64,000 bases of DNA, from the NCBI RefSeq assembly GCF_025698545.1, contig NC_068571.1, positions 43,123,733 to 43,187,732 of the forward strand. Reading direction: 5' to 3'. This document shows, one piece after another, positions 1-64,000 of the stretch. The DNA comes from Gossypium raimondii (Eukaryota; Streptophyta; Magnoliopsida; Malvales; Malvaceae). The notes beneath the pieces are model-generated. The model was not told where the DNA came from, did no database searches, and saw only the letters and a list, made by a program, of their open reading frames with translations. Position 1 is the first letter of the stretch. Every line of letters begins with the position of its first letter. A program made the position numbers and the translations under genes.

Positions 1-1216
1 TAATTTTCGACTTCGCCCTAGTTGAAAGGATTGCAATGTGATTTTTTTCTAGCAAGTACAATCACAAATACAAGTAATAAATAATACACGTTCAAAAAAC
101 TAAAATTATAATTAAGCATTATAAAACGCAACGAACTTAAAATTGAAATATCTTTCGAGCTGGAGTAAATCTAGAAAGAGCCCAAAGGCGTAGATAAAAG
201 GGTAGGAAGTGGACTTGGCCCCTAAAAATATTCACGAATAATTAAGAGAAGTAAATAAATAAATATTTTTTGAACATAATAAATAAATATTTTTTAAAAT
301 TGTGAATGATTAACATTTAATATCAAATTATTTATCATCTCTTTGTGATTTAATCGAGTAAATTAGATCTTTTTTATTTACTTTCATATGAGTGTACGTA
401 GCATCATGATTTTTAATTTTTATTTTTTTATACAATGTTTAGAATTACCCATAGTCTCTCCCAACCCTTTAATAAGAGGGTAATGTACTTCAGCGCACTT
501 GAATCTACGTCCTTTTGCACTTACAGCAATGCCAATATCAACTACGCCATAGTAAATTGGATGTTGTTAATACAAAAGAAAATACAAACTATTAAATAGT
601 GAATTAATAATGGTGAGATTTTTTATTGGATTTTTTGAGATTTACTAGCACCACATTAGCTAATGGTATTATGTGTTGTGGATTCTCACCTTAAATGCAC
701 TAACATTATTTGCTTAATTCCAAGGTAATTAGATTTTGTTAACAACTACAAAATCTAAAAAAATCAAGATATTAATTTAACATTAATATATTTATTTATT
801 AAAATTAACCACTAATAACCATGAATTTAAATGATAAATCTCACATATATAATTCTGTTTTGTGATTGGATAATTATAATATGATAAAATAAATGATAGG
901 TTAAAAGAAAATTTTAATAATTTAGAAAATAATTATAACATACTAAAGAAAAAAGTTAAATAAATTGGTTATATTTTATTTATTAGGAAAAACTGTTTTT
1001 AAGTAACAATACGAATAATACATGTTCAAACAATGCGCATTAGAATTAATCATTAGAAAATAAAATTGGGATGGTAATCAAAATATTCGAACCTAAATCA
1101 ATTGATATAGAGTGATTAAACTCGATGGTTGAATTGAATTATTTTAAATTTTTTAATAAATTATTTAATCAAACTGAATGAATTATTGAATTGACAAATC
1201 GGCGGTTTGACTAATT
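1..1216. other. AT-rich intergenic DNA, no gene seen
   Basis: No reading frame here resembles a protein. The sequence is strongly AT-rich. Around 480-550 there is a more mixed stretch that resembles degenerate dispersed-repeat sequence, but I cannot assign it. The region ends at the probable target-site duplication of the Mutator-like element (GTTTGACTAATT at 1205-1216). Confidence 0.6.
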
Positions 1217-1330
1217 TGGGGAATATACAAGAAAAAGTCATTTTTTTAAAAATTTACCGAAATGGGCCGATTTTTTGATTATTTACCTGAATGGTCCATT
1301 TTTCGGGAAATCGCATACGTCGGTAGCGAT
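1217..1330 (+). repeat. left terminal inverted repeat of the MULE
   Basis: Matches the reverse complement of 7665-7770 with scattered differences. It includes GATTATTTACCTGAATGGTC, the counterpart of GATTATTTACCGGAATGGTC read from the right end. GC-rich subterminal sequence with CGTCGGTAGCGATGTCGAG follows. It probably contains the transposase binding site and the promoter side of the PMD gene. Confidence 0.8.
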
Positions 1331-1366
1331 GTCGAGGTACATGGCGAGACATCGCGTCACGTCGGT

Positions 1367-1432
1367 AGCGACTGCGACGTGGAAGGAAATCGTGCCCTCA
1401 AGGACGCGATCTCCTTCCACGCCGCAGTCGCT
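1367..1432. repeat. subterminal hairpin inside the MULE left end
   Basis: Arms 1367-1392 and 1407-1432 are inverted copies of about 26 bases with three mismatches (AGCGACTGCGACGTGGAAGG against AGCGACTGCGGCGTGGAAGG). The loop is 14 bases. The arm is rich in CG dinucleotides, unlike the AT-rich surroundings. Confidence 0.75.
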
Positions 1433-1693
1433 ATTGACATGGACGCGATGTCCTCCGCGCGTGAACAGTACCCCAACGGTCAAAAATTTGACCATTGCCC
1501 CCCCAACGGTAAAAAAAAAAATATAAATACCCACCCATCCCTTTATTTTTTTTCACAAACAAATCATATCTAATTTTTCCTCTCTAATCCTCTCAATTTC
1601 CTTCCAAAATTCTCTCAAATCTATTTTTTAAAATAATTATAAATTTTTTTATATTTTTTAAAAATAATTTTAAATTTTTTTATATTTTCATCA

Positions 1694-3796
1694 ATAGCCG
1701 GATCATTGATTCGTCTTGATAGCAATCACATATCGGTGGAGCAAATGAAAATGGTAAGTATTAAATTTAATTTGTAATTATTATTTAAGATTTTTTTATT
1801 TAAGTATTTTTAGATAATTATTAATTTATTATTTGTTTTAAAAGTCTAAAGATCAGGTATTGGAATGCAATATCTGGAATACGCATGCTCCTCCATCACC
1901 GTTAGTAGAGAACTACCTACGGGAAACGGGTTTTTGGCACGTGACGACGGTAGGCCGGGGATGCAAGTTAGAGCCGAAACTGATCAGTGCGTTGATCGAG
2001 AGGTGAAGACCCGAGACGCACACATTTCATCTTCCATGTGGAGAGTGCACTATCACTCTAGAAGATGTCCATCTGCAATTGGGATTGCGGTGGCGGGCAC
2101 CCGATCACGGGTGCGCCCAATCTAGCAATTGGGAGGCGGTGTGCTACGAGCTTTTGGGCGCTGTTCCGGATAAAATGGATGAATGTAAGGTGGAGATGGG
2201 CTGGTTACGTGCCACCTTCCCCGATCCGAATGCAAATTCAACCGAAATTGAAAGAATCTGATATGTTCGATCATACATTCTTCAAATAATTGGAGGTTAT
2301 CTGATGCCCGACACGTCACGGAGTCGTGTACATCTAAAGTGGCTGCTAAAACTCGTTGATTTTAGAGGAGCCGGTGAATTTAGTTGGGGGTCTACCGTCT
2401 TGGCAACATTATATCGGGAGATGTGCGGGGCGACGCAACCGAGGAGAGCAAAAATCGGAGGTTGCCTGTCACTACTGCAATCATGGGCACGATTTCGCTT
2501 TCCATTTCTACGTCCTCGAGTGAACCACCCATATACATTCCCACTCGTAACGAGGTAAATTTTATATTACATTTTGGAATTGTTATGTAGATTTTGTAAG
2601 AATAAAAGTATGCTAAAGATTTATTTAATTAGGTGGAACCATCCGGCAAGTTATCGTGGATTACCGTCTGAACTTGAAGATATACGGCTTCTATTGGAGC
2701 AACGGTCGGAAGTAGAAGTAAGTATTATTGCAAATAGATATTTTCATACATTCGCTAGTGGATTGATATTTAGTATTTAGTATTTAGTATTATGTATATA
2801 ACTAATATTTCTATCATGTTTATATAGTTTCAATGGACACCATACGAGGATTTGGCAATTCGGGCAGTAATCCCGGAAGAGTTTTTACAAAATCCGAACG
2901 CTTGGCATGTGAAAGTGGTGTTGATCAACTATGCAACCGTGGAGGCCCACCAGACAGACAGACTGCTACGACAATTTGAATGTAGACAACTGATTCTTGC
3001 GGACCCTGAGGTGTTTGACGAGCACCACAAAATCGACCTTCGGCTATTAGGTACGGATTGACCTAGATACTGGTCCGAGTACACAGAAATATGGGAAAAT
3101 CGGCATGAATATCTACCTACTCGGGAAGAAATCATCGTTCTGGAGTTAGCGTGCGTTCCAGAATACATGCCATGGTTTAGGATCCATGGCAAGCCGTATT
3201 TACTTACGCCAGAGGAGAGGCAACGACAATTACGTCTCGGAAGGGAAAGGCGCGGGCCTCTAAATCCAAGACGAGAAGACTTTGAAGGCAGCCCCTCAAC
3301 GAGGCCTAGACAGTCACCCGGCGCATCATCAGCGGGCATGCAATCACCGGCCCCAACGAAATCACCGACGCAGTCACTTGACGCAGCAATTGAACAGATG
3401 ATACCTACGCAACCGCCTTTCCCTATGATGCCAGGTATGTTTCCTAGCCCTTATATGTACCCTAACCCTTACATGTATCCTTTTCCGAATACTATGACAG
3501 GTTGGAGCCAAATGCCCGGTTCAGCTCCATTTCCTGTTATGCCGAGCGGGCCGTCGATATCTAGGCCAGCGGCGCAGGAGGGATCGCAAGGGGGGCCGTT
3601 GGAGAGCTCTCCTTTTTACCAATCGCCAGCAACGTATGGCTTTCAAACACCGTCGCCGTTCATGATGCAAACACCTCCACATACACTATTCTTTGAAGGT
3701 GGATCATCGTCCCAAGTCCGACAATCAGATGCAGAACCGGAAGAACCACAATCACCACCAGAGGAAGAACAACCACCGCCGGAAGCTAGAGGATGA
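1694..3796 (+). pseudogene. transposon-borne plant mobile domain (PMD) gene, broken
   Basis: A PMD-family (MAIN/MAIL-like, aminotransferase-like) gene of the type carried by plant transposons. Four coding exons can be read: 1694-1753, 1845-2554, 2633-2717 and 2828-3796, all joining in phase at GT/AG borders. The first reads as SLIRLDSNHISVEQMKM. The PMD core includes FWHVTTVGRGC and [17 protein letters not shown]. The C-terminal part is Pro/Met/Tyr-rich with YMYPNPYMYPFPN, then a Gln/Glu/Pro tail. Defects: the expected ATG is ATA at 1694; the frame has stops TGA at 2004 (a Trp position), 2259 and 3059 (a Trp position); and small compensating deletions lie near 2090. PMD proteins such as MAIN and MAIL1 act in the nucleus in gene and transposon silencing. 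A role here is inference only. Confidence 0.8.
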
Positions 3797-3974
3797 GGAA
3801 TCCAGCGCGCAACTGTCGACGGCCGCCATGTGGAACCGAATCCCCCGGGCATAGACATTAATTACCGTATTTAAATTTATTATTTGATGTAATAAAATAG
3901 AAGTTTATTTGATGTAATACGCATAGAAATTTTTGAAGAAATTTTTGATATTATTTGATATAATAAAATAAAAA

Positions 3975-4165
3975 CCCTAATTTAATTGAAAACCCTAACT
4001 AACCTAACCTAACTTAATTAAAAACCCTAACCCTAACCTAACCTAACTAAAAACCCTAACCCTAAATCTAACCTAAATTAACCAAAAACCCTAACCCTAA
4101 CCTAAATTAACTAAAAACCCTAACCCTAACCTAAATTAACTAAAAACTCTAACCCTAACCGTAAC
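3975..4165. repeat. telomere-like CCCTAA/CCTAA array inside the MULE
   Basis: About 190 bases made of AAAACCCTAACCCTAACC-type units mixed with degenerate CTAACCTAAATTAACT spacers. The plant telomere repeat is CCCTAAA, and several units fit it exactly. The array sits between the 3' ends of the convergent PMD and mudrA genes and is absent from the second MULE copy at 21040-25510. Confidence 0.85.
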
Positions 4166-4480
4166 TATTAACACAATTTTTGGACTTAATAATTTAGTTT
4201 ATTTCATAAATTTTACTAACCATTAATACAATTTTTGGCTTAATAATTTTACATATTTTGATAATTTTACTAACCATTAACACAATTTCGGACTTAATAA
4301 TTTTAGTTTATTTGATAAATTTTACTAACCATTAACACAATTTTTTTGGCTTAATAATTTTACACAATTTTACATAATGTTAGATTTGGTAAAATGTTTT
4401 GACTGGTACTAAAAATTTGACAAGAAATTAAACTAATTTGATAATTTTACTAACAATTAATACAATTATCAATTAATAAT
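4155..4480. repeat. about 55-bp tandem repeats, AT-rich
   Basis: Units begin with the motif ATTAACACAATTTTTGG at about 4167, 4222, 4276 and 4331, with a degenerate fifth near 4447. Each contains CTTAATAATTTTA and ATTTTACTAACC. They lie between the telomere-like array and the stop codon of mudrA and may form its 3' region. Confidence 0.75.
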
Positions 4481-4513
4481 TGAAGAAAATATAATTTTTT
4501 TGTAAAATTACAT

Positions 4514-7141
4514 TCAGCTATTGCAATTAGGGCATGATCGACTTGTATGGCCTGGGTTCCTACACCATCCGCACAACTTCTGTTGACTGGATGTTTCTCG
4601 GATATCCATATTGTTCCGTATTCTAGTGGAGCAAGGTCGACCCTTTAGTTTGCGACACAATTCTCTATTCGGTAACAGCTTAAAACGAGCAAGAGATACG
4701 GGCGGCCACTTACGTTCATCTGGGACCGGTGGGAAAACGTGTCTCCATATGTTGTACATGTTTTCTAGTTTGTAGACTTCGTCCACATAACTCATCGGAT
4801 CCAGACGGAGTTTCTGACAAGCTGCAATAATATGAGCACATGGATAACGAAGTATATCAAACTTCCACAGTCACAAGTCTTGTTTCGCAAGTGTACACGA
4901 TATTGCCCGCCAACAACACCTTGGTGCGGTCTGTCAAACTCCGTCACGCGAAACCATAAATTGTCTCGATTGTGACACACTGTGTGCATGATGTTTGCCC
5001 TCGCCTTCGCCTTGTTAATTTCTTGAACTACTTTACTGCACCATACATGTCCACCCTGCATCTGGCCAGCATAAGTTGCTGCTCGCTTTGGAAATAGCAT
5101 CGCCAAACGGAAATATGTCTCTCGCACAACCGATGTTATCGGTAGATGGCGCGTTCCTTTAAGAACAGAATTTATGCATGTTGGTCACTTGTTGGTCACT
5201 TGTCGTCGTTCGCTCTTGGACGGATATTGCTTGTAGTAGTTCGAAGCAACGTGTCTTAGGCAATATCTATGGTGTGTGCGCTGCCACAAGCTTCCCTTTC
5301 GATCAAATGCAACTAATATACCGGCGCCCCGATCTGAAATAACACAGATATTAGGTTGGGGGCAGACATGCCTCCTTAACCTAGAGAGAAAGAAATCCCA
5401 GTCATCAGATGACTCCCCCGGTGTTATCGCAAATGCAATTGAAAGAATTCTCTCACCGCTGTCCTGTGCCACTGCAACCAATAGCCGATGAGTATACCTA
5501 CCGAACATGAAGGTACCGTCAATTTGTACCAACGGCTTGTAGTATGGAAATGCGTCTCGGTATTGCTTAAAGGTCCAAAATAGGCGTTTGAACACTTGGC
5601 ATCCACGTAGCAATCGGCCGTTGTAGTACGCATGTTCCGTTTCCAGGTCTGTGATGGCACCTGAGATGTATCTCTCTAGCACCTGACACCACTGCCATAT
5701 TTCATTATATGAGGCGTCCCACCCACTATGCATCTTCTCCAATGCCTTTTGCTTAGCTATCTAAGCCTTGCGGTAAGAGGGCGTGTACCTCATTTGGCTA
5801 CGGATATTGGTAATTATCACCGGCACTGAAGTCCTGGGATCTGCTTTTATCGTGGGCATTATCAAACTGGCTAACATAGCTGAATCCATTTTGGGATGAT
5901 CTTGTGAAACACCTACAGAGGGAGTACATTAAATAATGCAACATTGCAAAATAAAATTATTATTCAGATACATTCAATCCTGTACCTGCAGCACATATAT
6001 GTGGACCTTTGTACTTTTTTATCTCCCATAACCCTGTTCTTTTCCTTAACGAGGCAACGATTTTCCATGAACATGTGCCGTCTTGCACCGCACACTTCGC
6101 CTCAAACTTATCAGATTTTGATTTAACGACGTGGTAATTAACGCCGTTTTTGATGCTATGCTGTTTCAAAGCACCAATAAAACTATCCTTGTTGGTAAAC
6201 TGATTACCAACTTCAAGTTCACCGAAATCTACCCCCGAACTTGTACGATCGCGCAACCAGTGTGGTAGATCTGGAAACTCTAACGCATCATCTGCTGACA
6301 GATCGACATTATGCATGTGGGCTGGAGGTGAGTATGCTCTAAATCGTGGATTTTCTTCATCATCTGAACTCCTTTCAGCATCTTCACCTTCTATTGGAAT
6401 AGGCTCCGGTTCAGAAAATAATCCCACTTCTACACCATCCGGCCCGGGCTTTCGAGGTGGATCCACATTGGAGTCATCTTCTAACCCACAATCATCTGCA
6501 GCGTACGACGTCCCCTCACCGATTGACGTCGTAGGTAGTACGTCATCCCTTCTTCTGGGCATTTGATAACGTCCCCAATTGGATGTAGATTGCCATCCAC
6601 TAGAACTTGACACAGTTCCTCAGTACGTATTTCCAGCATCAAACGTCGAGCCACTGACGTACATGTCCCATCCACCAATAGAGTGTATTGCGGGGGATGT
6701 GCATTCGACACCTCTACCGAACATGGGCTGTTCCGTATTTTGTAACCCGCTAACCGAGTGTCGACCAGGGGTTGTGTATACATCTCGAACACCGGACGGA
6801 AGAACATCAGTTGGCGACGTAAATTGTACATATAACTCAATATAAGTTGCTCCACTAGCAAGATGAGTCTGCACCATTGCCTCCAAGCTACGAACACCTT
6901 TTATGTCGAACGAGTCATATGTCACCGGATCAACACAAGAACAAAACTGATACGTGATTGACAGAACTTTCATTGGCGTCGTTCCGAAGATTTTAAGCCT
7001 AATTCTTTTACGAAGTTCTGTCAAATCTATGTTTTGGTTAAATGACAGTCGCACCGTATTCTCCGACAAAAAAACAACACCATTCTCTGTGTGACAAACC
7101 TCACCATCGTAGTAAATAACATCACTAATACGTTCACTCAT
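4514..7141 (-). pseudogene. mudrA-type MULE transposase, broken
   Basis: Reads from ATG at 7141 down to a stop at 4514. Exon 1 is 7141-5986 and exon 2 starts at 5912, with a short GT/AG intron. In order: a variable N-terminal region starting MSERISDVIYY; a MuDR DNA-binding domain (GNQFTNKDSFIGALKQHSIK, ending near KKYKGPHICA); a MULE transposase domain (LVQIDGTFMFGRYTHRLL, then VISDRGAGI, which supply the first two expected catalytic Asp residues); a SWIM-type zinc motif (YRVHLRNKTCDCG); and a CCHC zinc knuckle (CGWCRNPGHTSRSC). Defects: TGA at 6620-6622 and TAG at 5761-5763, both at Trp positions; a deletion near 5180-5190 that removes the segment between the transposase core and the SWIM region, judged against the second copy; and a one-base frameshift near 4862-4867 inside the SWIM motif. 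Confidence 0.85.
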
Positions 7142-7242
7142 TTTGAAATTCTAACTTTCTTAGTCTCTCTAAATTTTTTCTGCTATGACATATGCATTCT
7201 AAGAACAGTTTCTGCCTAATTTATAGCCTCAGCCCAAACTTG

Positions 7243-7471
7243 CTACTGTAGCAAAATCGTGTCCACGAGGGCGCGATTTCACAATTTCTTCTCAAATTGC
7301 ATCCTGGTAGAAGCGATTTTATACTATTTGCTCAGAAACGTCAACAAAAAAATTATTTCTTACATGACCTACTGTAGCAAAATCGCGTCCACTAGGGTGC
7401 GATTTCACAATTTCTTCCCAAATAGCATCCTGGTAGAAGCGATTTTATACTATTTGACCAGAAACGTCAAC
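7243..7471. repeat. 126-bp direct duplication in the MULE right end
   Basis: CTACTGTAGCAAAATCG occurs at 7243 and again at 7369. About 105 bases are shared between the copies, including GCATCCTGGTAGAAGCGATT. The repeats lie upstream of the mudrA start on its promoter side, so they could be duplicated promoter elements. That role is inference. Confidence 0.85.
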
Positions 7472-7664
7472 TCGAAATAATTTATTTCGGAACATTTTCG
7501 GCCTAAAAAGCCTGACTCTAAACCCTAAAAGCCAAAAAAACCAAACGTGAAAAACGTGTCAAAATCGCTTCCCCAGGAACGCGCTACGTGGCAGTACACC
7601 GCGTCCACGTCAGCGCGACCTGCTGACGTGGACGCGATGTCCTGCCATATACCCTGACATCGCG

Positions 7665-7770
7665 TTGACGTGGGCGCAATTTCTCGAAAATAGACCATTC
7701 CGGTAAATAATCAAAAAATTGGCCCATTTCGATAAATTTTGAAAAAAAAGAGAGCTTTTTCTTGTAAATT
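7665..7770 (-). repeat. right terminal inverted repeat of the MULE
   Basis: Reverse complement of the left terminal repeat. It ends in CTTTTTCTTGTAAATT, then the target duplication GTTCGACTAATT at 7771-7782. The inner side holds GC-rich sequence such as TGACATCGCGTTGACGTGGG. Confidence 0.8.
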
Positions 7771-7994
7771 GTTCGACTAATTCAACCACTTCTGAAAACT
7801 TTAAAACAGAAAAAGTTTAAATAAAAATTCTATGACCTCAAATTATGTAAAAAATATTTAAATGAAAAAAATCAATATGGTCTGAAAAGTAATTAAGAAG
7901 AAATCTATGGGCGATATATTAAGTAAACGGCAGCGTTCCGACCCAGGTATTGTGGCATTGGCTGTTAAAAGTGTGGCCCACGTACGCTCTCACT

Positions 7995-8001
7995 TTATAT
8001 A
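7995..8001 (+). promoter_or_regulatory. TATA box of the PICC-like gene
   Basis: TTATATA in the context CTCACTTTATATACCAAAG, followed about 30 bases later by a leader that ends at a clear splice donor (8150/8151). The promoter lies only about 225 bases from the right end of the MULE, so upstream control sequence may be partly transposon-derived. The transcription start was not observed and is inferred near 8030. Confidence 0.55.
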
Positions 8002-8183
8002 CCAAAGATTCTCGCAAAATTTTCATCGAACGCCATCATTCTTCACCTTCTTTTTATTTCAGAAAAATAATTTCAAATTTTTTCAAAAAAAGAATTCGCC
8101 GTTTTTAGCAAATCGAAATTGAAGAATCACAGCAAAGCAAAGCAAATCCGGTAATTTTCTCAACAGGCAAGAAGATCAAATCC

Positions 8184-8725
8184 CTTTTTTAGTCCTTGCA
8201 TGTATATATATCGATATATAGTATTACTTGTTACTGAATTTTTTGAATTTTCTGTTGTGGCTATGGAATTTATCTGCGTTTCGAACTTTTTAGGTAGGTA
8301 TTTTGGTTGATGATTTTTTTTTCTATCGAAATAGCGACTGTTTTTAATCCTTCTTCTATGTATATATATATCGATATAGTATCACTTGTTACTGAGTTTT
8401 TTTGCTTTTGAATTTTGTGTTGTGGCTACGGAATTTATTTGCGTTTTGAACTCTTTAGATCGGTATTTGGTTGATTTTATTTTCTATTTACTTGCTGGAT
8501 TCGAGAAAGTGGAAAGAAAATATCGAAATAGCGACTGTTTTTAATCCTGCTTTCATGTATATATATCGATATAGTATCACTTCTTACCGAGGTTTTTGAA
8601 TTTTGTGTTGTGGCTATGGGTTTTTATCTCTGTTTTGAACTTTTTAGATCGGTATTTAGTTGATGATTTTATTTTCTCTCCACTGGATTCGAGAAAGTGG
8701 AAAGAAAAGATCGAAATAGTGACTG
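8184..8725 (+). repeat. three tandem repeats in the leader intron
   Basis: Copies at about 8184-8340, 8341-8537 and 8538-8725. Each starts TTTTTAATCCTTCTTCTATG or similar, then a TATATCGATATA palindrome, and ends CGAAATAGCGACTG (AGTGACTG in the third). Copy one has an internal deletion. Confidence 0.85.
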
Positions 8726-10049
8726 TTTTCATCGTTTCTTTTTGACTGTTGATTTTGATCTTCACAAGATGATCGTCGTTGATCATTATCGCCGATTGCA
8801 TCTATTTTGATCACTGTTTTTCTTTGCTGCTGTAATTTAATTAAATGAAATCTACAAATCGATGTTTAGTATAGTATTTTTATGTAAAATTATACACTGT
8901 TTTTTAGCTCCTTTTTTTCAGTGTGGCTTTGTTAGGTTAAAAGTCTTTTAGATCTCAAAGGTATCTGTAACGTATAGAATTCCTCTTAGTTGTCCAATTT
9001 TTCTTTTTAATATTTAATACAAAATTAATAATATTAAAACTCCACTTACAAACAACTCCTTGTGTTGGTTGGTTGGTAGAAGATAAAAAACCCAAAAGAA
9101 ATAAAAGAAAGTCATTACTCTTTCAAAATACATCTAATATCATATTATTATATAATTTGATATTTTATATATTTTAAATTAGTTTGCTATTAGTTTAAAA
9201 CTTAATCAAAGATATCGTAATTACACACTATAATGAAAATATCCTTAAATAGCATATCTTTTATAGAATAAAAAAAATATGCAGAATAACATTCAAAGCT
9301 AAACCTTTATAGTTTTTAAGGTACTTCACTATTTATCCAAAACTTTATTTGTTATTTATATTATTATTTTTATAAAATATTTATTACAAGATTCTGTTTT
9401 ATCATGATCTAATTTTTAAAATATTAATGGTAAAATTTAAAACTTTACGAGCTTAGGTTATCATTAGTGATAAGTAAGATTTACTAATTACCATCCAAAA
9501 ATTGGAAAGGAGGCAATAGGGTGACTGATGAGAGAGGTTTTCCTAGAATTACAATTTTGCTGTCTCGCCTTTATATAAAAAAATATTTATTTTTCTAATT
9601 AAGGTAAAATTTAAAAAAATCTATAATTGATGGAAAATTTGATTTTATTGAGAAATGGGAATTTAGATAGGGTCCCACAAAGTTATTTCATCTCACATGA
9701 TTGGTACAATGAAAACAAAATCATCTGTCTATGCGTTGGAAAGTTACAAATGAATACAATAAAACAAAAATGAAAACGATAATTAGAAGACAAAAGAAAG
9801 AAAAAAACATTTTTATGTTAATTTTAGCCAGCTAGGATCTCGAGCCATTCAAATTCTTAATTGTCCTTTTAATCCATTTATATTTAGAAAAAAATTTAAT
9901 TGCTGATATTATTTTTCTTTTAATTTAGAAAAAGAAGATTGAAATCCACCTTACTAAAACTACAAACGACATGCATTTTATATTTCAGCATGTAATTCAC
10001 ATAAAATGTCATGACTTAATTTGAATAACTGCTCTCTTAATTTTTAGCC

Positions 10050-10505
10050 ATTTAGTATTTGAGTTTGATATTTTCTTTACAATATTGTATTTAATTTTTT
10101 TCAGTATGTTATCTGTATTTGGAAAATAAATACATTTTAGTACCTATAAGTAATAGTATTAATTTTTAGTGTTTAATTTGGGTTTAGATGGTTGGTTTGA
10201 TGAAAGTTAATTGCTAATATTATTAGATTTAAATTTTAATGATTTTGTTAATAAAATAAATCGTGTTAAATTTAAATTTGTATATTTTTGTATTTAATTT
10301 GTCAAATGATTGATTTTTTCGGTTTTAAGGTTGGTTTGATTAAAGTTAATTACTAATACTATTAATTAATTTATTATTAACCCTAAAACCTAAATTAAAT
10401 ACTAAATAGTTAATACTGTAATTTTCAACTACCAAAATGTATAAAATTTGCCAATATAGTATTTCATTGGAACAAAAATTGTCAAAGCCAGATACTATAT
10501 TTTTT
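10050..10505. mobile_element. palindromic element, MITE-like, in the PICC leader intron
   Basis: The left part (10050-10180) and the reverse complement of the right part (10385-10505) can be aligned over roughly 120 bases: TAGTATTTGAGTTTGATATT against TAGTATCTGGCTTTGACAAT, ending with TTTAATTTGGGTTT against TTTAATTTAGGTTT. No coding capacity. A target duplication was not clear. Confidence 0.5.
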
Positions 10506-10902
10506 ATGTCAATCACTTAAACATAAACACAATAAATTATTAAACACATTAAAATTTTAAACATGAATGAAATCCATATATCACACTTGTGAGCTAATTC
10601 ATGTTATTTGTGTTTATACAAGTCATGTTTATCACATTGTTTTATTGTTTATTAAACCATAAGTTACATGACGTTAGTAACGTAACATCAGCAGAGGGCA
10701 CATATTTCTTAGAATAGAAGAATAGAATCTGGGAGTTTTATTTGTTTTCTCTTTCTTATGGGTAATGGGACTATGAGAACTATATTTGCTTCTAATATGA
10801 TTTTATTCAAATTAACATGTCAATGAAACTCGGTCATTTCTAGATGATTAGATATATTTTTTTTCAATTTTGAATTGTGAACTCCAATGATCACAGGCGA
10901 AC

Positions 10903-13900
10903 ATGGAAGGAGACAACCTAGTAAGTAGTGAAATCCCAGTGACGAAAGCTGTTGAGGACACTGAAATTATTGCCGATGCGGTTAAGGTATTTGCATATCT
11001 CTACTTTCTGCAATTTTTATCAGTTTTATCTATTGAATACCGTTTAACTGAAAGCAATTCAGTCACTGTATTACACTCTTGAGTGTTTGAGGTTCACAAT
11101 TAGTTTATAATAATGGTAAAAAATTACAGGCCTCAAATGGAGACTTGCCGCTAGTAGAAAAGGAAGAAACCACCCTGGATGGAGAATTCATTAAAGTAGA
11201 GAAGGAAGCAGTAGAGATGAAAGATGGTTCTAATCCGGCTAATCCTGCTTCTAACCAAGACAATGAATCGACCATCGAAAGAAGCTTGAGCAATCCTGGT
11301 AGAGAACTACTTGAAGCTCAAGAAAAGACGAAAGAACTCGAGCTTGAATTGGAAAGAGTGGTTGGAGCATTAAAGCTTTCTGAATCAGAAAACAGAAAAT
11401 TGAAGGATGAAGTTGTGCTTGCTAAGGAGAAGTTGGATGAAGTGGGGAAAAAATATGAAGAACTCGATCTCAATCATAAGAAATTGCAAGAACAGATCAT
11501 TGAAGCTGAGCAGAGATACAGTTTACAGCTAAGCAATTTGCAAGAGGCTTTGCAAGCTCAAGAGACGAAACAGAAGGAACTCACTGAAGTAAAAGAAGCA
11601 TTTGATGGTCTCAATATTGAGATCGAAAACTCGAGAAAGAGGATGCAAGAGTTGGAGCAAGATCTGCAGAGTTCCGTTGAAGAGGCTCGGAAGTTTGAAG
11701 AACTGCACAAACAAAGTGGTTCACATGCTGAGTCTGAGACACAGAGGGCTTTGGAGTTAGAGAAATTGCTTGAAACTGTGAAACTTAGTGCAAAAGAAAT
11801 GGAAGATCAGATGGCTTCATTGAGGGAAGAAGTCAAGGGACTCTACGAGAAAGTTGCTGAAAACCAGAAAGTCGAGGCAGCACTTCAAAGCACAACAGCT
11901 GAACTTTCTGCTGCTCAAGAGGAGTTGGCGCTTTCGAAATCACTGGTGTCAGACTTGGAACAAAGACTTAGTTCAAAGGAAGCTCTTATAAATGAGCTGA
12001 CTGAAGAGTTGGAACAGAAAAAAGCTTCAGAATCCAAGGCAATGGAAGATATCTCAATTCTTGAAATTACTTTTGCTGCAACTAAAGAAGATTTTCAAGC
12101 TAAGGTTTCCGAGTTGGAAGATATCAAGTTGAAACTGGAAGAGGAAGTCAAAGCAAGGGAATTGGTTGAAGCCACACTGAAGGATCAAGAAGTCAATGTT
12201 TTGATTGCACAAGAAGAATTAAGTAAAGTTCTAAATGAAAAAGAAGCTTTGGAAACAGCCATTGCAGATCTTAACAGTAATGCAGCATTGTCGAAGGAGC
12301 TGTGCAACGAACTTGAAGAAAAATTGAAGCTTTCAGATGAGAATTTCAGTAAAACCGATTCTCTATTGTCCCAGGCTTTGTCTAATAATGAAGAGCTTGA
12401 ACAGAAACTGAAATCTCTTGAAGAGCTACATAATGAATCCGGAGCTGCTGCAGCAACTGCTACTCAAAAGAATCTTGAACTGGAGGATATACTTCAGGCT
12501 TCAAATGAAGCTGCAGAAGATGCAAAATCGAAACTGAGGGAGCTTGAGGCACGTTTTATAGCAGCCGAGCAAAGGAATGTGGAGCTTGAACAACAGTTGA
12601 ATTTGGTAGAGTTAAAAGGCTTTGAATCCGAGAAAGAACTGAAGGAATCTTCAGAGAAAATATCTGAACTTACCAACAAGTTGGGGGAGGTCATGGAAGA
12701 AAAGAATCAGTTGAACAATCAAATGCAGGAATATCAGGAGAAGATAAATCAGCTCGAATCAGCTCTAAATCAGTCAACAACACAGAACTTGGAGCTCGCG
12801 GAAGAGTTGAAGGTTGCTTTAGAGAGAAGTGCTCACCATGAGGACAGAGCTAATATGAGTCATCAACGCAGCCTTGAACTAGAGGATCTGTTCCAGACAT
12901 CTCATTCCAAATTAGAGGGTACTGACAAAAAGGTCAACGAGTTGGAGTTGTTACTTGAAGCAGAGAAGTACAGGATTCAGGAACTCGAGGAACAGATAAG
13001 CAATTTAGAAAAGAAATGTGGAGATGCAGAAGGCGAGTCTGTTATGTACTCTGATAAGGTATCCAAACTCGCTTCTGAACTTGAGGCATTCCAAGCTAGA
13101 ACATCGAAACTTGAAATTGCACTACAAATGGCCAATGAGAAGGAAAAGGAATTGACCGAGTGCTTAAATTTGGCAACAGATGAGAAGAAAAAGCTAGAAG
13201 AGACATCGCAAAGCTCCAATGAAAAGCTTGTGGAAGCTGAAAATCTGGTGGAAATCTTGAGAAGTGATTTAAATCTGACACAACAGAAACTGGAAAGCAT
13301 TGAGAATGATCTTACGGCTGTTGGTTTGAGAGAAAGTGAGGTTATGGAAAAGCTCAAATCTGCTGAAGAGCAACTAGAGGAACACGTTAGAGTATTAGAG
13401 GAAGCTAAGGCGAGAAACTCAGAGCTCCAGTCATTGCATGAAACTTTAACAAGGGATTCAGAACTTAAACTCCAAGAAGTAACGGAAAATTTCAACAGCA
13501 AGGATTCTGAAACGAAATCTCTGTTCGAGAAATTGAAAACATTTGAAGATCAGATAAAGGTGTATGAAGAACAAGTTGCTCAAGCAGCTGGACAGTCTGC
13601 GTCTTCAAAAGAAGAATTGGATCAGAGCTTACTGAAATTGGCTTCTTTAGAAAGCACAAATGAACAACTCAAAAGCAAGATATCGGAGTTCGAAAATAAA
13701 GCTCTTCAGTCTTCCTCAGAGAATGAACTTTTGGTTCAGACAAACATTCAGTTGAAGGGCAGAATTGATGAGCTTCAAGAATTGCTTAATTCAGCTCTTT
13801 CTGAGAAGGAATCAACTGATCAAGAGATTGCTTCTCATATGAGCACGATTAAAGAATTATCTGACCAGCATACGAAGGCCTCAGAACTTCGAGCAGAAGC

Positions 13901-15509
13901 CGAATCACGAATTGTGGAAGCAGAAGCTCAATTACACGAAGCTATTGAGAAATACTCAAAGAAAGAATCAGAATCCAACGATCTGATTGAAAAGTTGAAT
14001 GCGCTTGAAGTCCAAATTAAAACATACAAAGAACAAGCTCATGAAGCATCCACAATTGCTGTATCTCGACAAGTAGAGGTTGAAGAGACTCTTTCCAAAT
14101 TAAAGCAGCTTGAAAGCTTTGTCGAGGAACTGCAAACCAAGTCGGCACACTTTGAAAAGGAGAGTGGAGGACTTGCTGAGGCAAATTTTAAGCTTACTCA
14201 GGAACTAGCCGAATACGAGTCAAAACTCGGTGATTTGGAAGGCAAATTGACCGCAGCCTTGACCGAGAAGGATGAAACAGCTGAACAACTTCACATTTCG
14301 AAGAAAGCTATTGAAGATTTAACACAGAAGATTACTTCTGAAGGGCAGAGTTTACAATCTCAGGTTTGTTGAAAATTAGTATAATGGTTTTTTTCTATTG
14401 CGAGTTCGATTTATAAAATTGGTTTCTTATTCTTTTTAATGTTACAGATTTCTTCACTAATGGAGGAGAATAACTTGCTCAACGAAACACATCAGAGCAC
14501 AAAGAAAGAACTTCAATCTGTAATATCACAGCTTGAAGAACAATTAAAAAACGAAAAAGAAAATGAAGAATCTCTAAAATCAGAGATTAACAATCTCAAG
14601 GCTGAGATTGCGGAGAGTTCCTTACTGCAAACTCATGTCAAAGAACTTGAAGAACAGTTGGTGACGGTTGAAGCTCAATTGAAAGAAGAGGTGCACTATA
14701 GTCTGTTAATAAAGAAGGATACTGATCTTTGACAAGTTTTCTAATAATTCGGTTTCTTGCTCGTAGGTTGAAAGTGTTAAGACAGCCGCCTCTGTAAGAG
14801 AAGCTGAATTAACTTCGAAATTAGAGGATCATGCACAAAAGATTAGTGATAGAGATGTTATCAATGAACAAGTGGTTCAACTTCAACGAGATTTACAACT
14901 TGCTGAAACAACGATCACTCAACAGGTTCAACATTTATAAAAAAGAATAGACATTTTTTTCGATCATTTTGCCATATGATGAATTGATGAATAACACCAA
15001 GTTCCAAAATCAACTTTTGTCAACAGAAGGATGCAGATTCTCAGAAAGAGATGGATCGAGAAGCAGCTTTAAAACATTCCATCGAAGAGCTCGAAGCCAA
15101 AAACAAAGAAGCATTACACCTCAAGAAACAAGTCAAAGAGTTGGAAGATAAATTGCAAGAAGCTGAAGCTAAAATGAAGGTCAGTTCATATTCAAGATCA
15201 TTTTCTCTACATTTTCATGAGAAAGTATTAAGTTGCTTACCGCCAAATCATGTGTTGCAGGTTGCGAGCAGTGCAGCCGAAGCAAAGGATAGTGTAGAGG
15301 TGAATTCCAGAGATATTGATGGATTAACATTTTCAACACCAACAAAACGAAAGAGTAAGAAAAAGTCGGAAGCCGCTTCCGTACAAGTTGCTTCCTCTTC
15401 TTCATCAGCTACCCATACTGAGGCTTCTCCTTTGACTAACTTAAAGTTCGTTTTCGGAGTAGCCCTCGTGTCAGCGATCATTGGTGTTATTCTTGGAAAG
15501 CGTTATTAA
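10903..15509 (+). CDS. PICC-like tail-anchored coiled-coil protein
   Basis: Six coding exons: 10903-10986, 11130-14363, 14448-14690, 14767-14925, 15027-15179 and 15261-15509. All borders are GT/AG and all exons are in phase 0, giving 1,373 residues. The protein has an acidic N-terminus starting MEGDNLVSSEIPV. About 1,200 residues of Glu/Lys/Leu-rich heptad coiled coil follow, then a basic Ser-rich linker (TKRKSKKKSE). A single C-terminal membrane segment, FVFGVALVSAIIGVILG, is followed only by KRY. This fits a tail-anchored ER protein with a cytoplasmic coil. The best match I know is Arabidopsis PICC (At2g32240; relative PICL At1g05320), an ER coiled-coil protein linked to the response to microbial patterns. 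Coiled coils resemble one another, so the assignment rests mainly on the tail, the length and the gene neighbours. The start is the first ATG after the leader intron acceptor. Confidence 0.85.
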
Positions 15510-16586
15510 TTTAGGGTTTTTCCCCCTTCCTTTTTGTGTTTGATTTTACTACGTTGCTGATTTTTGTTTTCTTTGCATTTTCCTTCTTTAAGTTATGAAG
15601 CAGAATAGAAAAGCTTTATTGCTCGGGTTTTGAGGTTCGGTTGGGGAACTTGTTTTCATTCTTTCCCTTGCCCGCTTTGTCAAAAACAGTCAGTTTTATG
15701 CATATCGATATTTAAGTTTGTATGCTGTAAAATTGAATTGGATTGATCATGTTTCTGGTTTATATCTCCTATCAAAACTCTATAAACCGTAACTATGTCG
15801 GCTCTTCATTTTCCCTAAAGTATCTGAAACCTATATCCATCTCATGGACACGGGTATGCAGTATGATTCTCCAAATATAGGGAAAGGAGTAAAAAATAAC
15901 AAACACTCACCTCTCGAGTCTGAGTAAGATCAAAACCTATCATTTTCTCAGGGAAGAAACTTACGAAGCATTCTTAAATAAACTTCATGTAACCGATTAA
16001 CAATCGTTAAATGCAAATTAAAGCTATGATTGCAACTGGAAGCAAGACATTTTAGCCAGGGCTTAGTACAACATTCCGGTTGGTTAATATTCAAATCCCT
16101 AATTTTAGCAGTGCCTCTGAAAGGAAAAATTGACCCAACCTAAACAAATTGCACAAACGACGATTCTCATGTGAAGTTTGTATTAAGACTTCGAAACTTG
16201 CTTAATAATTATTGCAACAGGTAACTATTTGAAGGAGCAACCATGAATTACAACCACATTTTTCTACAAAGAGCAACCTCTGATACTGTACAGCTTTGCT
16301 CCTTCTCGGTCCGTATGCAAAAGCGGAAAACTAGACTTTAAAGTAGTAGTTTCAACTTTACAGGAGAAAATTTTCCTAAATCCATACTATTTATTCCGAG
16401 CACTCGAGCAAAATTTTCCTTTTTCTCAATTTCTCCTTGACTAGCTATGACATAATTGGCAACAACTACTAATTCTACTATGGAAAAAGCATTTTAACTA
16501 CGAAGTTCACGTGACGGAGGAAATAATAATCAGCAATCTAAACTAGGTGAGAATTGAACCGGTTTTGATGCACCATAGCATTGTCT
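15510..16586. other. spacer between convergent genes
   Basis: Holds the 3' UTR of the PICC-like gene (T-rich, from 15510) and that of the hAT-derived gene on the other strand. No reading frame of note and no recognisable repeat was seen. Confidence 0.5.
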
Positions 16587-19566
16587 TCATATCTCCTCCT
16601 TGACCCCCTTCAATCCATTGAAAATATCTAAATCTGTAAACCCTGCACATGGACCACATGTATAAGTTTACTTCATCTCCGAAAACTTCTATATACTAGG
16701 AAATATAACACAGAAAACTATACTTACTTGTACTCAAGAAGTCTTCGGCTTCATCACTTGGAGGTGTTAAAGTTGTTCTGTTACCAACAGGGGGATCAAG
16801 TGACTTCCAATCTGAACTCTCAAGATTGTCCGGAGATACCTCAGTATCGGCAATCCAATCTTCAAGAATATCTTTGTTGTTAAATGCAAGGGGATCCAGG
16901 GAATCCTTTTCTTGTTTTTGAAGAACCCTGCAAAAGAAATTAGTGGAAACTCAAAATTTTATCACGACCCTGTTACTGTGGACTTCCTAAAGATTGAAGT
17001 TAGGTTTGGTGTTTTGACTTACATTTGTCTCAGATATAAGTTGTATTGAACAAAGACGAGATCGCTAAGCCTTTGACGCTCGAGAAAATTTCTTGTGTTG
17101 TGTATTTCTTCGATGGAGATCTTGCTTGGTTTATACCCAATTGAACTGCAAGTTTGACTGAGAATGCGGATGGCCAAACGTTGCAAATTCGGGCAACCTC
17201 CACCGTATATAGACCACCATTCACCTAATAATATGATGAATATGACAGACAATGCGATAAGATCACCATTGTAACTTAGATACGTATCTCTCTCCTACAC
17301 TTTTAATCATTAATTCCGAAGTAAAAATATATAATAGTTCGAAAAACAGCAGATTAGTTTTCTTATAAAGCATATCGTAAATCTATGAAAATCATACCGT
17401 AACTTTCTTCAGGATGAAAAGATAACAAATGAAGGCCCCTGTACTAGAAGTCAATTTGCATTTTGCCCCTTTTACTAAAAAAAAGGGGGCAAATTAGTCC
17501 ATGAACGTTAAATTAAAGAGTAAATCAGGCCTTTTTGTTAAAAATTCATCCATTTGTACTGTTAATAGTAGAAATAGATGGAATTTTAACAGAAGGACCA
17601 GTTTGCTCTTTGATCTAATATACAGGGACTAATTTGCCAAATTTTTTAGTAGAGGGGGCAAAATACAATCCAACTCTTAGTACAGGGGTCTCCACGGTAC
17701 TTTTACCCCTAAAGTTCTAAATAAGCAAGAAATAGCAATATGGCGGTTCCGATCTATGCAAGGATACTTACCGGGAAGTAAATTATCTCGGGCTCTGACT
17801 GCCATTGGCCTTCCTAGATCTCCCGTAGCATTCTTGTATAAATTTATTTCTCTAACAACTTGGTCCTGGATGTTTGTATCAGGAACTAACCTCTCTATGC
17901 TATCAAATACGGATGATAGGATATCATTGTGTATATGTTCCTCGGTATTGTAGAAAAGTTTCGGGTTAAGGAAGAAACCCGCAGCGTAAAGAGGGAGATG
18001 CCGTTGTTGTTCCCATCTATTATCTATAATATTCCAATAGACCATATAATCATCTTGCTTGACAAGTTCTTTCTTAATCGTTTCTTTTGCTCTGTAAATC
18101 CCGGCATAAACATATCCCATTGCGGATCTTTTCTTGCTACCAACTATTTCTAGGACTCGTAAGAGGGGATACGTTATACGAGCAATCAACATACATGAAT
18201 TCCAAAACGAACTATTGTTAACAATATCCGACATTGCTTGACCCCCAGGTTTCTTTGCATACGGACACTCGAGCCAATCCTGAGAATTAACCATAGCTTG
18301 TAAATTTAGCTTGAGATCAGCCATTCTTTTCAACGTTGAAAAGTTCGTAGCAAAACAAGTAAGTGCTGGTTCCACAACGTCATTCCCAGAAGTAAATTTT
18401 CTTATCATATTCAAAACCGAACTCTGATTGTAGATGAATCTTGTCAGAGATTTAGCTTGTTCGATTGTTTCGTTTATCCACTCGAGGTTACTGAAATCTT
18501 GAAGCATCAAATCGACACAATGTGCTAAACAAGGAGCCCAATAAAGAGAAGGAAATGATTCCATCAACCTTTTCCCGGTAAAAAGGTATGGCTCTTCACA
18601 ATTAGTGATTACTTGCACAACTTTCTCGGATCCTACTTCTTCGATCACCTGTTTAAGCAATTCAAACAAATAATCTGCGGAATAAACAGCATGTGATGCA
18701 TCCACGGATTTCATAAACACAGTTGCTTGAGGACAATAAACCAAAAAACTTAACAAAACTCTCCCATTTTTCGTTCTACATTGCTCAACTATAATCGAAC
18801 ACCCTGTCTTCCCCCACATTGCTTTATTCCTATCGATATCATCCTTTACTTCCTCAATTACATTCTTCAATATCCATCCCCGAAGATCGTTACAAGACGG
18901 CGGTACAACCCCAGATCCTCCAGAAGCAATACCATCAATCATCGGTTGGAAACAAACCGAGTTCACCGCATCTAAATTAACCCCAATATCATACAAGAAT
19001 CTCCCTATGGCCATATGAATCGGATTCTCTCCCCCATTTGGAACCAATGCAAGATCGGTTTTCACACAAGGATAGTTACTTTCAATCAAATTCCAATCCC
19101 GACCCCGACCCCGACCTCGTTTCCTACCTCTACCAACTTTACTAACCACATTAGAATCACCTTCCAAAGTGTTCAAAACCGAAATCGGTTTAATCCCAAA
19201 GTTCATATCATCATGAGAACCCAAATTTTCGACCTCACCACCGATATTCGGATTACTACTACTACTACCACAAGCTAGTAATTTCGGAATCAATTTTTGT
19301 TTCTTATCTTGTTTAACTAAAATCCCATTCAAACTTTCTTGCATAACGGACCTAACCCCTTGAGGAACTTGTTCACAAATTGGTCCCTGACCTTTTCGAC
19401 CTGCTAAATGTTCTTTAAACCTATGAATCCCACCCCCTTTAAACAATTTCCCACAATACATACATTTAATTTGTAATCTTTCACCATTTTTAAACACTTC
19501 ACAATGGTTCCAAGCAGGATCTTGTTTTTGCCTTGTAATTGATATAGGAACCAAATTCAACTCCAT
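16587..19566 (-). CDS. hAT-transposase-derived BED zinc-finger protein, probably domesticated
   Basis: Four coding exons on the minus strand: 19566-17772, 17224-17023, 16927-16728 and 16642-16587, joined at GT/AG borders, giving 750 residues. A BED-type zinc finger sits near the N-terminus (Cys35, Cys38, His48, His53 in KCMYCGK and HRFKEH). A basic RGRKRGRGRGR stretch near residue 145 looks like a nuclear signal. A DUF659/hAT transposase core follows (about 230-480). The hAT dimerisation domain starts with GEWWSIYGGGCPNLQRLAIR across the first intron. Two hallmark catalytic Asp positions are changed. The usual SDGWTDR block reads IVEQCRTKNG, and the usual VTDNA block reads ITNCEEPY. An intact multi-exon frame with a lost active site suggests a host gene, likely DNA-binding. 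Relatives I recall are Arabidopsis At3g22220 and At4g15020. Confidence 0.85.
17412..17708. mobile_element. foldback MITE in the first intron of the hAT-derived gene
   Basis: Same family as the elements at 47553 and 48548. The left side reads AGGCCCCTGTACTAG and the right side CTTAGTACAGGGGTCTCCAC, then GGTACTTTTACCCC. Inside are paired motifs such as GGGGGCAAATTAGTCC and GGACTAATTTGCC. The left terminus is degenerate and no target duplication was resolved. Confidence 0.7.
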
Positions 19567-20091
19567 TCAGAAAAACCCTTTTTACAGCATTAAGAAAAGC
19601 ATATACCCTTTACTCAAAACAGTAAAATTTAGCTGAAATTATAAGAACTTACTTGATTTTTTTTCTGGGTTTTTGGTGGTTCATCTGATTATGTGAACCA
19701 ATTGAACCGGTTGTTTTGAACCCAAATTAGTTTTGAAGGGGTTTGAGGTTGAGGTTTCAATGGAAGATTTTAACAGCTTTGTTTGATCTAAAAGGGATTT
19801 TTATTTTTTGGATTAACAAAAAAAGATTAAGGCTTTTTTGGGTATAATTGGTTTAGATGTTAATGGCGATTGGTCGGAGTCAGACCGGGTAATTTGATCT
19901 GGTCATCGCCAACGCCAACGAAGAAAACTTTTTTTTAAAAAAAAAATTGGGAAAATAAGGTTTTATTTTTTAAAATTAAGGAAATAAGTTAAAATGGAAG
20001 TTTTATTTTCTTTTTTTCTATCAATTATTACTTAAATTGTGTTTAATTATAAATACTTTTAAAAAATATTTTACCTAGTATATTTAAAAAT
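19567..20091. other. upstream region of the hAT-derived gene
   Basis: Likely 5' UTR and promoter of the minus-strand gene. No clear TATA box was found. The region holds AT-rich sequence, and 20028-20090 resembles 20641-20715 on the far side of the next element. Confidence 0.4.
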
Positions 20092-20626
20092 AGGGTAAAT
20101 TGCTCTCAAGGTCACTAAACTATTTAGTAAGTTTATATTTTGGTCATTCAACTTTAAAAAGTTATAGAATAGTCATTAAACTATTCAAAAGTTTCCATTT
20201 AAGTCACTGAACTATTCATTTTTTTTATTTAAGTCATTTGGCTGTTAAGTTTTTCTTTTTAATTCTAATTAGCAAGCTCTAAGCGATGATTCAACGATCG
20301 GTATGGTGGATCAGTACCCATCAATGAGTAGAAGAACATCAATGTCAGATATCAAAAAAGAAAGTTGTTTGGATTTTGGTTTGCAAATTCATGACGTTCA
20401 AAGTTATTTCATGAAAAAAATTGAACTGTAGAAGAGAAGGAGAATGAGAATTTTCAATTATTGCAGACGGTATAAACAAAGAAAACCATACAACAACTAT
20501 TTTAACAACTCAGTGACTTAAATGAAAACTTTCGAATAATTTAGTAACCATTTGTAATTTATTGAAGTTGAGTGATCAAAACTTATACTTATTAATAGCT
20601 TAGTGGCCTTGGGTGTAGTTTACCCA
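20092..20626. mobile_element. foldback MITE, about 535 bp
   Basis: Inverted ends: AGGGTAAATTGCTCTCAAGG on the left against TGGGTAAACTACACCCAAGG from the right, with GGTCACTAAACTATT against GGCCACTAAGCTATT. The arms are about 130 bases each. The middle holds unrelated sequence around 20280-20440. No coding capacity. Confidence 0.8.
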
Positions 20627-21039
20627 TTTTATTATAAATTATCATTTAAATTTGTTTAATCATATATACTTCTAAAAACATTTGTACCTAGTATTTTTAT
20701 TAAATTTAAAAATAAAATATTAATACTTTTGTTTCACTTTTTTAAGAAAATATAAAAGAAATTCATTTATGTTTTTTCTTTTCTCTTATTTCATTTTATT
20801 AATGAGGTAGAATTAATGCCCTTAATTAGCTGAAATGTCAGTTAACCTAGGCTCTATGATAAAACTTAAAATATAAGCTTGGTAATTTTAAATATATAAA
20901 ATATATAAATATTAATCCAAAAATATTTTTAATATTTTTTAAATAGTAAAATCTACTTTCTAAAATTGTTGCCTTAGCCTCAAGCTTAAGCTTGAATTTT
21001 TTTAAAAATTAATATTTAAGCCCGACTAATTTACCTATA
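20627..21039. other. AT-rich spacer left of the second MULE
   Basis: No gene seen. 20641-20715 repeats the sequence left of the neighbouring foldback element: CTAGTATTTTTATTAAATTT against CTAGTATATTTAAAAAT. Confidence 0.4.
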
Positions 21040-21526
21040 AAGGTCCATTTCCAAGTATATTTACGAAAATGGACCAATTTCTATATTATTTACCGGAAAG
21101 GGCCGATTTTGGCAAAACGCGTCCACGTAGGAGCTTTTTAGGGTGAAATTTCCAGCAAATTGCACCCTTGGGGAGCGTTTTTGCCATGTCAGCACAAAAC
21201 GCGCTGACGTGGACGCGCTTTGCTGACGTGACAAAAATGCTCCCCCAGGGGCATGTTTTGCCCCGTGTTTTTGTCCCCTACAATTATTTTTTTGACCGTT
21301 GGGGGGTCCAACGGTAAAAGAAAAAAAGAAGTATAAAAACCCCCTCCCTCCTATTATTTCACACAAAATTTAGCAAAAAACTCTAAATTTCTCCCTAAAT
21401 TTCTCAAAGCTCTCAAATTTCTCCTTAAATTTCTCAAAACTGTCTTTAATTAATTATTTCCTTTAATTTTCTTTCTAAATTAGTATTATTTTTTTATAGT
21501 TTTAAAAATATTTGATCGTGTTAGCA

Positions 21527-23589
21527 ATGACCGGGGACTTAATTCATCTCGATCATAAACATATCCCCGTCAAACAAATGAAAATGGTAAGGGTTAATTT
21601 TAATTTTTGAATATTATTTAATATTTTTTTCATTTATGTAATTTTAATTAATTTGTATTTTATATTTTTTTATAACAGTCTGTAGATCGGGTGTTACAAT
21701 GTTATATTCGTAATATGGCTGGTCCTCCATCACCGTTGATAGAAAATTACTTGAGGGGAGCGGGTTTTTGGCACGTGGCCACTATAGGCCGGGGTTGCAA
21801 GTTGGACCTGAAACTCATCAGCGCGTTAATAGAGAGGTGGAGACCTGAGACACACACATTTCATCTTCCATGTGGAGAGTGTAACATCACTTTGGAGGAC
21901 GTGCAATTACAATTGGGATTGCCGGTGGATGGGTCCGCACTCACCGGGTCCATTCAATCTGCTGATTGGGGAGCCGTATGCTACGAACTTTTGGGTACGA
22001 TTCCAGATAATATTTACGGAGGTCGGATCGAGATGGGCTGGTTACGAGACATATTCCCGGAGCCGAGGAATGATTCGACTAAAGTAGAAAGAATATGATA
22101 TGCTTAGGCATACATCCTTTAGATGATTGAAGGTTATTTGATGCCGGACTTATCACGAAACCTCGTACATCTGAGGTGGTTGTTGAAACTCTTTGATTTT
22201 AGAGCAGCTGGCGAATTTAGTTAGGGTTCTGCCGTGTTGGCAACATTGTACCGGGAGATGTGCAGGGCGACGCCACCAAATAAAGCCAAAATCAGAAGTT
22301 GTCTATCACTACTACAATCATGGGCTCGGTTTTGCTTTCCATTTTTACATCATCGAGTGAACCACCAATATACATTCTCACTCATAACGAGGTAAATTTT
22401 TTATTTGATTTTACAATTATTACATAGATTTAAAATAAAATTGTATGCTAAAAATTTATTTAATTAGGTGGAACCATTCAGCGAGTTATGTTGGAATACC
22501 TACTGCTCTTGAAGATATACGGCTTCTATTAGACCAACAGTAGGAAGCGCAAGTAAGTATTAAATAATATATATACATAAAATAGTCGTTTCATATTTAG
22601 TATTTAGTATTATGTATATAACTAATATTTTTATCACGTTCATATAATTTCAATGGACACCATACGAGGATCCGACAATTCGGACAGTAATTACAGATGA
22701 ATTCTTTCAAAATCTGAACATTTGACATGTTAAGGTCCCATTGGTTAACTATGCTATTGTCGAGATGCACCGGACGGATAGAGTGTTGCAGCAATTTAGA
22801 TTTTGACAACCGATTTCCAAGGCACCTGAGGTGATCGATAAAGAGCACAAAGTTGACTTGCGGTAAATGAATACAAATTGGCCAATATTCTTCTCGGAAT
22901 ATATCGAAATTTTAAAAATCAATATGATCATATACCTATTCCCAAACTAATCATCGTCCCAGAGTTAGCGTGCGCGCCAGATTACACGCCATAGTTTAGG
23001 ATCAATAGCAAGCCATATTTGTTATTGAAAGAGTAGAGACGTCAGCAAATCCGTGTCGAAAAGGAACGACGGGGCCCTTTAAATCCAAGGAGAAGGGATG
23101 ACGACACGGGCCCATCAACAGTGCCCACACAATCACCGCGCCCAATGCCTCAACCGATAACACCTATAGCACAGCCCCTTCAGATTATGCCAAGTGCATA
23201 TCCTAGCCCTTATATGTATTCTAACCCTTATATGTTTCCTTTTTCCCAATCCTATGCCAGGTTGGAATACATGTCCCGGTGCATCTCCTTTTTCGATGAC
23301 TCCGACTCAACCGACGATATATAGGCCATCGTCACCGGAGAGGTCAAACGAGGCACCGTCGGGGAGCTCATCTCATTACCAATCCCCATCGCCTTATGGG
23401 ATTCAAATACCTCCGCTGTGGGTGATGCAAACACCTCCACATTTTTTATTCTATCAAGTTGGATCATCCTCCCAACACCCACAACTGGAGCAACCACAAC
23501 CCCCACCGAAATCTGAACCAATGAGGAACCCAGCATGTAATCGTCGACCACCCCCATGTGGCACTGATTCCGATCGGCACATACATTAA
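21527..23589 (+). pseudogene. PMD gene remnant in the second MULE
   Basis: Starts with an intact ATG at 21527 (MTGDLIHLDHKHIPVKQMKM, exon 21527-21586). Exon 2 begins at 21679 and reads through the PMD core ([37 protein letters not shown]) to TGA at 22096. The homologous frame continues beyond it with further stops, including TAG in the SWG motif near 22225, then exon 3 near 22468-22553 and exon 4 from about 22650. Exon 4 has several stops and a frameshift. The Pro/Tyr-rich tail (YMYSNPYMFPF) survives near 23210-23250. Compared with the copy at 1694 it keeps the start codon but has more internal lesions. Confidence 0.75.
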
Positions 23590-23763
23590 TTTTTTTAATA
23601 TATTTGTAAAAATTGATTTTATATTGTTTCATTTAATAAAATAAAAGTTATTTTTAATATTTTAATAGTAAATTATTTTTATATTTTTAATAAAATAGAA
23701 GTTCTTTTGAATAAGGCGCAATAGAAATAATGCAACATAGTTTCATTATAGCAATTATCAACT

Positions 23764-25495
23764 ATTTATGTTTGGACATGATCGAATTGTATGACCTGGG
23801 TTCCTACACCATCTGCACAACTTCTGTTGGTTCGTTCTTTCCCGGATATCCATATTATTACATATTTTACTCGAGCAAGGTCGACCTTTGGGTTTGCAAC
23901 GCAATTCTCTATCCGGTAACAACTTAAACGGAGTAAGCGATACAGACAACCACTTACGTTCATTTGGGACTAGTGGAATACGTGTCTCCACACATTGTAC
24001 ATGTATTATATTTTGTACACTTTGTCGACATATCTAATGGGATTCAAACAGAGAATCTAACAAGTTGCAATTGCATGAGCGCATGAATAACAAAGTGCGT
24101 CAAACGTCCCACAGTTGTAAGTCCTATTTATCAGGTGTACACAATATTGCTCGCTGATAATATATTGGCGTGGTCTGTCAAACTTCGTCACACGAAACCA
24201 TAGGTTGTCGCGATTGTGACACATTGTGTGCATGGTGTTGGCCCGCGCATTCGCCTTGTTAATTTCTTGCAATACCTTCCAGAACCATACATAACCTCCC
24301 TGTATTTGGCCTTTATAACTCGCTGCTCACTTTGGAAATAGTGCCGCCAAACAAAAATATGTCTCTCGCACAACCGAGGTTATCGGCAAATGAAATGTTC
24401 CTTTTAGAACAGAATTTATACACTTAACTAGGTTTGTGGTCATATGACCATATCGTAGGTTGTCATCATATGCTTGTGTCTACTGTTCGAAAGGTATGTT
24501 ATAGAGGTAGTTTGCGCCTTGATCGTTAACTGAACGCAAAATCCCCAACATCTCATGAAAATAATCCTTATTGATCTCGTACCCTGCCAATATAAGTTGA
24601 TAGTGAAAATTACATACCACTATTCCATTCAGAATAAATTGAATATTACAAATGAAATTATATTAATAGAGATTAAATACCAATGTTGGTTATTTGTTGT
24701 TCAGTGGTAGATCGATATTGCCCGTAGTAGTTGGACGCAACGTGCTTTAGACAATACGAATGGTGTATACGATCCCATAGGCTTCCCTGTCGCTCAATTG
24801 CGGCTAGTATTCCAGTGCCTCGATCCGATATAACGCAGATATCAGGTTGGGGGCATACATGCCTCTTTAACCTAGAAAGAAAGAAATCTTAGTCATCACT
24901 TGACTCCCCCGATGTTATTGCAAACGCAATTGGAAGGATTCTCCCACCGTCATCCTGTGCCACAGCTAGCAATAGCCTATGGGTATATCTACCATACATA
25001 AATATACCGTCAATTTATACCAATGGCTTACAGTACACAAATGCGTCCCAACATTGCTTAAAGCTCCAGAACAAACGTTTGAACACTTGGCATCCACGGA
25101 GCAATCGGTTGTTGTAGTACGCAGGGACCGTTTCAAGGTATGTTATGCAACCTGGGATGTACCTCTTCGGCACCTGACACCACTGTCACACCTCATTATA
25201 TGAAGCGTCCCACCCATTATGCATCTTTTCCAGCGCCTTCTGCTTAGCTATCCAAGCCTTGTGGTAAGAAAGCGTGTACCTCAATTGGCTATGAATATTG
25301 GCAATTAAGACCAACATAGAAGTCCTAGGATCCGCCTTCAACATCGGTAGTATTAAGCTAGCTATCATACTTGAATCCATTTTGGGATGATCTTGTGAAA
25401 CACCTATCAACGAAGTACGTTAAATAATGCAACATTAAGTAATAACACTATTATTCAAAAACTCTAAACACCCAGTGATACTGTACCGGCAACAC
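23764..25495 (-). pseudogene. mudrA transposase remnant in the second MULE
   Basis: Read on the minus strand it holds GVSQDHPKMDSSMIASLILP, then KMHNGWDASYNEV, a transposase core with RYTHRLLLAVAQDDGGR and VISDRGTGI, and the zinc knuckle CRWCRNPGHTIRSC near 23770-23820. In-frame stops occur at Trp positions (after SYNEV and in the SDDWDFF motif) and at a Gln position (VQIDG). The N-terminal DNA-binding exon is missing. It keeps the segment that is deleted in the first copy, near 24400-24580. Confidence 0.75.
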
Positions 25496-25510
25496 AGGTA
25501 TGTGGAAAAA

Positions 25511-27133
25511 ATAGAAAGACAACTCAAGTAGAATTAAATTCTTTTAGTTTTTGAATTAGTAGTTCAAATATCTAAAGACATAAAGTCAGTGAGGGTGAAA
25601 TGTGTAGTTTAGGGTGAAATTGAAATAATAAAAATGAAAATTTTCGCTAAGTCATGACATTAATTATGAAATATACTCTTTTATGGTGGATACAATGACC
25701 TTTAGATATCTTTCTAATTTGGTAGTTTATGAAAATTTAACATACATCTAATAATTGTTGTTACAATTTTATATGAATCATTTTATAGTGAAAGTTTATA
25801 TTAAAATCCTTGAAGGATTTTCAAGACTGAATGCGTAGAATATGGGATATTATGTAATGTTGTCACGAGGAGAATAAATATGTGTTACTCTTTTTCCTTT
25901 AACAGATGTTTTGTCTCATTGAGTTTTATCTTAATAAAATTTTAATGAGACACATTATTTACCAATGGACATTCAATGAGGAGTTTTATAAATATTTTAT
26001 TATTAAATGAATGGCCATCAAGATCAAGATGAATTTCATATATATTGAAACTAATGTTTGTTAAAAGTAGAGTTCTATTTTCTTTATTCCTTTTATGTCT
26101 ATACATGTAAATTTTGGACACTGAAGTTCATTTCCTTCTTCAATTTTTTTTCTTTTATTATTATGACAACATTATAATCCCATTTGTGAAAATTTTATTT
26201 TTCAATTAGTATATAGAATAATTATCAATAATAACAATAATAAAATGAGATAAAAATAAAGCCAGTTAAAATTTCCAATACATTCATTTTATTCTTTCTT
26301 TTACATTTTCCTTTATAGTTTTAACCTTTTCTTTTTTTTATACATGATGTATTATCATGCGAAGAACTTCAACACCTCTTAAATAATATTTCAATTTCGA
26401 AACTTATAGGTAAAAAATTAATGTGTAAAAGTCACATAAAAGTCTTAGATTAAGAACAGAAAATGTATTACATAATAATTTAAGTAAAAATATTATGAAA
26501 ATTTTATATTAATAATTATATTATATTTTACTTCTTTTATTTAAAAAATAATAAATTAATTTTTATGCACTAACTCAAATAATAAATTAATCATTTCTAT
26601 TAAAAAAATTTCATTCGACTGGCAACTACCCGTAGTCGCATCCTCCTCCCCTACCGACGACCCAACCTCCATCTTCACCCCCTTTACGTCGGCCTTCTCC
26701 CCCTCATCCGTTTTCCACCAAATATTTCTCTTATTTGTTCAGCCATTGGTACTTTGTTTTCACAACCCGTGTCGATTCGATTTCTGAAGCCAACAATGGC
26801 ATGTTCTCTCGAGGCACCCGTGACTAATTTTATCTTCACTTAGTTTCATGAGACTACGTCCGTAATCAGAATGCAGCTCACTAACAAATCAATTAACAAT
26901 TATAAAATATATATACAAACATTAAATTATTTAATTCTCCATCTTCCATAGATCTATGAAACAAAAAACTTGAAATCAATAAACCACTCAGATAATTATA
27001 TGAATTTGTAACAGATACGAGAAAAATCAATAAGAAACCCAGAAAATATCTCATTGCACAACAGACTCAAAATTCAAATCCAAAATGTTAAAGAAACTAC
27101 ATAAAAAGCTTTAACACCATTAGAATGAACCAT
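25511..27133. other. intergenic DNA with one GC-richer island
   Basis: Mostly AT-rich with no gene. The stretch 26610-26860 is clearly richer in C and codon-like (CCTCCTCCCCTACCGACGAC), but no family was recognised and no long frame is present. The last part (to 27133) is the 3' UTR side of the eL27 gene. Confidence 0.45.
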
Positions 27134-27541
27134 TCAAAACCTAAGTTTAGTAAAGAACCACCTGTTCTTCCCCGTCTTGAACCTCTCTTGAAACCTCTCT
27201 TTAGTGGCCTTACAAGCCGCCACTTTCTTGTCCTTGGTCTGGAGAGCATCGGCGTTGACCACGTCTTTCAAATCCACGTCGAGGGTGTAGCGCGTGGGCA
27301 TCAGGTGCTGGTAATTCACTAGCTTGACGAAGCATTTCACGCGCGATTTCTTCGCCGTTTTCTTGGCCGAGTCCTTGCGGATGACTTTGCTCGGGTACTT
27401 CTTTATCCCGGCAACCAAACAATGGCCGTAAGGGCGGTCGCGTGTGCCTTCGTCAAAGGACCTAACGATCACGGCTTTGCGACCGGCGTATCGGCCTTGG
27501 AGGACGATCACGGCCTTGTTCGGTTTTAGAAACTTCACCAT
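27134..27541 (-). CDS. RPL27: 60S ribosomal protein L27 (eL27)
   Basis: A 135-residue protein in one uninterrupted exon: [20 protein letters not shown] at the start, [20 protein letters not shown] in the middle and [12 protein letters not shown] at the end. This is the full length expected for plant eL27, a basic protein of the large cytosolic ribosomal subunit with an N-terminal KOW-type fold. The whole chain is recognisable with no break. The coding sequence is GC-richer than its surroundings, as is usual for highly expressed genes. Plants normally carry several copies of this gene (Arabidopsis has three), so which paralogue this is cannot be told from sequence alone. Confidence 0.97.
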
Positions 27542-27602
27542 TGCGACGACAGCGGCGGCGATGGATGTGATTGTCGAAAATGATAAACTTGAAATTGAGG
27601 TG

Positions 27603-27686
27603 TATATATAATAGTACGAGTGACTGAAAACCCTAGCGCTTTATTGATGAATATTAGTGGGCTTCTTTTATGAATAAATTTGGGCC
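27603..27686 (-). promoter_or_regulatory. eL27 promoter: TATA box, telo-box and site II motifs
   Basis: Upstream of the minus-strand start there is TATATATA (27603-27610), a telo-box AAAACCCTAG (27627-27636) and two TGGGCY site II motifs (27658-27663 and 27681-27686). The combination of telo-box and site II is a known signature of plant ribosomal protein promoters, bound by Myb-like and TCP factors. Confidence 0.7.
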
Positions 27687-27818
27687 TTATTTGGATTTTG
27701 GACCTTTACCCAAAATTTTAAAGCTAAATTACTATTTTGGTCTTAACCTAATAACTCCAAAATTGGGACTAAACTTTTTTTTTAGTAGCATACTTATTTG
27801 TGAATGTGAAATAATAAT

Positions 27819-29897
27819 TGTCGAAACCATCTTTTGAAAAAAAATATATTTTAGGTTGTCGACTTTAAAAAATGAAAATTGGGAGTTGCCACCAATCTTT
27901 ATTAGGGTGTGATTGGATCACCTAAAAAAACGACTTTGGTCTACGAGTTTTAGAAAAACGGATCCGGGAGTCAGTTACGTATGAGGAAGGATTACCTCCC
28001 TCGTAACGCCCAAAATTGGTACCTAGTTAATTAATTAGTGTCTTAAGGTCGAGAATTTGGAAAAAACGTAATCCTTAGCAAAACTTAAAAGACTACGTAT
28101 TAAGACCCTTATTATTTCAGAGAAAGAAGATACCACACCCAATGCGTTAGGGCACAGCATTCTAATTTTCCCCAAAATGAATTGGGTCAAAATACTTGTA
28201 CAATAAAATTTTAAAAGAACATCCACTTATCCAAGATTTAAGAAATCACACCCAATACGTTATGGCACGATTCCTCTAGAATCCCAAACTCGGAATATTT
28301 CCTTCACTTTAAAAGAACATCCACTTATCCAAGATTTAAGAAATCACACCCAATACGTTAGGGCACAATTCCTTTGAAATCCCAAACTCGGAATATTTCG
28401 TTTATTATTTTTAAAAAAATCTTCATTTCGAGAAATCAATGCGTCACATTCAATACGTTAGGACACAACGTGTTGAATTCCCAATAATGAGTTTTTATTT
28501 TTTTTGATTGAAGAGAAATGCTCGATTATCGGATTTAACGAAGAAAAATCGGAACCCAATACGTTAGGGCTCAATTCCCTTGAAAATCCCAAATACGAAC
28601 ATTATCTCAATTTTAAAAAATTTTCTATCTTTAAATTTGAGTAAAAAATGATGTAATGTGATTTTATACATACAAATGCTATAATAATAATAATAACAAT
28701 AATAAATACATCATCGACATAAAAATAATATAAGCAAATGAATAAAAAAATGTAATCCATGACATGCAAAATATTAAATGTAAACACAATTATACAATGG
28801 ATGGGATAGCAAACAAATAAATAAGGATCAAAAGATGTACACATGGAAATTATGAAGATTAAAATATACATATAATTTACAAATAAAATTTTAGGTCATA
28901 GAATTTATATATAAATACAATACATAATATACTTATGAAAATAAAGAAAAAATATAATTATACGTACATATATAAAATAATAAAAATAAGTATATTTTAA
29001 AAAAAAGAAAAAAAGGGTGAGTATTTAATCACTTAAAAAATGTAAATATATACATATAAATATGAAAATATTCATTAAAAATAGGAAAATATTCGTTTAA
29101 AAAATATATATGTGTACATATAAAAGGAATATATATAGATTAAAAATAGAATAAAATAATAATTACACTATTAATTAATAAAATGAATAAAAAGAACATA
29201 AAAAACTAAATTGAATCGCAATTTAAAAAATCTGGGGTAAATCCGCAAATAAATAAAAGTAAAAGGACTAATTTGAACGCGCGAATTACATAGAGGGGCT
29301 GGAAGGGAAATTTTCCTTTCTCCTCTAAAACGGTGTCGTTCAAAAGGATTAAATTGGAATTTAAAATAAATAAAAGGGTAAATTAAAAAAAATAAAGAAA
29401 ACTTAATTACAAAAACATTAAAAGGTGGAGGGGCTAAATAAAATAAATAAATAAAATTCGCAGTGGTATCACCTTCTCCCTTTTTTAAAATCGTAAATAA
29501 GTAAAAAATAATAATCGAAAGAAAAAAATAGTAAACCACATTTAAAAACTGCCAATCGTTCTTTTTTTATTCCTCCTCCTCTTTTCTCTTTTTTTTTTCT
29601 TTTTTACAATGAAGGGAGAGGCCTCTATTTATAGTTGAGCCTCCCCAAATCCAACGGTACAGATCAATTACATCAACGGCTGAGATTAAAGGGTATCTAC
29701 AAATTAAATCTCTAAGATTACAAAATCATATATTCTAAGATTGCATATCATATCTAAGATTATATATCATATCTAAGATTTCATATATCATATCTAAGAT
29801 TGCATATCATATCTAGGATTGCATATCATATCTAAGATTGCATATCCTCAAAAATTATGTTTCCATATGTGAGCCCGGGCTAAAATTGGGTATTACA
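27819..29897 (-). repeat. 3' LTR of the retrotransposon
   Basis: Plus-strand ends are TGTCGAAACC and GGTATTACA. It holds spaced repeats of ACACCCAATACGTTAGGGCA (around 28130-28570) and short tandem repeats of CATATCATATCTAAGATTG (29740-29850). The minus-strand TATA box TATAAATAG lies near 29620-29634. Confidence 0.9.
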
Positions 29898-29912
29898 GCT
29901 GCCCCTCTTTGC
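29898..29912 (-). promoter_or_regulatory. polypurine tract
   Basis: Minus strand reads AAAGAGGGGCAGC directly before TGTAATACC of the 3' LTR. Its position and purine content mark the plus-strand primer site of a minus-strand LTR element. Confidence 0.75.
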
Positions 29913-30049
29913 TCGTTGTCGTGTAACAGGAACGGAGCAATGACTTTAAAAATGCCCAATTTTGCCCGGTCTTGCTGGAACATGAAACTCTTATTCTTCA
30001 AGTAGCCTCATTCCTTCCTACTGCATCTTCAGAAGTATAGGAGCTAGTG

Positions 30050-30600
30050 CTTCAATCTATTCCACTGCAACTGCAGGGAGATAAGACTTGCAATCTTCAA
30101 TCTATTCCAATGTTGCCCAGGGAAGTAGAATTACTGGCTTCAATGTACTCCACTATAACCACAGGGAGGTAAAATCCGCCATCTTCGATCTGCTCCACTA
30201 CTGCTTAGGGAGATAAGATCTGAAATCTTCAATCTATTCCACTATTGTCCAGGGAAGTAGAATTACTGGCTTCAATGTACTCCACTATAACCACAGGGAG
30301 GTAAAATCCGCCATCTTTGATCTCGCTCCACTATCGCTTAGGAGATAAGATCTGAAATCTTCAATCTATTCCATCGTTGTCCGGGAAGTAGAATTACGGC
30401 TTCAATGTACTCCACTATAACCACGGGAGGTAAAATCATCATCTTCGATCTGCTCCACTACTGCTTAGGGAGATAAGATCTGAAATCTTCAATCTATTCC
30501 ACTGTTGCCCAGGGAAGTAGAATAACTGTCTTCAATGTACTCCACTATAACCACAGGGAGGTAAAATTTGCCATCTTCGATTTGCTCCACTGTCAATGCA
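30050..30600 (-). repeat. 132-bp tandem array built of 44-bp subunits
   Basis: TCTTCAATCTATTCC starts at 30094, 30226, 30358 and 30486, a period of 128-132 bases. Each unit divides into three related parts of about 44 bases, ending in AGGGAAGTAGAATTACTGG, AGGGAGGTAAAATCCGCC and AGGGAGATAAGATCTGAAAT. The array is inside the retrotransposon interior and codes for nothing recognisable. Confidence 0.85.
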
Positions 30601-32869
30601 GGAAGGCAAGATCTGCTATTTCACTGATCTGTTCTCTGTGGAACATGACCTGTACAATGAACCTAATTATGCCTAATGATTTAGGATGGTATGATCAAAA
30701 TGCATCAAATGCTCCTAACTAGACATGTGTGAATGGAGTTTGCATGAATGCAAAATTTTATTTTTTCGAGAATGATCCCGCTTAGGTCGTCATTACTCGA
30801 AGTTTATTAAGGCTTTGTGACTGACGTGCTACAACGCCTTCTTGCTTGATTGGCTTTTCTGAAGAAACATTTAGCCAGGTTGCCCCCCACTGTGAACCTC
30901 CAAGTTTAATCCATTGGGGCGCAAAAATTCATACCATCGTTCTCCCACTGCAACCCAAGAGTATATGACTTTCCTTCAATCCTCTCCTATCACAATTCAA
31001 AGATACAGGATCTAAATCTTTCTAGTCTCTTACACCATTCCCAAGGTGTCGTACCAAAGGCTCACGCGCAACTGAAGGCTCTCTTCCCTGAGGTAACCTC
31101 TTTCTATTGCTTGGTGATCATTAATTGCTTGTTGATCTAGGTTTTGTCATCAACACGACATCCAATTTTTTGACAACAAAATCCAAAGAGAAAGTCCTAG
31201 TTTAGACTGTTCCTTTTCAGATTTCCAACCTTTAAACCCGGTGCGTTCTAAATAATAGTCCTGTTTCAGGCTCTTGTATTATTTAGAAACTTCTAGAGTA
31301 ATATGCAAAACTTCCTTCGTGAAAGTTTTATTAGTCCATTGATCATTATTCTAATGCAACATGCTTGCAAAAAGAACAAAACGATGGATGAAATAGAGAT
31401 AATTCTGAGCATAACTTGAAATAAATTATCAAAGATAGTAAAGAAGAATAACAAAGAGATTAATTGGGAATACGTATCTTGGAAACAAATGAAGTGTTCC
31501 GAGAATAACAAATTTAGTATAAATAATATGAATATTGGGTGCCCCAGATATCGCAGCTTGAACTTCTCTGTACAATTTTTTTTTGAAGATCCATCTGAGT
31601 TTGACATGTGTTTAGGAGATCCACAGTACTCTGCCAATGCCCCAAGATGTTGCCTACCTTTTCTTGATAATTCAGGTATAACAAGATCACCACATGCCCC
31701 AAGTTGCTCTAATCACCTTGTGCCCCATTCTGATCAATATTTGAGCCGCCCTTTTCGGGTTTTCAACTCAAATCCCCTTTGGTCTCAAAGTGCCCTTTGC
31801 GGGTTTTCACTTTAGCCTCTCCATTTTTTTTCATTTTTTGTTTTTGTTTTTGTTTTTTTTTGTTTTTTTTGAATCTGAACTCATAGGATTAGACAAGTCT
31901 TCGTTATCCCTTTCGATCAGAACCAATGTAAAATCTTCTTTGTGATCAAATTTCTTTGATAGAGCCTTTTGGGCATAATTTTAACTATGAAGAAAACTTT
32001 GGATCTTCCTCTTCAATTAATATGAAATCCAACAACAGAGAAATGACAACTTGACTTCGACGGGCTAAACCATTATGAGCCAAAGAAGAAGGCATTGCCC
32101 CGGCAAAGAATGCATCGTTCATGATGTTAATCTTGAACATATTGTAAATTTTTTTTAGTGAATTGTTGTTCAGATTACAATGTCAATGCATACCCAAGCA
32201 TGACCATACGAAGACATCTTTGAACTCTTTGAAGTAACTCAACAAGGTTCTGCTTCATTTCTTCGTTTATGCACGTTCCCTTAAGGTCACAATCTCCATT
32301 GTCTCCTTATGAGGTAAGATTTCATTCCTGTTCGACCATCTGTAACAAGTTTGAAAATAGGCTACAATCTATGCCATCTTTAAAGTCATGAGATCCCTCT
32401 AAACACAGATCCCACTAAAAGGAACTTCAATTTAATAAACATCACTCATGTCGTTGATATCTGGGGACCCATAATAGGTACCAAAGAATATACAAAAGAA
32501 TGTATGAATAATCATTTGTACAATTATGAATGAATAGAATAATATGGAAAAAGATCCGAAAGAATGAAAGTATAATTATTCGAAAAGAATGAAAGAATAT
32601 TGGCTTAAAAAATGAATGCAAATATGTATTTTATTAGAATAACAACGTTTAGACATGAGCCTATTTCATAAAGGAATTCTTATTGCCTCTAGGCTGAAGG
32701 CAACAAGTGTGTTTTAAATATTACTCTGAGTAATCTCTAAATACTACAGGGGTTTCTTCTGCAGCCTAATTATTTAAAACACTCTCAAGTCTATAAGGGC
32801 AAAAATCTGACAAGGTCTCTTCTTCAGTTGTTTCATCGTGAACACTTCTCGACGCCCCTTCATATTCAA
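30601..32869 (-). other. retrotransposon interior without recognisable coding
   Basis: No pol domain was seen on either strand. Contains T-rich low-complexity sequence (31830-31870) and many stops. Probably decayed or replaced interior of the parent element. Confidence 0.5.
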
Positions 32870-33397
32870 TCATGACTGGGTACTAGATGAACCATCTATC
32901 TTGACAATAGCCATGTTAATGAATTTTTCAACTAGCTTTTTGAAGGTAATGTAATTTTCTATAGAATGCCCTGTAATTCCTGCATGATAATCACATTGTG
33001 CACTTGCATCATACCATTTGAGATACGGGGGCTGTGGAGGCTTCTCATGTAAAGGAGCAACAACATGCGCATTGAATGAGCTTTGATACAGCTCCTTGTA
33101 CGACATTGGAATTGGCGTGAACTGGAGCTTTTCAGTACCTCGCTTCACAACTAATTCTTGTCTTGAAGAACCCTGTTGGTTAGCAATCGATTTGCCGTAT
33201 GTATTCACGCTGTTCACCTCATTTCCCTTTTCTTTTGAGGCTTGCCTTCTGTTATTTCCTCCAGCATCAATCTTTCCGCTCCTTATGGCACTTTCAATCA
33301 TTTCACCATTCATGATTATGTCAGAAAAGCTTTTTGTCGCACTCCCTAACATATGTGTGATGAACGGAGCTTTCAATGTATTTATGAATAACATTGT
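32870..33397 (-). pseudogene. gag fragment of the LTR retrotransposon
   Basis: The frame on the minus strand begins abruptly at the LTR boundary and runs about 175 residues. It includes SFSDIIMNGEMIESAIRSGK, then PPYLKWYDASAQCDYHAGIT and GHSIENYITFKKLVEKFINM. The pattern of a spaced Cys/His pair and the WYD motif matches gag proteins of plant Ty3/gypsy elements (Tat/Ogre type as I recall). The gag N-terminus and everything downstream are missing. Confidence 0.75.
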
Positions 33398-35470
33398 TGT
33401 CAAAACCATCTTTTTGAAAAATAAAAGTTTTTGGTTGTCGACTCTAAAAAAAATGAAAATTTGGGAGTCGCCACCAATCTTTTATTGAGGTGTGATTGGA
33501 TCACCTAAAAAAACGGCTTTGGTCTACGAGTTTTAGAAAAACGGATCCGGGAGTCAGTTACGTACGAGGAAGGATTACCTCCCTCGTAACGCCCAAAATT
33601 GGTACCTAGTTAATTAATTAGTGTCTTAAGGTTGAGAATTTGGAAAAAACGTAATCCTTAGCAAAACTTAAAAGGTTACGTATTAAGACCCTTATTATTT
33701 CAGAGAAAGAAGATATCACACCCAATGTGTTAGGGCACAGCATTCTAATTTTCTCCAAAATGAATTGGGCCAAAATACTTGTACAATAAAACTTTAAAAG
33801 AACATCCACTTATCCAAGATTTAAGAAATCACACCCAATACGTTAGGGCACGATTCCTCTAGAATCCCAAACTCGGAATATTTCCTTCACTTTAAAAGAA
33901 CATCCACTTATCCAAGATTTAAGAAATCACACCCAATACGTTAGGGCACAATTCCTTTGAAATCCCAAACTCGGAATATTTCGTTTATTATTTTTAAAAA
34001 AATCTTCATTTCGAGAAATCAATGCGTCACATTCAATACGTTAGGACACAACGTGTTGAATTCCCAATAATGAGTTTTTATTTTTTTTGATTGAAGAGAA
34101 ATGCTCGATTATCGGATTTAACGAAGAAAATCGGAACCCAATACGTTAGGGCTCAATTCCTTGAAAATCCCAAATCGAACATTATCTCAATTTTAAAAAT
34201 TTTCTATCTTTAAATTTGAGTAAAAATGATGTAATGTGATTTTATACATACAAATGCTATAATAATAATAATAACAATAATAAATACATCATCGACATAA
34301 AAATAATATAAGCAAATGAATAAAAAATGTAATCCATGACATGCAAAATATTAAATGTAAACACAATTATACAATGGATGGGATAGCAAACAAATAAATA
34401 AGGATCAAAAGATGTACACATGGAAATTATGAAGATTAAAAATATACATATAATTTACAAATAAAATTTTAGGTTATAGAATTTATATATAAATACAACA
34501 CATAATATACTTATGAAAATAAAGAAAAAATAATTATACATATATATATATATAAAATAATAAAAATAAGTATATTTTAAAAAGGAAAAAAAGGGAGTAT
34601 TTAATCACTTAAAACGTAAATATATACATATATATATGAAAATATTCATTAAAAAATAGGAAAATATTCATTTTTTAAATATATATATGTGTACATATAA
34701 AAGAATATATATAGATAAAAAATTAGAATAAAAATAATAATTACACTATAAATTAATAAAATAAATAAAAAGAACATAAAAAAACTAAATTGACTTGCAA
34801 TTACAATATCTGGGGTAAATCCGCAAATAAATAAAAGTAAAAGGACTAATTTGAACGCGCAAGTTACATAGAGGGGCTGGAAGGGAAATTTTCCCTTCTC
34901 CTCTAAAATGGTGTCGTTCAAAAGGATTAAATTGGAATTTAAAATAAATAAAAGGGTAAATTAAAAAAAATAAAGAAAACTTAATTACAAAAACATTAAA
35001 AGGCGGAGGGGCTAAATAAAATAAATAAATAAAATTCGCAGTGGTATCACCTTCTCCTTTTTTTAAAATCGTAAATAAGTAAAAAAATAATCGAAAGAAA
35101 AAAATAGTAAGCCACCTTTAAAAAAACTGTCAATCGTTCTTTTTTTATTCCTCCTCCTCTTTTCTCTTTTTTTTTTCTTTTTTACAATGAAGGGAGAGGC
35201 CTCTATTTATAGTTGAGCCTCCCCAAATCCAACGGTACAGATCAATTACATCAACGGCTGAGATTAAATGGTATCTACAAATTAAATCTCTAAGATTACA
35301 AAATCATATCTAAGATTATATATCATATCTAAGATTGCATATCATATCTAAGATTGCATATATCATATCTAAGATTGCATATCATATCTAGGATTGCATA
35401 TCATATCTAAGATTGCATATCCTCAAAATTATGTTTCCATATGTGAGCCGGGCTAAAATTAGGTATTACA
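33398..35470 (-). repeat. 5' LTR of the retrotransposon
   Basis: Near-identical to 27819-29897 over its full length, with small length changes in A/T runs and one shorter CATATCATATCTAAGATTG block near 35310-35420. It begins TGTCAAAACC where the other LTR has TGTCGAAACC, a CG to CA change. Confidence 0.9.
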
Positions 35471-35475
35471 ATAAT

Positions 35476-36149
35476 AATAAAAAAATCTTTAAAGGGACAT
35501 TGTATCTTACCTGTTTTACTTAAAAATAACCTATTAATCCCTATATGTTAGATAAAATAATAAATTAATCTTTCATTATAAATTTCATCAATTTTACGGT
35601 TAAAAATCTAGATATAGTGATGAATAACCACACGTAACTTAATGTTAATATTAAAAAAATTATTTTTAGCAGTAAAAGTAAATGTAATTTTAACAGAATG
35701 ATAATTTTATTTTTGATCTAATGCACTTTTGAGTAAATGGAGCAAAATGTATTATGCTCCTTGTCATTATGATGCATTTACTTCTTTTTTACATATTGTT
35801 GTATCTCTAACAAAACAATCTATAAAAGAACCATTGACCCATAAAAATCCATGCTTCGAAGTTCGGAAAAAAAACACGTGTTAGACCGGTGTCATCTCCA
35901 AAAGAAGAAAATGTGTTGCATGTAGTAGTTTAAATGAACGATGCTTAAACAAACAAAGCTTTATTCATGTTTGTTTGTTTTTTTTCTTTTAAAGTTGTTG
36001 ATGTTCGAATTTGTGTTCATTAAAAATTTCAACATTATATTTCGAATTCGGTTTGTTTATTATTTAATATGTTCAAACTCAATTTATTTAATATTCGCAA
36101 ATATACTAAACATACATGTTCATAGTCAATAAAAAACAACTATTTTCAT

Positions 36150-36185
<36 letters not shown>

Positions 36186-36265
36186 CTTTAAATAAACAAA
36201 TCTATAAACAATAGAAATTTATATTTTTGGAAACTAGTTGGAATGTATTCTTATTTATTAATAAC
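35476..36265. other. AT-rich spacer with an (AT)n microsatellite
   Basis: No gene. 36154-36182 is an uninterrupted AT dinucleotide run. The 35480-35760 part resembles degenerate dispersed elements, with phrases such as TTAATCCCTATATGTTAGAT. Confidence 0.5.
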
Positions 36266-37605
36266 TCACAGCAGCAAATGCTTATCAAAAGTATTTGTAA
36301 CTAATCGGATAAGCGATTTTGGTTTATTTTTAGAAACCTTAGGTTTTTATTAGATAATGGGAAGTTTCAAATTTCAAAATTTGTTCAAAATATTTAATAA
36401 CTTGATTTATAACAATGAGGTTAATTTTTTATTTGTTATTTTATGTGTCTCTTTATTATTTGTCAGCACAGTTACTAAATCTACGCAATTTCCTCTTCAT
36501 ATATGGTTACTTGATGCCATGGAGAGGCCTACTCTTATTTTGGCTCTTATGCATGCTGTCACTAGACCTGATCATGGGTCGGGCCACCCAGCCGGGCCCG
36601 AAGGTCCGCCCGAAATGTAGGAGAGTTTGAGCAAAAATATAGGCCTGAAAAATGGGTTTGGACAAAAAAAATAAGACCAGTTTAAAAAATGGGTCGGGCC
36701 TTGAGTAAGGCAAGCCCGGGCTCGAATTCACTAAAGGATAAAAAAAATCTGCTCTTTTTTTTTAATGTTATTTTCTTATTGTTTTCTCCCTATTTTGTTA
36801 TCATTTTACTATTATGTTGCTACTATTTTGTTGTTATTGTTTGGATATTGTATAAAACTTATTTTATTGTTAATTTTTTTATTATTTTAGAGGTATTTGC
36901 TTGTTAAGTTGCATTTATCTTAGTGTTATTTAAGTCTACATATTTTTTAAATTTTATTTTCAATTTGTTGGAAAAATATTTATTTTGATGTTTTAATATT
37001 TTTGATGTATTATATATATTTAAAAATTATATAAAAATAATATAAAAAAATTAATACGAGTGGGCCAGACCCAAATTTTAGCATTTTTATCCAGGTCAGG
37101 CTTGGGCAAAATTTTAGACCTATTTTTCGGGTCGGGCCCAGGCCTAGTAAACGGGCCTAAAATTTTATTTGAACTCGGCCCTGCTCGACCCTTTATGTAA
37201 CAGCCCGATTTTGGGCCTAGTCGGAACAGTGGTTTCGGGATCACAAATCCGACAAGGAAAAAATTATTTTTCTTATATTTTTATGGTCTACGATTTCACG
37301 GAATGATTTTGTGAAAATTTCGTTCGAAAATTTCGACGTTTGGGCACTCAATTGGACCATTGGTTAAGTTGGTAGACAAAAATGGGCATGAGATAAGTGA
37401 AATAGGAAATTTTTAAGTTAGGGGCAATTTGGTAATCTAGTAATTAAAATTAATTAAAAGGGAAAAAGATGACAACTTGTGCTCATCTTCTTCATTTGGA
37501 CGAAATCAGCAAGGGGGAAGCCATTTTTAGGATTTTCAAGCTTCCAAGCTCCATAAATATGAAGCTAGAAATTATGTTAAGCAACTTTTGCTAAGCGATT
37601 TTGAG

Positions 37606-38293
37606 TAGACCAGTCCATGGGCCGGGCCGGGCCCACAAAAAATTTTTAGCCCGTTTACTAGGCCCGGCCCGAAATATGGGCCCGAGATTTTGCCCAGGCC
37701 CGGCCCGAAGACAAAATATGAGGCCCGAGCCCAGCCCGGCCCGTTTTTAATTAAAATTAAAAATTATTTTTTTAATAAAATTAAAACTAATTGTTATTAA
37801 AATTAATTGTTAGTAAAATTATCAAATTATTAATTGTTAATTGTATTAATTGTTGTAATAAAATCTAACATTTGATTAGTAAATTTATCAAATTATTAAT
37901 TGTATTAATTGAATTAATTGTTGTAATAAAATCTAACATTTGATTAGTAAATTTATCAAATTATTAATTGTATTAATTGTATTAATTGTTGTAACAAAAT
38001 CTAACATTTGATTAGTAAAACAAACTTGATGTTTTATTATTATTATTTTGTAACACTAGTCAAGGAAATGAAAGTAAATAAACTTAAAATAAAAAACTAT
38101 TATATTTTAAAAATAAAATATATATATTTAATATTTTCAGGCCGGGCCGGGCCCGGGCCAAAAAATCTTGCCCGAGGCCCGGCCTATTTTTTAAACGGGC
38201 CTAAAATTTTGCCCAAGCCCATATTTCGGGCCTATATTTTTACCCAAACCCTCCCATATTTTGGGCGGGCCGCCCGGCCCATGGACAGGTCTA
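37606..38293. mobile_element. second GC-rich foldback element, nested in the solo LTR
   Basis: About 688 bp. Left end TAGACCAGTCCATGGGCCGG; right end in reverse TAGACCTGTCCATGGGCCGG. Flanks ATTTTGAG (37598-37605) and CTTTTGAG (38294-38301) differ at one base. Arms are rich in GGGCCCGGCCC-type sequence, and the middle is AT-rich with ATTGTATTAATTG repeats. Same family as the element at 36564. Confidence 0.85.
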
Positions 38294-38958
38294 CTTTTGA
38301 GTAAAAACGAGTAAAACGACATAATCGATAAAAATGCTAAATGTTCATAAGTAAGTGTTAGAGTGGGAATTTGATGTTGTCATAGAAGGGAAAAATGTTC
38401 AGCATGTCATAATACATAAGAATAAGGGATGAAGTTTAATTTACGAGCTTTGGGGGAAAAGTGTAAATATGCAAAAGTTTAGGGGCAAAATTGTAATTTT
38501 TCCAAAGTTTGAGTCAAGGACTGTTTTGATAAATGCGAGTACTAAATAAGTCAAATGTGTTATTATAGATCAAGAAAGAAGTGGAATCGACCTTGACCGG
38601 AGAAAAGAAAAGATTAAAGACTAAATTGCTAAATTTTTATATTGTTGCATCAAAGTAAGTTAAGTGTAAATAATAGTTATATTTTTTTATAAATTTTGAA
38701 TTATATTTGATATGTGAATTAATATTGAATGTGGAAGGAAAATTATTCATGAATTATTCAAGTGATAAAGTGTTTAAAATAAAGTGTTAAGTGTAAATTC
38801 CCGGTTGAACTTAGGAATAGAAGTGGAGACAAGTGACATGTCACTAGAGATCAGTGTTACAGTGTTACAGTGAGTCCCGGGTGCTGGGTGATCTAGCATG
38901 TGTTGCAGACATCTGACAGCTTGTGTGAGCAAGCCCGTGGACATTTTTAGTGTTATTG

Positions 38959-39032
38959 ATCAGTGGTAGCTTCGGCTACATATCAGTGGTAACTTCGGCT
39001 ACATATCAGTGGTAGCTTCGGCTACATATCAG
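38959..39032 (+). repeat. 23-bp tandem repeat, three copies, in the solo LTR
   Basis: ATCAGTGGTAGCTTCGGCTA occurs at 38959, 38982 (one change) and 39005, each followed by CAT. Confidence 0.9.
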
Positions 39033-40840
39033 TGTGGCACTTATGTGCTAATTCTCTACGTATCCGTGTATATTCCGAGTGTTCAACGGGAAATTGACTA
39101 AGTGAAAATACATGAGATCATGTAATGATTAACTGTAATTGAATAATGAATATATGTGTGGAATTGAATTGAATATTGACTTGAAAATGGAAAAGTGAAT
39201 TTTGAATTGAATAGTGATTAAAAGTGAAAAAGTGAAATTATGAAAAAGTAGAATTAGCAACAAAACAGTTTTGGACAGTAACAGTAGTGTGACTTTGAAA
39301 AATCACCAAAAATGGTGGAAATTGAATTAGAGAGTGAATAAGAGATGAAAGCTTAAGGAGTCTATTTTTACATAAAAGAAACAGAGAAAGCAAAAGAGTT
39401 ATACATTTTGAGATATTTGAATTTTAGTGAGGCAAGGTCGGATTGATTTTGGAATCCTCTGTTCTGGCTTTGGAAAATAATTAAAAATTGTAAAAAAATG
39501 ATTATGAGTTATAATTTATATGCTTAGAATCCTTAATGAGTCTATTTTCAAAGGGAACAAACGTAAATATCATCCGAGTTCTGTACAATGAGATAATTCA
39601 TTTTTAGTGAAGAGAGGTCAGAGATGTTGAGCAGTGAAATAGGGGTGATTTTAAAGAATAAACTGTACTAATTGGCCAAGTAAAAAATTCTGAAAATTTT
39701 ATGGAAATAAGAAATGTGAGTATAGTTTCAAGGGAAATTAACGGATCTTAATTTGGAGCTCTGTAGCTTCGGATAAAAATGATTTAGTGACTCTGACTCA
39801 AATAGACAGCTTTGAATTTAAATATAAGTGAATAGTGAAATTATTTATAATGCTATTTAAGCATGTTTTATACATAAAGGATGTGGAATGGAGAGGAGGA
39901 GGAGGAAAATAAAATGTATGAAAGAATTGTGTATAATGGTCATATGCCCGATTATAATCGGTAAATGTTAAATTGAATGGTAAATACGTATTGGTACTGA
40001 AGGAACTATTGCGGTATTGAAAAGCAATTGATCAAATGTTTAAGAAATTTAGTCATGACATATATATATGTGATAATAATGATATATGGATGATTATATC
40101 ATTGAGTTGTATTGATTAATTCGGTTTATGTGATGGAAATGTCAAGAACAATTGTCTTTGATATGTGATGATCATGGTTTAAGCTCATATGAGAAAATAA
40201 AGTTTCATAGTAAGAGAGTGTGGTATTGAAATATATATATATATATATTGGATTGAGAAATTGATTTGAATTGTGAACATGAAAGATTGTGAATTGAATA
40301 AAATGGAAATGGAGCTTTGAATTACATGAGTAAGTATCGGGTCTCGTAGGCCCTATTTGTTATGAATATAATATTTTGAGGATATGTTGTAAAGAATTAT
40401 AAAAGCATGTTAAAAATTTGAATAGTTTAAATTTGAATGAAATTTTGTAACTCGGTTTAATACGTTTACATCTGTAAGTGTTCTAGTAATGCCTCATACC
40501 TTATTCCGGAGTTGAATACGGGTAAGGGGTGTTACACTTTAGCACCTCTAGCCGTCACTGTGGTAGCTGTGAGAATTTTTCTTGTAGCCCACCTTCTTCT
40601 TCATTTTATAGTTACACCTTATATAATGAATCTTATACCTTTGATAGATATAATAACAATATTAGTAGGAGCTATGTTAGCACTTGCTCAAAAAGATATT
40701 AATAGGGTTTAGCCTATCTTACAATATCCCAATTGAATTATGTGATGTTAATTCTAGGTATGAGATCTTATCCAACCATTTTATTTCATTTCATTACTTA
40801 TTCGAAAACATTATTAATTTTAGCATTCGGATTCTAATCG

Positions 40841-41538
40841 ATTATTCGTGAGAATCAATTACACTTTTATTCAAACGCAATTATTTAATAAATAGATCAT
40901 GAATATTAGAGATATTAGGTATCATTGGTAGTGGATAAGATCTTAGACTTCGATCCTAATTAAAAATAAATAAATTGTTTAAAGAAAAACATTTTATAAT
41001 ATTTTTAACTTTGTTTTAATTAATTTTTTAAATAATTTCAATATATGATCTAATCATATTTGCTCTTTTTGATATAATATCTAAAACTAAACATAGCCTC
41101 CCTAACTCGCGCACTCGAACCCATGTCCCCTGTATTGAGGACAATATCCATGTCAATCGAACAACCAAATGATATTTTATCTTTTAAAAATTGTATTAAA
41201 TACTTTATTTAAAAAAGGATAGACACAAATAATGTTTGCCTTCAATTATATGAGAATGGAAGATACGTCTGGAAATAAATATGGACGTGGAAAACAATAT
41301 TAATACTTAATTGAAAAGAAGTGTGACAAAACAACCACCATAGAAAAATAATGATACAACAATATAAATTTATTCAAAACATAAATACATGGGTAGATTA
41401 ACCTAAAAAAGTCATCATCGTCCCCAGTTATACTATCAAATCTGAATCTGTAAAAATCAATAAAAATAAACCCATAATTTCTATAAAACAATGGAAACTA
41501 ATACATAAACTCCAATGGAAAGAACAAAAATAAAAGCT
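40841..41538. other. AT-rich spacer and CYSTM 3' UTR
   Basis: No gene. At 41100-41165 lies a phrase common in dispersed plant repeats (GCGCACTCGAACCCATGTCC), unassigned. The last few hundred bases are probably the 3' UTR of the minus-strand CYSTM gene. Confidence 0.4.
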
Positions 41539-41967
41539 TCAAAAGCATGCATCCAGAACGCAACAACAGCAAAGGGCAGCACAACTGCAATTCAAACGTT
41601 TCAATTTCATCAGTATATATATAAATATATAAAAGAAAAAGAAGATTTCATTGTGTTTATAGGTATTAGGTAGTACTTACCATCCTTTCCAGAATCCATC
41701 ACCTCTGGACTTGGTTTCGACAGCAGCCGGATTTTGCTGACTGTACTCGTCTTTGCTCATCGGGTAACCGGCCGGCGGTGCTGTCACGTAGGGTCCTGGC
41801 GCCGTGGAGGGTGGTGGTGGTGCGTATGCAGCTGTTTGATCATTAAACAAGTACTAAACCACATTAATATTTCTGGGTTTTTCATGTAAGCTATAGAAGA
41901 AAGGAAAGATTGAAGAAGAGAACCGACCTGCTGATGATTGACTGAAGTGTTGCTGGTTGTGATTCAT
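41539..41967 (-). CDS. CYSTM cysteine-rich transmembrane module protein
   Basis: Three short exons on the minus strand: 41967-41928, 41831-41681 and 41584-41539, all GT/AG and in phase, giving 78 residues. The N-terminus is Gln/Ser-rich (MNHNQQHFSQSS). A Pro-rich part with PPPPSTAPGPYVTAPPAGYP follows. The protein ends in GFWKGCCAALCCCCVLDACF, a textbook CYSTM module that inserts in or is attached to the plasma membrane. CYSTM proteins are small stress- and pathogen-related factors that can pair with each other; Arabidopsis PCC1 belongs to this family. It sits between eL27 and PAT1, as the family does in Arabidopsis. Single-exon searches would miss it because each exon is short. Confidence 0.92.
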
Positions 41968-42077
41968 GGCTGAAAATTTAAGCTGAAAAAAGGAGACTAG
42001 TATATTATGTTCCGAAAGGAAGGAGATGGTTGAGAATGTGTAAAAGAATGAATGATGAGGATGAAGGGGTTTGATGG

Positions 42078-42087
42078 ATATATATAG
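42078..42087 (-). promoter_or_regulatory. TATA box of the CYSTM gene
   Basis: Minus strand reads CTCTATATATATCC about 115 bases upstream of the start codon. Confidence 0.55.
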
Positions 42088-44545
42088 AGAGAAAGGGGAA
42101 TAGGGAAAGACGGTTTCTTAGAAACCCAACTTTCCTTTCTCTTTCTGAATACCGGTTGGCGGCCTGCACCGCGTGGCAGGTGGAGCCTAAGACCTGGATA
42201 TATACATATATAAAATAATAATTCTTTATTTATTAAATTTTAAAATTTAAGTATAATCGTAACACTCTTAAATTTATTTTATCAAATTCAAGTTTATTAA
42301 GAGCTAGTTTAGTATTATTTTTAAAAAATATTGTGGAAAAGTAATTTTTAGAAATACTTTTTAAAATTTTAGTTTAAGATTTGAGTGTTTAGCATTCTTG
42401 AAGTGTTTTTGAGAAATAAAATGTTGATTTTAAACATGGTATTATCAATAACAAATATGTATTTAAATAATGTTCAAATTAGTTAATATTATAATATATG
42501 AAATATAAATTTTAAATATTTTAAACAATAAACACTAATTATTTATAAAATTTAATTAGAATATATAAATTATATTTTAAATAATTAAATATAATCATTA
42601 AATATTTTAATTAGATATTAACACACTTATATTATTTTAAAAACATTTATTTATTTTAATTAATAATTTTAACATTTTTGTAATTAAACACCAAGAAGAA
42701 AAAATAGAAAGTACCATGTTATTAAAAGAGTGAAAAAGTAATTAAGTGAAAAAGTAGTTTTTCCTTTCTGCTTTTGAAAAGGAAGAAGTTTCAAAAAGAA
42801 CTTGATTAATGTAGCTTTTCTTCTAAAACTATTTTTTAAGCATTTAAGTGAATTTTTTATTATTTTAAAATGTCCAAGACCTACTAAGTTCCAAGTAAAT
42901 ACAGAATTAAGCAATATCAAATCGGATATATTAATATATTATTTACGAAATATCAAACTCCTTATCACTTAACCGGATAAAATGTTATGTACGGATATAT
43001 TAATATATTATATTTAAAAATTAATTTATTACTAGAGTAAACAACTTATAATATATTATATTATATTTTAACTAATTTTATGTGTATATAATTATTCAAA
43101 ATTAATGGAGTAGGAAAATAATAAGTCATGTTCTTAAAATTTTCAAAGTTTTATTATTATTTTCTACACATTAATTAAAGAAAAAATAAAGTGGTGACAT
43201 GCTATCTCCGCGTATGAGACCTAACTTTGCTGTCGTGTAGCTTCCAGTCATTTTCTTTATTAATTAAATATCTTTGCATTTGGATTATAGGATAACGATT
43301 TTTACATTTTAATTTTGTTTTTAAAATATTAATATTTTAATTATTTTTTCCCACAGAGAAGTAACCATTTTTGGATAAATATATTAACTTAAAAGAGGTA
43401 AACAAAATTTAGTCCCCGAACTTGATATATTTCTCTCTAGTTTATGGACCAAAATGAAAAGAATGACTAAAGTTAAGGACTAAATATTGTTTTATTTTTT
43501 TTATTTGTATAACGCGCGTTGTTTCATTGTGAAGTAAAAGAATCAATTGGTCAAAGATACGTGTCCAACCCATTCATATGTTTCCTCACGCATATTACTT
43601 ACTTCATTAATATTTATGTTTTGTGATTCACAATTAAAAAAAAACATATAAAGCTCCATACCTTTGTGTTCTCAGGGTTTTTGGGCACGTGTACTTGCTC
43701 AACAGGGAGACTTTTTGAGGATGGAATATACGTATATAAAAGAAATATTTATTTATTTATATTATTAGGATAAATTATAGTAATTAACTTGACAACTTTT
43801 AAAATCCACATAATAATAATAATTTAAAATCAACATAATAATAATAATTTAAGCTCTGTCTAGTTTTTTAAGTGAATTGGTTCTAAAGAAAAAAAAAGTT
43901 AAATTTTTTTATAATTGAGACTAAATTAGCATAAAGTTAAAATTGTGGTACATGAAAGAAATCAAATTCCAAAATAAACAAATAAGCAGCAGCAGCAGAA
44001 TCAAAGGAACATTTTCAGTATATTTAAACAGCAAATGTTCAATTATTACAAGATTCTGTTTTGCTCAAAGAAGAATCCCTTGGCTCCCTCAGTTCCCAAC
44101 AAATAGAATTTTAAAAAGATTGCATCACCATTCATCATAAATCAATCCCCTTCACAAACTAACATAATGAAATGAAACAGTATATATTATATATATAAAC
44201 ATAAAACTTAAAAAAAAAAAGAAAAAAGAAATTTCCAATTCCATTCCCAAGGTCCTGTACATATTCTTCTTCTAAAACCCACTAAAGCTTTCCCAACTTT
44301 GGCATTTGAAATGTTTCAATCAACATAGCAACCATTATAATAATCATAAAAAAGCTTCAACTTTTCATTCATTCACTCACCACTAATTCCCCCCTTTGCC
44401 ATTGCCATTCTTGGATACTCCCTCCTTGAAATTCCTTTTTAAAAAAGAAAAGAAAAGAAAATGATAAAAAAAAATAAAAAAAGGGGTGTCATTTAAACAA
44501 GAACCCAAAGTGTAAAAGACCTCTAAAACCTTTTTTTCTTTTAGG
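42088..44545. other. AT-rich spacer with degenerate repeat pieces
   Basis: No gene seen. 43400-43490 carries a fragment of dispersed foldback sequence (AATTTAGTCCCCGAACTTG and AGGACTAAATATTG). The last 500 bases or so probably include the 3' UTR of the minus-strand PAT1 gene. Confidence 0.45.
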
Positions 44546-47500
44546 TTAGCCCCTTACTGATTCAGAGTTTATTTGGCTATTACTTCCGGCAGGCGAGTTG
44601 GATCCGTTATCCGGGACAGAACGTTGCGAGAAGTCCATTAAAAGCTTTCTTTGAGCTTCATTGGTGTGAGGGAGACTAGCACGTAAGAGCTCGCAAGGCA
44701 TTTCACGTCTTATAGCTTCTGAACCAATTACTTCTGTGGTTGGTAGAGACTGGTTGTGTATCGATTGTATTATCGACTCGTATTTGGTGACACAGTATTT
44801 GGTGAGGAGAGTGAAGAATTCATCAAACGATGCTCTCCAGAATGTGTAATGAGGCATTGGGAAATTTCCGGATGGATGAGTTAAGACTTGAGTGGCTCTT
44901 TCGAGAACGGATTTTAGAATAACTGAAGCACCATCACCGGCAGGGCTTCCGAGGGGTCTGAACGGTGGTTGTTCTGTAGAACAAACAACAGCAACAAGGC
45001 AAGCACTAAGCGAACGGATATCCATGTTGTTGATAGATAGGGAAACGGTCTTTGCAAGGTTGGTAGTTGTTTCAGCTGCTTCGGGATCGGAAGAAAGACC
45101 GCCAAACAAGAATCTCAAGTGACGGAAAATGGCCATGCATACTATTCGAATAAGCTCACTTCCAGGGATGAGAAGTTTAAGGTACCTGGTGATGAGTTTA
45201 CGACCCTTCGGAAGAGAAACGATCCTTAGGAACACAATGTCATCTTTGGGAGTACAGGTAACCGCATGTCTGCCTTTGCTAAGAGGATCAACGAGCTGAA
45301 GCGATTGTGCTAGACTTTCAAGCAGGATCTGCCGCCTCCGTCTAAGTTGAGCTCCACCGTCTTGGGGCTGACTAGACAGTAAGAGCCTGTCAATATCATC
45401 AACATCGAAAAGAAGGCCAAGAGAATCTTCAACGGTGATCCTAGCTGCAAGCATCGGTTCCTGTTCTAGAGGCTTCTCGGTTTTCTGTTCAGAGCCCCCA
45501 TCAACTAATGGAGGATCAATTTCAAGCAAAGGACGAGGTTTACGAATGGTAGGGACGGGGACTTTCCCAAGTGCATCAACATGAACATGCAAATGCTGCT
45601 CTCCACTACTGTTACGAGATCGAGAATGTGATTCCTTCAAGTGAGACGGGCAAAAAAGATGTTTAGCCCTGGATCCCGATGATCTTTTGGCAAGACAAGC
45701 TTGGTGGTAATAATCATCTACGTAAGGATCGTTACTATGTGTCGCAGCATGTTGCATCTTAAGAATACTCTCTATTTCTTCAGCAGTCATATGCTTGGAC
45801 CGGAATTGTACCAACCCACTCTCGTTTTTCTGGCTACTGGTATCAGAACTTTGCTGAGAAAACCGCATGCTCTGCCTGTTTCTTGATGATTTCGTCCGTT
45901 GTTCCCTATGATCAGCCGTTCCAAACATCATTTTATGCGAAGAAGGATGAGGATTATACAGCTGAGATTGTAACGCGGTCAAATGTGCCAAAGACGGTTG
46001 AATCGAATGGTGCAGCCTGTGTTGTTGCGGTGACATTAACTGTGGGGATATCAAGCCATTTTGATGAGGTATTTGATGTTGCAACATATGATGCAAAAGA
46101 CCAGCATGATCTCCATGTAATAAACCGGAATTGTTTACCCAATGATTTTGCGATCTGCTACTAAAAGATAGGCCCGGAGATGTTAACTGAGACATATTAC
46201 CACCATAATGCAATCCATGAGATAAACCAGCCAAACGGAGACTAGAGTTAGACAATGGAGAGAAGGGGGACTGAGATCCACTGGTAAGAGCTGGGATTTT
46301 TAGGTGAGTAGGTAAAGACTGCTCGCATCTGTTACCAGGAGGTGGGAAAGATGTGAAGGTTGATTTAGATCCAACGATCGGTTCACTTGAAAAGTGATGT
46401 GGCTGTGGTTGCTGCTGGGGATATGTAGAAGTTCTATACAAAGGTTTTGGTTCCAGGACAGGAGGAGCTGTAGAAAGAAGTGGTTGCGAGGACCATCCCT
46501 TGCCTTCTTGAACATCTTCTACATCGAACATATGCTGATCCATCCAATTTAGGTAGTCTCCATCTTGAGACCAATCAGCAGCAGATGAACCTGGAAGAAT
46601 TTGTTCACAACTGTAACATAAGCTACTAAAAAGTATAAAGAAGCACCATTGAAAGAAAAATCCTACAAATTCATTACTCGACTAAAGACGAGAACTTTAT
46701 GTTAAAAAAAAAAAAGGAACTTGAATAAGAATACCAAACTCAAGTTGATCTTTTAGTTAACAGCCTTCACATGGAAAGATAAAGATTTGTTTGTGCGTGT
46801 GTATATAAACATATAGATATAGTGTGTGTATATAATAACAAACATTCACTTAAATCACCCATGAAACCGTGTCTGGATAACAAGAATATAAGTCAATTGG
46901 TTAAAGTACCTAGCAGGTCCCTATATTATAGGGATAAACTATACCATTAAAAAGAATCTAATAAGTCCAAACTGTAACAGAGTTAACATTTACTGTATAA
47001 AAAATTAAAAATTTATTTTTTCAAATGCAGTTCAATTCCAAACAAAGGATTTCATTTACAAAACCATAAAGACCTAAAATATTAACTCTGTTAAACAGTA
47101 AATGTTAATTCTATTCCAATTTGACCTTATTTGATTCTTTTTAATAGTACAGGGACTAAATTGATCCATTTAATAGTAAAAAGACTAATTTGTTTAAATC
47201 CCTACAATAAAGGACCTATCAAGTACATTCACTGTCAATTTATCTATAGATGGGGGAAGTACAAAATTTCAATTTAGTTCATGTTACTAAGTTATGATGG
47301 TGAGGAATGCTTGTTCTGGGGATTTTCAAGCGGAAAAATGGAACGAAATTATTACCCTGTTCATTCATTAGTAGCAATACAAAATTATAACTACAATAAG
47401 TGGCATACAATAAGGCTTAGTTCTACTCACTTTCCCTTGAAAAAGATCCCGATCGATCACCAATAACTCCTGGATTTCTTGGTCCTGTAACAACCCTATT

Positions 47501-50066
47501 CAACTGTAGAAGGAAGAGAAATACATTAAAATGCCACGACCATGAAGGGCAATGGTAAAAGTATCATGAAATTCCCTATATTAGGAGTCAGATTATATTT
47601 TGTCCCCTGTACTCAAAATTTGAGCAAATTAGTCCAAGTATGTTAGATCAAAGAGCAAACAGGACTTTTCTGTTAAAAAATTTCATCTATTTCTATTGTT
47701 AAAAACTGATCTAGTTGATGGAATAACCAGACTGTTACCAGTGGTGTGCCACATGAGACCAGTTTTAACAGTAAAAATAGATGGAATTTCTAATAGAAGG
47801 ACCGTTTGCTATTTGATCTAATGTGCGGGGACCAATTTGCCCTTTTTTTGAATGAAGGGGAAAAAATCCAATCCAACTTCTAGTACAAGGGCCTTCATGG
47901 TACTTTACCAAAGGACAATACACAAATAAAAACAAAAAATAGTAGCAAGAGAACAAAAGAAAGTAAACAAATGTGTGAGTATGGAGAATTATGAAATTTC
48001 ATGAATGCTAAGTTAGATGGATTGAGGGACTGACCTTTGCAAAAGTACTAGCCAGATCATCCATGTCAGACAATGATCCTAAACCTACAAGCTGAAAATG
48101 AATAACAGGAAAATTAGAACTGAAAATAGTCATATTTCACAATCCAGAAATATCGAAAGTCGAAACAAGATTTGTGTTTAATAGATGACGGACTATTGCA
48201 AATAATGAAATCAATATGCATATGCGCAGAAATTAATGGCATAAATTTCTTCAAAAACAAAATGAAACAGAAAGCTAATATTCACTGCTTCATCATCCAA
48301 AACAATATATATATATATAAAGCTTTAGTTTATGAGCACATCTTTCTTTCTTCGGATATCTCTTGTTAAAAATTAAAGGAACTATTTCTTTTATCACATA
48401 GTACCCTTAATTTTGAATTCCAACATAAAGTAATGTGTATATGAAGTTGCATTCGTCGAAAATAAATATCAAGAGTTGGATCTTTTCATGCATGTTCTCA
48501 GATTGATAACACCTTTACAAAAGGGGAACTTCAAATGGATAGAATATTGGTAAAAGTACCATGGAGGCCACTGTACTAGGGATCTGATTGCATTTTACCC
48601 CCTCTACAAAAAAAAGGGCAAATTAATCCCTTCATGTTAGTTCAAAGAGCAAATTGGTCCTATTGAAAATTTCATCCATTTCTACTATTAAAAACTGGTC
48701 CTTGTACATCAGCATGAAATTTGTCCATTTTTTATACTACAAATGGATGAAATTTTTAACGAAAATGACTAATATGCTCTTTGAACTAATATATAGAGAC
48801 TAATTTGCCAATTTTTTTGAGTAGGCGGAACAAAATGTTATCTGCCTTCTAGTATAGGGGCCTTCATGATATTTTTACCATAGAATATCAACTCACCTCC
48901 AAACCAAAAAAATTCCATTCGAGCAAAAGTATTTGGAACATAAGCCAATTGCGAAAGTGTAAACTGTCTTACAACATTACATAAGTACACTAATCAAACT
49001 TCTTATTAAACTTTGTAAAACCTTAAATTCGAAAATAACCAGGGAATAAAATACACTTAAAGTTCAAAATGTGTTTAACAACATAGACTAAAACACAAAT
49101 GATAAGTACAAAATTGAAGGCCAACAAACTCGACGATGATGTTTAAGGCCTAATCAAACTCCAATGTAAATAACAATTTAAGGTCATAACATAGGATTTT
49201 TCATATCATGGAATGAAAAAGTAGCAGCATCTACAAAGTAATGCGGAAGTAACATTAAAAATGCCATAGAGGCCCCTTTAATAGTAATTAGATTGCATTT
49301 TGCCCCTTGTTCAAAAAAAAATGATAGGTTAGATATAAAAACAAATTGATCTTTTTGTTAAAAATTCCATCCATTTTTACCGTTAAAACTGGTCTCTGTA
49401 CGACATACATGTGGCAATTATATCTAGTTATTCTGTCAGACATGCAAAGGACTAAACTGCTCTTTAATCTAATGTAGATGTAGAAAGACTAATTTGCTCG
49501 CTTTTTGAGTAGGGGGCAAAATGCAATCTGACTTGAGGGCTGCACAATGTGTAACCAAAGGAATAAAATCTCACCTCTCCTCTATCAAACAAATGGTACT
49601 CATCATCTTCAGTGGATGCAAACACAGGAGAATCCTCTTCACCATCTTCTAAACCCCCCAAGTCCACTTCTGCCACAGCATTTTGACCAAAAAATTCGTA
49701 CTGGGATGCATCAAAAAGAGCATTATCTGCAAAAAAATAAAACCATAAAAAAATAGCAATTAAACAATATAAGCCGATGAATTGATACAATACATCTCAA
49801 CAAACCATCGAAAAAACAAAACCCTACAATTAAACTAACAAAACCGAAATTTTTAATTTTTTTTAAAGAAAGGTAAATCAGTAATCTAGCAAAGACAATA
49901 AAGCTATAACGTTTGGTAGCTGAGAAAAAAAAAGTAAAGATCCAAACTTTTCATGAAAATTAATTTTCTTTCGCATCATAAAAACAAAAACAAAATTGAA
50001 AAAAATTAAAAAACCTGAGGAAGCTTGAGAGAAGCTGCTGGGAAGTTTACCATCGGATCTCTCCAT
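44546..50066 (-). CDS. PAT1: PAT1 homologue, mRNA decapping activator
   Basis: Five coding exons on the minus strand: 50066-50015, 49726-49575, 48091-48035, 47503-47431 and 46590-44546, GT/AG borders in phase, giving 792 residues. The N-terminal part carries the conserved acidic block [11 protein letters not shown] and [12 protein letters not shown]. The middle is low-complexity Gln/His/Pro-rich. The conserved [20 protein letters not shown] and [11 protein letters not shown] block follows, then the alpha-helical C-terminal domain ([36 protein letters not shown]). PAT1 links deadenylated mRNA to the LSM1-7 ring and decapping in P-bodies; in Arabidopsis it also lies in the MPK4 immune pathway. 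The 5' UTR has CAG and GAA repeats (50108-50148). Introns host several foldback elements but the frame is intact. Confidence 0.95.
46905..47232. mobile_element. foldback MITE in a PAT1 intron
   Basis: Inverted ends AAAGTACCTAGCAGGTCCCT against TGTACTTGATAGGTCCTTTA, with internal arms GAGTTAACATTTACTG and CAGTAAATGTTAATTC. It is related to, but distinct from, the family at 47553. Confidence 0.65.
47553..47910. mobile_element. foldback MITE with 8-bp duplication in a PAT1 intron
   Basis: Starts TGGTAAAAGTATCATG and ends CATGGTACTTTACCA. Flanks AAGGGCAA and AAGGACAA differ at one base. The 8-bp duplication points to hAT-type mobilisation. Confidence 0.8.
48548..48880. mobile_element. foldback MITE with perfect 8-bp duplication in a PAT1 intron
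   Basis: Starts TGGTAAAAGTACCATGGAGG and ends CCTTCATGATATTTTTACCA. TAGAATAT flanks it exactly on both sides (48540-48547 and 48881-48888). Inner arms contain GGGCAAATTAATCC and GACTAATTTGCC. Length 333 bp, no coding. Confidence 0.9.
49252..49530. mobile_element. degenerate copy of the same MITE family
   Basis: Contains GAGGCCCCTTTAATAGTAAT, GATTGCATTTTGCCCC and GGGGGCAAAATGCAATCTGA in the same order as the copy at 48548. Both termini are eroded. Confidence 0.65.
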
Positions 50067-53000
50067 ATTTACAAAAAAAAAAAACAACCTAAAAAGAAAA
50101 CCCTAAATACAGCAGCAGCAGCAGCAACAGAAGAAGAAGAAGAATATGAAAGTTTATAATTTGGGGGAATTTTTGTTTTGAATTAAGATGGAGAAATGAA
50201 GGGGGAGAGTGGCAAATGATGTAAATAAAGGAGGATTAAGAGGGTTTTTTTTTTATTTAAGGAAGGGAAGATAGAAGGAAAAAAATGAAGAAAAGAAAGA
50301 ACGAAAAATCTCTCTCAGTCTCTGAGAGAGAGACGGAGGAGATGAAAGAGAAAAACTGGAAATTAATAAAAAGGAGGGTTTGGTTTCTTCTCTCTTTTTT
50401 TTTCCTTTTGGTTTCCTTTATTAAAAAAATATTAAATAAAAATTTAGTAGTATTATATGGTTATATAAATCATAACAAATAACTAATATTATATACTCAT
50501 AAATACAAAAGGAATATAAATATATATAAACAAATAAAATGCAAAATCAAATTGGTACTATTTGTAATAAACAAAGAGTCGAAAAAAATTAATCAAAAAT
50601 TTTCCATCACATTCATACATATTGAGACTGAAGGACCCAAATATCGCAATTGCACATGTTGAGATTAGAATCAACTTAAATAAATCATGTGTGGGTTGTC
50701 TTGAAATTTATTTCGACTTAAATCTTATTATATGTGAATCCTCCTTTGAGTTATTGTGGTCTAGTTTTAGATATATTTTGGTGTTTGGTTGTGTTTAATG
50801 TTATTAAAGTCGGACTAAAATAATGATCAAATCAATTAGATGAAGAATCGATGATATAAGATTCAAGCGCTTAAAACCGATAAAAAAATTTTTGAACAAA
50901 ACTCTTGACTGAAACCAATAAACTAATTTTATTAAAATTTTATGAATTTTTAATCAAATCGATTTGATTTTAAAATTATGCTTGATAATAATTAATTTTA
51001 ATTCTAGTGAATTTGAATGTATATTATTTATAATTATAATTTTACTTATAAATAAACATTGTATATTTAAAATATTCATACATTTATATCGTATTTATAT
51101 AAATTTTATGTTAATATTCATGTTTTATCATTCTTTCAAATCTATAAACATAGAAAGGTTAATAAACCGAATTAATAGTATTTATATTTAATTTTAATTC
51201 TAAAATTTTGATATTTTTAAAAATAAAGAAATAAAATAATTGGTAGCTAAACAAACTTGAATGAGATGAATTGCATTTTGTGTTTTCATACACTGACTGA
51301 CACGTGTTGACACTGAGAAAAGGACTGATTGAGATTGCTACATTCAACAAAATAAATCACAAAAATTAAAAGTTATATTCTTTTTTAAAATTATTACAGA
51401 GAATATTCCAACTTACTAAAATCTAGAATTTTAAGTGAAAAATATTGGATATACTGTAAGGAATACATATTGGAATTTCAAGATTTTTAAGATTTATATT
51501 TTAATAAAAGAAAATTAAATTGAATAAATGATGCTTTTGCAACAAAGAAGAATAACTTTTCCGTTGAATTTTTATTATTATTAAAATCAGTAAATTTAAA
51601 TTGTTTTTTATACATTAAAAACGTTAGGCATGGACCAAATTTAATTTTTAATGAAATTTATTATTGTACTTATATCATAGGGGCACGTAAAAGAATAGGA
51701 AATAAATTTTATTTGAGTTTAAACAAATATCGTAAACTTGTTTATAAAGTAATTATAAAGTCAAAACATGCCTAATCTAATTGATTACCAAATGGCTTAT
51801 CTTTATGTTTAAGTTGCCAAAAATTAAAAAGTGTTAATTACATCATTTTCAAAGGGTTTATTTGACACATAATGTCCATTGTTTTCGTTATTTTCCTTTT
51901 CATTCAAATTTTTAGATTCCATTTAGACAAACAAAATTAAGTCAAAGATTATAATTCTAATAACATTAATATTACTTTAAAATTTTAAAACATTTTTTAA
52001 TGAAATAAACATGAAAGCAACCGCATCATTCAAATCAATTCATTATGCCTTTTATTTATGCTAAGAATACTCGTAAACCCTACACAAATTTTTTCATAAT
52101 TAGTTTAGCAATAAAAGGAGAATTTTAGTAGCAATATCCGAAAACCACTTTCAAGATTATTATGTATAATAATTTAACTTTCATTTTAATGTTTGAAAAT
52201 GATAAAGAACTCTTTATTATTACAAATGATCAAATTAACTAATGTGACAACAACAATGACGATAAGTAGACATTCAAGACTTTCGTCTTTATCCTATCAT
52301 CCAAATATTAAAAAAGTATTGAGACCAATTTCACTTATCAAATTAATTACACTGATAACAGAAGCATCTTATTGGTTTATTTAACTTTCTTATCAAAGAT
52401 TTCCATCTTCACTTTTCCCACCTTTCATGCCAAAATAGTACTAGCAACCTACTTGGAAGAGACTCGAACTCAATTCAGCTCAATTTTAGCTTGAGTTATC
52501 GATTCAGCCAAATTTAAACTTAGTAATACTTGACTTGAACAACTCACGAGCTTTATTGAGCTTTTCATTTTTAATATTATTAAATTACATTATTGCCCTT
52601 AAAATATATTATTAACCTTAAGCTTAATTATTGAGCCAAACTCAAACTTGAATATGAAAATTGATAAACAAGCTTAATCAAGCTCGAGCTCGAGTAATTC
52701 AATTATATCTCCTACCAAGCTCAAACTTAAAAGTAGATATTCAATCGAGCTCGAACCAAGTATCAAACTTCAAATCTCGAGTTCAGCTAGAGCTTGAACT
52801 TGCCAGTATTTAAGCTCAGGTCGGCTTAGTTACACCCCTAGTACTTGGTATACACATCTATTTAAGCTAAGTTATCCAAACTCTTAGGTGAATATCAAAT
52901 ATATCAATATGTCATCAACCGAACCATGAGTAAAGTTAATAAAAGATTTGTTATCAAGTCTTCAGGTCAAACTAGTCCTGGGTTCAATCCCTACCTCTAC

Positions 53001-53355
53001 CTCTTCCCCTTATCAAATATATATTTACTCAAACAACAATGTATCTCCAACACATGTATATTCGAACTTTTTAAAGTTTTCCCAATCATACACGTCCAGA
53101 TAAATGTAAAATGAAAACTTGGGTTAACATCAACTCTTAAGTTGTAACCACAGGAAACAAAATTTTGGTTCAAAACAGAATATGCTGATTGCATAAATCT
53201 ATATAATTAATCAAAGAACTGATTATGTTTTGTAATAATCCAAACTAACAAGAAAATCTCAGGGGAAATTAAGTCTTATATATAAAAAATATCCAAATGA
53301 GGAATAAAACCTGAGAGTATGTTTAAGAGAGGAATGCATATCATCTTCTTGCATG
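50067..53355. other. intergenic DNA between PAT1 and the methyltransferase
   Basis: Starts with the PAT1 leader and promoter side (CAG/GAA repeats at 50108-50148, GAGAGAGA near 50325). The rest is AT-rich and shows no gene. 52450-52845 carries a repeat rich in GAGCTCGAGC and CAAGCTCAAAC, ending TTAGTTACACCCCTAG. 53200-53355 is probably the 3' UTR of the methyltransferase gene. Confidence 0.5.
52450..52845. mobile_element. AGCTCGAGC-type dispersed element
   Basis: Repeated CTCGAGCTCGAGT and GAGCTTGAACTTG motifs in both orientations. The right end reads TTAGTTACACCCCTAG, a common MITE-like terminus. A related copy lies at 54130-54570 inside the neighbouring gene's intron. Left end unclear. Confidence 0.5.
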
Positions 53356-56300
53356 CTATGTCGTAGTTGTTCTTTTCTTTCGCATTGTCCAGAATGCAGC
53401 ATGGTAATGGTTCTGCAAAGAATATCATAATCAGGAAGTTAAAATTTTAGGACACAACATTTAACTGTACAAATAGCATTATCTGTGATGGCGGCTAAGC
53501 GCAAAGCTTGGGTATCATGTTTTTTGGTGTCTTTGATTGATGTTATAATGAATAGGCTAACGACATGTAAGAATAGGCAAATGGGCATGGATGAACTATT
53601 TGATTAGCAAAACCAAGGTAAAATGGCTCTTGGTGTCTTTGATTGACATATATAATCAACCGGCGAAGTACATGCGAGTCATGGGCAAACACAGTGATGA
53701 ACAGTTTGATTATGAACATAATATGGAATCACCAAAGCAAGAAGAGCACCATTTCCATTTAGATTTAATAAGATAGAATGTGACACCTGGAATGAGAATT
53801 AGTGGAGAACAAGGTTAAAACACTTACTTGCATCATGGATCGAGGATTTGTAGTATACGTTGTTTCAATGGTCTGTTCTTTCTGCAGTCATGAATATGAC
53901 AGTATGATTGAATACATGGCTTGGCCAAAAATTAAAGGGAAAAAAATTTATGGGACATATAAGAACAAAAAGGGTGTACAAAATATTACCTCTAACTCGA
54001 ATCCGTAGTGAAAAGCAATCTTCTTTACATCTTCCAAACTCAACTCAATTGACATATCCTAAAATGCAGATAAAGGGAGAAAAAGGTAAGGGAGGGATAT
54101 AGAATAGTAAGGGGCACGGTAGCAAACTGGACATCTGTCTTTACAAGCTAATTGAGCTTGACTCGAGAAAACACGAACTCCAGTTAAGTTGAGCTTGATT
54201 TCTCAAAGGAGCCAAGCTGAGCTTTATTTCTCAAGGGAGCCAAGTTTGAGTATCCTAATTCATGGCTTAAGTTGCCTAACTCCTACCTTGAGTTGCTCGT
54301 GAGCCTAATTGAGTTTTTTATTTATTATTTTAATACATCTTTTTATTATTTTTAATTAGTGAAGAAAATTTTCAATTTGAGCTCATATTCATGCACAAAT
54401 AATCAAGTTTGAGACAGAGCATGAGAATCAAGCTCTTTTTTCACTAGGTTAACAAACCTATTGAACAAGCTCAAGTAGTTTGGTTTTTATCTGAAATCGA
54501 GCCTTTTCAAGTCAAGCTTGAGACCGAGCTTCTTACTGCTTAGGCTTCACTCAATTACAACCCTTAAAGTGAGGTGAGTGAAGCAAAACATTAAGATCAG
54601 CCAATAAAATTGCTTTGGCATAGAAGTGCTCAGAATACGACTTACATCTTCCTGCCCGTACATGTCTGCGAAGTGATACAATAGAGGTCCGAAGTTTATC
54701 CAAACCTGCCATCCAACCAATTGTTTAATCATTAAACCAACTCAAAGCAATGTTAAAGATAAAATGAATAAAACAGTGTTAAGGGTAACTCACACCACCC
54801 TCCTTCAAAATTCTTGATATGATTTCAATGTACTCAATGATGTTGTGCGCCGTGTCAATAAAGAAACAAGTCACAACAGCATCCCAGACTCCTGCAGACA
54901 GCATAAATACACTCCATAAGGTTTTACAGTCCGATATATATTTGCGGTACAGCTAATATGCACATACGTACATCCATATATATGTATGTGCCAACAACTT
55001 AAAAACTGCACTCCTATTGTAGAATGTAGCCAACCCACAAGAACCTCCCCCATTGAAGGATTAGTGCCATCATTGGATAAGTAACAACAAGAAGATAGAT
55101 TGCCAACCTAAAGGGTCATTGTCAGCCACAAAGCGGCTGGTACTCTGCTACCATTTCAATCAGTTTTAAGGAAAGTAGTCCTACCGCACCTTGGCCTTAA
55201 AGGTATGTGTTCTACTTTATATGTACTACTATTCTAGCTAGTGTAATTAATAAATAAGGAGCATACAGTATAACATTCATAGTCAATAGACAAAAATTAC
55301 AATATGCAGGGAATAAGAAGAGCCAGTAACTTTACCAATCTGGCTGGAATCATTATAGACTTCAACAAAATCCCCACCACACATAGAAAATCCTTCAGTA
55401 ATCCCTGCACTGCCAGCAACCAGAAAAGCCAATGGCAACTTAGCAATGAAATTCACGTAAATATTATGAAGCAAAGAACCTCAATGGAATCGACATAAGT
55501 TTTATAAGCAGCAAGACAAAGATTTGTCCATTAAGTTTTTCATAGGCTGATAGGTTTTACACAATAAACTAAGCCTTTGATATTCATAGACTCTATTATA
55601 TAAGATCATTACCACTAGGAGTTTCATAAAGAAAAAAAAAACTAAAAATAAATCAATAGCAAGGCAAAATGCTTCTCCTAAGCTCTGGAGTTGACTTGGA
55701 AGGTATATTGCACGGAACAGGTTCAAGAAAAGTAAATTACATAAACCTGTAAAGCATTTATAGGGAAACCACAGAAGTAAACAATGGCTTAATACCTCGC
55801 TGGATGAATATCTGGTATTAAAACAGGACGAAGTTGATCATTGTCTGAAAGTGAATTGCAATTGCTGTGGATCCAAGGATATATTGTCCATTGTCCAGTT
55901 GTTTCAGTACTGGAAAATGAAATAGAACAAATAAATTTTATGGCTCTTGGGATTTGGGAAAAGGAATAGGATAGATTTAGCAGAACACGCATCTTTACAA
56001 AGGGATTCTAGTTTGCATAAATGCACTAGAGGTAAAGTTCTTACTGATTAAGAATAAAACTTGAACATATCATCATGTAGTACGAAAATTCATTTCCTTG
56101 ACTTATGAAACCTGTTACATGAAATGAGAAATCTCAAAAGAACAATGATAGCCTCCGTCCAGTCAAAGAAGTAACGGTTTGACATAAAATACATACCAAG
56201 GCATGAAATCTCTAGGGCTAGCCGCCCAAGTCCAGCACCAGGAACTAAACATGCAGGAGGGCTGCACAACAAAATATATGGTTTCACTACAATAGTAAAA

Positions 56301-59300
56301 CAAAACAGTTACATACCACAACATAACAAAATACAGTTACAAAAAATATGGTTTTCTTATCAGTCATATTAGATTCGTATACAAGCAGGACGCTCACGGT
56401 CTATCTGGATTCTAATCCCAAAATTACCGCAATATGAGTGGTTTGCTACTCTTGAAAAAAATGCATTTTCTAACCAAATTGAAAAATAATGCTATCATCC
56501 TAATCATTAGACAAGTGAAAAGAAAATTCAGTGTATATAAGGACAAAGTCCAAAGTAACACATTAAAGATTCGTACCTCTCTTTGGAGCGATTAGGAAAT
56601 TGAGCATCAAGTTCTTCAAGAATGGGCTTATAGCACTGATTTCGTTCTTTTTCTCCCTGCAATAAAGTAATAGTTCCATGTTTATCAAAAGAACATACAA
56701 AAATGAACTTATACAAGTTTGTCCAGAAACCATCCATGGTGACTCGAAACTTGAGAACCATTTAAAATAAAATATAAAAAAAAACAGTACCTCTGCTGCC
56801 CAGTCTCTTACAATATTTCTTATTATGCAACGCACCTGAAGAAATAAATGAAGCAGACATGAATTACAACTTTTTTTTTGCAAGTTTAAACAACGAAACA
56901 TATGTCATGCTAAAAATTCCAAACCAAAATTCTAACTAAGACAGCAAAGAGTAAATTAGGACAAATCTATATTATTATAAGACCTTCGTGCAATACTTAA
57001 AGAGATAAAACTAATGGATATGCTTAGGACTAACAATTTAATTCAACACTAACACTTAACAGCAAGAGCATGAACACCAACAAACCTTATCAACATCAAC
57101 CAATGGAACATTTAACTGCAATGACGGATCCAACCAGTCATGTGGAGATGAAAATGCCTGAATTTAAAAACAGATAGGCAGAGATAATTAGAAAAGAACG
57201 GCAAACAGAAAATAGTTTGAATATCACACTTCAAAAAATTAGAGACAACACAAAAGTGCACAGATAACTTGCTTCAGAATCTGCCAATACAAGAATGAAA
57301 GGGAAAAGCATTTTAAAAAGAAAAAAAAATCTTTTCATAAGACTCTTCAATGAGGGGCCCCATGCAGCCCTAATCATTTCTCATATATCCAGCCTCAACA
57401 CGTCTGCAAATAGTAGTTAAGAAATTCTATTAACTTCTCTCTAGAAAGGGAAACTTCCTATCAATGATCTCCAAAGTTGTGTCTGTATAAACACTTGTAT
57501 GCATCCCATGAATGCATTTTGATCAAACAGACAGTAACTATTCCAAACAAGAACCACAGTTTATACACATATCTTACAACACAAGATCAAATAAGAAGAA
57601 AAAGGAGGGGAAGGGATGAGGGACACAGATAGAAAAACATAAAGTTCCCTACTCCTAAATGTCATAGAAATATGTAACTATAAAAATTAGGGAAAGCAAT
57701 TATTTTTCTCTTGGTTTGGGGTAATGGGGAATAGAATCCCACTCTTTGAATGGGGAATTATTAACCCACAAGTTGAGCCAAATGCTTGGTTGCAGAAAGA
57801 AATCATGATAGATCAGAAGATGCCACCCCTAACTTTCATTTGTATTTGGTAAAAATGCAACACCTAATTAACTAAGAACTTGTTGAATCTTTAAGCACTT
57901 TTTACAAATAAAAGAACTAAATTTTCATCCAGCCAACATCCAACATCTCATTTGTCTTGGTGAAAGATAAAAACAGCATGTAAAGAATAAAATGTATTAC
58001 ATTCCCATTAGAATCAGCAACATCGTTGCTGCAACATTCAGCTATCTCATTGTTATTTTCCACTTCTCCAGCACCGCTTCCAAAGATAGGCTCATGTTGC
58101 TGTTCGCTTTTCACCTCCTGCAGCTATCTACAAAAGTCAAATTTCTAAATGAAAAGAAATAAATCAAGAACCAATCAAATGGTGGAGTTTTGATATTTAT
58201 TATACAATTAAATATATTTCACAAAAAACTGGTGAGTGGGCACCTCTGTTGTTGGATTGCTCATTATGTTGCTTTTTTCCTGAGAACAAGCTTGAGCATG
58301 GTTGGAACAACACATTCTTCCGCTGGTTGATGCAGACTGACAAGAGGAAGCATTTCTCTCCTCAGAATGGCAATGCCCATGTTCAAAGTTTTCTAGGTGT
58401 GGATCCTTGCAACCATCCACATCCTGGCTCATATCTAAAGGAGGTTCAAATGCCTGTCAAACAGATTTTAATAATTATAGCCTTTTGAGTATATTATCTT
58501 CCAATACAAACTAGTGGACAAACAGAAATGTACTCTGACACACCTGAAGCATGGTAAATATGAAATACGAATTCAAAGAAATACACCTGCACCAAGAAAT
58601 GTGAGAAATTATAATTTGTTAAGATGTCAAAACCATATTTTAGTTGAGATACACAACACAACAGTTTTCTTTTCCTTGAAAGGTTTAATTAGGAATATAG
58701 TTAATGCACTTGTACAAATTGTTTAAAAGAAGCAAATCTAGTCTGTGTACTTCAACAAAAGTTTCAGTTAGGTCAAACATAAGTCTCAAGTTAAGATTTA
58801 GGACCTGTTCTAAGTTAAGGCAGCATAAACTGGGAACCAGAAATTAAACCACAAATAAAAGCAAGGAAATAGAAATTTACCTTCTTAGATTTTGGAACTT
58901 AGAAGGATAGTGGGGCAACAAAGCCTGAAAAATAAACAAACAAATTGAGAACATAATAAAGCAAGGATAATAAAGGTAACCATTTAAGAGCAGAACAATT
59001 TGGCACAAAAAGTTCCTATCACACTGAAGATCTTGCAGCAAAGAAGAATATTTAAATGACTGCATCCTTGTAGATAAGGCCAGTACATTTCCGAGCAACA
59101 TTACATATAAAGTATGATGAAGTAAATAGCAAAACACCCTATCGGAATACTGAGAAAGAAAATAGACATAACTGGACAAGAATCTCAATTTCCAGTTTTC
59201 TTTCGTTGGGTTAAAAAATACCCTTTGCTTCCACCCTTCCTAACAGCAGCAACTAAGACAACAGCTAAGTCCAATTTGCTTCATAGCAATAGGTAGGCAC

Positions 59301-61041
59301 ATTTTTTTTTCTAAAAGCATGTAACTAGTCTCAGTTATGGTTAGATAGAATGTTACACCAAGCTATCTCAAGCACTTTTCTCAGGTTCTGAAGTCTGAAT
59401 CAGGGAGGCACGTTTATAAAATGTCTCGGAATGGAAAATTCTTGCAACCATCTTTATAGTTGCCTAACTGTGAAGCACACCAGAAAAAGATTTATTAATG
59501 TCAAGTTCAATAAAATTCCCTCACTGTTTTGCTTTAGATTCGAAGGTAACCTTAATAACTAAAAAGACCCATTACTGGTATTGAGCATATATTTAAAAAA
59601 AAAACCTAAATTTAGGTTCCTCCTTTTCTCTAACTATAACCACTAATCATCATAATGAACATGGTCTTGAGCATGTTATAGTGGTAAAAGATCATAGCCA
59701 ACTGTATACAAATTTCCTCAGATCAGTTGCAGGCAAAAGTAACTTTTTAGAGATTAGTCAAGCAAGAGAGAGCACCTTGTGAGCAGGCGGAAGCTTCTTA
59801 AATGATTTTTCATATCTTCTAACATCCTCTTCAGCAGCCTCTGGATAACTGCATAAATTATCCATGCAAGAAAGGGGAAATATCATTGATAATTGAAACA
59901 GGGTTGGCACTTGGCATGGAAAGTTAGAAACTGTCTATTGCTAGAGATAATTGCTAAGTTAGCACCATATGGAATAACCGAACCCTTTTCCTCATTTAAG
60001 GTAAGATCATTCCTTTTAATACTTGCTTTAGCTACAGAAACAAAATGGAACGAAGTGCATTTGAAATATAAAAGCACATAGTATTTTTGCAAAAGTAAAA
60101 GCTCTTTGTCAGTAGAAATTAGCATGACTTGTTGCTTTTCATTTTAACCACTGCTACCCTACGGATTGGCGGTTCACAGCATTCCTTAGTTTTATACAAA
60201 ACAATTATACCTAAGTATAACATTTCAGTCATGTTTAATCAAATACTTTCTGTTTTTTTGAAGCAACAACAATAAAATAACAAATAGCTAGTAGCAAGCA
60301 AAATCAACAACCAAAGAGAGGCTAAACTAAGCATAGTATTCACAACCAAAAGCACATTTAAAATAATTGACGGCAGACTATAACCAAGTAACAACAGAAG
60401 AATTTGTACATAAAATATAATAACTAGAAATCTAATACTATTTTCGACAGGGAGGATGAATCAATAACAGCATATGTAATATTTTTAACTCAACCATTAA
60501 ATTAGAACATTTTCTTTCTATTTTTCCCTCTCTTTCCTTCCTTCCAAACAGAGTGTAAATATGCATACAAATGTAATAAAAAAACATGAACTTAGAAGAA
60601 GAAAAATACTTCAAGCACGATAATCAACAATATCTTATACTTCACTTCAAACTCTTTAAAGTACCGAAAATTTGTCCACATTAGCTTAACCTTCAAATTT
60701 AAAATTTAATTTTAAGTTTATACATCGCAGTATACTATATTCAACTTCAATGGAACTGCAGCCGAAATTAATTTTATTTATAAAAAACCTAAAAATCATC
60801 GTTTCTCATTATACCTTTTCCTTTAAAAAAAATGAATCTACTCAAAATGATTCAGAAATCAAGCGAGACTACAAAGAAAACTCATAATAATAAAAACAAT
60901 AAATTCAAAAAAAAAGAGAGCAAAATCGAAAAAAAAAACGTACTTGAGATAAGCACTGATAATACGGCGAAGGGATTTGACTTCAAGTGCTTCTTCAAGC
61001 TTCCTTTGACGACGTCGTTCTTCGTCTTCTTCAATCTCCAT
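53356..61041 (-). CDS. carnosine N-methyltransferase-like protein (N2227 family)
   Basis: Eighteen coding exons on the minus strand, every join GT/AG and in phase, giving 479 residues. Exons: 61041-60944, 59848-59776, 58924-58881, 58586-58544, 58453-58244, 58117-58001, 57157-57086, 56835-56791, 56656-56577, 56261-56197, 56111-56045, 55909-55796, 55409-55336, 54891-54794, 54705-54646, 54058-53990, 53881-53828, 53412-53356. Family marks in order: MEIEEDEERRRQRKLEEAL; a CVRCIIRNIVRDWAAE-like helix; the SAM-binding loop VPGAGLGRLALEIS; SQGNEFSYYMM; TGQWTIYPWIHSNCNSLSDN; WDAVVTCFFIDTAHNIIEYI; and VWINFGPLLYH. Animal and yeast members methylate carnosine or a related histidine compound using S-adenosylmethionine; the plant substrate is not known to me. 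Exons 5 and 6 add a Cys/His-rich stretch. The start is the first in-frame ATG (an upstream GTG frame is not used). Confidence 0.93.
54130..54570. mobile_element. AGCTTGA-type dispersed element in an intron
   Basis: Contains CTAATTGAGCTTGACTCGAG, CAAGCTGAGCTTTATTTCTC and CAAGCTTGAGACCGAGCTTC, with a right end CAATTACAACCCTTAA. Related to 52450-52845. It lies between exons 15 and 16 of the methyltransferase gene. Confidence 0.5.
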
Positions 61042-63871
61042 TGCCCTCTTTCTTTTTTCCCTTTTGCTGCTTCTTTTTCTCACTGATCGCCAATAAAAAA
61101 AATGAATTTTAATTTTTTTTAAAATGTTGCTTTTGATAATAAAGCCCTAATGTGTACTGTGTAGTAGTGTAAGCGTACGACTGTTTTACTGTGAAAATAA
61201 AGTCAAAAGTGAAATTTTTTTTCCCCTTTTAGCCTAGATAAGATATTTGTTTTAATTTTGCTTCTTTTATAATTCCTTTTACTACTGTTATTTTGTTATA
61301 TTTTCATTATTTAATTAAGTTTATTTTATATATAAATTTATATTTTACATTGTTATTTATAAAACAAATACAACATAAATATATTTTTATTTAAATATAT
61401 TTATTATAAAATATTATAGTGCAATTTTCATTTAACAATTGAAATTTATTTTATAATACGAAAATATTATATAATAATCAATGTCGTATAAAAATTTAAT
61501 AATAAATAATGTTGGAAAAATATGGAGATCACATATACAATAAGTATAATTACATGTTATTATTTACTATCATAAACTAATAGTTCAAATTAAGAGTGAT
61601 CTAATTTGGTTTAGTTTTATTGGGCTTTAGATATTAGTCCCCAAATTACACATATAGATAACTAATCTAATATGCCATCTTTAGAAAAGAGAGTCATTTT
61701 CTCTAAATTACTTATATGATAATTTGGAAGATCAAAACCGTAAGGTCTAAAGATTTAAGAAATTGATGAATTCAAATACGCTTCCGCATCTAGTTTTGTT
61801 CTTGATTTATTATTGATGATTTGACATAACAGATCCTAGTTTATGGTTTGTTAAGTTTTATATCAGATATTATTTTACGGTTCTAACAAATAATCTTTAA
61901 TTAAAACTTAATTTAAATTACATATATTACATATATGATAGTACATATTGACACATTAGAGTTGTAAGAGATAAATGAAGCTAAGCATTATTTAAACAAA
62001 TGCTCATATTTATATAATTAAAATATTCACATTTTATACTAGGTTAAAATATTTATAAATCTTTGTACATTCAGAATTTGAAATTTAGTCCATGTACTAG
62101 TGTTTTTGAGTTAGTCCTACTTTTAGATACCAAAATTCAAGTTCAATTGTTATCATTATTAAAAAATTTTGTTAAATTCATGTTCATTGTAAGTCATTTT
62201 TAGTTACATGAATACCGAATATTTTTATTTAAAATGTGACATCAACAAAATCGACAATAAAATTAACAATTGGACTTGATTTTAAATCGAAAAGTAGAGA
62301 GACTAAATTCTTGAAAATAAAAGTACGAGGACTAAATTCTAAATATGTGAAGAGTACGTAGATTTATGGCATTTTAACCTTTATACTACAAAACATTTAT
62401 TATTAATATATTTATAATTGTAATAAAGATTTATTATTAAAATATTAATATTGAAATATTTTTAATATTATATGAAAATATTATTTAAAAACATTATTAA
62501 AATAAAATTAAAATATTAAATAATTTATTAAAATAATAAATTATATTAATAATCTATTATATGATTAGATATAGATAATTAAATATGTATGTTTAATGAT
62601 ATTGAAAATTATAATATTTTATTAATTTTAAATATTTTTAAAAATAAAATTTATTATTAATATAATAATATTAAAAGGATAAGTCATTTTATAGAAAAAA
62701 TGATTTATTTTCTATTGGCTAAGTTGTTTTCTATGAAACAAACACGGAAAATATAAAAATATTTTTGAAACCATTTTCAATGAAACAAATGGATCCTTCA
62801 TTTTAAAAGCTGAGTAATTAAAGATAATTAATCTAAGATTATTTATGTTTTTTATTTGTACATAAATTTAATTGATATAATAATAAATTAAATCTTTAAT
62901 ATTTATATATTGGATCAAATTGGTTTTAAGTATAAAAAATTATTTGAAAAATATATAAATATATAAAATCTACAAAATTCAAAAAGTATATAAAAAAACT
63001 TTTGCTTCAAGTACATATAACTATGCAGAATGTGTTAACTTTTAGGACTAAAAATGTTATTATATCAATTAAAATTATGCAAAATGATAAAAAACATTAG
63101 TGTTGTGATTAATTGTCTTTAGATGCTCATTTATGTAATTGTAAGGATTAAATTATTCTGATTTTATTTAAAAGAACCGATTTGCTTAATATCAAAATTG
63201 AGGAAAACTAGAAAGATTTTTTATGTTTTTAATGTTATCGTGAGCAGACAAAATTATACTCTGTATTGAATTGCTTTTACTTTATAATTGCTCCGCCACG
63301 TGATTGTAATTGTATAGACCCGAATTTGGATTGAATTGCATATGTATATATTAAAACCAATAAAATTTTGACTAAATTTGAACTCGAGTCTAATCAAATC
63401 TCATTTTACAGAGCCAACTCTCCCAGAACTCTTTTTTCTCTCATTCACAATTAATGTGTTTAATCAATTGTACATAATTTTAATTCAAAAAGTTGGATGA
63501 CCAAAAATGAAAAAATCGAATAATTGAGTGATCATTTGTAACTTTTAATAATTAGATCACTAAAAAATTACTAATAATTGGTTCACTACCAATCTAGTTT
63601 ACATTAAAAACATCTGCCAATTCATTAGCAATCACAAAGAGTCAAATAAATTGTTCAAAAGCTTATATGTTCAACTGTTTCTAACAAAAAAACCTCGGTA
63701 TGCATTTACAACACAATGCTTTAAGAATCATATATCCTACAACAACAACAACAACAAAAAAGAACCAAACATCTATCTTGTTTCTATAACACTCATGTAT
63801 CACCTATATATATATATATAATATGTTTCAAATGATGTCAAACTATGGTGATTTATTAAAAACAGGGTCAT
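61042..63871. other. AT-rich intergenic DNA with one MITE
   Basis: Begins with the promoter and leader of the methyltransferase gene. No coding region seen. Carries the foldback element at 62041-62380, a fragment resembling the 20092 element near 63480-63600, a CAA run near 63735-63757, and a short TA run near 63808. Confidence 0.5.
62041..62380. mobile_element. foldback MITE with TTATACT duplication
   Basis: Perfect terminal inverted repeat AGGTTAAAAT/ATTTTAACCT. TTATACT flanks both sides (62034-62040 and 62381-62387). Inner arms pair AATTTAGTCC with GGACTAAATT. Length 340 bp. Confidence 0.85.
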
Positions 63872-64000
63872 TTAAATCTGTAATCCACTGATTAGTTCAG
63901 TTAATGGCGACTGCTGTACATCGCAAAAACTCCCATCCCCGTTTTTATCCTTGGAGCTAGGCCAGCAGAGAAACATGGTGTTTTTTAGTTGATTTGAATA
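63872..64000 (-). CDS. possible C-terminal exon of a gene running off the window
   Basis: The minus strand is open from the window edge for 42 codons and ends in TAA at 63872-63874. It reads NTMFLCWPSSKDKNGDGSFC, then DVQQSPLTELISGLQI. Base composition is richer in GC than the AT-rich DNA to its left, and an AT-rich 3' UTR-like stretch follows. I recognise no family. Chance openness cannot be excluded at this length. Confidence 0.3.
   Translation of the reverse strand, partial: YSNQLKNTMFLCWPSSKDKNGDGSFCDVQQSPLTELISGLQI

Follow-up and report, generated by a model that had tools for sequence, protein, structure and literature searches.

A plant mobile domain gene convergent to mudrA within Mutator-like elements of Gossypium raimondii

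In the window analysed here, a stretch of 64,000 nucleotides of the Gossypium raimondii genome (NC_068571.1, positions 43,123,733 to 43,187,732 of the forward strand), a Mutator-like element (MULE) named W1 carries a spliced plant mobile domain (PMD) gene and a mudrA transposase gene in convergent order within shared terminal inverted repeats (TIRs). The PMD gene is very likely a selected second gene of the element. W1 and a truncated second element, W2, are on balance likely to be decayed members of a large MUDR-like Mutator family whose complete elements have two convergent genes.

Structure of the elements

W1 is a MULE by its mudrA-type domains, its TIRs, and its target-site duplication (Table 1). 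The original prediction of a TIR-bounded MULE with a spliced PMD gene convergent to mudrA is borne out by the TIRs, Pfam, and exon alignment. The borders proposed for it, 1217 and 7770, enclose a real element, but its ends are better set at 1218 and 7774 by the terminus of the family (GGG.AATTTACC...). An alignment of the left and right TIRs, 142 columns long with gaps, gives 82.4% identity, and the target duplication, read in another frame, agrees at 10 of 11 bases.

The PMD gene of W1 has its exons at 1694-1753, 1845-2554, 2633-2717, and 2828-3796. The stop codon of its relatives falls at 3859-3861 in W1, where a frameshift ends the frame earlier. Two pieces of the gene match PF10536 (2.2e-12, 47.3 bits; 2.8e-19, 70 bits), as do the W2 gene (2.3e-23, 83.4 bits) and exon 2 of a further genomic copy, L035 (180.7 bits), all above the curated cut-off of 34.9 bits. 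The exon-4 piece of W1 gave no Pfam match. The mudrA gene matches DBD_Tnp_Mut (PF03108, 1e-10) and MULE (PF10551, 9.1e-13), both over their cut-offs, and SWIM at 0.0017 (18.3 bits, below the 19.6 cut-off of that model); one piece of the gene had no Pfam match. A zinc knuckle was recognised by eye in the mudrA product.

W1 is an old, dead copy in which both genes are broken. Its PMD gene contains three in-frame TGA codons, three frameshifting indels, and ATA in place of ATG, and its mudrA gene contains a TGA, a TAG, a 152-base exon deletion, and one frameshift. W2 had been expected to repeat the layout of W1; it does so in gene order, whereas the right TIR and the N-terminal exon of mudrA are absent.

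Table 1. Features of the two elements, in window coordinates
Feature	Position	Strand	Remarks
W1, Mutator-like element	~1218-7774		PMD gene on +, mudrA gene on −, convergent, inside terminal repeats
W1 left target-site duplication	1209..1217	.	GACTAATTT; 8/9 bases identical to 7775-7783
W1 left TIR	1218..1360	+	matches TIRs of family copies
W1 PMD gene, pseudogene	1694..3861	+	4 exons; Pfam PF10536 and exon borders aligned over copies
W1 tandem array	3989..4165	+	~29-bp units with telomere-like AAACCCTA boxes; between PMD and mudrA
W1 second intergenic tandem repeat	4162..4364	+	unit ~54 bp; tandem repeat finder
W1 mudrA-type transposase gene, pseudogene	4514..7141	−	3 exons; Pfam; runs from 7141 to 4514
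W1 126-bp repeat	7243..7471	+	~1.8 copies; between mudrA start and right TIR
W1 right TIR	7630..7774	−	
W1 right target-site duplication	7775..7783	.	GACTAATTC; pairs with 1209-1217
W2, second element, truncated	~21022-25506		PMD on +, mudrA on −; right end gone
W2 left TIR	21022..21140	+	74-76% match to W1 TIRs over 62-70 bases
W2 PMD gene, pseudogene	21527..23589	+	10 in-frame stops
W2 mudrA, 3' part	23761..25506	−	N-terminal exon and right TIR missing

The array between the two genes contains six AAACCCTA boxes in W1. An array with the telomere motif is present in 24 of 25 close copies, which carry between 6 and 61 boxes. The DOWN motif of Arabidopsis PMD targets (CATGCAGTTT, from the MORC1 promoter) and its 9-base cores were found in none of 16 copies.

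The family in the Gossypium raimondii genome

A genome search recovered the other elements that had been anticipated, with both genes inside the same terminal repeats. The PMD gene and at least part of mudrA are convergent in all 24 close relatives fetched (20 of the first 20 and four of four more). Both TIRs lie inside the fetched stretch in 17 of the first 20 copies and three of the four later ones; in an 18th of the first set (L027), the TIR match lies 37 bases outside it. Among the 17 having both ends, 15 show a perfect target duplication of 8–11 bp near the ends, one (L012) a duplication of 8/9 bases, and one (L010) none; the duplication is perfect in three of the four later loci. Random placements gave a perfect duplication of at least 9 bases in 2 of 500 cases.

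The genome abounds in PMD-like sequences, with 6035 candidates at first look, of which 117 were scored, and a MULE might by chance adjoin a PMD gene of the host or of a Gypsy element. Among the matches listed, two lists of 150 each, the PMD-mudrA pairs within 10 kb comprised 49 convergent, no divergent, and no tandem pairs; randomly placed matches gave a mean of 0.545 such pairs and a maximum of 3 in 200 trials. This uniform orientation and the enclosure of both genes by shared TIRs and target duplications refute chance neighbourhood, whose probability we regard as practically nil.

One of three distant PMD loci, L047, also has a convergent mudrA. It keeps this order at 44% identity in PMD exon 2 and 35-44% in the main mudrA pieces; an inverted repeat is present there, but no target duplication was found. 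The other two distant loci had no mudrA match. An inverted repeat at locus L041, a candidate MULE end, is AT-rich and lacks an exact target duplication; this locus might be a Pack-MULE derivative. For the W1-type elements themselves a Pack-MULE identity was rejected, as mudrA is present.

No frame is intact in any of the 21 aligned PMD copies (W1, W2, and 19 fetched) or of the 19 aligned mudrA copies. Further copies were read piecewise, and three of four were broken; in L046, the PMD matches occur only in shifted pieces.

Selection and gene trees

The proposal that the PMD frame would depart from neutral dN/dS holds, as the frame bears the mark of purifying selection. Between W1 and W2, dN/dS is 0.31 for PMD (0.26 for codons 20-450) and 0.24 for mudrA. 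For PMD, pN/pS is 0.42; 300 randomisations averaged 0.81 and gave no value below 0.63. For mudrA it is 0.31, and the corresponding 300 randomisations averaged 0.73, the lowest being 0.53; the randomisation did not preserve CpG context. Median dN/dS values within the W1 subfamily are 0.56 (PMD) and 0.47 (mudrA), and the selection result rests mainly on the one deep comparison, W1 with W2.

Most supported splits agree between the PMD and mudrA trees, L012 excepted: it lies outside an 11-row clade in the PMD tree (96/95), and the mudrA tree (94/90) places it next to four of those 11 rows. A further PMD tree, relevant to the PMD-C clade of Ikeda et al. 2017 and built from PMDs of this genome only, separates the MULE PMDs and their spliced relatives from four unspliced PMDs (100/100).

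These data bear on whether a host PMD gene was captured once, in the manner of a Pack-MULE, and carried along without function. MULEs are described in the available literature as capturing genes, and every aligned copy is broken. Against such a passenger stand the W1-W2 dN/dS, a pN/pS below all 300 randomised values, the retention of the layout in the distant locus L047, and the splice borders, as every GT/AG is kept in 15 of 21 aligned copies. The passenger explanation is rejected on the selection result, and we consider it highly improbable. Since purifying selection held the PMD gene while the lineage was active, it did a job for the element, and its protein probably helped the transposon during that time. 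The PMD gene is probably an old resident of the MULE lineage that diverged together with mudrA.

Similarity of the PMD protein to DUF1985

A piece of the W1 PMD protein matches DUF1985 weakly (0.0027), below the curated cut-off. The exon-2 proteins of six out of six other loci do likewise (E 0.0008-0.24, all below the cut-off), and the match always covers the same part of the MULE-type PMDs. This segment is spanned by seven PMD proteins of MULE type or from spliced genes; all seven score between 11.8 and 19.9 bits, where the cut-off is 35.1, and none of three unspliced PMDs shows the match. DUF287 was not matched at E 1 by any of the PMD proteins searched. A genome search for DUF1985 proteins returned no match, and its controls were likewise silent, so that it does not show absence.

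The available accounts describe the VANC proteins, encoded by MULEs of Arabidopsis, as anti-silencing factors. VANDAL elements such as Hiun resemble W1 in being MULEs with an extra gene and dynamic noncoding tandem repeats, as described in those accounts, and in the weak DUF1985 likeness. They differ in that VANC bears DUF1985 and DUF287 proper and that VANDAL TIRs are degenerate. The W1-type PMD was therefore not assigned to VANDAL/VANC, as its DUF1985 match is below threshold and DUF287 gave none. The DUF1985 likeness is a weak lead, drawn from sequence, to a distant PMD-VANC kinship and does not denote membership.

Relation to other known systems

The first report of PMD in a MULE is said to be that of Babu et al. 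2006. The convergent arrangement, singled out in the original prediction as deserving a family-wide look, is already in print: in the available part of Dupeyron et al. 2019 (PMC6446971), PMD (in our reading, plant mobile domain) lies antisense in most elements of plant MULE group 50 (MUDR), often in group 49, and sometimes in groups 47 and 48, and the hosts of group 50 include Gossypium raimondii. Groups 47-50 (Monocots, MDR, MUDRAVI2, and MUDR) share with W1 a SWIM-type mudrA, TIRs, a PMD ORF, and, mostly, duplications of 9-10 bp. The antisense PMD of group 50 is likewise that of 24/24 close copies here, a likeness in gene orientation. Tests of selection, a comparison of gene trees, and an array between the genes, all part of the present account, do not appear in the available portion of theirs.

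PMD-transposase fusions in grass and Amborella MULEs (Ikeda et al. 2017, PMC5418596, in the part available) are also MULE-borne PMDs; in W1-type elements, in contrast, PMD forms a spliced gene of its own, encoded on the strand opposite to the transposase. An anti-silencing role for MULE PMDs had already been suggested in the same source. Among the Abermu MULEs of barley and other species, Type II elements have a transposase and an opposite-strand ORF before the 3' TIR; in the available description, this ORF is not called a PMD gene. The host proteins MAIN, MAIL1, and PP7L share the PMD domain with W1, a likeness by domain only, and are encoded by chromosomal genes.

In maize MuDR, mudrA and mudrB are convergent. 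Available descriptions give MuDR, like W1, two opposite-direction genes within TIRs; by description, the two systems differ in that mudrB has not been called a PMD gene.

New so far as the literature was searched are the evidence for selection and co-inheritance, the telomere-motif array, and the weak PMD-DUF1985 likeness.

Possible functions of the PMD gene

Promoters in the TIRs would drive PMD and mudrA inward. The most likely job of the PMD protein would be to maintain expression of the element in the face of silencing by the host, a role proposed on the analogy of VANC in VANDAL MULEs and of host MAIN and MAIL1. By this analogy, the PMD protein may well be an anti-silencing or regulatory helper, although we hold this tentatively; the anti-silencing reading gains weight from the DUF1985 likeness.

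An anti-silencing role and a role in integration like that of MURB would look alike in dN/dS. The PMD protein could act in excision, integration, or transposase assembly and not in silencing, as the opposite-direction second gene of MuDR (MURB) is, in the available literature, apparently needed for integration, and PMD and mudrA are under constraint of similar magnitude. Host PMD homologues, on the other hand, are described in the sources available as acting in gene expression and transposable element (TE) silencing, and no DNA-processing enzyme was seen in a thin comparison, in which a 79-aa PMD piece gave no meaningful match to PDB structures. A direct part in transposition is unlikely in our estimate.

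The same sources report that host PMD proteins repress TEs, and a transposon PMD protein could accordingly join the MAIN/MAIL1 pathway and damp its own element, with less damage to the host. Selection at the level of the element usually favours more copying, and such self-limitation appears distinctly improbable.

Beyond the tentatively favoured anti-silencing role, MUDR-type antisense PMD and vanC might be distant members of one old anti-silencing family, carried by transposons and related to MAIN/MAIL1, with the array of the W1 subfamily serving as a site of action for the PMD protein or for a host telobox-binding factor recruited by it. This joint reading is rather improbable, even with its chances raised by the DUF1985 likeness.

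Implications

If PMD belongs to the element as a selected component, plant MULEs and MAIN/MAIL1 share a domain on opposing sides of a contest, and the proposed anti-silencing role becomes directly testable. A kinship of PMD with VANC, if confirmed, would link two known MULE systems. As a warning, many PMD sequences in such a genome are transposon genes and not host genes.

Structure of the two elements

W1 is a Mutator-like element (MULE) that was predicted to hold a plant-mobile-domain (PMD) gene convergent with the transposase gene mudrA inside terminal inverted repeats (TIRs), and this is the structure found. The TIR arms are 82.4% identical across 142 columns, the PMD gene has four exons on the + strand, and mudrA has three exons on the − strand. 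In most copies of the family the termini open with GGG.AATTTACC or a near variant, and it is this terminus that sets the limits of W1. Its target duplication is 9 bp long with 8 positions matching. Pfam finds PMD in the own pieces of both W1 and W2, the second element in the window, and W1 pieces also match DBD_Tnp_Mut and MULE, with SWIM below cut-off. The original prediction that W2 repeats the layout holds for gene order and not for the TIR pair, since W2 has only a left TIR and similarity ends near 25506. Neither gene of W1 is intact: PMD has three in-frame TGA codons and three frameshifting indels and lacks an ATG, and mudrA has lost 152 bases of exon to a deletion and carries two in-frame stops and one frameshift.

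Features of the two elements, of the rest of the window and of selected loci elsewhere in the genome
Feature	Location	Strand	Remark
W1	1218-7774		MULE with both TIRs
Telomere-motif array of W1	3989-4165		between the two genes
Stop-free piece, PMD exon 2 of W1	2262-2552	+	matches DUF1985 (Pfam, sub-threshold)
W2	21022-25506 (approximate)		left TIR
PMD gene of W2	21527-23589	+
mudrA of W2, partial	23761-25506	−
Long coiled-coil protein	11091-15509		presumably a host gene, by look of sequence
BED-type/hAT-like protein	17677-19566		presumably a host gene, by look of sequence
Ribosomal L27-like protein	27134-27640		presumably a host gene, by look of sequence
PAT1-like protein	44546-46681		presumably a host gene, by look of sequence
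Two closely similar open frames	29171-29566; 34785-35117	−	probably belong to a dispersed repeat
Short stretches matching the AT-rich intergenic repeats of the element	37759-37994		elsewhere in the window
Exon 2 matching DUF1985	L033, L035, L036, L037, L039, L040		Pfam, sub-threshold
L041, PMD gene of second large PMD group	G000:C3:59205500-59214000		no mudrA match nearby

The convergent layout in the genome

The assembly searched comprises 750.8 Mb in 281 contigs, with matches on 13 large contigs; the best 150 of 1815 candidates were scored for one PMD exon, the best 150 of 3249 for one mudrA exon, and the best 40 of 1197 for the TIRs. We fetched 20 loci among the 149 non-window PMD matches, all within the top 30, and later added four that were picked for both listed exons being stop-free. 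Other elements with the predicted layout do occur: PMD faces at least part of an opposite-strand mudrA in 20/20 first and 4/4 later loci, although in L017 and L025 mudrA is reduced to part of its first exon. When the best 150 PMD and mudrA matches are crossed, at least 49 pairs lie within 10 kb, and 49/49 are convergent, against a mean of 0.545 pairs under random placement. Widening to 100 kb adds one convergent, three divergent and three tandem pairs, as chance neighbours would. Adding 112 further PMD matches (the first five, unspliced or host-like, and later partial ones being excluded) gives a convergent PMD within 10 kb for at least 57 of the best 150 mudrA matches.

Both TIRs lie inside the fetched stretch in 17/20 loci; L018 has none, L024 has one, and for L027 a TIR match lies 37 bases outside that stretch. 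Perfect target duplications of 8-11 bp stand near the ends of 15 of the 17 copies with both ends, in a search that tolerated a shift of a few bases to either side. The pair that it returned for L009 lies 12 bases out, while a pair of 9 bases immediately at the ends is readable in the flanks of this copy. L012 matches at 8/9 bases, and L010 has no duplication at the search threshold. Perfect duplications were also obtained for L043, L045 and L046 of the later set; a random-placement control gave perfect matches of at least 9 in 2/500. All GT/AG borders are kept in 15 of 21 aligned PMD copies (L018 being excluded for missing exon 1), and one is lost in each of L013, L016, L022, L026, L027 and W2.

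L047 is a more distant locus, whose PMD group shares 44% identity with W1 in exon 2. Its mudrA stands in the same convergent order (main pieces 35-44% identical, N-terminal piece 26%), and an inverted repeat lies outside both genes; no target duplication was found at its ends. The convergent order thus holds in 27/29 PMD loci read across several kilobases (the 20 first, four later, two in the window, L041, L042 and L047), there being no mudrA match in the fetched 8.5 and 8 kb of L041 and L042. L041 is possibly a non-autonomous derivative. The unspliced PMD genes L029, L030 and L031 (G000 C1, C3, C13) are open across the whole domain, form a separate clade with the broken L032 (100/100), and are probably host genes.

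Co-inheritance, decay and selection

Gene trees were compared on the same 16 rows, with L015, L016 and L026 excluded as too partial and L017, L018 and L025 lacking a mudrA row. Both trees recover L020+L023, L021+L028, these four together (83/84 PMD, 95/92 mudrA), L009+L011+L019+L024, the same with L027, and, weakly, W1+L013. L012 conflicts: it falls outside an 11-row clade in the PMD tree (96/95) and beside L020/L023/L021/L028 in the mudrA tree (94/90), there on very short branches, which could reflect exchange between copies or noise. The trees mostly agree, and therefore PMD and mudrA have mostly been inherited jointly.

None of the 21 aligned PMD frames is free of in-frame stops. Stops occur in 18/19 mudrA frames, and the remaining one, L021, carries seven frameshifting indels; L024 set the reading frame, so its own frameshifts are invisible. 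A piecewise reading of L043, L044 and L045 shows them to be broken as well, and L046 PMD matches only as shifted pieces. Intact single exons are present at some other loci.

Two lesions recur. The same TGA stands at PMD codon 160 in W1, W2, L013, L015, L016, L020, L026 and L027 (8/21), scattered over the tree; since L024 has arginine there, our guess is repeated CpG decay of CGA. An identical one-base deletion right after the start codon of exon 1 is found in L010, L011, L012, L019, L021 and L026 (6/21), which do not group together; a hotspot, gene conversion or a spreading crippled lineage might each account for it.

PMD shows constraint in the comparison of W1 with W2, both dead today. Between the two, dN/dS is 0.31 for PMD at dS 0.76 (0.26 in codons 20-450) and 0.24 for mudrA at dS 0.62. 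Divergence is highest at third codon positions (0.237, 0.199, 0.358 for PMD; 0.177, 0.132, 0.278 for mudrA). Observed pN/pS is 0.42 (PMD) and 0.31 (mudrA) against randomised means of 0.81 and 0.73, with none of 300 as low, the same substitutions being placed base by base with CpG context not kept. Within the W1 subfamily, median dN/dS is 0.56 for PMD (190 pairs) and 0.47 for mudrA (153 pairs), with dS near 0.12. Such values would be expected if a large share of this divergence postdates insertion.

The telomere-motif array

Between the stop codons, the 17/17 copies first counted carry 6-38 AAACCCTA boxes in a single orientation, with shuffle means of at most 0.24. Boxes are most often 28 or 29 bp apart (132/292), and in the six copies put through a tandem repeat finder the number of units ranges from about 5 to 31. 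Another eight close copies were counted: seven hold 15-61 boxes, and L025, its intergenic part deleted, holds none. The array is thus present in 24 of the 25 copies counted (W1, L009-L028, L043-L046). Flanks of 16 copies hold six boxes in 45.9 kb. Because W2 has no box, the array is a property of the W1 subfamily; L047 also lacks it. When units are anchored on their AT-rich half, the telomere half has no clear edge in conservation over the remainder, so this test shows no selection on it. The targets of VANC, the anti-silencing protein of Arabidopsis VANDAL MULEs, are also described as dynamic tandem repeats; the likeness is only formal. The accessible open-licence literature yielded no report of a telomere-motif array in MULEs.

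Relation to known PMD proteins and possible function

Antisense PMD genes in MULEs are already known, and the present case is well supported. Dupeyron et al. 2019 (PMC6446971) record PMD, read here as plant mobile domain, for groups 42 and 45-50 of the plant MULEs, with an antisense position in most of group 50, and their Table 1 gives VANDAL as having 'PMD and/or DUF in half the members'. Ikeda et al. 2017 (PMC5418596) state that the first PMD description accompanied a rice MULE, report PMD-transposase fusions in grasses and Amborella, and speculate on an anti-silencing role. No report of selection on antisense PMD genes was found in the open-licence literature accessible to us.

The stop-free exon 2 piece of W1 matches Pfam DUF1985, one of two VANC domains (Hosaka et al. 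2017), at E 0.0027 and 18.1 bits against a cut-off of 35.1. The match recurs in 6/6 spliced or MULE-type PMD exons elsewhere (E 0.00078 to 0.24), in constant register (positions of about 74-140 in DUF1985 always align with one part of PMD), and in 0/3 unspliced PMDs. No match was obtained for the W2 piece or for the N-terminal piece of W1, both of which stop short of the matching part. As scores are sub-threshold and the six matching proteins mutually related, the likeness is a lead. The accessible open-licence literature yielded no PMD-DUF1985 link, and 'DUF1985' and 'plant mobile domain' never appeared there in one paper.

The host PMD proteins MAIN, MAIL1 and PP7L are described as acting in control of gene expression and TE silencing. 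By analogy, the element PMD would act on element expression or silencing, and, from MULE biology, TIR promoters would drive both genes inward. This is a two-gene transposon lineage whose PMD gene has been under selection.
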